From: Narthecium ossifragum
Taxonomy: Eukaryota > Streptophyta > Magnoliopsida > Dioscoreales > Nartheciaceae
Assembly: GCA_963920575.1 (NCBI GenBank)
Contig: OY986966.1
Span: forward strand, 19,291,656-19,355,655
Direction: 5' to 3'
Length of the DNA stretch: 64,000 nucleotides
Each line of letters begins with the position of its first letter. The first letter of the stretch is position 1. The notes under the pieces were generated by a model. The model made no database searches and was not told where the DNA came from. It saw only the letters and a program-made list of their open reading frames with translations. Of this stretch, positions 1 to 64,000 are shown one piece after another. The position numbers were made by a program, and so were the translations under genes.

Positions 1-47
1 CTACATTGACATGGTACATATTGAACTTAATTGCCAAGTCAGATACA

Positions 48-344
48 TCAACGCAACATAAAAATAACAAATACGACAACAAATATCGTGACAAGTACAT
101 AACAAACGGTAGAAGAAACCAACGGACTAGGGTCAACACGTGTCGTGTTGGACTTTGCATAAGATGTCGTGGCCACTCCCTCGCAATAAGCTATGTTGTA
201 ATCTTCAAAAGATTGGGATGCTTCATCCAAAGATTTAAATTTGCGATAACATGCACTTGGGTACTTGTTGACTTGTGTGTGACACTCGTGCCACGTTATA
301 TAGATTCCTGTCCTCCGACCTCGGTAGATGACATAATAACTCAT
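48..344 (-). pseudogene. Viroplasmin / RNase H1 N-terminal (hybrid-binding) domain exon
   Basis: The minus strand reads MSYYVIYRGRRTGIYITW, then CHTQVNKYPSACYRKFKS and DEASQSFEDY. This is the small fold known from caulimovirus viroplasmin and from the N-terminus of eukaryotic RNase H1, which binds RNA/DNA hybrids. The ATG at 344 directly follows a T-rich tract ending in GCAG (345-348 read in reverse), a good 3' splice acceptor, so this is probably an internal or terminal exon. About 50 residues of the domain are convincing; the tail to the stop is hydrophobic and unassigned. It lies about 170 bp beyond the stop codon of the Harbinger transposase, on the same strand. It could be a host RNase H1-like gene piece, a transposon passenger or an old pararetroviral copy, and I cannot choose between these. 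Confidence 0.55.
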
Positions 345-365
345 CTGCAAAAAAAAAATTTCCAA

Positions 366-515
366 GGAAATTAAATAGTATCATGTGATGAATGGCATCA
401 TCAAATTTAATAGCTAAATTACTCAAATTATAGAAAACTTTACAATGAAAGTAAATAAGCAGGACAATAAAAGATAAACATATGTGATAAGCAATAATTA
501 TATACTCTACAAACC
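366..515. other. AT-rich spacer without recognisable feature
   Basis: AT-rich sequence between the viroplasmin-type exon and the transposase stop codon. On the minus strand it would be the 3' flank of the transposase and the intron or leader before the exon. I see no motif beyond the T-rich acceptor tract at its low-coordinate edge. Confidence 0.4.
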
Positions 516-756
516 TCACCTATTCACCCACAATTCTAGTGCAATTCTGTCACGCAATAAATCACCCTCACAGGATTCTTCTAACTGAGACGTTGATTGC
601 GGATGTCTACGTGGATGTTCATATTTCGCCGCTTCTACAGGTTCCGAAGGGTCATATTTCGCCGCTTCTACATGGATGATTTCTTATGATATAGTTATTG
701 ATTAGGCAACATGTCATTACTATCTTCGTTTGCACTGAGAAAGGATATAACTGGAT
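516..756 (-). pseudogene. PIF/Harbinger (HARBI1-like) transposase, C-terminal part
   Basis: The minus strand reads YPFSVQTKIVMTCCLINNYI just inside the 757 junction. This matches the conserved block after the catalytic Glu in plant HARBI1-like nucleases. Further on it reads SQLEESCEGDLLRDRIALEL and WVNR, then a stop at 516-518, which is the usual R-D-x-I-A-x-x-L-W end of the family. Between the blocks is a frame break and a short duplicated segment. The rest of the protein is at 28259-30754. The Tekay element that begins at 757 split the gene between the DDE-domain Glu helix and this block. It is non-functional. Confidence 0.75.
619..672. repeat. Short direct duplication inside the transposase 3' end
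   Basis: A 21-bp word beginning tcatatttcgccgcttct occurs at 619-639 and again at 652-672, giving a 33-bp period. The duplication adds 11 codons and lies in the variable linker before the conserved C-terminus. Confidence 0.7.
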
Positions 757-1950
757 TGTCGCGCCCTGACCCGCAAAAGCCCAACTAGGCCGGGGACGCG
801 AACCGGAACCTAACCAAATGCGGAAAATATGGCGAGGGTTCTCTCTAACATATTGGTCTCCATAAGCAATTCATTAAAGACCCTCAATTAATAATTCTAA
901 CATCAACAGAAACCTCAAAGAGGGGAAATCAAATACAAACATTTATACACTCTCGTAGAAGGCTAACTATATAAGGGTTTAGGAACAGAAAGATCACCAC
1001 TCCTCAGACTCCACCATGCGCCGCCGTACCGCCAACCAATTGCCGGGTAGGGGCCACCAAAGAGGAGCTAACACCTGCACCTGCAAAACGCAGCCCGGGT
1101 AGAAGTAAGCAACTAAGCTCAGCAGGGAAACTACACTATGACTCATAGAAGGAAGAGGGAAACACAACAGTGTCACCCTCTAGCATGGTCTAGGTGTCCA
1201 CAGGGGTCCATAACCCCACCGGCGTCTTTAGGTATCCAACCATGGTCACCCTAACGAACTGGGCCCATCTCGGAAGTATAGTACGAAGAAGACACTGCTG
1301 GGCAGGCACACCCTTTGCCCAAAAATGAGACGACGACACCAGCTACACCCCAGAACCAGGCTCGAGGCCGACACGACATCTAAATCATCGATTAACAGGT
1401 ATTCAAGTCATCTAAGCCTATCATCGAAATCGACAGAACACTACAATTCAAACCTGGACCAAGCCACCCAACACCGGTCCTAAGGCTAAATCCGAGCTTC
1501 CAAGCCTCGGGACGGCGATACAACAGATCGCCCACGCCCTAACCATATGCAGCTAATGCACAACCAAGTGCATGCTATGAACACACGCAGGAAAGCAGAT
1601 AAGCATGCAACATATGTGACGATTAAATTAAACAAGGTCTGGGCTCGGCACCCTGCCGACCCCGGGTGGTGAACAAGTAAAACAGGCCAAGGGACTGCTG
1701 CAGTGGTAACTCCTACCAACTACAACCAATCCACAAAGAGACAGCTTGCTACGGGAAGCAACCCCGACAAATAAGACTAACGGTACAACATGCCATCTAC
1801 ACATCTTGGGAGTCGTCACTCTCTCGGTTCACCACTACCCCTTATTGTGGGGCTAACATACTCAAGGATATGTACCATGTATAAAGCAGTAAAGAAAAAC
1901 CGCATAAGCGAAGCCCCGCGGGCAAAAACCAATGAAAACACCTCCCTGTC

Positions 1951-3717
1951 TGATGAGTGCATGAAATTGCACTCTGAACATGACTAAGAATAGCTTATTT
2001 TCGGAGTTTTCATAATTTATATAGATGATTTCGTCCGTATATGTTGCTTCACAAAGTTATTTGTATTATGCAGAAAATTGAAGCAAAAATGAGTCTTTAA
2101 TGCCAAAACTGTACCTTCTCAGAACTAACCAGATGATGTGTTATACATGGTTGGAAAGCTCTGGAAGTCTAGTTTCCGCGAGTTTTTATGGTTCATGATT
2201 TAGAGTTTTGTAGAGGAAGATATGCTATTTTTAGTATGAGAGGTGCAGGAGTAAGCGGCTACGGAAGAAGAAGATCGATCTGATCCCAAAGAAGAGCGAT
2301 ATGATCCCAAAGAAGATCGATTTGATCCCAAAGAAGATCGATCTATTTTTGTGCTTAGACGCTGGTAGAGAGTTGATAGAGGACCAATTATCAAAAGATC
2401 GATATGATCTTTAAAAGATCGATCTGAACCTGGGTGATCTGGAAGTGACTCAGTCTATCGAGAAAGAAGATCGATCCATTCCCAAAGAAGATCGATCTTA
2501 ATCGGGGCGACCCAGATTACGGAAAATGAGGAAAATTACAGTTTTGTCGACTGGTAGGAAACTATTCGGAAAATGTTCCCTGTAAGTCCAAATATTCTCC
2601 AATTTGAATACATGATAGAAAGCTCAGAGATCTACAACTTTTCTGTTGGACAGTTTGTGAGATTCTGGATGGTGTGATAGAAGATTTGAAGAATAGATGA
2701 AGTTACACAAGCTGGAAAACTGTTCTGTCGAACCTGAGAAGAATATTCGTCAAATATTTCTGATAACTCCGGGATCTGACAGAAGACTTCCTAATATACA
2801 ACTTTCGTGTTGAGCTACTTTCCAAATTCTGGATGGATTGGTTTGAGGATTAATTCAGGAAATCCGAGTTGCACTAGAAGTCCAAGTCAACTAAAACCCT
2901 AATTTCAGAATTCCCTTATATATATGGTTATTTAAATCCAAAATTTGGCTGTTCCCAAGGCGGTTTTCTATAGAGCTTTGGAGGGGAGAAAAACAAGAAG
3001 ATGAAGAAATCTCCATCCATGGCCGAGTAAACCGCGGACATGGCGGACGGATGATCTAGCGAGGATTAGGGTTTCTTGTTCATCATGGTTCATAGTTTTA
3101 ATCTTTATTGTTAAACTCTTTTCTATGTATTGAATCTTCAAGGATTATATCTATTGTTTACCTACTTTATCTCGTGAAATTTTTGCTATGTATTGCCGAT
3201 TGTGAGAGTTGGTATTGTGTATTCTTAGAGATATGGTAAGATAGAGTCAGGGCTATGTCCCGATGAACTTTTGCTATACGTTGCCTTTAGTGACAGCCGG
3301 TATGATATATTCTTAGGTTTGGGTAGAATGAAGTTAGAACTATAATAAGGAAGAATCAATCGTAGGAATAGACATATATATATTTTGTTAGACTCATAAT
3401 TCTATATCTCCCGGTTAAGGTGATTGGGATGTGAATCCCTTAGTTGAGTATTGAATGAACCGTTGCTAGAAGAAGAACCTAAGTCCGAGTGAAGGGATTC
3501 CTGACGCCTAGCCATCTTAACACATTGTTATCTCTAGTTAATCTTGAATTATCATTAAAGCCTTTGATCTAATTTAGTTAATTCTTAAGTTCTCGTTTGC
3601 CTTCAATTCATTGCTATTTTCATTTTGGATGTTTTTTGCTTGTCTCTCTGTGGGTTCGACCTCTCTTATGTTATGCTGCACCGTGATTGCTGTGCGAGAC
3701 ACATTTGAGCGATATCA
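1951..3717 (+). mobile_element. Solo LTR (TGATGAG...GATATCA family), TSD ctgtc
   Basis: The 1,767-bp unit begins tgatgagtgcatgaaatt and ends gagcgatatca. It is flanked by identical 5-bp copies ctgtc (1946-1950 and 3718-3722). It has TG..CA ends, no internal domain and no open frame of note. It matches the minus-strand LTR at 28588-30136 from first base to last. It carries a GATCGATC cluster at 2273-2498, a TATA-rich stretch near 2920, and near its 3' end a 'tctctgtgggttcgacctc' block shared by the whole family. It sits inside the Tekay LTR 757-19911. Confidence 0.9.
2273..2498. repeat. GATCGATC palindrome cluster in LTR U3
   Basis: Five copies of agatcgatct/c and two near-matches (gagcgatatgatc, gatcgatttgatc) are spaced roughly 20-70 bp, often followed by the word cccaaagaa. 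The cluster lies about 420 bp upstream of the likely TATA region (near 2920). Confidence 0.8.
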
Positions 3718-5687
3718 CTGTCACACAGGATCGATCATCTCCAGGGGGAATGATAGATCATTGTGAGGACCCGTACCTCTAACCTGGTTCGACCGCGTTG
3801 GTCGAGGGTCTGGTTCTGTTGGTTTTGGGCTTGGTTGGCCTTGCTTAACGATCTCTTTTGATCGTTGCGGCTCCGGGGGTAATCTGGTAAATTACCCTTG
3901 GCGGAGTTGGTTTCACACACGCGTTGTGCACACACGGCCATGTGGTGATGTATGTGTTTGATTAGATCATTAGGGGAATCCTAGACCGAAAGATCTTGAT
4001 TAGATCAAGGTTTGAGCTTATGGGATCAGATCTGGCCGATCGGATGGCCAGGATCTAATCTTAAGCCATTAGTACTTAAGCTCCACTTAATCCATCTCAT
4101 GTTAGGGATTCAGCCGCGATCGAGAGAGAGAGATCAAGAGAGAGCGGCGGCCCAATCTCGTGGAGAGAGAGGAGGAGAGGAGTCCGACGTCGGTGTCCAG
4201 CGGCCGGAGGAGAGGAAGCGGGCGCGCATCCCGTCCGATGACACCGACCGCGGCAAGCAGGACGACATCAACGGCAACGGTGCTCGACGACGGAGGAGTG
4301 GAACCAGAGGAGAGGGCTCGGCGACGACGATCGGCTAGAGAGGAGAAGATCTCGCGCCCAGAGGTAGGGTTTGATCTAATCTCTTGATTAGGCTCTACTA
4401 GACTAGATATAGGGCTGGCTTGATGCTTTGTCCTTGGATTTTCCTGGTTTCCCTCTTGATGTTCCAAGGATTTTGATGTATGTTGTTGGGTCCCTGAATT
4501 CGAGTTGAAGTCTTTTTCCTCCTTCTGCTGTTTTCCGTCGAGGTGCATGCTACCATATGTTTTCCGTGCTTCTCTGAGGTTTTTCATGGCTTCCGATGCC
4601 ATGTTTGTCTGGTTTGTTGATGCAAGCTCTGTTTTTCCCTCCCCTGCTGCCATGTCTGTTCTCACTTGGTGTTTCGATGCTTGCTGCCATGATCTGTTCT
4701 CACTTGGTGTTTCGATGCTTGCTGCCATGCCTTGCTAACCATTGGATCTATGGGTTGATCTATCTCTCTGCTTCTTCTTCGATTTATGTTCTATCTCCTC
4801 TCTTGATAGTTCCTTAACGATAATTCTTAGATCTAATATTCCTAATATGTTCTCCTATATGTAGTAGTGTTGGGTCTATGGCTTGATAGCATTTGGATGG
4901 GTTTGATAAGGTTTTAATCCAACTATTCTCGGATTTCCGCTGTTTTCTTCAAACCCTCATTCGCAGCCACTTTTTCGACGAGCTGCTCTTTATCCGTGTG
5001 GAATCTCGTGATGCTTCCTTCACCAAAGTTGCAGACCTTCGAGTCTACGTTTAGATGGCTCTCATTTCACATTTTTTCTGATTTCTGTACGATTTATGGT
5101 GAACTATCTATCAATCTGCGACGAAGCTGACTTTTGACGAGTTTTTGAGTTCCTCGTCGATTCGTGTTGGATTTCAGTCTCAGATTGACTTGATTCTTTG
5201 ATATGTCATCGAATGTCATGTTAGGATACTCGCTTGGTATCAAGGATGAAATTTTTATGAATGTTTTACGGGATTTCTAGTATATCTAGCTTTATGTCTT
5301 GTATAGGCGAACTATCCTAATTCCATGTTTTTCATGCCATATAAGCTTTATATAGTTCTTATGAGTATTTAGAATTATCGCATGATTTTCGACAAATTTC
5401 CGAGGGAATTCATGGAAGCTTTATGCTGAGATTTTATGCTTGTGTAACTCTAGGTCTCATTTATGCAAGTTGCTATTGTGAGGACCTGCCCCTCTACCCC
5501 TGTGGCTCGTTGTAGACCGCAAGGGCAATTTGGTAAATTGCGCCTTGTTGGATTGTTTCACACCCGCGTGTGCACACACTGCCCTTGTATGTGTTAGTGT
5601 TTATTTAGAATGGCTAGGTGGACCCGGGATCGAAAGATCCGGACTTGGGCTTGAGTTCTTGCCCAAGTTTAGCTTTCAGCACACAAA

Positions 5688-5788
5688 GGATCGATCCTCT
5701 ATGGCTAAGGGATCGATCCTCTGCGTGCCAAAAAGCCTTGTGAATCGGCATGAAGGATCGATCCTCCCTTGAGGAAGGATCGATCATT
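5688..5788. repeat. GGATCGATCC cluster in the 5' LTR
   Basis: Four copies of aggatcgatcct or close variants lie within 100 bp upstream of the pyrimidine-rich core. Only one copy (11647-11660) remains in the 3' LTR, because a deletion between two cttgag words removed the others. Confidence 0.85.
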
Positions 5789-7400
5789 CATAGGTCGGTT
5801 GGTTTTCTGCTTCGCGAGGACGGCCACCGACGGCCGTCGTTCTCCCCTGTCAGAGGGGGAGGACTTTCTCCTCCCCTCCCCCAACTTTTTCCCCTCTTTC
5901 CCGGCTTTCCCCTCCCCTTTTCCCTCCTTTTCTTCCCCTCTTCCTCCTCCTCCTTTCTTCTTCTTCTTCTCTTCTCTTCTCCCCCGAAGCTCTGCTCTTC
6001 CCCTGTTTTTCCGGCAGCCACCTTCCTCTCTTCCGTTCTCCCTCCTCCGACCATCAAATTGGGTGTTCTTTGGCTCGTTGGATTCATGACAACGAGAGGA
6101 AGATCCCTGAAGTGGTTTGGAGGCTTGTTGGTGATCAAATCGCGGGGAATCAGCCGAGGAAAGCGCAGCTAGGTAGGGTTATACCTACTGATGTTTATTT
6201 CGGGTTTTCTTGAGATCTAGCCGTTGGATCTTGTTGATCCTTGCTTTGTTGGTTTTCTTATGCCTTGTACAATAACTAATTTAAGTTTCATGTTAATCAG
6301 TTGAGATTTGAGTAGGTTTTATGTGTTATTAGTCTCGGATTTCTGGTTTTCTGCTGTACTTGAGAAACAGCCGGCTTTCGGCGAGTTTTCCGGCCTGCGA
6401 GTACCTGATCTTGGCTTTTCATAAACATGAAAGTTGTAGCTCTACTCGTTAGCTTTCCATTCCATCTTGTTTCGTATTTTTCCGATTTATGTACAATTTC
6501 TGGTGAATTGTTTACTGGAGGGCTGCGTTGCAGCAATTAAAGGGTAAGTTGGTTTAATCAGCGATTTTTGATTAATGTTTCCCATTAATCCAACCGTTCG
6601 ATGTTTATGAAAGTTGGATCTTGAATCCGACATCGTTTGGACGTCGGATTGACGGGATCAATTAGCCCTAAGTAGAGGGTTTTGGGTTTTGAATATAATA
6701 TTATATTTCGGAATATAATATTATATTGTTTACTTTTCATCATCGTTTTCGGGGTTGCTTCCCGTTGCAGGAGTTCGCGGTTGACGGTCGTGGTACCGTC
6801 GTAATGCCGGGACCCGCTGCGGATCGGCTGGACGCGGTCGGTGGTACCGCTGCAGCGATCCAGTAGACTTATATGATACTTGACATACTGTTACATGCTT
6901 TACTTCTTATCTGTGTATGTCATAGCATGCATTCCTCTGTTGTGCATTAGTTGCATTGGTTAGGGCGTGGGTGATCCTTGGGTCGCCGTCCCGAGGCTGG
7001 AAGCTCGGACTTAGCCCTAGGACCGGGGTTGGGTAGTTTGGACTCGGTTTGAATTGTAGTGTCCAGTCGATTCGATGATAGGCTTAGATGACTGGTACAC
7101 TTGTGGCTTGATGTTTGTAGAGGTCGTGTCGGCCTTGAGTCGGAGGCTGAGGTGTAGCCGGTGTCCCACTGTGCTGACCTTTGGCGTCGCCAGTGTTTGT
7201 TGAGCTTACTGAGTGCCGTCCCTGGGTCTCAGGGGCAGTGTCCCACTGTGCTGACCTTTGGTGTCGCCAGTGTTTGTTGAGCTTATTGAGTGCCGTCCCT
7301 GGGCCTCAAGGACACGCGGTGGGGTTATGGGACCCCTGTATACACCCAGATCCTACTCAAGGGCGACACTGTTGCGTTTCCCTCTTCCTTCTGTGTGTCG

Positions 7401-7440
7401 TAGTGTAGATCCCTACTGAGCTTAGTGCTCACACCTACCC
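7401..7440 (+). promoter_or_regulatory. Block conserved in all Tekay-type LTRs of the window
   Basis: The word ctactgagcttagtgctcac, followed by cctacccgggctgc, is present here and at 13321, 19235, 36717, 38062, 40766, 50520 and 55206. It is also at 16376 and, in reverse, near 1080-1130, 22555 and 56500 with a few changes. It contains a small stem, GAGC-ttagt-GCTC. It is far better conserved than the surrounding LTR sequence. It probably belongs to the R or U5 part of the LTR; its role is unknown. Confidence 0.6.
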
Positions 7441-7576
7441 GGGCTGCGTTTTGCAGGTGCAGGCGTCAGTTCTTCTTCTGTGGCCCCTACCGGGCAGTTG
7501 GTTGGCGGTGCGGCGGCGCCAGGTGGAGTCTGAGAGCTGGTGATCCTTTACTGCTTTTACCCTTATGTTAGATAGT

Positions 7577-7588
7577 CTCCTACGGGAG
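7577..7588 (+). other. C(UACG)G tetraloop hairpin near the LTR 3' end
   Basis: The word ctcctacgggag folds as a 4-bp stem CUCC/GGAG closed by a UACG loop on a C-G pair, the very stable UNCG loop type. It recurs intact at 13487 and near 19386 and 36891, and with one change near 38220, always about 230-250 bp before the LTR end. Four base pairs are few, so function is only suggested by the recurrence. Confidence 0.5.
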
Positions 7589-7823
7589 TAATATTGTAGT
7601 TGAACTTCCCCTCTCCGAGGTTTTGTATATATTAATACTCTGAGTTTTAAATCTGTGATTCGAGGCTTGAATATAATATTGTTTTTCAAGAGGGTGTTTT
7701 GGTGAATTGCTAGGGAGACCAATAGGTTAGAGGGAACCCTCGTCGTTCTTTTTCCGCGTTGGTTAGGTTCCGGTTCGCGTCGCCCGGCCCGGTTGGGCTT
7801 TCGCGGGTCGGGGCGCGACATCT

Positions 7824-7835
7824 TGGTATCAGAGC
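7824..7835 (+). promoter_or_regulatory. Primer-binding site for initiator Met-tRNA
   Basis: The sequence tggtatcagagc begins 3 nt after the 5' LTR end. It is complementary to the 3' end of plant initiator methionine tRNA, the usual minus-strand primer of gypsy and copia elements. Confidence 0.92.
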
Positions 7836-8022
7836 ATAGGCTGTAGATCCCAGGGTTTAGGATCAGGATTCGGTTGAGATTGAGCGTGGAATGGGTTAGT
7901 TCTATGTCTAGAACATCCGTGCATGCTCATTTTGATGTGTTGTGCTTTTCCGCTTTATGTTGTGCTGCTTTGTCTTGGGTTTCGAACGAGTGGACGCTCG
8001 TTTGTTGTTGGTGATTGCGCAG

Positions 8023-8730
8023 ATGTCGGGAGCTCGAGGCCGACCTTCGGTTGATGGTCGGGGTGGGGCACGACTTGGTCGACCCGCCCGACCAGACAGG
8101 GTAGCACCTGTCAGGGAGGTCAGAGCTAGACGGACTGAGCCATCACCAGCGACGGCTTCGGTCGCACGGGAGGAGACCCTTCTCGCCGAGGAGGGGGTTC
8201 TCGCTCCGGTCGACGCGCGGACCGCTGTGGTGGTCTTGCTGGAGTTTCAGCAGTATGCCACCCGGTTCACGCACTTGGTCCGTTTCGCGGGGGCAGTGGC
8301 AGCAGGTCCAGTGGCCAGTGTTTGTCAGTTTTAGCAGAGGCTTCGATCAGAGATCAGACGACGGACCAGTTCTTACCGCTTCCAAACGTACTCAGCAGTT
8401 CTGGACTGCGCCTTGGCAGTAGGGGCGCAGTTGCGGGACGAGAGGTGCCGGGCAGTTCCACCGGCATCCTCTACCAGCACACCGCAGAGACCCCAGTTCA
8501 GAGGGGGATTCGGCAGGCGGACACCAGCGGCATCAGCGACGCTTTCAGCAGCGGTCGCAGCGACGGTAGCAGTTCCAGGCTCAGTTGCCGAGTCCGCCAG
8601 GCCGGTTTCTCCTGACGGCCGGGCCGTCTGGGCAGGCTCCGTCAGGGGGAGGCCAGGGTCAGCAGCCTGATAGCGCGTCAGTCCCGTGCTTCTCGTGCGG
8701 GCAGCTGGGACACTACCGTGGGGACTGCCA
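8023..8730 (+). pseudogene. Tekay gag, with core deleted
   Basis: Gag is the structural nucleocapsid protein of the element. The frame starts at 8023 (MSGARGRPSVDG), matching the MSGARGQPSV start of the copy at 28091. After a FQQ word near 8250 it jumps straight to YATRFTHLVRFAG. The other copy shows that the FQQ is normally followed by LNPPRFSGETRD and a long helical core, so several hundred bp of capsid core are gone. The join falls in a cagcagta word. A stop at 8332-8334 and frame shifts follow. The zinc knuckle CFSCGQLGHYRGDC (C-x2-C-x4-H-x4-C) survives at 8687-8728 in another frame. Confidence 0.85.
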
Positions 8731-8865
8731 CTTGCGAGGAGCGCAGGGCGCTGTGCCGCAGGGGAGTCGAGGCGGAGGGTCCAGTGCTTGGCAGGGGAGT
8801 AGTGGCGGGACCGGATCAGGGGCTGGCCGGGCCGCTCCAGAGGTGGAGGCGGCCAGCGGGGGCGT

Positions 8866-9525
8866 GTGTTTGCTTTTCCGGTGCGTGAGCAGCCAGACAT
8901 CGTTCAGCTTTTCCAGTCGCCACCGCAGTACCAGCAGTACCAGCAACCGCAGCAGTACCAGCAGGCAGCGGCAGAGCCATCCGTGCTCAGAGGGTTGGAG
9001 ACGAGTTGGCTAGAGGTGGCACAGTCTGTAGATTCACCGATCGGAGGCACCGTCAGTGTAGACCGGGTTTGCCGATCTTGTTCTTTGGAGGTTGGAGGCC
9101 TCCGTGTCTGTCTAGACCTGCGGGTACTAGACATGACAGGTTTCGACGTGATACTCGGTATGGACTGGTTAGCAGCATACCGGGCTATCATCGACTGTGG
9201 TCGCCGGAGGGTGGTCGCTTGGACACCCGATGGGACACAGTTTGTGTTGTTGGGGGATCGGTTCTCAGCCGATTCCTTTGCTTGTGGTGTGGGAAGGCGT
9301 GGCAGCGAGCTTTCAGCCTTGCTGGCCAGCCTGTCCCTGTTTGGGTCAGAGGGAGTGCAGCAGAGCAGTTTCCCCAGGATCGTGTGCGACTACATCGATG
9401 TGTTTCCCGAGTTGTTGCTCGGGCTTCCACCGCCCAGAGAGGTCGATTTTGAGATCGACCTGGTACCGGGTACCGCACCAATCTCTCTCCCAGCTTTCAT
9501 GATGGTACCCTTCGACTTTGCATAG
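8866..9525 (+). pseudogene. Tekay aspartic protease remnant, active site missing
   Basis: The retropepsin cleaves the polyprotein. The C-terminal half is clear: GLETSWLEVAQSVDSPIGG, the flap-side strands, then MTGFDVILGMDWLAAYRA. The D-[ST]-G-A active-site loop that should lie about 15 residues before GLETSW is absent. In its place a glutamine-rich QYQQYQQPQQYQQ stretch of gag origin runs directly into it, so the deletion removed the catalytic Asp. The frame continues through the linker [20 protein letters not shown] into the RT start and then shifts and stops at 9523. Confidence 0.8.
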
Positions 9526-10870
9526 ACTACAGGCGGCTCAACAGGGTGACGGTGAAGAACAGGTATCCGATGCCGCGGATCGACGACCTGTTTGACCAGC
9601 TTCGAGGATCTTCAGTGTTCTCGAAGATCGACCTCCGCACCGGCTACCACCAGTTGAGGGTTCGGGATTGCGACATCCCGAAGACGGCTTTTTGGACTCG
9701 GTACGGCCTGTACGAGTTCGTGGTGATGCTGTTTGGGCTGACGAACGCACCAGCAACGTTCATGGATCTCATGCAGAGGATCTTCCGGCCTTTCCTAGAC
9801 AAGTTCGTGGTGGTGTTCGTCGACGACATCCTTATCTACTCCCGGTCAGAGGCGGAGCACGAGCGACACTTGGCGACAGTGTTGCAGCTACTTAGGGAGC
9901 ATCGGTTTTATGCCAAGGCTTCCAAGTGCGAGTTCTGGCTTGCACAGGTGGGATTCCTTGGACACGTGGTGTCAGCAGCAGGAATCTCAGTTGACCCGGC
10001 TAAGGTCGAGGCAGTGGTACAGTGGCAGAGACCGAAAACAGTGTTTGAGGTCCGTAGTTTCTTAGGCCTGGCGAGTTACTACAAACGGTTCGTGCGGGAC
10101 TTCTCCAAAGTTGCCGGACCGTTGACCAGACTGACACAGAAGGCCGTCCCGTTCGTGTGGGATGATGCTTGTGAGCGAGCCTTCGTGGAGCTGAGGACGA
10201 GGTTGACCAGTGCGCCGGTGCTGATCGTCCCCGAGCGAGGTGTTGGTTACAGTGTTTACTGCGACGCCAACGGTGAGGGTTTGGGGTGTGTCCTCATGCA
10301 GGAGGGCCACGTAGTTTCCTATGGTTCTCGTCAGCTGAAGAACCATGAGAGGAACTACCCGACTCACGACTTGGAGCTAGCAGCGGTGGTCTTCACCCTG
10401 AAGACCTGGCGGCATTATCTCTATGGCGAGAAGTTCTCAGTCTTCTCGGACCATAAGAGTTTGAGGCACGTTTTCACCCAACGTGACCTCAACCTGAGGC
10501 AGCGACGCTGGATGGAGCTACTGGAGGACTACGACTTTGCGTTGCATTACCATCCTGGTAAGGCAAATGTCGTAGCAGACGTGCTGAGCAGGCAGGTGAG
10601 AGAGACCAGAGCAACAGTTGCAGGGTTGTCAGCTCGGCAGTGGCAGGCTCTAGAGACGGCGGGCCAGTTGGGGCTCGAGTTTGAGGATCGGGGATCCAGC
10701 AGCTTCCTCTACGCAGTGCAGAGTATGCCAGCAGTTCTTGCCAGAGTGCTGGAGGCACAGTATAGTGACCCAGAGCTCGAGGAGTTACGCACAGCAGCGG
10801 GCACGGAGGGCGCTGACGGAGATTGGACAGTATCGCCAGACGGAGGGCTACGGTTCCGAGGCAGTCGTCA
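9519..10870 (+). pseudogene. Tekay reverse transcriptase and RNase H
   Basis: This is the longest open stretch of the element. RT begins abruptly at CIDYRRLN (around 9519). The roughly 35-40 residues that normally connect the protease linker to this point are deleted, with a frame change. The motifs run [36 protein letters not shown] and the catalytic FVDD at 9816-9827, followed by the thumb and GFLGHVV. RNase H follows with [35 protein letters not shown] and [17 protein letters not shown]. The frame ends at 10880. Catalytic residues of both domains look intact, so most damage is in the flanking domains. Confidence 0.9.
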
Positions 10871-11398
10871 GAGAGGTTAGTGCATATCAGGCAGAGGCTT
10901 CTAACGGCTCAGAGCCGACAGAAGAGTTATGCAGATCAGAGGCGACGACCGTTAGAGTTTGCAGTCGGCGACCGAGTGTTTTTGCGAGCATCGCCGTACA
11001 GAGGTTCTGTCAGGTTTGGCAGAGGTGGCAAGTTGGCGCCGAGGTTCGTCGGGCCGTTTGAGATCTTAGAGAGGGTCGGCGAGGTAGCTTACCGCCTGGA
11101 TCTTCCTCATCACATGTCTGTTGTGCATCCGACTTTCCATGTGTCGATGCTGAGGAAGTATCACCCAGACCCGTCTCATGTCATCAGAGTGGATGACATT
11201 GAGCTTGAGGCAGACGTGAGCTTTGTTGAGCAGCCGATTCAGGTACTTGACCGGAGGGATCAGGTCTTGCGGGGCAAGATGATTCCCTTGGTCAAGGTAC
11301 TCTGGAGGCACAGAGGCACCGAGGAGGTGACTTGGGAGCGCGAGGCGCGCATGCGGCAGGAGTTCTCCATGTACTTCTTGTCCTGTCCTCTAGTGTAG
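10871..11398 (+). pseudogene. Tekay integrase C-terminus with chromodomain-like tail
   Basis: The reading frame resumes with [40 protein letters not shown] and KLAPRFVGPFEILERVGEVA, the C-terminal DNA-binding part of gypsy integrase. HPTFHVSMLRKYHPDPSHVI and a chromodomain-like segment (QVLDRRDQVLRGKMIPLVKV, LWRHRGTEEVTWERE) follow, typical of Del/Tekay chromoviruses. The HHCC zinc domain and the DDE core are missing: the join near 10862-10872 fuses the spacer after RNase H ([13 protein letters not shown]) directly to this tail. About 1 kb is therefore lost compared with the copy at 20188-21300. Confidence 0.88.
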
Positions 11399-11429
11399 CT
11401 GTTTTGTTGTTCCGAGCCCTACCCTTATC

Positions 11430-11466
11430 GAATCTCGGGACGAGAGTTCCTTTAAGGGTATTAGGA
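11430..11466 (+). promoter_or_regulatory. Polypurine-tract region before the 3' LTR
   Basis: The segment tcgggacgagagttccttta and agggtattagga precedes the 3' LTR. The same text is found before the LTR at 33903 and, in reverse, beside 19912, so it is the family's conserved plus-strand priming region. It is not a pure purine run. Confidence 0.5.
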
Positions 11467-13730
11467 TGTGAGGACATGCCCCTCTACCCCTGTGGCTCGT
11501 TGTAGATCGCAAGGGCAATTTGGTAAATTGCGCCTTGTTGGTTTGTTTCACACCCGCGTGTGCACACACTGGCCTTGTATGTGTTAGTGTTTGTTTAGAA
11601 TGGTTAGGTGGACCCGGGATCGAAAGATCCGGACTTGGGCTTGAGGAAGGATCGATCATTCATAGGTCGGTTGGTTTTCTGCTTCGCGAGGACGGCCACC
11701 GACGGCCGTCGTTCTCCCCTGTCAGAGGGGGAGGACTTTCTCCTCCCCTCCCCCAACTTTTTCCCCTCTTTCCCGGCTTTCCCCTCCCCTTTTCCCTCCT
11801 TTTCTTCCCCTCTTCCTCCTCCTCCTTTCTTCTTCTTCTTCTCTTCTCCCCCGAAGCTCTGCTCTTCCCCTGTTTTTCCGGCAGCCACCTTCCCCTCTTC
11901 CGTTCTCCCTCCTCCGACCATCAAATTGGGTGTTCTTTGGCTCGTTGGATTCGTGACAACGAGAGGAAGATCCCTGAAGTGGTTTGGAGGCTTGTTGGTG
12001 ATCAAATCGCGGGGAATCAGCCGAGGAAAGCGCAGCTAGGTAGGGTTATACCTACTGATGTTTATTTCGGGTTTTCTTGAGATCTAGCCGTTGGATCTTA
12101 TTGATCCTTGCTTTGTTGGTTTTCTTATGCCTTTTAGAATAACTGATTTAAGTTTCATGTTAATCAGTTGAGATTTGAGGAGGTTTTATGTGTGATTAGT
12201 CTCGGATTTCTGGTTTTCTGCTGTTCTTGAGAAACAGGCGATTTGCGGCGAGTTTTCCGGCCGGCGAGTACATGATCTTGGCTTTTCATAAACATACGAG
12301 TTGTAGCTCTACTCGTTATCTTTCCATTCCATCTTGTTTCGTATTTTTCCGATTTATGTACGATTTCTGGTGAATTGTTTTCTGGAGGGCGGCGTTGCAG
12401 CAATTAAAGGGTAAGTTGGTTTAATCAGCGATTTTGGATTAATGTTTCCCATTAATCCAACCGTTAGATGTTTATGAAATTTGGATATGATGATCCTGGT
12501 ATATACACCTACTGGTGTCTAAGTTGGATCTTGAATCCGACATCGTTTGGACGTCGGATCGACGGGATCAATTAGCCCTAAGTAGAGGGTTTTGGGTTTT
12601 GAATATAATATTATATTTCGGAATATAATATTATATTGTTTACTTTTAATCATCGTTTTCGGGGTTGCTTCCCGTTGCAGGAGTTCGCGGTTGACGGTCG
12701 TGGTACCGTCGTAATGCCGGGACCCGCTGCGGATCGGCTGGACGCGGTCGGTGGTATCGCTGCAGCGATCCAGTAGACTTATATGATGCTTGACATACTG
12801 TTGCATGCTTTACTTCTTATCTGTGTATGTCATAGCATGCATTCCTCTGTTGTGCATTAGTTGCATTGGTTAGGGCGTGGGTGATCCTTGGGTCGCCGTC
12901 CCGAGGCTGGAAGCTCGGACTTAGCCCTAGGACCGGGGTTGGGTAGTTTGGACTCGGTTTGAATTGTAGTGTCCAGTCGATTCGATGATAGGCTTAGATG
13001 ACTGGTACACTTGTGGCTTGATGTTTGTAGAGGTCGTGTCGGCCTTGAGTCGGAGGCTGAGGTGTAGCCGGTGTCCCATTGTGCTGACCTTTGGCGTCGC
13101 CAGTGTTTGTTGAGCTTACTGAGTGCCGTCCCTGGGTCTCAGGGGCAGTGTCCCACTGTGCTGACCTTTGGTGTCGCCAGTGTTTGTTGAGCTTATTGAG
13201 TGCCGTCCCTGGGCCTCAAGGACACGCGGTGGGGTTATGGGACCCCTGTATACACCCAGATCCTACTCAAGGGCGACACTGTTGCGTTTCCCTCTTCCTT
13301 CTGTGTGTCGTAGTGTAGATCCCTACTGAGCTTAGTGCTCACACCTACCCGGGCTGCGTTTTGCAGGTGCAGGCGTCAGTTCTTCTTCTGTGGCCCCTAC
13401 CGGGCAGTTGGTTGGCGGTGCGGCGGCGCCAGGTGGAGTCTGAGAGCTGGTGATCCTTTACTGCTTTTACCCTTATGTTAGATAGTCTCCTACGGGAGTA
13501 ATATTGTAGTTGAACTTCCCCTCTCCGAGGTTTTGTATATATTAATACTCTGAGTTTTAAATCTGTGATTCGAGGCTTGAATATAATATTGTTTTTCAAG
13601 AGGGTGTTTTGGTGAATTGCTAGGGAGACCAATAGGTTAGAGGGAACCCTCGTCGTTCTTTTTCCGCGTTGGTTAGGTTCCGGTTCGCGTCGCCCGGCCC
13701 GGTTGGGCTTTCGCGGGTCGGGGCGCGACA
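11467..13730 (+). repeat. 3' LTR of the two-LTR Tekay element
   Basis: A 2,264-bp LTR. It lacks about 120 bp of U3 present in the 5' LTR (join at 11640-11646) and has 41 bp near 12484-12524 that the 5' LTR lacks. The two LTRs differ at a handful of sites in 12100-12800 but are nearly identical over the last 850 bp; I noticed one change, at 13079. Confidence 0.9.
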
Positions 13731-13774
13731 GCTATCCTTTACGAAATCGATATAATCTATGTTGTGTCTACTAC

Positions 13775-15347
13775 TAATCGCTCGTAAACGTCGTCGTTAA
13801 AACATTGCTAACCTCAATCAAATCTTAAATTTATATCCTTATTCAATCACTAATGCTACTACGTAGACTAGTGGTGAAATCCGGAGTCGAATCACAGGGA
13901 ATTACTAGGAAAACAAAATCAACTCTCAAAACTCTTGATCTAAACCAAACACTCCAATGATAGATTGATCTAACTGAAATTATCTAAGAAAGTAAAAGAA
14001 AATATTAAGGTTTTAATCAGATGGAAAAAAATGTCTTAGGAAATACACAATCCACCCTAGTTTCACCCTTAATCTTCCATAGTTATCATCTTGATCACTT
14101 CTCTAGGCATTATAGATCGTTTAGCTACAAGCTCACACGAATCCCTAAAAGAAGGTTTTATGTTCCCTACGACATAACCTATCTTTGTTTGGCATAAATC
14201 ATCTTCGATTCTACCATTATCTTAAGTTATTCTACTCCTAATGACCTTAGCATGACTTATCTTCACGTAGCATAGATTATCTCAAAGGTAAATCACAAAG
14301 CACATGCAAACTATCTCATGAATCTCTACACTCAAGTACAACCATCATGTAAGACTAATAATACGTCAACGGAACTCTGTTCCTTCAACTCTATAATCAT
14401 TAAAATCATATTCATGAGATTATACTTAGAGAAGTTCACAAAAATCCAACTAAGAAAGATCAAAAGTTACACTAGGGTTTCATGGTATTCGTAAGAACAA
14501 GAAAACTAGCCACTCATCTCTTGGAAATCAGCCATAGGTGTAGAAGATGAAGCCAATGATCCCCGCGGAAAGATCGCCGTCTTCAAAACCCTAACCTTCT
14601 CCTCCAAAAGTGCTCCAAAAGATGATTATTTTTGGCTGGAATAACCCCCTTATATATCAGAAACCCTAAACCTCCGAATTAGGAGTCCTAACAGAGGTTA
14701 AACTCTAATTTCCCTAATTTCCGGATTGCTGATGTCATCGGAGCGATCGATCGGACTCAAACCGATCGATCGGACTTCCCAGTTTGACTGGATTAATAAC
14801 TGCCACGTCATCAGCTTCCTTATTCTTCAACTTCTACTCAAACTCTAACTTGGAGTCAATTCTGGGGCCAATCTATACGGAATCTGAGCCGATCTTCAAC
14901 ATGAGAGTTATAGATCTGGAAGTCTTCTATCATCTCCAAATTATTTTATAATATTCTGATTAATATAGAATATTTGGAGAATATTCTCTTGAGCTTCGAC
15001 GGTGCAGCTTTCCAGCTTATATATCTTCATGTATTCTTCAATTCTGCTATCACAACATCAAGAATCTCGCAAAGTGTCCAACATGAACATTGTAGATCTT
15101 GCAGTCTTCTATCATGTCCTAAATTTCCAGAATATTTGGACTTATACAGAATATCTGGCGAATATTTTCTTGACAGGCGACGAAGCAGTCTTTATTAAAT
15201 AAATTCATCTTCTTAGCCGAAACTCTTGTATTTCTTCTCAAAACCTATTTAAACCTGAAATCAACTAACAAACTATTAAATACAAACACTCTAGGCCTAA
15301 CAAAGGTAAATTAAGGGGTTTAATTATGAATATTTAGGGACTCATCA
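13775..15347 (-). mobile_element. Solo LTR (TGATGAGTC family), TSD actac/gctac
   Basis: The minus-strand copy begins tgatgagtccctaaatat at 15347 and ends near 13775 (taatcgctcgtaaacg on the plus strand; the terminal G is mutated). It is the same family as 42320-43772, which it matches at both ends. Flanks are actac (13770-13774) and gctac (15348-15352), one base different, suggesting an older insertion. It holds two GATCGATC words at 14750-14782, upstream of a TATA-like tatataagg (about 14650, minus strand). Confidence 0.8.
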
Positions 15348-16936
15348 GCTACCATTCTAAGCATGCTATAGGTATGCTACCGTTAGTGTTGGATTTCTAG
15401 TATTTCTAGTTATGTATGCTACCATTCTAAGCATGCTATGTTAGAGTAAATGCTTGTATGCTTATTCATGATATGTTTAATGTCAAATGCCCATAATATA
15501 TGCATAGCCCATGATATGTTCGATGGAATGCCAAGGAGCGTTGGCATGAGGTAAACGAGTATGAATTGCTATGTCTAGTATGATTTATGCATCTTGATAT
15601 CATGTATAAGCCTAGGGCCGGTGGTGTGCCCGTTTATATTTCTTTGTGGGAATGTTTATATTTCGCGGGGCAGTGGTGCCCTGTGAATTGGTTAGCTGGG
15701 GGTGTACCCCATTGTACAATTTTGGACTGACGGCGATGCATGTCGTCGTAATGCCGAAATTTGGATTGAAACGTGATATTACTGAAATAGCTTAGCTCTC
15801 TTTTACGTCTTATATGCTAAATTGGACATGCTTGATGAGATGTCATGTAGAGACACCTACTCCTAGTTGATTGTGTAGGCTCATGCATGTTGTAATGCAT
15901 TAGAAGCATTAAGGCTAGGTGGTAGGCGATGGTTTCTATCGCCGATCCGGGGTTCTCGGGTAGCCCGGATCTAGCCCTAGGACCGGGGCTTGGATAGTCG
16001 AGGATTAGGACGTGATTGTTATCAATGATCATGCTTGATATCATTTGAGGTTGTTGTTATAGTCGACTATGCACTATTCTTGTATTTGAGGTGTAAAGGT
16101 CGTGTCGGGTCTCCAAGGCCAAGCGCTAAGGATGGTTGTCGACGTCCCTGACATGTGTGTCCTCGTGAGAGATGGTATGACTGGGCAGGGTGGTACCTGG
16201 ACAGGAGCCCGCAGTCGTTGTTTCCTCTCGTCTGTTCTTGGGTGAGGGTGGGACCTGGACAGGAGCCCTCGGGAATCGACGGGGTTATGGGGCCCCTTGG
16301 CATCTCTTAGGCTTAGGCGGAGAACGACATAGTTGCAGTTTCCTTTCCTTTCTGTGATACGTAGAGTAGAACCCTACTGGGCATTGTTGCTCACCCTACC
16401 TGGGCTGCATCGGCGATGCAGTTCCTTCTTTCAGGTGATCTTCTAGAAGATGGCGCGATATTTCGAGGTGATCGAGGACTTGGAGCTTCGATGAGTTCAT
16501 CTACAGTTAATTTACAGTTTTAATCAGTGATGTATAAATTGATGTATAATCTGAAATATTCGAAAACAGGATTGTATGATTATTAATTTAATTGTATTGG
16601 AGAAATGTTGTAACATTCTTTAATGTAGACATTTGAGGAATGTAATGATTAATCATTTGTCCAAATTGTAATTTGTCAAATATCGAGGTTCAAATTGTAA
16701 AGTTGTACAATGTACAGGTTTCTTGTGTTATAATTATAAATGGGATTCTGCCGAAATTTCATTGTATAAATTTGAGGATTAAGTTGTTTAAATTCATAGC
16801 AGTTATATACTTGGGCGCCAATTGATGATGTAAACAGGTTTAGGTGGCTCACGCTTCGTTCTGGATGGGTTTTCTGGGTCGGGGCATGACAGATCATCCT
16901 CGTGATGGGAAGGTTCAGTCCTTGTCAAGCCAAAAG

Positions 16937-17128
16937 GGATCGATCTTCCTTCTAGGAGGATCGATCACCAAGCCAAAGGATCGATTTTCCCTCCAAGAAG
17001 ATCGATCACTTTCGCGACCAAGGATCTCGTCCATTCCTCCAAGCAAAAGATCGATCTTATCGATCATGCATGGGTCATACATGACGCCCCAAGAATCATC
17101 GATCCTTCCTTAGAAAGGATCGATCATG
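16937..17128. repeat. GATCGATC cluster of the split Tekay LTR, first half
   Basis: Six or so GATCGATC or GATCGATT words, each within a setting like aggatcgatcatt or agaagatcgatcac. The cluster belongs to the U3 of LTR 757-19911. Its other members are at 3728-3737 and 19557-19641. Confidence 0.8.
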
Positions 17129-17819
17129 TTGGGTTCTCTGGCGACCAATCGGCGAGAAATACCATTGGAAAACTCTACAAAATCCCACAAAACCTTGGGG
17201 TCTGGTAGTACGAAGAACCACGAATCCAAAACTGATACTTATACTAAAAACCAACGAGCATGCAAAGAGTTCTACTCAAATCAAACACAAACAAGCTAAA
17301 ACTCACCAAAAACCGGAAAAAAAGTAGGTAGGATCCCTACCAAGACTAGAGCAGCTTCAATCCCAGCTGCCAAGCCACATATCGCCCTTAATCTCTTCCA
17401 AATCTAGTCAGATTTGAGCTCAGGAACAACGGATTTTAAAAGAGGTTCAAGAAGGTGTTTGCGTCCGTTCTATAGGCCGACGAACCGACTTATGAATGAT
17501 TGATCATTTAGGAGTAATGATGGATCATTCATGATGATAGCTGTGAGGACCTGTCCGTCTACTCCTGCGTCGACCGTTTAGATCGGGCCCATGGCTCGTT
17601 ATGGACTGCAAGGGTAATTTGGTGAATTGTATCTTGACAGTTGATTTCACACCCGCATTGTGCACACACGGCCTTGGATTGATATGTGTGTTTGATTAGA
17701 TCCTTGTAGACATTCTCGATGGGGGAAGATCGAATCAGACGGTCAAGCTTAGATCTCGTAACTTGATGAGTCACCCTGACCCAGTCACCGTCCCTGTAGC
17801 AGGTCGGTTCACGACCCGC

Positions 17820-17828
17820 TATAAATAC
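17820..17828 (+). promoter_or_regulatory. TATA box of LTR 17542-19545
   Basis: The sequence tataaatac is followed by ccccctctcctcc, a clean TATA box before the pyrimidine-rich leader, about 280 bp into the LTR. Confidence 0.6.
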
Positions 17829-18398
17829 CCCCTCTCCTCCTTTCTTTTCTTTTCCTTCCCCTGTTTCCTGCGACCCTTCTTCTCCTTTCTTCTCCTTCTT
17901 TCTTCCCATCATGAGTGAGACCTTGAGAGAGAGAGCTCCGGTAGCTTCTCTGGCGAGCTTGGAGGTGCTCCACGATGAGGAGGAAGCCATCTTTCCAGTG
18001 GTTTAGCGGCTGATTTAGCGTAGAATGGTAGGTTTCTACACTTCAGCCTTGTTTACGTGTTCTAGGATGGTTAGATATTTGCTTTTCTTGTTTCTTTGTT
18101 CTAGATGATTTGTTTTAGCTGGCTTAAGATCTGATTTATGTTTCGTTAGATTTTGGTTTGATTTAAGTTGGATTTAAGCAAGTTTTCTTTCACATAATTC
18201 CGGATTTCTGTTCTTCCCAGAAGCTGCATGTTCGAGCCCATTTTCGTGGCACTTATATGCATGATCTCAGTTGGTCTTAAACCTGAACGTTGTATATCTT
18301 TGAGTCTTCTTTCAAACCCAATTGATTTCACATTTTTCTGATTTTTCTACGACTTTTGGTGAATTTTATTCCAAACTGTGTCAGAACAGAGTTTTCCC

Positions 18399-18537
18399 GA
18401 ATAGTACCTCGCGGTCGATCCACGGATCAACTGCCAGACTCCACGGTCGACCGTCACGGTCTTCGCGGTCGATTCGTTGATCGATCGTGAACCTTCACTT
18501 CTCCACGGTCGACTGTGATATCGACCGCCAGCCTTGA
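18399..18537. repeat. CGGTCGATC inverted-repeat cassette
   Basis: Words cggtcgatcc, cggtcgaccgt, cggtcgattcgttgatcgat and cggtcgactgtgatatcgacc lie about 580 bp downstream of the TATA box. The same cassette occupies 37109-37262 in the related LTR. Confidence 0.75.
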
Positions 18538-19556
18538 ATAGGGTTTTTTCGTGGTTCTTTGATCGAATTTCTTTCATGAAAGATGGCCAATGATGTTAGG
18601 GATCATGTATGCTATTGTCAGTGGATTTTTTGTCGGGGTGGCTTCCCGTTGAGGGCTTTCTCTGCGAGCTGGCTGGCAGCTGGTGGTCTGACCGTTGCAG
18701 CAGTTCCTTGTTTACCTGTTCACCACCCCGGGCTCGCTGCGTGCCGAGTCCAGACCTTGTTTTATTATCATCACATATGTTGCATGTTTATCTGTTTCTC
18801 CTACACGTGTGTACATAGCATGCATTTTTGATTGTGCATTAGATGCATAAGGATAGGACGTGGGCGATGGGTTGATCGCCGATCCGAGGCTTTCGGGTAG
18901 CTCTAGGACCGTGGCGGGTAGCGTGGTCAAGGATCGGATGGTAGTAGTATTCAGAGGTCGTGTCGGCCTCGAGCCAGGTGCTGAGGTTGCATCCAGTGTC
19001 GTTGTTTCATCCTTGGGCAGGGGGTGTGCCTGGGCGGCAGAGACTTGTCCCGCCCAGCAGTGTCTTCTTCTTGCTGTACTAGGTGTTTTCGGGATGGGCC
19101 CAGTTCGTTAGGGTGACCATGGTTGGATACCTAGAGAAACTGGTAGGGTTATGGGATCCCGTAGCACACCTAGACCTAGCTTGGGGGTGACACAGTTGTG
19201 GTCCCTCCTTTCTGTGTGTCGTAGTGTAGAACCCTACTGAGCTTAGTGCTCACTCCTACCGGGCAGATGCAGGCGTTAGCTCTTCTTCAGTGGCCTCTAC
19301 CGGGTAGGTCTGTGGTGGCGCGGTGGTGTCTGGCTGTGGTTGAGGAGCGGTGATCATCCGTTTACCCTTTTTATTAGATAGCCTCCTACGGGAGTGTGAT
19401 GTATATGAATGTACCCTTTGAGGTTTTGAAATCTTTTATATTATATCTTTTGAGGTTGTTGATTATTGTTAATTACGGGTACTTGTGAAATGTTTAGGGA
19501 GACGAATAAGCTAGAGGGAACCCTCGCTATATGTTTAGCATCTTCTTGGCTCCAAA

Positions 19557-19641
19557 TGATCGATCCTTCCAGCGAGAAATGATCGATCATCACTAAATGA
19601 TCGATCCTTCTAGCAAGGAATGATCGATCATTTAGGTGCAG
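19557..19641. repeat. GATCGATC cluster of the split Tekay LTR, second half
   Basis: Four atgatcgatcc or atgatcgatcat words lie about 20 bp apart. They belong to the LTR 757-19911 interrupted at 17541. Confidence 0.8.
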
Positions 19642-20187
19642 AATGATAGACTTGGGCTAGAACACAAGCCCAAGCCCGGATCTTTCGATTTCGGGTCTAC
19701 CTAACCGTTCTAAACAAACATTATCACAAACACGGTCAGTGTGTGTACGCGGGGGTGTGAAACAAACTGACAAGTTACAACTAAGCAAATTGCCATTGCG
19801 GCCCAAGAAATAATGCGATCCACCGGATCATTCGCTCGACACAAAACAAGAAAACGAGCCATGGGCCCGACCCAGCCAGTCGACCCAGGAGTAGAGGGAC
19901 AAGTACTCACATCCTAATACCCTTAAAGAAAATATCGTCCCGAGATTCGGTATAGGTAGGGGTCAGAAACAGAAAAAGAAGCTACACTAGAAGACATGAC
20001 AAAGGCTACATTGAGAAGAAAACAAATGTGGATACTCTTGCCGCATATGGGCCTCGCGCACCCAGGTCATCTCCTCGACGCCTCTTTGCCTCCACAGTAC
20101 CTTGACCAAGGGAATCATCTTGCCCCGCACGACCTGATCCCTCCGGTTATGTACCCGAACTGGCTGCTCAATGAATGTCGCGTTTGT

Positions 20188-21300
20188 CTAAAGATCGATG
20201 TCATCCACCTTGATGACATGAGACGGGTCCGAGTGATACTTCCTCAGCATCGACACGCGGAAAGTCGGATGCACATCTGACATGTGCTGAGGAAGATCCA
20301 TGTAGTAACCTACCTCGCCAATCCTCTCTAGGATCTCGAACGGCCCGACGAACCTCGGTGCCAACTTACCACCTCTGCCAAACCTAACTGACCCTCTGTA
20401 TGGTGATGCTCGCAGGAGCACTCTGTAACCGACTCCAAACTCTAACGATCGTTGCTTCTAATCTGCATAACTCTTCTGCCGGCTCTGAGCCGTCAGACGT
20501 TTCTACATGATTTGTACTAGCCTCTTTGATGGCCGTCTGATGATGTCTGGACTGGTGAGTGGTGCCTCTCCAACCTCTGTCCAGCACATTGGGGAACGAC
20601 ATGGCCTACCTTAAAACGCCTCGAAAGGTGCTACTCCAAAACTGGACTGGTAGCTGTTGTTGTAGGCGAACTCCACCAAGGGAACGTGCTCCTCCCAGCT
20701 GCCTCCGGCATCGAGGACACATGCTCTCAGCATGTCCTCTAAGATCTGGATCGTCCGCTATGATTGCTCGTATGTCTGCGGATGAAAAGGCGTGCTGAAG
20801 GTCAGGTGTGTTCCAACTGGCTCCTGAAAGCCTCGTCAGAACTTGCTGGTGAACCTGGGATCACGGTCTAACATTATGGACACTGGGACTATGTGTAGTC
20901 TGACCACCTCTCTGACGTACAAACTGCCTAACCTGTCTGTCGAGTTTGTTGTCCGCATAGTAAGTGCGTTGATTTGGTCAATCGATCAACGATGACCCAA
21001 ATTGCATCATTCCCCCTAGGAGATCTCGGTAGCCCGGTCACGAATTCCATCATGATGTGCTCCCACTTCCACTCAGCTCGTAGAAGGGGCTGAAGTAACC
21101 CTGCAGTTCGCTGGTGCTCTGCCTTGACCTTTTGATAGGTAAGGCAGCGCGATACGAACTCCGTCACTGCTCTCTTCATCCCACACCACCAGAACTGCCG
21201 CCGTAGGTCCTTTCGTAGGACGTCGTCTCGGAGAACTGGATCTGCCGGAACCACTACTCTGCCTCTAAATTGTAGCCCTCCGTCTGACGATACGGTCCAG
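20188..21300 (-). pseudogene. Tekay integrase with disabled zinc and DDE motifs
   Basis: Integrase inserts the cDNA into the chromosome. The minus strand gives LRRQFWWCGMKRAVTEFVSR, KVKAEHQRTAGLLQPL, IMMEFVTGLPRSPRGNDAIW, VIVDRLTKSTHLL (first catalytic Asp), SIMLDRDPRFTSKF (second Asp), LRACVLDAGGSWEEHVPLVE, FAYNNSYQSSFGVAPFEAF, and the tail RGGKLAPRFVGPFEILERIG to DPSHVIKVDDIDL. The two His of the zinc domain are absent, because the spacer VVVPADPVLRDDVLRKD joins the core directly, and CLTC is CLTY. The codon for the catalytic Glu (normally SERTIQ) is a TAG stop at 20758-20760. Further stops and frame breaks occur. Confidence 0.88.
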
Positions 21301-21455
21301 TCCCCGTCTGTGCCCTCCATGGCTGCCGATGTGCGCAACTCCTCGAGCTCTGCATCACTGCGCTGCGCCTCTATCACTCTGGCTAGAACTGCTGGCATAC
21401 TCAGTACTGTGTAGAGGAAGCTGCTGGATCCCTGATCCTCAAACTCGAGCCCCAA

Positions 21456-22044
21456 CTAGCTCGCTGTCTCCAATGCCTGCCACTGTTGTGCTGATAACCC
21501 TGCCACTGCTGCTCTGGTGTCTCTCACCTGTCTGCTCAGTGCGTCCGCTATGACGTTTGCTTTACCAAGATGGTAATGCAACTCGAAGTCATAGTCCTCC
21601 AGTAGCTCTATCCAGCATCGGTGCCTCAGGTTGAGGTCACGTTGGGTGAAAACGTGGCTCAAACTCTTAGGGCGAAGACCACTCCTGCTAGCTCCAAGTC
21701 ATGGGTCGGGTAGTTCCTCTCATGGTTCTTCATCTGACGAGAACTATTGGAAACCACGTGCCCCTCATGCATGAGGACACACCCCAAACCCTCACCGCTG
21801 GCGTCACAGTAGACACTGTAACCCACGCCTCGCTCGGGGATGATCAGCACCGGCACACTGGTCAACCTCGTCCTCAGCTCCACAAAGGCTCGCTCACAAG
21901 CATCATCCCACACAAACGGGATGGCCTTCTGTGTCAGTCTGGTCATCGGTTCGACAACTCTGGAGAAGTCCTGCACGAACCGTCTGTAGTATCCCGCCAT
22001 GCCTAGGAAACCGCGGACCTCGAACACTGTCCTCGGTCTCTGCT
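21456..22044 (-). pseudogene. Tekay RNase H and RT thumb fragment
   Basis: The minus strand reads [20 protein letters not shown], then [52 protein letters not shown], a break, then [20 protein letters not shown] and HYHLGKANVIADALSRQ. This is the connection and RNase H region of a gypsy pol. Compared with the two-LTR copy, the segment between ALRV and SHVF (about 20 residues including the SDHKSL catalytic Asp) is deleted. Upstream RT sequence is cut at 22045 by a solo LTR. Confidence 0.85.
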
Positions 22045-25000
22045 TGTCATACCCCGACCCAGAAAACCCATCCAGATCGAGACATGAGCCACCTAAACCT
22101 GTTTAAATCATCAATTGGCGCACAAGTATATAACTGCTATGAATTTAAACAATTTAATCCTCAAGTTCATAAAAATTTTTGACATAATCCCGTTATTAAT
22201 TATAGCACAAGAAACCTGTATATTTCATAATATTACAATTTCAACTGGTACAATGGTAACATTGTAAATAACTAAGTATTACATTTCTCAAATGTCTACA
22301 TCAATAATATGACAACTTTTCTCGAATACAATTGAATTAATACTCATACAATTCTGTTCTCGAATAGATCATGTTATACCTCGATTTATACATCAATTTG
22401 TACATCATTGATTAAAACTGTAAATTATCTGTAGACGAACTCCTCAAAGCTCCAAGTCCTCGATCACCTCGACATATCGCGTCACCGTCTAGAAGAACAC
22501 CTGAAAGAAGGAACTGCATCGACCTGCATTGCCGATGCAGTCCAGGTAGGGTGAGCAATAATGCCCAGTAGGGTTCTACTCTACATCGCACAGAACGGAA
22601 GGGAAACTGCAACTGTGTCGTTCTCCGCCTAAGCCTAAGAGATGCCAAGGGACCCCATAACCCGGTCGATTCCCGAGGGCTCCTGTCCAGGTCCCACCCT
22701 CACCCATGAACAGACGAGAGGAAACAAAGATTGCGGGCTCCTGTCCAGGCACCACGCTGCCCAGTCATACCATCTCTCACGGGGACACACATATCAGGGA
22801 TATCGACAACCATCCTTAGCACTTGGCCTTGGAGACCGACACGACCTCTACACCGCAAATATAAGTGCATAATCCATAGTCGACTATAGCAATAACCTCG
22901 AATGATATCAAACATATATAATCATTGATGACAATTCCGTCCTAATTCTCGACCACGCAAACCCCGGTCCTAGGGCTAGATCCGGGCTACCCGAGAACCC
23001 CGGATCGGCGATCGAATCCATTGCCTACCACCTAGCCTGAATGCCTCTAATGCAAGTATCATGTATGAGCTTATTCAAACAACTAGGCCTAGGTGTCTCT
23101 ACATGACAAATCATCAGTCAATTGTCCAACATGATATACCGTGGTTATAGAGTAGGGTTTAGCATTATAGAGCTATATAAAATCCATCCATGGCATTCAT
23201 ACATCTAAACCATATATAATATCATTCGATAAACAAGGGCACACCCTCGGCCCAATTAGTATAAACATTCCCAAGGGAATTACTCCCTTGGTTAATCAAC
23301 GAATAAAATATGAAAGGGCGCACAGCCGGCCCTAGGCTTGAGCATGATATACAACACACAATCGGAGAGTTGATGAAAGAGCGTAAGAAATTGCAAAGTT
23401 CACATTAATTAACAGGAATCGAACAGAGGGGGGAACACGCTATAATAAAATGCAACTAACATGCTTGGCATACGTATACCATGATCGCAGGAAGAGAAGA
23501 GAACTACAGTTACCTCCATTATTGTCATCTCAATCAAGCATTCCAAAATATTATTGAAAATAATTTGGATTAAAACCAAACTTTGCAGATCTCATCTAAA
23601 GACCGCTGAGATCAACCCTACCAAATATCCGCTCAATTAAACAATTAAAAACCACTTAAATACTCGGATTAAGGTGGTTGCCCTATTCTTGCACAGCCAG
23701 CCCAAATAATTCACCTGAAATTCCACAGGGCTCCAAAATTCATGAAACCACTTGCAATCGGCAGCTAACTCATCCATATATAACTTCTATGTATAACATA
23801 AACTCCGATCATACATGTACGGCTCTATATCAAAGCTAGAACACCACTGTTTTGATTAGAACAGTAAAATCCTAGAAAACCCCCATGAAAACATGCTCAA
23901 ATCCATGTTAAATCAAATCCAATTACTACCAACATTAAATAGTTGTTAAGCAGTCCCATAAACATCATCCAGTACACTCGTATGAAGAACAAATCAAATA
24001 AACGACAACAAACACTATGCCTGCATACCCGAGGCTAACCAGTTTCAAAGGAAAACAGAGCTGGTAAGCACCAATTGACCAGAGACCATACCAATCTACT
24101 CCTCTAGATCCAAAACAGAGGAACCCAACTGGTAATCCACAACTCAGACACTAATCCAGCAACCATCCGAAACCAGAGGCCACGAAACAGGGGATGAAAA
24201 TGGGAAGACACAGGGGAGGAGGAAATCCATCAATCTGGTAGAGAAGAGGATATCATGGCATAGGGACTCACGACATGTCATAGCAAGGCATGACATAGCA
24301 TTGACATCGTCTGGAAAGACGAGGTAGACCAACGGAGAACAGGGCATAGCACCAGGGGGAAAAGGAGAATACCAGAGCATAGCAAAGCATGAAAATGAAT
24401 CACAACAGGGGGAAACTAAGCACCGCAGAGGCATGAAAACAACAACATAATCAAGGTCAATCGCAGCGGGGGAAAAATAGAGGAATCGGAATCCTAGCAC
24501 CTCAAGGAACCCACGGTAGTAAGGAGAAATAGAGGAAATCCCAAGCAACTCAAGCAATCCATGCCAGCAAGGAAAAACAGAGAAAATCCCAAGCAACTCA
24601 AGCAATCCATCGGAAGCCAAGAAATCCAAGGGGAAATCCAAAGAGCAACCAACAATCCACACCAAAGGCATCAAACCCTATTCTATTCTAGTAGAGTCCT
24701 AAACCAGGTTTAGGGAAGTAACCCTACCTCTAGCGTCGAGCTCGCGTCCTTTCTCTTCTTCTCCGGCCGCGGCAGTTATCGCCGCCTTCAAGATCTCCGT
24801 CGACGTCGCCTCCAAGCTCTCCGTCGACGCCGCCTCCAAGCTCTCCGTCGTTGCCAAGATCTTCTCTCTCCGGTCGAATCGCCGCTGTCTCTTCCCCGGC
24901 CGTCGCGGTCTCCCCACTCCCATCAGCTGTCGCACAGTGACCCGGACGAAGGTCTCATGAAAACCAAAGTGAACAGTAGGGCTAGGTTTTATATAATTAG

Positions 25001-25200
25001 GTTCCTTAAGTCCACGACCATTCGATCATCATCAAGTTGATCACAGCCATTCAGATCTAGATCTACTTGATCAAACCCCGATCTTCAGATCCAGAGCACT
25101 CCTATGGGTCTACTCAAGCACATACATCATTATAAGGCCGTGTGTGCGTTACGCGTGTGTGAAACCCACTCCGCCTAGGGTAAACCCAACCGAGCCAAAC
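22045..25200 (-). mobile_element. Long solo Tekay-type LTR running into the sequence gap
   Basis: On the plus strand it begins tgtcataccccgacccag after ctgct (22040-22044) and has the conserved block near 22555. Just before the gap the text gtgtgaaacccactccgcc... resembles the start-proximal part of the LTR 56046-58848. The LTR start itself and the second target-site copy lie in the unsequenced gap. Known length is 3,156 bp, so it is the longest LTR of the window. The large leader contains only AT-rich and low-complexity frames (for instance 24144-24674), which I do not treat as genes. Confidence 0.75.
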
Positions 25201-25400
25201 NNNNNNNNNNNNNNNNNNNNNNNNNNNNNNNNNNNNNNNNNNNNNNNNNNNNNNNNNNNNNNNNNNNNNNNNNNNNNNNNNNNNNNNNNNNNNNNNNNNN
25301 NNNNNNNNNNNNNNNNNNNNNNNNNNNNNNNNNNNNNNNNNNNNNNNNNNNNNNNNNNNNNNNNNNNNNNNNNNNNNNNNNNNNNNNNNNNNNNNNNNNN
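25201..25400. other. Assembly gap, exactly 200 N
   Basis: A run of exactly 200 N, probably a nominal size. The left side is LTR and the right side is the gag zinc knuckle. Protease and most of RT (about 1.5-2 kb) of the minus-strand Tekay element, plus the LTR start, are missing between the two sides, so the true gap may be much longer than 200 bases. Confidence 0.95.
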
Positions 25401-25919
25401 CTACAGAAGTGTCCCAGCTGCCCGCACTGGAAGCACGTGACTGACGCACCATCATGCTGCTGACCCTGGCCTCCCCCTGACGGACCCTGCCCAGACGGCC
25501 CGACCGTTAGGAGAAGCTGGCCCGCTGGACACAGCAACTGCGGCTGAAACTGCTGTGGGCATTGCGACTGCTGCTGGAAGGGTCAATGGTGCCGCTGTTG
25601 CCCTCTGCTGAATCCCCCTCTACCCTAGGGTCTCTGCGGTGTGCTTGTAGAGAATGCCGGTGGAATTGCCCGGCACCTCTCGTCCTACAACTGCGCATCC
25701 ACTACTAAGGCGCAGTTAAGCACTGCTAGGTACGTCTGGAAGCGGTGGGAACACGTCTGTCGTCTGATCTCTGGCCGAGATCGCCACTCAAACTGCCGTG
25801 CTCTGGCTGTCAGATTTGCTGCCACTACCCCCACAAAATGAACCATATGTGTGAATCGAGTGACATACTGCTGAACAGAGCGAGTACCATGCAGAAGGGA
25901 CTGATACTCGTGGGACAGG
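25401..25919 (-). pseudogene. Tekay gag, C-terminal half with zinc knuckle
   Basis: The minus strand shows GTRSVQQYVTRFTHMVHFVG, then a polar Q- and S-rich region, AGPSGQGPSGGGQGQQ-like text, and CFQCGQLGHFC at the gap edge, which is the first part of a C-x2-C-x4-H-x4-C knuckle. It continues the N-terminal gag at 27601-28106; the two halves were separated by the LTR 25920-27595. Stops and shifts are present. Confidence 0.8.
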
Positions 25920-26087
25920 TGATAAGACGTGAAAAGTGCACAAATCACCCCTTCAACTTGGCCTTGTTAGTCTCCGAGCAAGGCCTTACTGACGATTATT
26001 ACCCCATGACAGGTACAAGAGCCCTCAACGAGGATTAGATCAAGTTTCGAAATAAAACGAACTCATTCGGGCTAGTTTAGTATGATG

Positions 26088-26460
26088 AAGATCGATCATT
26101 TATTGAAAAGGATCGATCCTTTAAAGACATTAAGAAGAAATCCAGTCCGAACAACAAGGATCGATCTTCCATCATGAGAAGATCGATCCCTTATGCGCAT
26201 TTTTCAGTGACAGAGCGCAAATGTTATAAGGATCGATCTTTACCAAGTGCAAGATCGATCTTTCACGGGAAAAAGAGATGACAGAGCGCGACATTCTAGA
26301 GGATCGATCCTTGTCTGCTAAAATATCGATCTTCATCGAGGCGCAGCCAGCAGTCAAGAACAAAGATAGATCTTCACCTATAGGAAGATCGATCTTCTAC
26401 GGGACCAACGATCACACGGAAGAGGAAGATCGATCTTCTACCCTATAAGGATCGATCATT
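26088..26460. repeat. GATCGATC cluster just upstream of a TATA box
   Basis: About twelve GATCGATC or near-match words (aggatcgatcct, agatcgatctt) lie within 370 bp. They end about 60 bp before tataaataa at 26522-26530. This is the densest such cluster of the window. Confidence 0.85.
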
Positions 26461-26521
26461 TTGTGCCAGCCGAGCAAAATCAATGGTCCAGATCTAATCC
26501 GAGTGGGGGAGGCTTGTGTAC

Positions 26522-26530
26522 TATAAATAA
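26522..26530 (+). promoter_or_regulatory. TATA box of LTR 25920-27595
   Basis: The sequence tataaataa is followed by accccttttgg; it lies about 60 bp after the palindrome cluster. Confidence 0.6.
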
Positions 26531-27600
26531 ACCCCTTTTGGGGGATTTTGGGGATCTTCTCTTAGACCTTTCTCCAGCCTTTCTTCTTTTAGACTCTTTT
26601 TACCCAATTGAGAGGGGGACTTTTTGGAGGAGATCCATGGGAGGAGAGCTTCATCAACCTCCATCTATGGATCCAACCCCCAAGATGAGTCACTAACTCT
26701 TAGCTTAGGGATTCTTATGATGTAATAAGGGTTTCTATTAGGGATTCTTAGGATTTAGGGCTTTTTGCTACTCTATTGAATGGTTGTATGGATTGGAGTT
26801 AATTTCTTTATGAATTTGGTATTATTTTCATTGATGAATGCTTGGATTGCCCTATTGTGCCCTAGATCTAGGTCTCTTGCATGTTAGGGCTTGGATGGAA
26901 CCTCTCGTGAAAGGGATTCATGCTAAAACCATGGATTCTCTCATGACGAAGGATTCTAATCCAAGATTGGACTAGATTGGGGTGCTAGAACCACCACCAA
27001 TATATTCCTAACCCTCCACCCATCATATCATTGTGATTTTGGCCAGTGAGGTACTAGAACCACCTCGCTATTACACCTAGATCCATACCACATTAGCTCT
27101 CTTGCGATGAATCCATCTTAATTAGAGGGTTTGTTAGCAGCGATCGTAACTCACCCTTCGATCTCCGATCTTTAGACGATTGCTCTTCCTGACGAGGGTT
27201 CTTAACCCGATCTTCGTCGAGCGATAGGTGGAACTAGCCATTCGCCTATCGACAATTTGGATTTAACCATTCAATTGAAGGAGACATGCCCTTATCTTAG
27301 GAAGACCTATTAGAACCCTTGTTATTGATTAAGGATCCCTCGACCTCTCTTTATATCTTAGTCCCTTTTTGCATTAATTTCGGTCTAGTCTAGTTAAAAA
27401 CCCAAATCTAAATCTTTTCCTCCAACTTCTTGGTAGACAATTATGCTCAATATGCCATTTCAACTCTAGTTTCTTCCCTACGGATCGACTCGGACTCACT
27501 ACTAACTACCCCATAGGTAGTTAGTTAGGAGTTTGATTATAAATTTGTAATTTTGATTGGGCGCGTTAAGCCGTGACACTTTTCACGTCTCATCAACAGG

Positions 27601-28106
27601 GCGTCACGCGTACTCTCCGAAAAGTATGCGCCAAAGAACAATGCCCTGAACTCCTTCCACAGCTGCTCCACTTCGTCACCGGTGTGCTGGGCAGTGCACT
27701 TCTAGTCAAGCGCATCTCCGTCGAACTGAAACACCGCGAGGGTGACCCTGATCCGGTCATCCTCGACAAAGAGAGCGTCCAGGACACGCGTTACTCCCCT
27801 GAGCCAGCCGTCCGCTGTAGTTAGATCCCTAGTCTCACCACTAAACCTAGGCGGGTTCAGCTGCTGGAAATCCATCATGACCGCCGCAGCGGCCCACCCA
27901 TTGAAAGGAGTGAGGACCCTCTCCTCGGCGAGAAACGCCTCCTCCTGCGCGACCGAAACCGTCACTGGTGATGGCACATCCCGCCTAGCTCGAACCGCCC
28001 TGACAGGAACCTCCCCGCTCGGTCGAGTGGGTCGACCAGGTCGAGGCCCACCCCGACCAACAACTGAAGGCTGGCCTCTAGCTCCTGACATCTGCACAAT
28101 CACCAA
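27601..28106 (-). pseudogene. Tekay gag, N-terminal half
   Basis: The start MSGARGQPSVVGRGGPRPGR lies at 28091, in a frame open from 28106. It is followed by PSPVTVSVAQEEAFLAEERV, LNPPRFSGETRDLTTADGWL and RGVTRVLDALFVEDDRIRVT, the capsid N-terminal helices of Tekay gag. After a stop it continues in the same frame as CTAQHTGDEVEQLWKEFRAL and FFGAYFSESTRDAL, where the LTR 25920-27595 interrupts it. This copy keeps the core that the two-LTR element has lost. Confidence 0.85.
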
Positions 28107-28258
28107 CGATAAACGAGTGTCAACTTGTCAGAAGTTGCAAAACAAGCAACACAAACAGGAAGTGAAAAACACAACACAAAAGAGCATGCACGGATGTTCT
28201 AAACATAAAACAATCCCATCCCACACTCAATCTCAACCGACTCCTGATCCTACCCCTA
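28107..28258 (-). other. Tekay leader remnant
   Basis: The minus-strand text taggatcaggagtcggttga and the region to gag match the leader 7855-8020 of the two-LTR element. It is cut about 20 nt short of the primer-binding site. Confidence 0.7.
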
Positions 28259-28587
28259 TGACATTATTCGTTGTATCTTGAAACGCTGCTTCAGAACTCC
28301 AAAGGCCCTTTCAACGTGATTGCGCAATTGTGCATGGCGATGGTTTGTAATTTCCTTAGAGTCAAGGTATCCATTAGTACGGCCACCGCAGGCATTTGCG
28401 AATTTTCTAATATGGTACCGTGATCCTGTATTCGGTGCCAAAAACTTTCTCGAGTTTGCATAACCAGAATCGACTAGGTAGAATTTACCTAAAAGTGATT
28501 GCATCGTCACCGTTAGATCAAGTCATTATCGCAAATATATAAGCTCACTTGACGAGACTTAAATACATCCAGGAATTATGAGGTCGC

Positions 28588-30136
28588 TGATGTCGCTCAA
28601 ATGTGTCACACACAGCGGGCGCGGTGCAGTACAACATAAGAGAGGTCGAACCCATAAAGAGACAAGCAGGAAAGATCCCGAAACACAGATAATAATGTAT
28701 CGAAAACAATCAAGAGCGTAAAAGTTAAGAAAGTAGATCAAAGATGTAACGGTAAAATAAAAGTAACAAAGAAAATAAGGATTTGGTTAAGGCTAGGCAT
28801 CGGGAATCCCTTCACTCGGACTTAGGTTCTTCTTCTACCAACGGTTCATTCAATACTCAGTTAAGGGATTCACATCCCAATCACCTTAATCGGAAGATAT
28901 GAAACTATAAACCTAACAAAATATATAAATGTCTCTTCCTATGATTGATTCTTCCTTATTATAGTTCTAACTTCATACAACCCAAACCTAAGAATACATG
29001 ATACCGGCTCTCACTACAGGCAACGCGCAGCAAAAGTTCATCGGGACAAAGCCCTAACTCTATCTAACCGGATCTCTAAGAATACACAATACAAACTCTC
29101 ACAATCGGCAATGCATAGCAAAGATGTCACGAGATAAAGTATGTAAACAATAGATAAAACTATGGGATTATAAGATCAAGAAAGAAGCATGATTGGATTC
29201 ATAATATTAATCATCCACATAGAAATCTATAATCTGAAAATAATCTTTGAAGATCCAAAACATAGAAAAGAGTTTAACAATAAAGATTAAAACTATGAAC
29301 CATTGTTGGAGAAGAAGCCCTAGTCCTCGCTAGATCATCCGTCTGCCATCCCCGCGGATTACTCAGTCATGAATGGAGATGTCTTCATCTTCTTCCTTTA
29401 GAAAACGTCCAGAAAAGAGCCCCCAAAAACGTCCAAGAACTCCCCTTATATAAGGACATGAAACCCTAGCTTTTATTTCAGCCTTTGGTTTAAATCTGAT
29501 GGCTCGTATTTAGATCCGCCCGACAATGGATCGATCCTTTGAAAGTCAAGGATCGATCTTTCTCTTCTCTATTTCTCCGTACCTGGGTCACCCAAGTAGG
29601 ATCGATCCTTTGAAAGAAGCATGATCGATCCTTCTCAGTAGGATGGATCCTTCCATAGAGTAGGATGGATCCTTCTATAGGAGAAAGATCGATCCTTCTC
29701 CTCAACATTCTCGAGTGAAAGGAGGATCGATCCTTCTATGATCATCCGAAAAGTGTGTGTTTTGTCAGGCCTGTCTGCATAAAAGGATCGATCCTTGTAG
29801 GGAACATGATCGATCCATCTTTCCTGGGTATTTACTGTTTTGCCATCCAGACTGCGCTATTGGTACTAAAATTGCCGTAACTTCCTCCAGAAAACTTGGA
29901 ATCACGAACTGTAAAATTCTACAGAAACTAGACTTCAAGAGCTTTCCAACCATTTATGACACCTTATCTGGTTCGTTGTGAGAAGGTACAGTTTTGGCGC
30001 TAAAAATCCATCTTTGCTTCAATTTCATGCATAATACAAATAACTTTGTGAAGCAACATATACGGACGAAATCATCTATATTAAGCAAATAAGCTGCTCT
30101 TAGTCATGTTTAGAGTGCACTTTCATGCACTCATCA
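28588..30136 (-). mobile_element. Solo LTR (same family as 1951-3717), TSD gtcgc
   Basis: A 1,549-bp unit flanked by gtcgc at 28583-28587 and 30137-30141. Read on the minus strand it starts tgatgagtgcatgaaagtgc and ends gagcgacatca. It matches 1951-3717 along its length, including the cctgacgcc/ccgagtgaagggattc region. It carries a GATCGATC cluster at 29527-29818, upstream of a TATA-like cttatataag (about 29448, minus strand). Confidence 0.92.
29527..29818. repeat. GGATCGATCC cluster in U3 of the solo LTR
   Basis: About eight ggatcgatcctt-type words and two ggatggatcctt variants lie between 80 and 370 bp upstream of the minus-strand TATA-like box. The sister LTR at 1951 has the cluster in an AAGATCGATCT version, so the words changed in concert within each copy. 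Confidence 0.8.
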
Positions 30137-30754
30137 GTCGCCATCTTCAATTGCTTTATTTAAGACACGCATATTTGACGCTGAACCTTCCTAACCGGGA
30201 ATTACAAGGCAAAATTGTAAATCAAATTCTACAACTCCCATAACATTCTGTGATATGGTCCTCTTGTAGTTACAAAACCTCGGTTGCAGGTCTCTGCTAA
30301 CAATTGCATGAATATGAGTGGCATCAATTAAACCAATAGCATTCTGCGAAATACAGCTATCACATTAAAGCCATGAAACATAACCACATGCTAGAATGCA
30401 TAACGTTGCAGACTATTCATGCATTTTACCTTAAATGGGCCCCAAGTAGAATTTCCCTCCAACTTATGGGGTACGATGACATTATCATCAAGCAGTTGTA
30501 TGTATTCAGGTCTCAATTGTATGACAACATCCAATACGTGATTGAAAATTCGACTTATTGTTTCTCCAGAATGCTGAAATTTCTCTGCCAGCACTCTATT
30601 AAAAACTCCATGGCCAATCCCATGAAGAATTGCAAGTTGTTCATTGCTTGTCACATTTGATGTGTCGTCAATCAAGCATCGCGCCTCCAGTGCATGAAAG
30701 AAGCCTTGAAACACTTTCTTTGACAGACGAAACAATTATGGACATCTTGTTTCA

Positions 30755-31905
30755 TGACAGTCCTGAAGGTCCAAAAGGGAGGGGGGGGGGGTGAATTAGA
30801 CCCTTTTCGAAAAACTAGATTAATGAAAAAATCAGATAGAGAAGATCTAAGACCTTAAATGCTTGTAAATGAGATGAAAACACAAGTCAAACAACATGCA
30901 AGAATAAATGAGAGAGAGGTTAGAGAGATTGCACCGATTTTATAGTGGTTCGACCCAACCCTTGGTCTACGTCCACTTCTCTCAAGGTCCTCCTTGAGGT
31001 TTCACTACTTGCAAATCATTACAAGCTTTTTCTCCAAGCTTTCGGGTGCTTGGTAACCTTACAATCACTCCCAACAACAGTTGGATGGCTCTCAGTGTAC
31101 TTCTTCACACTCGAAGAAGGTTTACAAAGGTTTAGGCTCAAGGGAAATGAATAGAAAATGTTTTCTAAAACTTGCACCAATGATCTCAGAAATATCAATA
31201 ATAGTTGTGGCAAGTTTACACAAGAAAACTACTTATATTTGGCCTTCAACTAGCTCAAAAATTAGCTCTAACGGCTTGTTTTTTACTCTACGCGTTGCTG
31301 GTGGTCAATCCATGCATCGTCAGCCACATCGATCGCCAGGTTCAAAACTTAGCCTTCTTGAGCCGTGATCGATCCACCCATTGACTGCCAGAGCAACCGT
31401 CAGCTACTGTTGTGAAAAATGCTTCCCAGGGTCGATGCTCCGATCGACCATCGCTTCTTCACTTGAGTCAACATTGTTCGCGGTCGATCCATGCATCGAC
31501 CGTCAGATCGTCCATGAGCCTATAACAATTAAAAAACAATTTCCCTCCAAGCCAACACTTAGCCAAAGTATATAAATCACAAACAAACTGTACGGTCGAC
31601 CGGTCCATCGACCGCCACATCGACCGTGAGGCTCTGTCAAGAAAATGGCTTCCCAGGGTCGATATCTTGATCGACCGCGAGCCAACAATTCATTTGGCCA
31701 AGTTTGGTGCTTCCACCGTGCAACCCCGCAGTCGATCCATGGATCGACCGTCGCATTCCCACGGTCGATCCATGCATCGACCGTCAGTACAATAATTTCT
31801 AAAATATTGAATTTAAGGTTTCCACTTAAAGGGGTAATAAATATTAAACATATATTTTATCATTTAATGTATATTGGCATCATCAAAACAATTTTAGGAT
31901 CAACA
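30755..31905 (-). mobile_element. 3' LTR of a SIRE/Maximus-like copia element
   Basis: Read on the minus strand it starts tgttgatcctaaaattg at 31905 and ends cttcaggactgtca at 30755, length 1,151 bp. A C-run before the end (gggggg at 30780 on the plus strand), the gtggttcgacccaaccc text and the adjoining polypurine tract are typical of SIRE-type copia LTRs. It inserted into the transposase N-terminus. An inverted-repeat cassette fills 31366-31785. Only this LTR and part of the internal region remain. Confidence 0.75.
31366..31785. repeat. CGGTCGATC inverted-repeat cassette inside the copia LTR
   Basis: Units include cggtcgaccggtccatcgac, gtcgatccatggatcgac and cggtcgatccatgcatcgac. The part 31592-31681 aligns base for base, without gaps, with 49173-49262 and 54056-54145 in gypsy LTRs, including the non-palindromic words ggctctgtc and tggc-tccca. 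Confidence 0.85.
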
Positions 31906-31920
31906 ATCTCTCCCTTTTTG
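31906..31920 (-). promoter_or_regulatory. Polypurine tract of the SIRE-like element
   Basis: The minus strand reads caaaaagggagagat directly before the LTR start at 31905. This is the plus-strand primer of SIRE-type elements. Confidence 0.75.
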
Positions 31921-32543
31921 ATTATGACAATCCTTTTAAATGTGATTATAAAATATTTTGGCTCTCCCTTAATCTATGCATCCATTTCTTTCAACGAATG
32001 TGTTCCAAAGTGAATTCTCAAGATGCACACAAGTCATATATCCCTAAAATGATATGAAAAGTTCCATTTAAGATATGATGACAAGATAACTTGGATTTTA
32101 GCATGTTCACTTCTATAAAACAAGAACATTTAAGCTTTCATGAAATGATTCATAAGAAAAGTGTGATCACCATTATAACTTAGTAACATCCATCATCTTT
32201 GCATTAAAAGATATCAAATAAGACAATCAAACAACATTCCAAAAAAAACTTTCATTCCAACAACTTTAATTACAGAGACTCTATCACAAAGATTTCATTC
32301 AAACACAAAGTTTTCATTCGAAAAATAAAGTTTTCCAAAGTGTACAAAGTACAAGAGTCAAAATAAGAAAATGAAGGGCATTTGCTTTTATCATCCATCA
32401 CAACGTTTTCTCCCCCTTTGGCATCATAAAAAAGAAACAAGGAATGAGCTTTAGGATCGATCAAGTGGAGTAGTGGGAGGAGTAGGTGGGAATTTGTCCT
32501 TGATATAGGTGAAGATGTCTTCAAGTTGCTTGGACACTTTCTC
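31921..32543. other. 3' untranslated part of the SIRE-like element
   Basis: AT-rich sequence between the polypurine tract and the ORF end on the minus strand. I see no pol domain (no GAG, IN, RT or RNase H of copia type). The element is therefore either a non-autonomous derivative or truncated before pol. Confidence 0.45.
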
Positions 32544-33470
32544 TTAATTCTCCTTGAACTCAGCTTTGATTTCATCAACATGTTGGGCTTGGCTTACTTC
32601 CATCCTTCCCAGTCTCGCTTCTAGCTCTTCAAGTCGTTGTGTCGTAGTGCGACGAGCGTGGCTATGGGAGGATTCACCTTGATGTGCTTGAATTCTAGAC
32701 TCTCCTTGCTCTTCCCCTGAGCTTTCCTCATCATGCTCTCCTTCATTTGCTTCTTCCTCATCACCACTAACATGGTCATGAACAATACATCCTAAGGATT
32801 GCCTGATTTTGAACATCCTCTTATAAGTGGATTTACTGAAGGGTTGAGCAAGAGGTCTTCTATCATAAATGGGAAGGTGGAGGGTAAGGGCTTGGAAGAT
32901 TTTGGTTAGGATTCCTCCAAAGAGTAGGGATTGCCTAGCCATAAGGTTAGGTATTTCTTTGATGATGATATAGCCTAAGTTTTGAGGCTTCTCCCTAACC
33001 ATGCAAGAAAGGATATAGGCATGAATAGGCTTCAAGTGATCATGGTGGCCAACCTTGGGAAATAAATTTGTTCCTAGGAAGTGGGCTAGCTCCCAATAAT
33101 TTTTATTTAGGTCATTTAATTCTATGGGGATTTTGTCGAAACGACTAGGTCTAAGTATGGCCCTTCTCCGTTGCGTATCCGTATCAAATTTTTGGAGATC
33201 CTCATATGAAGTAAAATAGGTGCACTCTCCTTGATTTGGTGCATTGAGTATCTCATTCAACCATTCAATTGTGATTTTGATTTCATTGCCATAAACATAA
33301 CTATTAATGGCTACATTTTCTTCATCATCAATTTCCTCAATAATATTGTAATAAAAATAGTGGACCATATCAGGATACATGAATTTTGGCAATTTTAGGA
33401 AATCCATCCATCCCATTTTTCTAAAAAATCTTTCAACAACAAATTCATGTCCTACATGCAGGGCCTGTTT
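32544..33470 (-). pseudogene. Plant-transposon-protein ORF in the SIRE-like element
   Basis: The frame reads FFRKMGWMDFLKLPKFMYPD, then SYVYGNEIKITIEWLNEILN, PSRFDKIPIELNDLNKNYWE, HAYILSCMVREKPQNLGYII and an acidic EEEANEGEHDEESSGEEQGE tail. It ends with a short coiled coil (TQRLEELEARLGRMEVSQA). This resembles the family annotated as putative plant transposon protein, carried by many non-autonomous LTR elements; its biochemical role is unknown. After the stop near 32544 the same protein seems to run on as KVSKQLEDIFTYIKDKFPPT. The 5' end is lost at 33458. The open frame formally reaches 33728, but that extra part is antisense to integrase and not part of this protein. Confidence 0.6.
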
Positions 33471-33557
33471 GGCTCGGAATGAATGGGCGGAATCCGGTGA
33501 ATCCAGTGAATCGGCGGATTCCGGATTCCGGATTCCGCCGTTTGGCTCGCCGGCGGA
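33459..33557. mobile_element. Truncated hAT-type MITE end
   Basis: The sequence cagggcctgtttggctcgg is a typical hAT-MITE terminus. It is followed by gaatccggtgaatcc and triplicated ggattcc words and a second tttggctcgcc. The other end is missing because gypsy integrase sequence starts at about 33558. Confidence 0.5.
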
Positions 33558-33833
33558 GTGTTGATGATGAGGAAGTATCACCCAGACCCGTCTCATGTCA
33601 TCAGGGTGGATGACATTGAGCTTGAGGCAGACGCGACTTTCGTTGAGCAGGCAGTTCAGGTACTTGACCGGAGGGATCAAGTCTTGCGGGGCAAGTCGAT
33701 TCCCTTGGTCAAAGTATTGTGGAGGCACATAGGCGTCGAGGAGATGACCTGGGAGCGCGAGGCACGCATGCGACAGGAGTATCCGTACTTGTTTCCTTCT
33801 CGAGGTAGCCTCTTGTCATGTCTTCTAGTGTAG
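33558..33833 (+). pseudogene. Tekay integrase tail (chromodomain-like), 5'-truncated
   Basis: The frame reads MRKYHPDPSHVIRVDDIELE, QVLDRRDQVLRGKSIPLVKV and EEMTWEREARMRQEYPYLFP, ending at 33833. It is very close to 11143-11398 and is followed by the same polypurine region and an LTR at 33903. It is the last 5% of a third Tekay copy; everything upstream is gone. Confidence 0.85.
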
Positions 33834-35006
33834 CTACTTTATTGTTTCTGAGCCCTACCTTTATCGAATCTCGGGACGAGATTTCCTTTAAGGGTATTAG
33901 GATGTGAGCGCCTGCCCCTCTACTCCTAGGTTGACCGTCTAGGTCGGGTCTGTGGCTCATTGTGGACCACAAGGGTAATTTGGTAAATTACGCCTTGTCA
34001 ATTTGTTTCACACCCGTGTTGTGCACACACGGCCTTGGATTGATATGTGTGTTTGATTAGATCATTGTAGGCGTTCTCGATTGAGAGATCGGAGCTCGAT
34101 TGGGGAAAATCAAATCGGACGATCGAGATTAGATCTCGTAGCTTGCTGATTCACCCTGATCCAGTTACCGTCCCTGTTGTAAGTCGGTTCACAACCCGCT
34201 ATAAGGACCCCCTCCCCTCCTCCTATCTTTTCTTTTCCTTCCCCTGTTTCCCACGACCTTTCTTCTCCTTCTTCTCCTTCTTTCTTCCCGTCGTGAGTGA
34301 GACCTTGAGAGAGAGAGAGAGCTCCGACAGCTTCTCCGACGAGGTTGGAGGTGCTTCACGACGAGGAGGAAGCCATCTTTCCAGTGGTTTAGCGGCTGGT
34401 TTAGTGTAGAACGGTAAGTTTCTACACTTCATCTTTTATTTAAGTATTCTAGGATGGTTAGATGTTTGAATTGCTTGTTTCTTTGTTTTAGATGTTGCTT
34501 GTAGATTTGCCATGTATCTGATCTAAGTTTGGAGTGATTTAGTTTGGTTTTGATTCGGATTTGAGTTAGTTTTCCATGGTTCATTTCTGAATTTCTGTTC
34601 TTCATTGAAGCAGCATGTTCGAGCCATTTTCACGGCACTTTCCATGCATGTTCTCAGTTGGTCTTCAACATGAAAGTTGTAGATCTCTGAGTATACTTTT
34701 GCAACCCAATTGATTTCACACTTATCCAATTTTTCTATGACTTTTGTTGAATTTTATTCAAAACTATGTCAGAATAGAGTTTTCTTGAACAGTACTATGA
34801 GGACCCGTCCCTCTACTCCTGTGGCTCGTCGTGGACCGCAAGGGCAATTTGGTAAATTGCTCATTGTCGGTTTGTTTCACACCCGCGTGTGCACACACTG
34901 ACCATGTTTGTGATTTTGTTTGGCTAGAATAGTTAGTGGGACCCGGGATCGAAAGATCCGGGCTTGGGTTTAAGTTTTAACCCAAGTCCAGCTTCCTGCG
35001 AAAGAC

Positions 35007-35230
35007 GGATCGATCCTTCCTTGCTAGAAGGATCGATCGGTCTTTGACATGAACGTGGATCGTTGAGAAGGATTGATCGGTCTCGTGGGACGGATCGATC
35101 AGACTCGGAGAAGGATCGATCGGTCTCTTGGTTGGATCGATCGTTCCCTTGGCTGGATCGATCGGTCTCCTTGGCTGGATCGATCGCTCTCTTGGCTGGA
35201 TCGATCGGTCTCCTTGGACGGATCGATCCT
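35007..35230. repeat. GATCGATCGGTCTC array upstream of the LTR TATA box
   Basis: Nine or so units of about 20-23 bp, with consensus ggctggatcgatcggtctc, sit directly upstream of tataaaa (35251). The unit has become a true tandem repeat here, unlike the looser clusters elsewhere. Confidence 0.88.
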
Positions 35231-35250
35231 GCTTAGTCGGTTAGTTTGCC

Positions 35251-35257
35251 TATAAAA
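35251..35257 (+). promoter_or_regulatory. TATA box of LTR 34796-37101
   Basis: The sequence tataaaa lies about 20 bp after the last palindrome of the upstream array. Confidence 0.6.
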
Positions 35258-35616
35258 CAAACAGAACCTTCTTCCTTGAATCTCTTTGGAAACCGGATTC
35301 TTGGGCTGAGAATTCCTGGATTTCGAAGAGTTCGTGGATGATCCAAGGCCTAGCAGCTGGGATTGAAGCTGCTCTTGCTCCGGTAGAGATTCCTACCGAC
35401 ATTCTTCGGGTTTTTGGAAGTTTTTCCGGCTGTCGATGTTCTTATGCTTAGATCTTGTTGTATACATGTTAGATTGTAGTATTTCCGCCGGTTTTGGATT
35501 CGTGATGTTTCGTACTACTAGATCCCAGGTTTTGGTGGGATTTGATGGAGTTTTTCGGCGGTATTTCTCGCCGTCGGCTTACCGGAGAACCCAACCGATC
35601 TATCCGTCTGTTAGAT

Positions 35617-35840
35617 GGATCGATCCCTCTTCGTTGGGCTTGCTAAACTCGAGCAGGATCGATCGCCCCCGGGTGAGGGCGATCGATCCCGGTGCCTCGG
35701 ATAGCATGGGACGTTCCCTATCGCGAGTCGGATCGATCGTCCTGGGAGGACGGATCGATCGGACTCGGCACGGTATGGAGAGTTCGCTCTCTGTCATTAG
35801 AGGGATCGATCCTCCCTTGGGGGAGGGATCGATCCGACTA
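35617..35840. repeat. Second GATCGATC cluster, downstream of the TATA box
   Basis: Six ggatcgatcS words lie about 370-590 bp after the TATA box, in the presumed transcribed part of the same LTR. Confidence 0.8.
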
Positions 35841-37108
35841 TGGCAGAGAGAGGAAATTTATTTGTTTTGCTCGCGGGGCTTTGCATGTACGGTTTTCTTT
35901 ACTGTCTTAATACCTGGTACATACGTTTAAGCATGTTAGCCCTATAATAGGGCAGTGGTGAACCGGGGGAGTGATAGACTCCCGGGATGTTTAGAATAAG
36001 CGGGCGGGTAGCCCTACAGCTTTCCTTAGCCTTGCATGCCGACGTGCGCCAAGGGCTTTATCTGTGTTATCTGTGAGCTGTTGTTTGCGGGGCTGCTTCC
36101 CGATGCAGGTGTTGTGGTGGACTGCTGGCAGTTGGTGGTGGTACCACTGCAGCAGCTCCTTAGACCTTATTTACCTGTTCACCACCCCGGGCCGGCAGGG
36201 TGCCGTGCCCAGACCTTGTTTGATATATCATCACATACTGTTGCATGTTTACATGTATTATCCTGCGCATGTCATAACATGCATTGTGTTGTGCATTAGT
36301 TGCATCTGTGTAGGGCGTTGCCGATCCGGGGCTTTCGGGTAGTCCGGATCTAGCTCTAGGACCGTTGCAGGTAGCTTGGTCCAGGACTCGATTTGTAGTA
36401 TTCAATCGATATTGATGATAGGGTTAGTTTGACTTGAATACATGTTGTTCGATGTTTAGAGGTTGTGTCGACTTCAAGTTGTATCCGAAGTGTAGTCGGA
36501 GTCCGGTGTTCCTAAACTCTTGGGAGGAGGAGTGGGTTCCCAGCGGTGTCCTGGCCCACCAAACAGTGTTCTGCGTCTTGTTGAGAGTATGCAGTGTTTT
36601 GGGCCTGCGTTCACGGACTTCCGATAGGGTTATGGGACCCTTGTATACACCTAGGGTAAACTTGGAGGCGACACTGTTGTGTTCCCTCCCTTGTGAGTGT
36701 CGTAGTATAGTGTCCCTACTGAGCTTAGTGCTCACTCCTACCCGGGCTGCGTTTTGCAAGTGCTGGCGCTAGCTCTTCTTCGGTCGCCCTTACCGGGCCG
36801 GTGTTTGGTGACGTGGCGGCGTCTGGCGGTGCTTGAGAGGTGGCGATCTTCCAGTCTTTACCTTTTTCTTATAGATAGTCTCCTACGGGAGTGATAAATG
36901 TATAATTTGCCTGTTTGAGGATTGTATATAAATATCCAGTTTCAGTCTTTGGGTTGTAATATTTGTATAATACAAGATGGTTATGATTTGCTAGGGTAAC
37001 CACTACGATTAGAGGGAAACCTCGTCAAATTTTTCGCAGTAAGTTAGGTTCCGGTTTGTGTCGCCCTGCCCGGTTGGGCCTACGCGGGTCGGGGCGCGAC
37101 AAGTACCT

Positions 37109-37262
37109 CACGGTCGATCCACGGATCCACCGCTAGACTCCACGGTCGACCTTCGCAGTCGACTGTGAGCCTTAAAATCACCATAATAACACCTCATAGT
37201 TGATCCGTTGATCGACTGTCAACCTTCACTTCTCCACGGTCGACCGTGACATCGACCGCCAG
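37109..37262. repeat. CGGTCGATC inverted-repeat cassette
   Basis: Words cggtcgatccacggatcc, cggtcgaccttcgcagtcga, and ccacggtcgaccgtgacatc align in order with 18399-18537. Confidence 0.75.
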
Positions 37263-38553
37263 CCTTGAATAGTGTTTTTTCGTTGTTCTTTGATCTGATT
37301 TCCTTTATGATAGATAGCCAATGATATTAGGAATCATGCATGCTATTATCAGTGGATTTTTGTCGGGGTTGCTTCCCATTGCAGGTTTTCTCTGTGAACT
37401 TGCTGGCAGCTGGTAGTGTTACCACTGCAGCAGTTCCTTGGCTTATTTACCTGTTCACCACCCCGGTCCGGTTGCGTGCCGAATCTAGACCTTGTTTGAT
37501 TATCATCACATATGTTGGATGCTTATCTGTTTTCCCCTTCATGTGTATATAGCATGCATTGTTCATTGTGCATTAGATGCATAAGGATAGGGCGTGGGCG
37601 ATGGGTTTATTGCCGATCCGATGCTTTTGGGTAGCTCGGATTTAGCTCTAGGACCGTGGCGGGTAGTGTGTTCCAGATTGGATGGTAGTATTATATTAAT
37701 CTTGATGATAGGCTTAGAGAGTTGAATACATGTTGATCGATGATTTAGAGGTGGTGTCGGCCTCGAGTCAGGTTCTGAGGTGTAGCCGGTGTCCGGTTCT
37801 AACGACTCTTGGAAAGAGGGTGTGCCTACTCAGCGGTGTCATTTTCTGCCAGCAGTGCCAGTTTCCTGCTTGTGAGTCAGCAGTGTTGGTTTCCTGCTTA
37901 CTGAGCGTGAACCGTCGTGTGACCAGCTCAGTTGGAATATTATGATTGTGGACTTCTGGGACACGCGGTGGGGTTATGGGACCCTTGTGTACACCCAGAC
38001 CTTACATGGGGGCGACACTGTTGTGTTCCCTCCTTTCTGTGTGTAGTAGTGTAGAACCCTACTGAGCTTAGTGCTCACTTCTACCCGGGTTGCGTTTTGC
38101 AGGTGCAGGCGTTAGTTCTTCTTCGATGGTCCCTATCGGGCATGTGTTTGGTAGCGTGGTGGCGTCTGGCGGTGCTTGAGGAGTGGTGATCGTCTGTTTT
38201 CCCTTTTAGTTTAGATAGCCTCCTACGAGAGTGTGATGTATATGAATGTACCCTTTGAGGTTTTTAAATCTTATTATATTATATCTTTTGAGGTTATTAA
38301 TTATTGTTCATTTTGGGTACTTGTGAAATGTTTAGGGAAAACAATAAGCTAGAGGGAACCCTCTCCAAAATTATTCCGCATTTAGTTAGGTTTCGGTTCG
38401 TGTCACCCGGCCCAGTTGGGCCTTCGCGGGTCAAGGCGTGACATACCAGCTCCTGCGAAAGGGATTCTTCCCTTGGATGTTAAAGTGGGAAGTATGACAA
38501 GGACGACAGCGTTTTTTGTTATGGATTCAACAACCAGTTACAATATGTTACTT

Positions 38554-41163
38554 TGTGAGGACCCGTTCCTCAAACCTGGCTCGACCGTGTGCGTCGAGGG
38601 TCGTTTCACACTCGCGTTGCACACACACTGCCTTGGATTGATGTATGTGGTTGATTAGATCCTTTTAGGCGTCCTCGATCAGTAGATCGGAGCTCAATTG
38701 GGATAGATCGAGATGGACGGCCGAGATTAAGTCTCAGCCTTAGTATAAAACCCCTTTTTTCCCTTTCTCTCTCTCTCCCTTTCTCTCTTACCCGCAGCAG
38801 CCTTCCCCTTCTTCTCCACTACCCGCGATCACGCCGACCTCTACTCTCCGTAGCTTCTCCATCGTCGCCGCCGGCCGCCGCTCCTCTCCGAGCTCCACCT
38901 CACCTCTCTCGAGTTCCCTAGCTTCCTCTACTCCCAGATCCGACCCTCTTTCCTCCATTTCCTCTCTCTCAAGCCCGCCGGCAACCCTCTTCCTCGCCGA
39001 TCTTCGAGCTCCGCCGGCGTTCCCTTGGAGTTTCTTCGCCGCCGCCGAGCTCCAGCACCCGGGATAACGTCGGGAAGCTCAGATCCCATCTTCTCCGAGC
39101 TCTCAGGTAGGGCTTCCCTACCTGAATCTTTGATTCAGTCCTAGGATGTGTTTGTGGTTGCTCTCTTCATTGTTGTTATGCAATCTATGCAAATTTGTTC
39201 ACTGATTTTGTATCAATTCTTTTGGACTTAGATTGAGAGGGTTTTCAATCGGATTTTTCATGGATTTCTCTTCTAACTTGTTTCCCTAGGCTTAGATCTT
39301 ACCTGAACCAGGTTTAATCGATGATTGATGTGGCTTTAATGGGGTTTACCAAGCTGTTCTTCCCGGATTTGATTTTCACCCCACGTTCTGTGAAACCAGT
39401 TGGCTTCTTCTTGGATCTGGTGCTATTCCACGAGGAATATCGCTTAGCTTTCAACATGAAAGTTGTAGGCCTTTGGGTCTACTCTCAGATCCAATTGATT
39501 TCATGTTTTTCGGATTTTTCTACGATTTATAATGAATTGTTCCGTGATCTGTGACGAAATCGATCTTGGACAGATTTGTGGGTTTTTGCCTGAAAGATTG
39601 GGTTTTGATTGATCTATTTGTTTCGATCTTCTCGTAGTAGATTGCTAGGGATGCTAGGCATCATGTACGCTAATTTTAGGAAAGTTTTGAAGGATTTATG
39701 CCAAGTTTTAAGCTTGTGTAGCCCTAGGTTTCAATTATGAAAATTGATACCTTGTTTGTGATGAACACTAGGATGCTAGCTGGTGATTTTCCATAGGGTT
39801 TTCCTGTGAACTTAATATGGATTTCTCGAGAGAATAGGCTTGGGTTTCCTATTTACGAAAATGCTAATTGAGACGAATTTTATCGTATTGTATGCATATA
39901 TACGTAGCTTGTGGTTGAACCAAGGGAGTCATGCCCCTTGGGATGTTTAGATAAGTAAATGGGCTGAAGGTGTGCCCTAGATTTATAAACTGTATTTCTT
40001 ATTGTTGTTGTAACTGTGTGGCCGGGGGTGTGCCCCGTTGTAGGAATTTCGGTTGTCGGCCGTTTATGCCGTTGTAATGCCCAAATTTCGATTGATTGTG
40101 TAGTTGCTTGTTTTCGTCCTGTGTTGCCGTTGTTGTGTTAGATAGATCTCCAATTGCTTTAGACCCTTTGCTATGTTTACCCCTCTGGCTAGCTGTAAGC
40201 TATGCCTAGCCCTGTATATTGATATGTTATTATGTTACATGCTTATATCTCTTTATTTGTGCCTGAGCATTGCATGCATTTGATTGCATTAGATGCATTT
40301 TAAGTTAGGGCATGGGCGATGATTTGATCGTCGATCCGAGGCTCTCGGGTAGCTCGGGTCTAACTCTAGGACCGTGGTTGGGTAGACTGGTCTAGGGCGA
40401 GATTGTGGTTTTACTGACTTACATATCTTGGTTCTTGAGGTTTAGAGGTCGTACCGTTCTCCTTTGCCAAGCTTGAGTGTGGGTGTGCTTTACTTTTCTG
40501 TTGACGTTTGGGGAGCGCTGAGACCCGAGAGCCGACGTGCGCTGAGAGCCGAGAGCCAGCGTGATCCCCGGAGTGGTTTACGTTTGGGGAGCGCTGAGAG
40601 CCGAGAGCCGGCGTGATCCCCGGCGTGGTTGGCGATTGGGGAGCGTCCAGAGCAGGCGTGATCCCCGTCGCGTTTGTATGCTTGTTGTAGTTACGTCTTA
40701 GGCTTGGCAAGGAGACGGTTCAGTTGCAGTTTCCCCTTTCCTTGAGTGTGACGTAGAGTAGAACCCTACTGGGCTTTATGCTCACCCTACCCGGACTGCG
40801 TTTGCTGGTGCAGACGCCAGTGTCTCTGTAGCTCCCAGCAGATTAGCTTTTGGTGGCGCGTCGACTTCTGGAGGGCTTTGAGGAGATTGACGATCTGATC
40901 GTACAGTTTGGCAGTTTTGTATACAGTATCCCTCGTGGATTAATTTATATATATAAATTTTCATATTTGAGAATTTTTATTTAAATCAGTACAACTCTGA
41001 TGTTAATGGAATATTGTGCTTTAGATTTCAATTATGCATTCAGAAGTCAATTGTTTAAATTATTTGTGATTATGGTAGTATTGCGCCCGATCGGAAGTGA
41101 ACAGGTGTAGGTCCCCTCCCTCACGTCCCGGTCCGGATGGGTTTTCTGGGCCGGGGCGTGACA
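38554..41163 (+). mobile_element. Solo Tekay-type LTR, TSD tactt
   Basis: A 2,610-bp LTR flanked by tactt at 38549-38553 and 41164-41168; it starts tgtgaggacccgttcctc and ends gccggggcgtgaca. TATA box at 38744, a ct-rich and GC-rich leader (38760-39100), and a caggtagggctt donor-like word at about 39107. It has no GATCGATC cluster. A small repeat of about 65 bp (gggagcgctgagagccgaga, near 40510, 40587 and 40636) lies in its 3' part. Confidence 0.93.
38744..38750 (+). promoter_or_regulatory. TATA box of LTR 38554-41163
   Basis: The sequence tataaaa is followed by cccctttttt and a long CT-rich tract, about 190 bp into the LTR. Confidence 0.6.
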
Positions 41164-41880
41164 TACTTGGTCGCGATTGGATTCACAGCAGCCAGTGCGT
41201 TCCATCTTCTTTGCATCAATGTTTATTTTTGTGGAATGCTGAAGGAAATGTAGAGTCTTTTATGGCCGAAAACATGCCTTATAATGTTGACACTCATGTT
41301 GTTGAGGCTTCTTTTTATGACTGCAATTATGGACCATTACAGTTCATGCAGATCGACAACACTTTGAAGGTAGTGTCAGAGAATGGAGCAATGTTGAAAG
41401 AGCGCGTGGCTGAACTGTTTGATCCTGCAAGACCAACCTTAGTGGTCTTTGCCCTAAGAGTTGGCCGATCATCGGCCACAAATTTCAAGTTATGGATACG
41501 AAACCTGGGAGAGATTGGGCTGCTGTAACAGCCTTGAAAGCTAAGTTAATAGCTTATCAGGTAGAAACGTTCATGGCACAAGATATGAACGATATTGGTT
41601 GTTTGAAAGAGTTCCCTCAAGAGGAAGGAGAAGAAGTTCCGTATGGTAAACGTTGAAATATACAAGCTCAAGATCCTTTGGAAGAAGTCAACATCGGCGA
41701 TGGAGAGGAGCATCAGCCAACCTTCATCAGCAGACTTCTCGACCAAGATCTAAGGTATGAACTCATTACCATTTTACGTTCATATAAAGATTGCTTTGCT
41801 TGGGATTATAAGGAAATGCCTGGTTTAGAAAGACATATTGTCGAGCATGAACTTCCTACTCGACCAAAATTTAAGCCATA

Positions 41881-44149
41881 AAAGCAAGCTCCAAGGCATT
41901 TTGCTTCTAATGTAATCCCAGAGGTTAAAAAAGAAATTGAACGATTGCTAAATGCAAATTTTATCAGAACGAGCAGATATGTATAATGGCTTTAAAACAT
42001 ACTGACAGTTATGAAGAAAAATGGTAAACTTAGAGTATATATAGACTTTAGAAATTTGAATTTGGCAATACCGAAGGATGAGTATCCTATGCCTTTAGTA
42101 GACAACTTGGTCGATTCAACTGCTGGACATGAAATGTATTCTTTTATGCACAGGTATTCAGGGTACAATCAAATGTATATCGCTGAGAAAGACGTCCATA
42201 AAACAGCATTTAGATGTCCAGGAGCGATTGGTAGCTATGAATGAATTGTAATGCCTTTTGGATTAAAAAATGTTGGTGCTACTTATCAAAGAGCGATGAA
42301 CATGATTTTTCATGATATATGATGAGTCACTAAATATTCATAATTAAACCCCTTAAATTACCTTTGTTAGGCCTAGAGTAGTTGTATTTAATAGTTTGTT
42401 AGTTGACTTCAGGTTTAATCATGATTTGAGAAGAAATATAAGAAATTCAGCTAAAAATATGGATTTATGTGATAAAGTCTGCTTCGTCGCCTATCAGGAG
42501 AATAATCGCCAGATATTCTTTATAAGTCCAAATATTCGTAACATTTATGATGTGATAGAACACTTCAAGAGCTACAACTTTCATGTTGGATACTCTGTGA
42601 TATTCCTGATGGATTGATTTCAGTTTTGAAGAAGATTAAGATACACAGCTGCTAGAAAACTGCTCCGTCAAAGCTGAGAAGAATATTCTCCAACTATTCT
42701 ATATTAATTAGAACATTATAAAATAAGTCGTATATGACAGAAGACTTGAATATCTAGAACTTTCCTGTTTAAGACTTTCTCAGATTCCAAGCCAATTAGT
42801 TCCATAATTGAGTTAAAGTCAGAATCTTGAATAGGAGTTGAAATACGAAAAGAGGAAAGTCAACGTTTATGTCTAGATAGGACTCTTAAGTCCAAGTTTA
42901 GGGTTTCACTATTTAAAGGTCTTTTCCAACCGAATTTTGCATCTTTTTAACAATCTTTGGAGGAGGAAGAAGGAGACGGAGAGGATGTGGATGGTGACAG
43001 CTTCCTATTCAAACCCGATGGCTTTCATCCAAAAGATGAGTTGCTAATTCTTGTATTTAGGAATATCATGAAACCCTAGTGTAGTTTTGGTTTTCCTTTA
43101 GTTTGATTCTTGTGAACTTCTCGATGCATGATCTTATGAATATGGTTTTATTATTAATAGAGTTGAAGGAACAGAGTTCCCTTGACGTACTTTCAGTCCT
43201 ACATGATTTATGTGATTGATTGTAGAGATTTATGAGATGGTTTTCATGAAGTTATTGGTTTGCCTTTGAGATAAGCTATGCTACGCAAAGATAGGTTGTG
43301 ACAAGGTCATTAGGAGTAGTATAATTTAAGGTAATCGTAGGACCAAAGACAATCTATGCCAAGCAAAGATAGGTTATGCCGTTGAGAACATTAACTTTCT
43401 TTTAGGGATTCATGTGAGCTTGTAGCCATATGATCCATAATGCTGAGAAAAGGGAACAAGATGACAACTAGAGAAGACTAATAATGAAAGTAGGACGGAT
43501 TGAGTAATTCCTAAGTAACTACTCCATTGATTCAAATTGATCAACCTTTTATTTCTTTTCTTTATTTGTTTAAATAACTATGTTCTATCTTTGATTCTTT
43601 TCCTTAGTTTTAGGGTTTTGAGAATTGATTTTGATTTCCAACGTTTTCCCTGTGGATCGACTCCCGACTTCACCGTTATTCCAACTTAGTAGCGTAGTGA
43701 TTGAATAAGGATTATAAATTTAATATTTGATTGAGTTTACAACGTTTTAATGACGACGTTTATAAGCGATCAATATGATCGGCCAGTTTATGGAAGTTTA
43801 TGTTGATGATATTGTGATTAAGCCCTCGGTTGTGGCCGATCATTTTCATCAATTAGTTAAAACCTTTGAACGAGTGAGAGAGTACCAGTTAAAATTAAAT
43901 CCCTTAAAATGTGCATTTGGGATGCAAACAGGAAACTTTCTTGGTTTTCTCGTTCATCAACGTGGCATTGAACTTGACCAAAATAAAGCAAAATCTATTG
44001 TTGATGCCAAGCCTCCAAAAACTAAGAAAGAACTACAAAGGTTCCTCGGTCAAGTGAACTTTTTAAGAAGATTTATTTCTAACTGTGCAGGAAAGACTCA
44101 AGTGTTCTCATCGCTCTTACGCTTAAAGAACGAAGACGACTTCATCTAG
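41881..44149 (+). pseudogene. Tat-type reverse transcriptase, split by a solo LTR
   Basis: The left part (to 42319) reads VIPEVKKEIERLLNANFIR, MKKNGKLRVYIDFRNLNLAI, KDEYPMPLVDNLVDSTAGHE, SGYNQMYIAEKDVHKTAF, then MPFGLKNVGATYQRAMNMIF. The right part (from 43773) reads MIGQFMEVYVDDIVIKPSVV (catalytic YVDD), LKLNPLKCAFGMQTGNFLGF and ELQRFLGQVNFLRRFISNCA. In-frame stops occur near 41983, 42241 and 44147. The RT follows the usual Tat wording, with K-A-F-R-C-P-G and E-V-Y-V-D-D-I-V-I-K, and differs clearly from the Tekay RT of 9519-10870. Confidence 0.87.
42320..43772 (+). mobile_element. Solo LTR (TGATGAGTC family), TSD atata/atatg
   Basis: A 1,453-bp unit starting tgatgagtcactaaatattc and ending cgtttataagcgatca. 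Flanks are atata (42315-42319) and atatg (43773-43777). The RT frame HDMIGQ requires the original to be atatg, so the left copy has mutated. It is the sister of 13775-15347. It carries no GATCGATC cluster, and tatttaaag at about 42911 is the likely TATA element. Confidence 0.87.
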
Positions 44150-44536
44150 GAAGAACAACATCACCAAGCATTTGAAGGTTTGAAGACTTATCTAGCAACG
44201 CTACCAGTTATGGCATCGTCCAGAGTGAATGATCCCATGAAGCTTTACATCGCTGCATCAGACCGATTGATAGGCGGTCTATTAGCGCAAGACGGCAAGG
44301 ATGGCGTAGAGAGAGAAGTTTATTATCTAAGTAGACAGTTATTAACTTATGAGCAAAAGTACTGGGCCATGGAGAAGTTATGTTTGGCCTTGTATTTTAT
44401 GTGTACCAAGTTGAGAGATTATTTAAAGCCTGTAACTGTTTACTTGATATCCAAGTATAATGTAATGAAATTTTTGTTCTCCCGACCAATTTTACATCAA
44501 CGAATTGGATATTGGGTACTAACTCTAGTTGAGTGA
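44150..44536 (+). pseudogene. Tat-type RNase H
   Basis: The frame reads FEGLKTYLATLPVMASSRVN, PMKLYIAASDRLIGGLLAQD, REVYYLSRQLLTYEQKYWAM and EKLCLALYFMCTKLRDYLKP. It then reads the degraded catalytic region YLISKYNVMKFLFSRPILHQ, where the expected DHPLK-like Asp is absent. It ends at a stop after LVE. About 65 bp later the integrase remnant begins, and an attattggtaaaatacatccaccatc word occurs at 44547 and 44620. This direct repeat suggests a small duplication. Confidence 0.8.
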
Positions 44537-44599
44537 TAGACATTATTGGTAAAATACATCCACCATCCAGTGAGTTATCGATCATTATAAACCCTTGAC

Positions 44600-45273
44600 T
44601 AGTTAGATGTTGGGTGATAGATATTATTGGAAAAATACATCCACCATCGTCTATGTTGCATAAGTTTGTTATTGTGGCGACAGATTATTTTACAAAATGG
44701 GTAGAGGCTATCCCATTGAAAATAGTGTCTGATGACCAAGTGATAAACTTTATTTGAGAAAACCTCATATGTAGATTTGGCATCCCACAAACAATAGTGT
44801 CCGATCAAGGGACAATGTTTGTAAGTTCTAAAGTCAAGAATTTTTTGGCCGAGTATAAAATTAACATGGCAAATTCTACACTGTATTTTGCCCAATCTAA
44901 TTGACAAGTTGAAGCGTCCAATAACATAATCAAGTCAATCATAAGAAAGATGATGGATGATAACCCAAGACAATGGCATGAAGGGTTATTGAGAGCATTA
45001 TTGGCACATAGGACAACACCAAAATCCAGTACTAAGGTCACACCTTACCAATTAGTATATGGTCAAGAAGCAGTTCTGCCTACTGAGATAAATGTTCTAT
45101 CACCCAGAGTTTTAGAACAAGATCGTTTAACTGATGAAGAATATCAAGAGGCTTTAATGTACAATCTTTTAGAGCTTGATGAACAACGAGCTATTGCCTT
45201 GGAAAATATTGAGACACAAAAACAAAAGCATAGTCATAGAAGAGACGTCCTCATAATGGATGATAGCAATTAA
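44600..45273 (+). pseudogene. Tat-type integrase core
   Basis: Recognisable in pieces: MLHKFVIVATDYFTKWVEAI (first Asp), FGIPQTIVSDQGTMFVSSKV (second Asp), then AQSN followed by a stop and QVEASNNIIKSIIRKMM (the expected G-Q-V-E catalytic Glu with Gly lost to a stop). IMDDNPRQWHEGLLRALLAH and TPYQLVYGQEAVLPTEINVL follow and end at 45271. No chromodomain follows, as expected for the Tat lineage. The zinc-binding N-terminus is missing. Confidence 0.85.
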
Positions 45274-48200
45274 CAAAAAATATATATTACAGAGTTATCG
45301 GCCAATAGCCACAAAAATTACAACCTATTTCCTCATGGAGAGATGTTGAGATATGCGAGCGATGTCTTCTCTAATCTCTTTGCGTCGATACTTGTTCTTG
45401 ACCAGATCAGCATTAAGCTCGATTAGGCGGTCTTTGGAGGAATTAGCTTCCAATGCATTATATTCTTCGATATATTTTCTGCTCTCTTCCGCTTTCTGAG
45501 CACTCTCTCTTACCAGATATTTCCTTTGAATTTTTAGTTGAAGAACTTGAGCCTCCAACTCTTTGATTTGATCTTCGATTTTGGAAATGTCTGATTCTTT
45601 CTCGCTGATTGCACTTAAGTTAGTTGAGAGATCTTCAATGTTCTTGTCGACCATATTGCTTAGAAGTGTTCACCGTTCTCGGCATTCTCCAACAAGGACA
45701 ATTTCGTTGGTGAGGTTTTTCCTTTCAACATCCAAACTTTCAATATTCAACTTTAAACTTTGCATGGTGTCCATCTCTTTGGACGAAAGACCTAACACTT
45801 CTTGCCCGATGGTGAAGAATACAGTTGTCGCTCTCTCAAGATTTTCACAATCTGCGTTTGTAAGATCCTCTTCTGGTGGTTTATCTTCAATGATCATACA
45901 ATCGGCCAAAGCTCGTTTGATATCATGATGTTTACCTTGTTGAGGAATCTCAGGATCAACAACTACTTTCTTTCCATAGTTTTGAACTCGCTATGAATCA
46001 GAAAGTGAATGAATAAAGTTGACCAGTTGAGCCGTATCAACCTAAATCAATGAATGATTAGAAGTTATGATCAATAAGGATCCTCTATATATTTCAAATC
46101 TGAAATGATTCATACCTGATCTGAAGTCGAAGTGGATGGACATGCTTGTGGAGTGCTGAACGATGTCGGCGTCATAGTAGTCGACATGGCTACCCAAGTG
46201 CTATCGATCATTGTCACTTTGTGGCATGATGGATATTGGAGCAGGCACAATGATGGGCATTTCCATTATTGAAGTATTGGGGGGCACAGTAGTGCTACGC
46301 TCAGCACAACTGGCCGATGGTTCTGGAACAGAAGATGTCTCGACCAAAGGTTGAGAGGTCGATACACCAGGGGAAGCTATTTTAGATGATAGTTGAATAT
46401 CACCAAGGTCCCGCAAAAGATTATATGGATCATAAACAAGCATCTTGCCAATAGATGACAAACCTGGTCTAGATGGGGTAAAATTAAGAACGTCGTAAAG
46501 GTCTTCGACGTCATCATCATCCCTCCTTTCTTCTTCAGATGAAGAAATGGCGTCTTTCTCTTTACTAGAGATCTGCAAATATAAAAATGAGAAAAGATCG
46601 ATAAATTAAATCATGAGGGAAGAATGTAATTAATTACTTTGATATCCCTGTGAACACAGCATTTCATTCTTTTCTTGGAACGTACTTGTTCTGCAAGTGG
46701 AAGGGGATCCATCGAGAGTCCTTCCTTCTGACCGATTTCTGCTACTTGACTGGTCATCGCAGGAGGGTCCTTCTCAACTTCTTGAGGGGAAGCTGTCTCG
46801 CCCAAATTCGAAGGCGAACCGGAAGGAAGGTAAGGGTGTGAGGGAGTAGAGGAACCTGATCTCTCTCTACAAAAAGAAGAACATTGAGTTTAAAAGGTGT
46901 CAACCATGAAGAAGAAAAATACAAAAGAATAAATAAGAATGCTTACTTTGAAGCAGAAGCATACTCGCTACTTTGCCTACTGTTTGGTGATTCTACATTC
47001 CCTCCTACTGCTGAGGATGAGTGAGCTTGTTTCTCAGGTTCCTCAGCCATTACTTCCTCGGCCATTATTTCCTCGGCCATTACTTCCTTGGCCATTATTT
47101 CCTTGACCAAAGGTCTCTCGGGCAACAGTGATATCCTAGATTCACTAGTAGATATCATTTTCTTCTTACGAGACGAAGTCTCTTTAGTAGACTTTCCACG
47201 TCTCTTCTTGGGCGATTCCTCACCTTTTCTACTAGAAGAAGTAGTTTTCCTTTTCTTCTGCGCCCTATCCTCTACGTCCATTTTTTTCAATGCTTCCTTC
47301 TTATGTCCCAAGTTTTTGGGAGGAACAACATTTTTAACGACAACATTCTTGTCTTGAGAGAACAAGCGCTCTTTAATGGCCGAGTTCCAAATATTGACGA
47401 TGACATGCTCAACATCGGCCACTGACTCGAATTGTGTAAGCTTGAATCGCTTACAAAGAACCATGTCCCCCTTTTCCACACTAATTACTCTATCAATGTT
47501 GTGAAAGACACATCGACCTTTAGCGATTATGTTGAAGCTGAAGTAAGGAGGAACTAGCCATTCTTGCTTCAACCCAAATTGGCGGGCGACAAAGTTTGGA
47601 GCATATACTTCTACTCCACATTTGTTGTTGGCATTACCCCATGACATATCAAAATGCAAATCTCGGCCAACTAGAAAGCGAGCCCAAGCTAGTCTCTTAT
47701 TCTAATCATCCAAACTAGTCGATAGGTCAAGAAGTGGACAAATAGAAGCTGGATGAGAATAAGGATTGAAAGGACGATAAGAAGAAAAATAAGGTAAAGT
47801 ATAGAAATAATCAAAAGTTTGTTGAAAAGATTTGGGGATGAACGATGAAGAGAGATATAAATGCCCTTGAGTTCTGGCCGATGAAGAATATGGAGGTAAA
47901 TGAAGTCCAGGAAAATAGACTCTAAGTCATAGTTGGACGATCTAGAGAGGGCCAAAACCAGTAAGGCTTCCACCATCTCTCAACTGCTCAAGAGTAAGGT
48001 AGATACCTCTGTATATGGCCAAGAGAATAAAAGTGGAAAGAGACAAAGGAAGCTCCATGTTGGCCGATACAAGTTCACCAATAGGAGAGAGACCAGTCAA
48101 AAGAGCGATATCAATGAGGGTAATAGAGAGAGTACCACAAGGAAAAACAAAGTTATTATACTCTATCGACCAAAAAAGGAACGACGAGGGAAGTAAGTTA

Positions 48201-48279
48201 GGCTCTTGCGCAGGGATCCTAGTGTTCAAATCTAAGAAATCTAAAATGCCAGCATTAGAAAATATTTTCCTTGAATTAG

Positions 48280-50908
48280 TGTGAGGACCCGTACCTCCAA
48301 CCTGGTCCAACCGCGTTAGGTCGAGGGTCTGGGTTTGTGGTTTGGCTCGGTTGGCCTTGGGATGCGATCGGTTGATCGCATCGCAGCTTTTGACCCCAGT
48401 GGCATTTTGGTAATATGCTCCCTGGTGGTCAGTTTCACACCCGCGTTGCACACATGACCTTTGATTGATGTATGTGTTTGATTAGAATCTTTAGGGCGCG
48501 TCCGATCGGAAGATCGGAGCTCGATCGGGAGAGATCGAATCGGACGGCTGTGATGGATTCCAGCTTTCTATTTAAACCCCTTTCCTTTCTCTCTCTCTCT
48601 CTCTCTTTTCTTCTTCTCCTGCGTTCTTTCTTTTCTCTCTCTCTTGCGGCCGGCTGTGCTAGGGCATTCGGAGGCGTGGCTTCGAGGAGCGGATTCCGGC
48701 GATCGGAGTTGGGGGATGCGTGGAGGAGCTGCCATATCTCTTCAAGTAGGTGTTTCTACCTCGATCTTTGGATCGGGTTCTCCTAGGATAGGTTTATTGT
48801 ATTTTCGCTGTAGGAGTACTTATTAGAATGCTGTGTAATTCTTTGTGCATGTGTTATAGATGCTTTGAAGTATTCCTACCTCGCGATTTCCGTATTGTAA
48901 TGGCTGGTTTTCCGTATTATCGCCGTTTCGTCGGTTTTCGCCATTTTGACCTAGATAGGAGATTTATCCGACAAAAATATGATTTCTTTGCACCGTTGGT
49001 TTCCCCATCATCTTTTATGCATGCTTGCAAAGTTTCAATGATTTCCAACTTGATTTGATCCGTAAAATACAAGAAATTGGATTTCCGGCACTGTTCTGAT
49101 GAACTGTGCCTAAGACCCGACGGTCGATCGGTGGATCGACCGTCAAGTGTTGATTCGCATTTTCTGGGCCTGACGGTCGACCGTCGGATAGTCCGTCGCA
49201 TCGACCGTCAGGCTCTGTCGGGATTTTGGCCTCCCACGGTCGATGGGTCGATCGACCGTGGGTTCTCTCTCCTTTTCATCCCGCCTCACGGTCGACCGTC
49301 GGATCGACCGTCGCATCGTCCGTGAGGCTCTGTCTCGTTTTGGGCTCCCGACGGTCAATGGGCCAATCGACCGTCGCCCATGTGGCTTTCCTCGTTTTGG
49401 CCTCACGGTCGATCGGTGGATCGACCGTGACATCGCCCGTGGTCTCACGGTCGATCCGGGGATCGACCGTGACATCGTCCGTGGGCCCTTAGACAGTGTT
49501 TTCTGGTCTTTCTCAAATGGCTTTCAATCGTGATTGATCTTTAAACATATTGGGAAGTTTTTAAATGGATTTTGTAGTGTTTTCAAAGGATTTCTATCGA
49601 GTTTAAGGATCGATTCGAGTATTTCTCGTTTTAGACAAATCTATGGTTTTGATTGCATTTAATACATGTTTGATAGTAGTTAAATGCTTCTTTGATTGTC
49701 TAACCATTAGTTAACCATGAGTGCTAGCTAATGAGGAATTGTGGAACCTTAGCCTCTTGTCGGCGAGTGCCGAGGGCTATTGTCTAAATGTGGCCAGTTA
49801 CCTGCGGGGTAACTGTGGAACCTTAGTCTGTCAGGTGCAAGAGTGCACTGAAGACTATTGTATATCTGTGTTGAATGCTTTGCTCAGATGTTTGTTGGTT
49901 AGCATAGTTTATTCTGTATTTGAGGCCTTTGCTATGCTTACCCTTTGGCTAGCTGTAAGCTATGCCTAGCCCTGTATGATTAGTGACATCTTGTTGCATG
50001 CTTATGTCTTGTTATCTGTGCCTGAGCATTGCATGCATCTTGATTGCTTTAGAGGCATCTGAGGTTATGTGGGTGATGGGTTGATCGCCGATCCGAGGCT
50101 CTCGGGTAGTTCGGATCTAGCCATTAGGACCGCGGCTGGGTAGCCAGGATTAGGGTGTGATTGTATAATCAGATCTCATGTGTTGAGGATGCACGCTTGT
50201 TGACTCTGATCATTGTTTGAGGTTTAGAGGTCGTGTTGGTCTCCCAAGACCAAATGCTAAGGATGGTTGCCGGTGCCCCTGACTTGGTCCCCAGGCAGTG
50301 GCTTCCTGCTGGGTAAGGGTGATCCTACTGGTTCTGGTTCTCTGTTTCCTCCCAGCGTGTTTGGAGAATATGTCCCAGCGTGGTCGGTTGAGAAGAGTAG
50401 GAGCCTTGGGGTAGTCGGCAGGGGTTGGGGTTGTGGAACCCCGTGGCATTCCTTAGACTTGTGCGGGGAGACAACACTATTGTTGTTTTCCTCCCTTCAG
50501 TGTGCCGTAGAGTAGAACCCTACTGAGCTTATCGCTTACACCTACCCGGGCTGCGTGTGCAGGTGCAGGCGCCAGTCTCCTTCAGTAGAGCCGGCGGATC
50601 AGCTTTGGTGGCGCGACTACATTCAGAGGTGCTTGAGGTTGCTGGAGGATCGATTGTTGTACTTTTGGCAGATTTTGTAATTATGTACATTTCGAGGACT
50701 ATTGAGACTAATGTATAATATTCTTTTATTGAAAGATCTTGTAATAGTACAACTGATGTTATATGAATTGAATATCTGTTTACCTCTGGATTGTAAATTG
50801 TTTAAGTTTTTATATAATTCCGCTTTGTATCGCGCCACTTGGAGATGAATAGTGTAGGTTTCCCCTCACGCCTCGGCCCGGATGGGTTTTCTGGGTCGGG
50901 GTGTGACA
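48280..50908 (+). mobile_element. Solo Tekay-type LTR, TSD attag
   Basis: A 2,629-bp LTR with attag at 48275-48279 and 50909-50913, beginning tgtgaggacccgtacctc and ending gggtcggggtgtgaca. TATA-like tatttaaa at 48569, a (ct)n run at 48590-48612, a donor-like aagtaggtgtttctacc at 48744, and a large inverted-repeat cassette at 49117-49482. It interrupts the antisense plant-mobile-domain gene. Close sister of 53024-55619. Confidence 0.94.
49117..49482. repeat. CGGTCGATC inverted-repeat cassette
   Basis: Seven or more units in 366 bp. The best hairpin is 49233-49262, arms cccacggtcgat and atcgaccgtggg (12 bp, perfect) with a 6-nt loop. Others are cggtcgatc-ggtg-gatcgaccg at about 49120 and 49407. 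Units are separated by words such as ggctctgtc and ttttgg. The cassette lies about 550-910 bp after the TATA-like box, in the presumed transcribed region. Confidence 0.9.
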
Positions 50909-51353
50909 ATTAGGATGATTAATCATCCTACTGTGCCACTCAATGAATTTATCATCGGTCAAAGGCCATGGTGTAATTGGATTCTTGGAGGAAAGGGTCG
51001 ATAAGTTGAGCTCTTGGGATAAAGGTAGATCACAAGAAAGTGGAAAAGAATTTACAACAACCTTAAGGCATAAGATTAGAAACAAAATAAGGTCCAAGAG
51101 AAAAAGACCTGGAAGTCGAATCACCAGTTCTGACCAAATATGTCCCCCTTACCTCATCTGATTTCAGAAGCTCATTGAAATCTGCATAGGTCCTGCTGAC
51201 TTCCTTATGAATGACCTCATCGGCTTCGATTTCACGAACCGTGATGAAGAACAGACTGCTTGCCGGTGAAGAAGAGGAAGAAGTCTCCGACGTCACAGAT
51301 GTTTTTAAATGAAAGGAAGGAAGAAGACTCAAGTGCCACAACAATGAGAGCAT

Positions 51354-52541
51354 AGAAAGAAATAAAACCCTACATAACAGAAAGAAGAGCCAATGGAGTT
51401 CTTTCGTGCCAGAGAACTATGGCCAAAAGGGTAGAGATGTCATGATACGTACGGCGCATTAAATGCAGAATTTTAATGGATATGGAGAGAGTGAAAACAA
51501 GGCGGCGATTTGATTTCCTCGAGAGCGATCATGATTAACATTAATGGTTAACAAGCGAGCTGTCAAATCACGCCAGATGCGGTCATCTTGTCATAAGTTC
51601 AAATTCCTTGTTAACCGCATGGTGGGCAAAATGTTAGCCAAAATAATGGCTAACAAATCAATGATGGACATGTCGGTATAATAAATATGATCGATAGACT
51701 ATCCAATCCAATTGGACGATATTGTTCTAAGATGAACAAGAGATCATCGACCAAAAGAAAGAAACTATCAACTAAGGACGATGATAATCTTTGCATAAGG
51801 AAGTCATCGGTTAAGGGCGATGATGATTTAAAGACAAGAAAGGTATCAACTAAGGAAGATGAAGATGTATGCAAGAAGAGAGTATCGGCCAAGAAGAATG
51901 ACATTGCAACAATAAGGAAGCTCATCAACCAGACAGAACCTTCATTTCCCAAACCGTGATGTGGAGAGACGAGGAAATATCGGAGAACATGGGACACGCG
52001 GCTTATCAAGAATGAAAGATGGAAGATGATGGAGAACATGCTGAGTGGAAGTTATCAAACCGTTCTAATATAAATAGTCTTCTCTTTCACTGTGTAATCT
52101 CTCTTGCAAATCAATCACAGAGCCTACGCACATGATTTTTCCTTCTTTTCAGAATGTTTCATGTTCATGTAAGTTAACTTTATTTAATGAAATGATTACG
52201 TTTCTTCCATCTTTAGTTTCTCTTTTCTATATAATGTAGTCTCAATTACTGTTCTTAAATAAGTAATATAGGTTTAGATTTTATGATGTTTTCTCTATCG
52301 TTTTCGTGGGAAGTTCCTTTACTGTTTCTTTAGATTAGTTTAATGTATGAGCCTTAATATCTTAATTTAGATTAAGTTAAGCAATAGGTTTAAATTAATA
52401 TTTTCTTTGATTTAGAACTTTAAGATGATCTTTATTATTTTCTAGATTAACTTATCATTTCTAGGTAATTTCTTATTTTGTAATAGATTAATCTAAGATT
52501 AATTTAGATTTAATCCTGATAATTAGTCTTATTATATTATT
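51354..52541. other. 3' region of the Tat element
   Basis: Sequence between the antisense gene start and the polypurine tract. It contains the small repeat ORF at 51687-51959, a TATA-like taatataaatag at about 52068 and otherwise AT-rich text. It may hold the promoter of the antisense gene on its minus strand. Confidence 0.5.
51687..51959 (+). repeat. Short tandem repeats encoding a Lys/Asp-rich frame in the Tat 3' region
   Basis: About four degenerate units of roughly 45-50 bp. They read RKKLSTKDDDN, RKSSVKGDDDL, RKVSTKEDEDV and KKRVSAKKND. At DNA level the word atcaactaaggacgatgat recurs with changes. Tat/Ogre elements are known for variable tandem repeats in this 3' position. I regard it as non-coding repeat, though the 90-codon frame is open from 51687 to its stop. 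Confidence 0.6.
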
Positions 52542-52555
52542 AAAGGGGGAAGGGG
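52542..52555 (+). promoter_or_regulatory. Polypurine tract of the Tat element
   Basis: The sequence aaagggggaagggg is directly followed by tgtcagcacc, which should be the start of the 3' LTR. Nothing on the left side can confirm this, because the 5' LTR is not in the window. Confidence 0.55.
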
Positions 52556-53023
52556 TGTCAGCACCATAAAATAGACTTATCATGTTAAAAAAACATTAAT
52601 CATAAGATTTGAGGCCTTAACACCATCTACCACTTCAAAAGACACTTATGCCCCCTCCTACAACAGCCTACAAAAACCTACGCCCTCCTCTCACTCCTCC
52701 TCCTCCTCCTCTCTCCTTACTGCATCATCGTCACCCATCCGCCTCATCTTGCTCCTCCCCGACCTCTCTCCTTCAAAAGCCATGAACGCCCTCCTCTCAC
52801 TCCTCAACCTCTCCTTCAAACGCCATGAACGTGCCTTAGAAGCTATTTTAAGCAGGGGCCTTGTCGATGGATCTGCATCACCCTAAGAAGAATGGCTGCG
52901 ATGGCGGCGGCTAGGAGAACGACGCAGCAGTCAAGAAGATGCGACCGTCACCAACTATCATCCGATCACTGAAGCTTGTCCACGATCTAATAAATGCTGA
53001 CAAGAAACCTCATCGACAATGCC
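52556..53023 (+). other. Probable start of the Tat 3' LTR or flanking debris
   Basis: It begins tgtcagcaccataaaata, AT-rich to 52620, then pyrimidine-rich (tcctcctcctcctcctctc) with two aacgccctcctctcactcctc words, then a coding-like stretch IIRSLKLVHDLINADKKPHR up to the LTR at 53024. That stretch continues after the LTR at 55625. The LTR end cannot be located. Confidence 0.4.
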
Positions 53024-55619
53024 TGTGAGGGCCCGTCCCTCTGACCTGGTTCGACCGCGTGGGTCGAGAGCCGATTTCCTTTTGGTTTGGTTCCGCGTCG
53101 GGCACGATCGGGCGATCGTGTGGCGGTTTGGACCCTAGGGGCATTTTGGTAAATATGCCCCCTTGTGGTCGGTTTCACACCCGCGTTGCACCCACGGCCT
53201 TGGATTGATGTATGTGGTTGTTTAGAATGGTTAGGTGGACCCGGGATCGGAAGATCCCAGCTCGGGCGTGCTGAAGCTTGCTTCTGGGCAGCTTGCGGCC
53301 CTTGTGCGATCGATCGGGCTCGTGAGAGAGTCGGCGGGCTTTTGACCCGTTGGATCGGTCCGGCCCGTTAGTGGCCTGTTAGTGGGGACAGTTGGAGCAG
53401 TTGGCTCCAACTCACCTTTTTCCCTCTCTTCTCCTTCTTCCTCCCGTTCCTTCTTCTCTTCTCCTCCTGCCAACGTTCCTTCTCCTCTCTTCTCCCCTTC
53501 TCCTCCGACTGGGCTAGAGCTTGGAGGGCTGAGCATTGCGGAGCGGATCTTCACGGCACGACTGGCTGGACGCGTGGAGAAGCTTCACTGCTTGCCCAGG
53601 TAGGTGTTTCTACCTCGATCCTTGGATCGGGTTCTACTAGGTTAGGTTGTATGTGTTTTTGCTGTGGAATACCTAGTAGAATGCTTGTAGCTCCTTGCAT
53701 ATGTGGTGTGCTTCTTTCCCTTGTGTTCTTACACCGTGAATCCAGGTTTTTGCCAGTCGTTTTCCGTATTGTCGAAGCTTCGTCGATTTTTGGCCATTTT
53801 CCACCTAGATAGGAGATTTCGAGATTTAACCATCAAAAATGGGATTTCTTTACATCGTTGGATTCCCCATAGTTAAATATACTTGCCTACAAAGTTTCAT
53901 TGTTTTCAAACATGTTTTGATCCTTCAAAACCGAGAAATAGGATTTCTGGCATATTGCGTCGTGAGCTCGACGGTCGATCGGTGCATCGACCGTCAGGCT
54001 CGACGGTCGATCGATGTATCGACCGTCAGGCTTTAATATGCTTACTCTGGGCCTGACGGTCGACCATCGGATCGACCGTCGCATCGTCCGTCAGGCTCTG
54101 TTGGGATTTTGGCCTCCCACGGTCGATGGGTCGATCGACCGTGGGTCCTCTCTCTTTTTCATCCCGCCTCACGGTCGACCGTCGGAGCGACCGTCGCATC
54201 GTCCGTGAGGCTCTGTCTCGTTTTGGGCTCTCGACGGTCGATGGGTTGATCGACCGTCGCCCATGTGGGTTTCCTTGCTTTGGCGTCACGGTCGACCGTG
54301 GCATCGACCATGACATCGTCCGTGGTCTCACGGTCGATCCCCGGATCGACCGTGACATCGTCCGTGACCACTTGGACTTGGTTTTCCTGGTTCTTCTTGG
54401 ATGGATTTGATTTGGGATTAGTATCTAAACATGTTGGGAAGCATGTAGGGGGATTTGATGAGGTTTTCAAAGGATTTTCATCGGGTTTGAGAATCGGTTT
54501 AAATAGCTCTCTTTTTGGGTAAATCTATGGCTTACTTGCATTTGATACATGTGTGATTGTAGTTAAATGCTTAATGATGTGCTTAACCATTAGCTAGCTA
54601 TGAGTGCTAGCTAATGAGAAATTGTGGAACCTTAGCCCTTGCCGGCGAGTGCCGAGGGCTATTGTATATCTGCTGGACTCTTATAACTGATGATGTGGCA
54701 TGTAGAGTCATCTAGGATAGATGTTTGCCTAAGCTCATGCATTGTATGCATTAGAAGCATTTGAGGTTAGGCGGGCGATGGTTTGGGTCGCCGATCCGAG
54801 TCTCTCGGGTAGCTCGGATCTAGCCTTAGGGCCGTGGCTGGGTAGTCAGGAATAGGGTGTGATCTTGTATCATTTGAATCTATGTGATTGAGGATTGCGA
54901 TAGTTGGCTTCAATCAGTGTTGGAGGTTTAGAGGTCGTGTTGTCTTCCAAAGCCAAGTGCTAAGAATGGATGTTGATGCGTTCCCGACGTGTTTCCCCAA
55001 AGCTTGGTATTCCAGTTTGGGTAAGGGTGATCCTGCTTGTTACTGTTCCTTGGCCTCCTGGTAACTTGTTCAGGAGAGAGGTTTCATGACAAGAGCCCTT
55101 GGGACATCAACTGGGTTATGGGACTCGTGGCATCCGTTAGACTTAGGCTGGGAGGCAACACTGTTGTTGTTTTCCTCCTTTCAGTGTGCCGCAGAGTAGA
55201 ACCCTACTGAGCTTATCGCTCATTCCTACCCGGGCTGTGTTTGCAGGTGCAGGCGGTAGTTCTTCGTCAGTAGAGCCGGCGGGATCTGCCTTTGGCGGCG
55301 CGAGTACCTCCAGAGGCGTCTGAGGTTTTGTTGGAGGATATGACTGTTGTACCCTTTTTATATATATATATATGCATGTTGTAAACCCTTGAGGAGTTTT
55401 GGAAATCTTGAATCATATCTGTACCTTGAAGGATTTTTTGTATCAAATATTAAACAGTACAACTTGATGTTATATGAATTAATTATCTGTTTGCCTCTGG
55501 ATTATAAATTGTTCAAATTTATCCGTCTTTCCGCATTTGTATCGCGCCAATTGAAGATGAATAGTGATAGGAACCCTCACGCCTCGGTCCGGATGGGTTT
55601 TCTGGGTCGGGGTGTGACA
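53024..55619 (+). mobile_element. Solo Tekay-type LTR, TSD atgcc
   Basis: A 2,596-bp LTR flanked by atgcc at 53019-53023 and 55620-55624; starts tgtgagggcccgtccctc and ends gggtcggggtgtgaca. Pyrimidine leader 53410-53510, donor-like caggtaggtgtttctacc at 53599, inverted-repeat cassette 53970-54362 and the conserved block at 55206. Close sister of 48280-50908, with the same order of cassette units. Confidence 0.94.
53970..54362. repeat. CGGTCGATC inverted-repeat cassette
   Basis: The same unit order as 49117-49482, with one extra unit at the start (cggtcgatcgatgtatcgac). The 12-bp-arm hairpin recurs at 54116-54145. Confidence 0.9.
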
Positions 55620-55624
55620 ATGCC

Positions 55625-55830
55625 ACCACGGCCGCAACCGTCATCCTCCATCGCGCAGCATGGGCGTTCCGCATGGGTCCCTTCTCCCCTATCAACGAGG
55701 TCTCCCTTGACAAGTTCGCCGTCGTCGTTGCCCATCACCATTGCTGTCGTCAGGGCTAGATCTCCACACCACCGTCGTCCTCCAGTGCGCAACATGGGAT
55801 TCAAGAAGCGGCTATCGGAATCCACATTGA
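55625..55830 (+). other. Coding-like debris leading into the tandem array
   Basis: GC-rich sequence continuous with 52850-53023 once the LTR is removed. One frame reads ATVILHRAAWAFRMGPFSPI and NEVSLDKFAVVVAHHHCC. It ends in the first, partial copy of the 175-bp repeat (cggctatcggaatccacattg). I do not recognise a protein family. Confidence 0.4.
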
Positions 55831-58800
55831 AAAGAGAAAATTGAAAAGAAAAAAGAGAAGAGAAAACTGAAAACTGAAAACTGAAAAGAGAACAGAGAAA
55901 AGAGAAAATTGAAACAGAGTTGCAAGCAGCCGCCGTCGTCGCTGCCTATTGTTGCTCATCACCCCATTCACGAGGACGACCTCATCAAGAGTCCAAGCGG
56001 CTGTCGGAATCCACATTGAAAATAGAAAAGACAAAAGCGAAAAGATGTCACGCCCCGACCCAGAAAACCCATCCGGACCGGGACGTGAGGGTCCTAAACT
56101 CTAAAACCAAACGGCGAGAGCCTCCCCTGTAAACATCACATTTAAACTTGGTGCATGATTATAATATTCACAATTAATTTAAACTATCCTATCATCAAAT
56201 CATAATACAAATTAACTACTACAATACTCAATTAACTTTAGAAAGATACAATAATGATTCAAATCCTCTAAGTACAGCAATCTCTGATCAATTTACATCA
56301 AATTGGAATACAAATACATTTCTCCTTCAGATTACAATTTATACATTTAAAGCTGTACATCAATTGAATAGAATAAACTGATGATATCCTCGATCTCACG
56401 TACCACCATGGGGAGTGCCACCTCCAACACCGGAACTACCTGAAAAAGAAGGGATTGCATCGACCTGCATCACCGATGCAGCCCAGGTAAGAGTGAGCAA
56501 CAAAGCTTGCTCAGTAGGGTTCTACTCTACGTCACTCACAAAGGAAAGGGAACACAACAGTGTCGTCCTCAAGCATGGTCTGGGTTGCCGCGTGCCCTTA
56601 AGAGCTCCAGTCACGGTCTTCCAGCCGAGCTGGTCACGCGCTGGATTACACCGGTGCAGTAGGAAACCAACACTGCTACTCACAAGCAGGAAACCAACAC
56701 TGCTAGGCGGGAAACCAACACTGCTGAGTAGGCACACCCTCTACTCAAGAGTCTAAACCTGACACCGGCACCACGGAACCTGGCTCGAGGCCGACACGAC
56801 CTCTAAACGTCAATCAACAATATAATATTTCAGTCCGACTACCTAATAATCCTCGAATAATATCAAACATGATCATTGATGACAATCACGTCCTAATCCT
56901 CGACTACCCAAACCCCGGCCCTAGGGCTAGATCCGGGCTACCCGAGAACCCCGGACCGACAATCGAATCCATCGTCTACCACCTAGCCTGATGCTTCTAA
57001 TGCAATCAAATGCATGCAATGCTCAAGCACAGGGATACAGGAATAGTAGCATGCAATAATATGCCAAGACAACATACACGGGCTAGGCGAAGCATCAAGC
57101 TTGCCGGAGGGTGAACATGCATAAAACAGATAAAGGTCTAAATTACAATAATCCAATATTATAACGGCGCCCACGGCCCTAAACAGGAAACAACCCATTC
57201 AATCGAAATTTCGGCATTACGACGACGTCCACAGCCGTTAACCGCAATTTCTACAACGGGGGCACAACCCCGGCCACACAGATAATAATCATATACATTG
57301 GCAAGATACATCAACTAGGGCATACCTCTGCCCATTTAATTATCTAAACATCCCAAGGGGCATGACTCCCTTAGTTCAACCACAAAGCAGTAAAGGTCAT
57401 ACTGTCAGTCCATTTATTCTACGCAATTAAATATATTCATAAATCTAACCAGATTAACATTAATTGCGAGAAAAGATAATATTTGTATAATTGAAACCTA
57501 GAGCTACACATGCTTAAAACTCGGCATAAACCCTCAAGATATCTAGGAATAATAATTACATGTATCTCGAAGAATTAGACACGAGGAAAACATCGAAATC
57601 CATTAAAATACTCTTTTCTGAACCTCAACAATAACCTTAAGTTAGAGAGGATGAAATCTTATCAATTCGACGTCCAAACGATGTCGAATTGAAAATTAAA
57701 CTTGGGCAAATATAGATTAGCATGCTAGGAACATGCAGCCCAAGAATTGGATTAATCTAATGACTAATCTTCCCGGAATTCACTAATTAATTCACTAATT
57801 TTGACCACGTCGCAGATCCGAAGAAAAATCATCATAAATCATAGAAAACTCCGAAAATTATGAAATCAGCGGCAAATGAAAGTAGATTCGATGATCTACA
57901 ACTTTCATCGTGATGATCAAACGAGATCATGCACATACGAGCCCAGATCTGAGCTAGAACAGCTCAGCTCACAGAAAAACAGAACTTTGATGAAATCCGG
58001 GAAAAACATGCATAAAACCCAAATAAATCTCAATCAAATCTCCAGATACTTCAATCAACAATTTAGCACGCTTAGAGGGACTAACTAGCACAAATAAAAT
58101 AATAGATCAAACAATCAAACCCTAGATCTAGCTCAATCCTAAGATATAGGTAAAAACCCTACCTTAAACGCAAATCCAAGCCTCAATCCGCCGTGATCCA
58201 CCGTCCCCCGTCGTTGCCGTCGTCTCCTGCTCGCCGGAGAGCCGCCGAAGGCCTCCCATAGCTGCAGCTGTCGCCGGAGAAGGAAGAGGGCTGCCCGCGG
58301 AAGAGAGAGAGGGGAGGAAGGAGAAGGAGGAGGGGACCTCGCCGCCGCCTCCAGGCCGCCGGGGAAGGGACGGGGTCGCCGCGGGAGAGAGGGAAGGTTG
58401 CCGCGGGAGAGAGATCGAAGGGAAGGAAGGAGGGGGCTTGGGCACGGGAAAGCAGGGAAGAGAAGGAAAAGAAAAGGAAAGGAAAAGAAAAGGAAAACAA
58501 AGAGGGCGGGAAAGAGGAGAGAGAAAATAAGTAGGAGAGAGAAGAGTGTTAAGCCACTTAAGTGGCTTAGCCGGTTCAGACGAGCCAACTGATCGGACTG
58601 AATCCGATCTGGCTCCAAGTTGCGATCTCTACTGGATCTACTCAATCATGTACATCAATCAAGGTCGTGTGTGCACTACGAGGGTGTGAAACTGACCGCC
58701 AAGCCGCAATTCACCAAATTGCCCTTGAGGTCCAAAAAATCACGATGCGATCAACCGATCGCAACCCAAGGCCAACCGGGCCAAACCACAAAACCATACC

Positions 58801-60260
58801 CTCGACCTACCACGATCGGACCGGGTTGGAGGAACGGGTCCTCACAAAAGAGAAGAGAAAATTGAAAACTGAAAACAGAAGAGAGAAAAGAGAAAACTGA
58901 AACAGACCTGCAAGCAACCGTCGTCGTCGCCGCTCATCACCCCATTCACAAGGACGACTTCATCAAGAGTCCAAGCGGCTGTCGGAATCCACATTGAAAA
59001 GAGAAAAGTGAAAAGAGAAGAGAAAACTGAAAAGTAAAAAGAGAAGAGAGAAAAGAGAAAACTGAAATAGACCTACGAGCAACCGCCGTCATCGTCGCCT
59101 ATCGCCGCTCATCACCCCATTCACATGGAAGACTTCATCAAGAGTCCAAGCGGCTGTCGGAATCCATATTGAAAAGAGAAAAGAGAAAAGAGAAGAGAAA
59201 ATTGAAAACTGAAAAGAGAAGAGAGAAAAGAGAAAACTGAAACAGACCTGCAAGCAGCCGTCGTCATCGCCGCTTATCGCCGCTCATCACCCCATTCAGG
59301 AGGACGACTTCATCAAGAGTCCAAGCGGCTATCGGAATCCACATTGAAAAGAGAAAAGAGAAAAGAAAAGAGAAAACTGAAAACTGAAAACTGAAAAGAG
59401 AAGAGAGAAAAGAGAAAATTGAAACAGACCTGCAAGCAGCCGCCGTCATCGCCGCCTTTCGCCGCTCATCACCCCATTCACGAGGGCGACTTCATCAAGA
59501 GTCCAAGCGGCTATCGGAATCCACATTGAAAAGAGAAAAGAGAAAAGAGAAGAGAAAACTGAAAACTGAAAAGAAAATAGAGAAAAGAGAAAACTGAAAT
59601 AGACCTACAAGTAGCCGCCGCCTATCGCCGCTCATCACCCCATTCACGAGGACGACTTTATCAAGAGTCCAAGCGGCTGTCGGAATCTACATTGAAAAGG
59701 GAAAAGAGAAAAGAGAAGAGAAAACTGAAAACTGAAACCGAAAAGAGAAGAGAGAAAAGAGAAAACTGAAACAGACCTGCAAGCAGCCGCTATAGTCACC
59801 TCTTATCGTCGCTCATCACCTCATTCACGAGGACGACTTCATCAAGACTCCAAGCGGCTGTCAGAATCCACATTAAAAAGAGAAAAGAGAAAAGAGATAA
59901 GAAAAGAGAAAACTGAAAATTGGAAACTGAAAAGAGAAGAGAGAAAAGAAAAAACTGAAAAGAGAAAATTGAATCAAACCTGCAAGCAGCCGCCGTCGTC
60001 GCCGCTCATCACCCCATTCACGAGGATGACTTCATCAAGAGTCCAAGTGGAGCAGCAGGAAGCGGCTGTCGGAACCCGCATTGAAAAGAGAAAAGAGAAA
60101 AGAGAAAACTGAAAACTGAAAACTGGAACAGACCTGCAGGCAGCCACCATCGTCGTCGCCTATCACCGCTCATCACCCTATTCACGAGGATGACTTCATC
60201 AAGAGTCCGCATTGAAAGGCGAAAAGAGAATAGAGAAAACTGAAAACTGAAAAGAGAAAA
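55800..60260. repeat. ~175-bp GA-rich tandem array, interrupted by a solo LTR
   Basis: Each unit has a GC-rich half (accccattcacgaggac, agagtccaagcggctgtcgg, acctgcaagcagccgcc) and a GA-rich half (repeated gaaaagagaaaactg). The anchor accccattca occurs at 55961, 58939, 59114, 59289, 59471, 59637, 59818, 60011 and 60175. Spacings are 175, 175, 182, 166, 181, 193 and 164 bp; the first pair is 170 bp apart after removing the 2,808-bp LTR insertion. So there are nine units. The minus strand of each unit has a short frame PIAAWTLDEVVLVNGVMS, but no continuous ORF spans the array. Confidence 0.93.
56046..58848 (-). mobile_element. Solo Tekay-type LTR in the tandem array, TSD aaaga
   Basis: A 2,803-bp LTR in minus orientation, flanked by aaaga at 56041-56045 and 58849-58853. 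Read on the minus strand it starts tgtgaggacccgttcctc and ends gggtcggggcgtgaca. The GC-rich leader at 58190-58450 gives proline- and arginine-rich frames that are compositional. No GATCGATC cluster. A small ggaaaccaacactgct triplicate lies at 56678-56730. Confidence 0.94.
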
Positions 60261-60654
60261 CTGAAATGTTTTACATTCCATTGATATTCATGAATGGATT
60301 GCATTATTCTCTTTTCACTTTGACATTAATGTTCATGAGTATTCTCTTTTTTCTTTTTCAATGATGCTCACGAATCGAATGTTGTATTCTCTTTTCACTT
60401 TATCGTTAATGTTCATTAATGTTCATGAGTATTCTCTTTTCTGTTTTTCAATGATGTTCACGAATTGATTGCAGTATTCGATCCGTAAAAAAGAGAAAAC
60501 CCATAAAAGAGAATAATGAGTGAATATATTGCATTCCAGTATTCTCTTTTCTCTTTTCTCTTTTTCTTTCTTCTCTTTTCGGTGATCTAGTGCACTACTT
60601 TCACGGTTGCATTCCAATATTCTCTTTTTCTCTTTTCTCTTTTCTCTTTTCTCT
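60261..60654. repeat. Inverted, pyrimidine-rich continuation of the array
   Basis: Here the plus strand is T- and C-rich (repeated tattctcttttc, gttcatgagtattctc), the complement of the GA half of the array. Words such as aatgttcatgagtattctc repeat three times at roughly 60-80 bp. The two arms could pair as a long imperfect GA/CT inverted repeat. Confidence 0.6.
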
Positions 60655-60930
60655 TTTCTACATATCAACGAAGAAGACCTTGATCTAATGCAAAAAACCC
60701 CATTCTATTTGCTTTCTGCTAGTCCCGCCGAGATCCTAGCCATCTTCGTCGACGCCCAAGAAGGCAATGTCGGTGGATTACAGACATACATCATCCACGT
60801 GCAATAGCCCAACAACACAACAGTCCTCCTACATGACGCCGATCGCGAAACAATGCACATATCCTTCCTGTCTAACGCTACCCTCGACACCGGCGAGCTG
60901 CGACTGATCTAATCGTACCACGACGAAGGG
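60655..60930 (+). pseudogene. Unrecognised coding remnant with two in-frame stops
   Basis: One frame reads KTPFYLLSASPAEILAIFVD, QEGNVGGLQTYIIHVQ, a stop at 60805, PNNTTVLLHDADRETMHISF, NATLDTGELRLI, a second stop, then SYHDEG. The continuity across the first stop and the ordinary amino-acid composition suggest a decayed protein-coding exon. I do not recognise the family. Confidence 0.45.
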
Positions 60931-61482
60931 ACGGGGAGAGGACCTCAGGCGGGGAGGGGATGGGGAGAGGGCAGGGACGGGGAGAGGAGGGGGAGAGGGA
61001 GGGGAGGGGGAGGGGGAGAGGGTCATCATAGAGGTAAAAATGTCATCAGAAATATATAATCAATCATAATTGTCTATAACTGACGTCAAATGATGCTTAC
61101 ACCTTAAATCTATTAATAGTGGTGTACCGGTCAACAGGTTCTACAAATTTGATGTAAACACCAATTATATAATTATTAAATTAGATTCAATTTAGATTTC
61201 TATTTAACTTGGCATCTCTGTTCGAACATAGTTTGAAGGAATTTAACTTTATCACAATCTTCTGATTCTTGGGTGTTAGGGAATTTTGACATTGACTATT
61301 TGACCGATTAACGGTTAAATTTTCACGTTAACGGTCAGAACAATAACAACAAACTTTATTATCTAAAACATGGTAAAAAGTAAAAGCTAGTAATTAATTA
61401 GTACAACAACATGAACCTAATAAAACTCTACAACCTCAAGAAGTAGAAGAGAGAAAGAGAGCGAGGGAGTCGAACTCCTCTC
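60931..61482. other. G-rich tract and AT-rich spacer, no gene seen
   Basis: 60931-61021 is a run of ggggagagg-type words, purine-rich low complexity. The rest is AT-rich and contains nothing I can assign; its right end would be the 3' flank of the gene at 61483. Confidence 0.5.
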
Positions 61483-62058
61483 TCAAAATCCAATCTTGTT
61501 CTCCAATACAGCAGTGGCAGAGGTAGAAGAACCCTTGGATCCCACTTCCAATCCCCGGTTCTTGTTCTTAAACTCGCTCTCACCCCTATCTTTCCCCAAA
61601 TTGGGATCTAAATATCCATCCCCGTCCGCCTCGGTCTCCGTCTCCGTGGCCGATCCCAGCGCGTAGTTGAAAGATCCGAACTTGGGCGTCGTCTCGATCC
61701 CCGCCATCCCCCCCGCATCCAGCGCGAACGAGAACGAGAACCCACGCCAGCCGTCCTCCACCGCCGCCTCCACATCCGCCGTGGACGACGGGGAGTGGAG
61801 ATTCTCCAGCACCCCCGGGCACGTCCGCCTCCGCTTCGCCTCCGGCTGCCGCTCCTCCTCCCCCTCCTCGAGAACCTCCGCGGACGTCGCCGGATCCACG
61901 GCGGCGGGCTCCTCTGCTGCAGCTGGATCTACGGCAGCCACCTCCTCGGCCGCGGCGGGATCCACGGAGGCGGGCTCCTCGGCAGCAGCTGGATCCACGA
62001 GGGCGGGCGGCGGCGTGGCGTGGGGGGTATCCTCCTCCTCCTCGGTCCACGCCGACAT
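61483..62058 (-). CDS. Small acidic, Ala/Glu-rich protein, probable nuclear host protein
   Basis: I chose the ATG at 62058 (MSAWTEEEEDTPHATPPP), giving 191 residues. An in-frame upstream ATG at 62181 would add 41 residues read from AT-richer sequence. Residues 21-64 are four 11-residue repeats, VDPAAAEEPAS and variants, encoded by 33-bp DNA repeats. An acidic linker precedes KRRR at 75-78, a possible nuclear localisation signal. The C-terminal half is less repetitive: GWRGFSFSFALDAGGM, TTPKFGSFNYALG and an ETETEADGDGYLD stretch. It is GC-rich like many plant first exons and has no transposon similarity that I can see. Family and function unknown; it may be only one exon. Confidence 0.6.
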   Translation of the reverse strand: MSAWTEEEEDTPHATPPPALVDPAAAEEPASVDPAAAEEVAAVDPAAAEEPAAVDPATSAEVLEEGEEERQPEAKRRRTCPGVLENLHSPSSTADVEAAVEDGWRGFSFSFALDAGGMAGIETTPKFGSFNYALGSATETETEADGDGYLDPNLGKDRGESEFKNKNRGLEVGSKGSSTSATAVLENKIGF

Positions 62059-62181
62059 CTCGGGAGTTGGGAAAGTGGGGCGGTGGGATTGGTCTTCGTA
62101 AGCTCGTGGGGGCGGTGTTGGATTTGTAATAAGTAGGCCTTTACACTTTGGGTATTGTGTAATTTGTGAAGGTTTTTTCAC

Positions 62182-62555
62182 TGGAACCTATTTGAGTGTT
62201 ATTTTTTGGACTGGAGTCTAGGTCAAATCGTTGACATGGATCACTTGCTCTAAAAAAATTTCTTGTCTGGTTATGGACTTATGAGAACAGTTATTCCTAA
62301 TTTGGATTTATATTTTTTTCCTGTCTTTAATTTAGTAGTAATATTAGGTCCTGTATACTTGAGGAATAGGACCGGAAACAAGTGCCTCCAATTTCCATTT
62401 CCCAAGTCAAATAGTCTTTGGTTTTCAATCTGGAATACGAGCAGTCAAACCTCCCCTTTATAGGGGTCCTATGAGTTTTGGAGTGGAAGGACATACAAGG
62501 AGCCTCACTAACTTATATGCACGTCGCATTCTAGCTCATGCACCTACATTGTCAC
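62182..62555. promoter_or_regulatory. Upstream region of the 61483-62058 gene
   Basis: AT-rich 5' flank. On the minus strand aaatataaatcc (about 62303-62314) could be a TATA box about 250 bp before the chosen ATG. This is weak evidence in an AT-rich region. Confidence 0.25.
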
Positions 62556-62681
62556 TAGGGGTGTCCAAAAGGTTCAAATGGCCCGGCCAGGTACAGGTCC
62601 GGCCCTGTGCCAGTCAGGTCGAGCCCGGTCCGGCTTGGGCGTTGGCCCTGTTGGATCGGACCGATCTGGGTTCAGGGCCGG

Positions 62682-63556
62682 CAGGGCCGGCCCAATCAAT
62701 GTTGAAGCCCTAGGCAAATAAATCAGATGAGGCCTTTAAGTATTTATTAATCATAGTTAATAAGAAAATTAAATTAATTAAATATGATAAATTTATTTAA
62801 AAATCATCCTTGTAGCTTTTTGGGCTGCGTAAGTACTTATTAAATTTTTATATTCAAGTTTAGCTAATATATCTTTTTAATAGTTATTAGCTTATCCATT
62901 TAATCTTTCTTGTGACATGATTGATCGCGAGTAAGATTTTATTAGCTTCTTTTGAAAAAGTTTTTTTTCTGCAGAAACAACCGTTACATGTATTATCAAC
63001 AATATTCTATACACGATAGAGGTATTCGGAAAACAATCTAGTCTTTTGATATAGTTCAATATTTGAATTGGATTGTTATTTTCTGATAACAAAACTTCTT
63101 TCAAAAGGTTTAGTTCATGATATAAATCCAAGCCGTCAATAGTAAAGTTATAAATTAACTAGAGGACAAAATTTATGGACACATGTCCATATCAAGTCCC
63201 AAGAATTTTTTTGCCAACTGAACATACACTTTCCAAATTTCAAATGGGGTAACTAAGGGGCATTTTAATGGGGCCTAACAACTATCTTTATATTAATTAG
63301 AAGGTTTGGGGGCCTAAGGGTTAGGTTAGAAACCTAATAAAACATGAATTTAATAACTTGGCTTTTTTATTACATATATAGACCCTAAATTCTTAATTAG
63401 CAATAAAACATGAATTCAATAACTTAAATTTTTTAGTATATAAGCTCAATTTTTTTAATAAACGTATAATTTGGGGGCCACTTTCAAGTGGGGCCCTAAG
63501 CAGCCTAGGGGGCCCTAGGCAGCCGCCTAAGCTGCCTAGGGGTTGGGGCGGCCCTG
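62682..63556 (-). mobile_element. hAT deletion derivative with 8-bp TSD
   Basis: An 875-bp element. The left end cagggccggcccaa and the right end ttggggcggccctg are inverted repeats with one mismatch in 14. Target-site copies are agggccgg (62674-62681) and agggctgg (63557-63564), 7 of 8 identical. Subterminal ccctaggc words repeat near the right end. The CAGGGCCGGCCC ends, 8-bp duplication and transposase remnant all point to the hAT superfamily. The copy is non-autonomous. Confidence 0.85.
62892..63131 (-). pseudogene. hAT transposase dimerisation-domain remnant
   Basis: The frame reads ELNLLKEVLLSENNNPIQIL, DCFPNTSIVYRILLIIHVTV and VSAEKKLFQKKLIKSYSRSI, then MSQERLNG. This is the C-terminal hAT dimerisation domain of TTF-zinc-finger/HAT-type plant transposases; the usual SAERSFSKLKLIK is changed here. 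The catalytic part of the transposase is absent. Confidence 0.8.
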
Positions 63557-63640
63557 AGGGCTGGACCAGGGCCCCTTGGTTAAAAACCTAGTCCGTCTCG
63601 GCCCGGTCTGTATTTTAAAGAAAAAACGGTCACCTGTTTC

Positions 63641-63784
63641 CGACGCCAATACCATCATCCTCCTGCTCCCAGGCCGGTAGAAGGGCTGGGTCACACGGTT
63701 CCTCATGACAACCTGACCACTGGCGACTGATCCTCAGCGACCGCCCCGCACCACACATAGAAGCCCCCGTAGGACGACACGATC
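63641..63784. other. Unassigned spacer
   Basis: GC-moderate sequence with no recognisable motif between the dispersed repeat and the LTR at 63785. Confidence 0.3.
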
Positions 63785-64000
63785 TGTTGCGCCCCAACTC
63801 GCGTAGGCCAAACCGGGTCGGGCGATGCGAACCGAAACCTAACTAAATGCGGAAATTTTTTGACGATGGTTCCCTCTATTCTGCTGGTCTCCCTAAACAA
63901 TCCTCAAAACACTCTTATTAAAGCAATAATTAAAGAAACCTCAACAGATATAATAAAATAACTCATTTCATCAAACTTCTCAAAAAAGGTAAATTATACA
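63785..64000 (-). mobile_element. 3' end of another Tekay-type LTR, cut by the window edge
   Basis: The plus strand begins tgttgcgccccaactcgcgt, then gcgaaccgaaacctaactaa and atgcgg, and later the tggttccctct word and gctggtctcccta. This is the reverse complement of the LTR end seen at 7700-7820 and matches 757-900. The preceding cgatc (63780-63784) would be the target-site copy. The rest lies outside the window. Confidence 0.75.

What the first reader, a model, noticed from the sequence alone, without database searches (positions are those of the whole stretch)
31592..31681. The same 90-nt inverted-repeat cassette in a copia LTR and two gypsy LTRs
31592-31681 lies in a SIRE-like copia LTR; 49173-49262 and 54056-54145 lie in Tekay gypsy LTRs. 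All three segments are exactly 90 nt. By my hand count 68 of 90 positions agree, without gaps, between the first two. Agreement includes non-palindromic words (ggctctgtc, tggc.tccca) as well as the CGGTCGATC/GATCGACCG arms. Copia and gypsy LTRs share no ancestry at this level, so the cassette must have moved between families, been captured independently from one source, or been selected in both. It is inverted relative to transcription in the copia LTR, which near-palindromic units would tolerate.
Basis: partly seen in the sequence, partly recalled or inferred. Interest (0 to 1): 0.8.

Follow-up and report, generated by a model that had tools for sequence, protein, structure and literature searches.

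The report
Palindrome array shared by unrelated retrotransposons
Two unrelated classes of plant jumping gene, copia and gypsy, carry recognisably the same palindrome-rich stretch in their control regions, which points to an old transfer of a control-region module between them.

Summary
31592-31681 matches 49173-49262 at 68 of 90 ungapped positions and 54056-54145 at 67 of 90. None of 3 x 1000 null arrays reached 68. Outside the palindrome arms 26 of 37 positions agree.

The 90 nt are one unit of an array of roughly 370-490 nt. The copia host is Sirevirus-like (copia gag and RT, ENV-like ORF, iMet-type PBS), and its array resembles the known Sirevirus 'repeated motif' (PMC2829016; Vitis version CGGTCGACCG). 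The gypsy copies are solo LTRs. Copia-gypsy LTR homology was found only in the arrays.

A second, gag-only copia LTR family (copII) bridges them: its whole array aligns with the gypsy array beyond the nulls, with the same 115-nt unit spacing. The unit was found in 30 of 30 copia and 30 of 30 gypsy loci, but loci were chosen by array similarity. A tree of 118 units separates copia from gypsy (92/95): one old transfer, probably Sirevirus to gypsy, then inheritance.

Orientation relative to transcription is opposite in the two hosts. Function is inferred. My searches showed no report of such an array in a gypsy LTR.

The parts
30764..31905 (-). Copia (Sirevirus-like) LTR, 3' LTR of a minus-strand element
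   Evidence: TG...CA ends and polypurine tract at 31906-31925 read; 29 other genome loci align to it
31300..31790 (.). Palindrome array of the copia LTR
   Evidence: arm matches; profile hits; CpG obs/exp 1.19; RNA fold z -7.4
31592..31681 (+). Unit named in the finding (antisense to copia transcription)
   Evidence: 68/90 and 67/90 to the gypsy units
31365..31454 (+). Second, weaker unit in the copia LTR
   Evidence: 59/90 to 31592 and 56/90 to 49173; 59.7 bits at 31367-31452
32544..33815 (-). ENV-like ORF of the copia element
   Evidence: PF20167, 73.5 bits against a cut-off of 45
48280..50908 (+). Gypsy solo LTR gyp1, target-site duplication ATTAG at 48275-48279 and 50909-50913
   Evidence: read; genome copies aligned
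49117..49487 (.). Palindrome array of gyp1
   Evidence: CpG obs/exp 1.45; RNA fold z -8.4
49173..49262 (+). gyp1 unit 1
   Evidence: 68/90 to 31592
49288..49377 (+). gyp1 unit 2, 115 nt after unit 1
   Evidence: 74/90 to unit 1, 62/90 to 31592
53024..55619 (+). Gypsy solo LTR gyp2, target-site duplication ATGCC at 53019-53023 and 55620-55624
   Evidence: read
53971..54367 (.). Palindrome array of gyp2
54056..54145 (+). gyp2 unit 1
   Evidence: 67/90 to 31592, 85/90 to 49173
54171..54260 (+). gyp2 unit 2, 115 nt after unit 1
   Evidence: 64/90 to 31592

Best explanation
The segment is part of a palindrome array of the Sirevirus 'repeated motif' kind (CGGTCGA/TCGACCG arms, CpG-rich). Shown: the arrays of gypsy families gyp1/gyp2 are homologous, spacers included, to arrays of two copia LTR families, and no other part of the LTRs matched. 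Shown on the tree: units split by host, with no sign of repeated exchange. Inferred: one old transfer carried a stretch of array between LTRs, probably from a Sirevirus-type element of the copII kind into an ancestor of gyp1/gyp2. Because the array is reversed relative to transcription, plain copying between two co-packaged sense RNAs is unlikely; DNA repair synthesis or a strand switch started on palindrome arms, which can pair in either orientation, fits better. Inferred function: a hairpin-forming, CpG-rich cis-regulatory array as proposed for Sireviruses; in gyp1 it lies downstream of the likely promoter and so would be transcribed.
For: Unit match beyond nulls. Whole copII and gypsy arrays align at 178-214, with 0 of 300 arms-in-place nulls reaching the score in each of nine pairs. 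Unit spacing 115 nt in gypsy and in five of six copII loci. No copia-gypsy LTR match outside the arrays. Tree split copia/gypsy 92/95, midpoint on the copI stem so that copII lies with gypsy. Palindromes also upstream of the ENV-like ORF in copy L031, as published for Sireviruses. A 27-position non-palindromic pattern has 251 genome matches, its reversal 0.
Against: Direction is weak: 90 columns, many unresolved forks, copies decayed to different degrees (LTR pairs 89.7% copI, 94.6% copII, 98.0 and 98.9% gypsy). Another gypsy-type LTR (g3, 18409-18531) also has the palindromes, without the unit, and its 3' flank aligns with that of gyp1/gyp2, so palindromes may be older in this gypsy group than the shared units. 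copI against gypsy as whole arrays is weaker: permuted nulls reached the score in 1-6 of 300, arms-in-place nulls in 0 of 300 in five pairs and 1 in the sixth. Loci were chosen by array similarity. No breakpoint or empty site was found; transfer route and function are inferred.
Confidence: 0.6

Rival explanations
1. The transfer went from gypsy to Sirevirus: gypsy LTRs evolved the units and a copia ancestor acquired them beside or in place of its own palindromes.
For: The tree is unrooted and its copia/gypsy split fits either direction. A further gypsy-type LTR, g3, has palindromes at a comparable place. Gypsy units are well kept (85/90 between gyp1 and gyp2).
Against: Palindrome arrays are described as a general Sirevirus feature and here also occur upstream of the ENV-like ORF. 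The midpoint root puts copII with gypsy and copI outside. The gypsy LTR that ends at 7823 gave no arm cluster.
Confidence: 0.2
2. Both hosts took the unit independently from a third source, such as a host sequence or another repeat.
For: Not excluded: only the best 40 candidates per genome search were scored and 100 of 251 pattern places were listed.
Against: Five places with unusual spellings of the pattern were fetched and all five lie in copI or gypsy LTRs. The two profile hits outside copI and gypsy led to another LTR family, copII.
Confidence: 0.1
3. Convergence: similar palindromes were selected in both LTRs as protein-binding sites or hairpins, and the spacers agree by chance.
For: Similar CGG-CCG palindromes are reported from distant Sireviruses with little other homology. 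g3 shares arms with the others but its spacers are at or near null level.
Against: 26 of 37 non-arm positions agree; nulls that keep the arms in place fall short; unit spacing is the same.
Confidence: 0.07
4. A gypsy LTR fragment is nested in this one copia LTR.
For: None beyond the shared segment itself.
Against: Copia loci elsewhere carry the unit inside the same LTR, and no gypsy text flanks it.
Confidence: 0.01

Closest known systems
Sirevirus repeated motif (RM), Bousios et al. 2010, PMC2829016 (passages and section 9 read)
   Same: Palindromes with a CGG-CCG core clustered in the LTR, CpG-rich, also upstream of the ENV gene; the Vitis motif CGGTCGACCG is the core word here
   Different: The paper calls it Sirevirus-specific among the copia elements compared; here a homologous array also sits in gypsy LTRs, reversed relative to transcription
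Maize Sirevirus LTR palindromes as small-RNA hotspots (Bousios et al. 2016, not held; seen through passages of PMC10760457 and PMC5311732)
   Same: Palindrome-rich LTR region with strong predicted RNA structure
   Different: No small-RNA data here; PMC10760457 section 10 says maize Ty3 elements generally lack such a peak
Palindrome shared by Copia and Helitron structured regions in maize (PMC10760457 section 10)
   Same: One palindromic motif in two transposon superfamilies
   Different: There a short motif; here an array with spacers, between copia and gypsy
Template-switch chimeras of LTR retrotransposons (Sabot and Schulman 2007, PMC1950507, abstract read)
   Same: Sequence passing between two elements
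   Different: Those are fusions of two parent elements; here only an LTR array, in opposite orientation

Membership tests
Sirevirus (copI host) | Copia-type coding region | tested here: met
   Copy L031: RVT_2 162.7 bits; Retrotran_gag_2 53.2 bits in one ORF, 26.1 (below cut-off 27) in another. An RT tree within copia was not made.
Sirevirus (copI host) | ENV-like ORF in the ENV-bearing branch | tested here: met
   PF20167 73.5 bits in the window; 26.2 bits, below cut-off 45, in L031. That PF20167 marks Sirevirus ENV is recalled, not from a call.
Sirevirus (copI host) | Multiple polypurine tracts and conserved PPT/LTR junction | tested here: inconclusive
   One polypurine tract read beside the LTR; multiplicity not examined
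Sirevirus repeated motif (array in the copia LTR) | Palindromes with CGG-CCG core in the LTR, CpG-rich | tested here: met
   CGGTCGA/TCGACCG arms; CpG obs/exp 1.19 against 0.44 at 30764-31299
Sirevirus repeated motif (array in the copia LTR) | Cluster upstream of the TATA box | tested here: inconclusive
   TATA-like words near LTR positions 332, 668 and 962; the first lies inside the array, the other two beyond it (corrected for 4 extra bases in that script). Which is used is unknown.
Sirevirus repeated motif (array in the copia LTR) | Further copies upstream of ENV | tested here: met
   L031 about 3040-3390
Sirevirus repeated motif (array in the copia LTR) | At least eight copies per element | tested here: inconclusive
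   10 exact half-sites in the copI LTR; whole palindromes not counted
Sirevirus repeated motif (array in the gypsy LTR) | Host is a Sirevirus | tested here: not met
   LTR belongs with a gypsy-type LTR group
Ty3/gypsy (gyp1, gyp2) | Gypsy-type RT in the same element | tested here: inconclusive
   Indirect: 3' LTR part is 64% like the LTR ending at 7823, followed by a PBS at 7824 and an ORF with RVT_1 and RNase H. The internal region of a gyp1 copy could not be fetched.
Tekay chromovirus (gyp1, gyp2) | Chromodomain; RT in the Tekay clade | tested here: inconclusive
Three decayed ORF pieces before two 3' LTRs gave no Pfam match up to E 1; RT not seen.

The most novel reading that the evidence does not exclude
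A palindromic LTR control array is a portable module that crossed between copia and gypsy in inverted orientation. Copia RNA (array in U3 at its 3' end) and gypsy RNA (array in its leader) would then carry partly complementary copies, so small RNAs from one superfamily could silence or regulate the other.
Probability: 0.15. Interest if true: 0.8.

Novelty: new variant of a known kind. Interest (0 to 1): 0.52.

Why it matters
LTR control regions are usually treated as private to a family. A homologous array in copia and gypsy LTRs would show that control modules can cross one of the deepest divides among plant LTR retrotransposons, in a case with many copies to compare. It also links a known small-RNA target (Sirevirus palindromes) to a second superfamily, so cross-family silencing becomes testable.

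Tried and rejected
Rejected: nested gypsy fragment; chance match of palindrome arms; repeated recent exchange.

Set aside as evidence: higher conservation of the array among 32 gypsy LTRs, because 28 were chosen by array search, 2 by the array pattern and 2 are the window's. In 27 copia LTRs the array is not more conserved than the rest.

Rows dropped: one search made 168 units (model coverage of at least 84 positions; L001, L031 and L032 left out as duplicates). One search used the 124 of at least 50 bits and had two very long branches; one search used the 118 of at least 58 bits with a known family. still held L031, which overlaps L004 and L014, so its counts include a few units twice. Mean ungapped identities are blurred by units out of register and were not used for direction.

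Led nowhere: literature search for the 8-mer; Pfam on decayed gypsy ORFs; literature searches. Not done: gypsy copies chosen by their flank, gypsy internal region, full census of hosts, because the genome service stayed busy.

Full report
WHAT WAS CHECKED. Among the 25 best placements listed per query, those outside these arrays score 40-43. None of 1000 nulls of each of three kinds reached 68 (maxima 65, 67, 58). Outside the palindrome arms 26 of 37 positions agree.

THE UNIT IS PART OF AN ARRAY. Further units lie at 31365, 49288 and 54171, and TRF reports a 115-nt period in both gypsy LTRs. The arrays span about 31300-31790, 49117-49487 and 53971-54367. CpG obs/exp is 1.19 in the copia array against 0.44 at 30764-31299, and 1.45 in the gyp1 array against 1.08 upstream and 0.62 downstream. 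The gyp1 array (plus strand) and the copia array (minus strand) fold more strongly as RNA than their shuffles (z -8.4 and -7.4).

THE COPIA HOST (copI). The LTR is 30764-31905, read on the minus strand, with a polypurine tract at 31906-31925 and an ORF at 32544-33815 matching PF20167. A genome copy, L031, has copia gag and RVT_2, an iMet-type PBS, and a second palindrome cluster upstream of its ENV-like ORF. Bousios et al. 2010 (PMC2829016; passages and section 9 read) describe LTR palindromes of this kind in Sireviruses, with extra copies upstream of ENV; their Vitis motif is CGGTCGACCG. TATA-like words lie near LTR positions 332 (inside the array), 668 and 962 (beyond it); which is used is unknown, so 'upstream of the promoter' is an inference.

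THE GYPSY HOST. 48280-50908 (gyp1) and 53024-55619 (gyp2) are solo LTRs with 5-nt duplications ATTAG and ATGCC. Of three genome copies looked at, two (L033, L041) have the PBS beside the LTR. Two LTR pairs are 98.9% and 98.0% identical. The 3' part is 64% like the LTR that ends at 7823, whose element has a PBS at 7824 and an RVT_1 ORF. In gyp1 the array lies at LTR positions about 838-1208, downstream of a TATA-like word near position 290, so it is probably transcribed; I saw no such word in the 5' part of gyp2. The name Tekay was not confirmed.

COPIES IN THE GENOME. The searches scored only 40 of 2916, 3368 and 2838 first candidates. Of 30 copia loci (one is the window's own), 30 hold a segment matching the copia unit at 62-90 of 90, and matching 49173-49262 at 57-68. 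Of 30 gypsy loci (one is the window's own), 30 hold a gypsy unit matching the copia unit at 62-71; in L040 the best match, 67, is from a neighbouring copII element and its gypsy unit has 64. Both sets were chosen by array similarity, so these are not rates of presence. Of 132 profile hits of at least 30 bits, 67 were in copia and 62 in gypsy LTRs in the same orientation as in the window, one copia hit was reversed (not followed up), and two lay elsewhere (it counts a few units twice because L031 overlaps L004 and L014). A 27-position pattern from the mostly non-palindromic middle has 251 genome matches, its reversal 0; 100 places were listed, and the 24 on C1 are 11 copia-like and 13 gypsy-like in spelling (my count). 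Five places with unusual spellings were fetched; all five lie in copI or gypsy LTRs.

A BRIDGING FAMILY. The two hits elsewhere (L024, L040) led to a second copia LTR family, copII: 40 main genome hits, one the query itself and 39 at 88-91%. Element L067 has two LTRs (251-1300, 3073-4077), a PBS, and one ORF of 354 aa with copia gag and zinc knuckle; no other ORF exceeded 162 aa. The copI LTR aligns with a copII LTR (L069) in two pieces, 24-868 with 36-920 and 830-1142 with 673-1036, overlapping in the arrays. Two copII units are 115 nt apart in five of six loci fetched (L067 in both LTRs, L068, L070, L071 after allowing for a match starting at model position 3, L072) and 116 in L069, as in gypsy. 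Whole copII and gypsy arrays align at 178-214; arms-in-place nulls average 120-153 and 0 of 300 reached the score in each of nine pairs, permuted nulls once in one pair. copI with copII: none of 300 in any of six pairs. copI with gypsy is weaker: permuted nulls reached it in 1-6 of 300, arms-in-place nulls once in one of six pairs. g3 (18401-18545) was at or near null level against all eight arrays tried. Outside the arrays no copia-gypsy LTR match was found at E up to 0.01.

HISTORY. A tree of 118 units (90 columns; 168 units before filters) separates copI unit 1, copI unit 2, copII, gypsy unit 1 and gypsy unit 2 with the fewest possible changes, four. The copia/gypsy branch has support 92/95, just short of the tool's star. 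Stems are copII 0.070, gypsy 0.114, copI 0.149, with the midpoint on the copI stem. So units have followed their hosts since one old event, and copII lies closest to gypsy, which favours Sirevirus to gypsy. This is weak: few columns, uneven decay, and palindromes already in g3, whose 3' flank aligns with that of gyp1/gyp2.

MECHANISM. Shown: homology found only in the array, opposite orientation relative to transcription, one split on the tree. Inferred: the inversion speaks against simple template switching between two sense RNAs; Sabot and Schulman 2007 (PMC1950507, abstract read) propose template switching for fused elements. Palindrome arms can pair in both orientations and could allow repair synthesis or a strand switch. 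Function is inferred from Sireviruses: regulatory palindromes and small-RNA hotspots (PMC10760457 and PMC5311732, passages read; Bousios 2016 itself not held).

NOVELTY. PMC2829016 calls the motif Sirevirus-specific against other copia elements. PMC10760457, section 10, says maize Ty3 elements generally lack an obvious peak of such structure and notes one palindrome in both Copia and Helitron regions. In my searches I recognised no paper on a Sirevirus-type array in a gypsy LTR; they cover open-licence papers only, and most of the papers listed were seen as listings.

Noticed in passing
L067 251-4077 (within G000:C8:20719100-20723700): copII: a non-autonomous copia element with LTRs of about 1 kb, PBS and a gag ORF but no pol found; other hit pairs about 2.8 kb apart (C6, C1) suggest more such copies.
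   Followed up: partly
window 18409-18531 and 37108-37261: A further gypsy-type LTR family (g3) has CGGTCGATC-type palindromes in its LTR, with spacers unlike the shared unit.
   Followed up: partly
window 35070-35228, 29600-29699, 19554-19631, 16926-17009: Short tandem repeats built on GATCGATC words in other repeats of the window, so this palindromic word is common here.
   Followed up: no
window 58927-60047: Tandem array with 175-nt period, 6.3 copies, rich in GAAAAGA.
   Followed up: no
window 48600-49790 against 53452-54672: Between the two gypsy LTRs the array is better kept (331/371) than its flanks (617/800); selection, homogenisation or choice of copies could explain it.
   Followed up: partly
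copia loci: One profile hit of at least 30 bits lies in a copia LTR in the opposite orientation.
   Followed up: no
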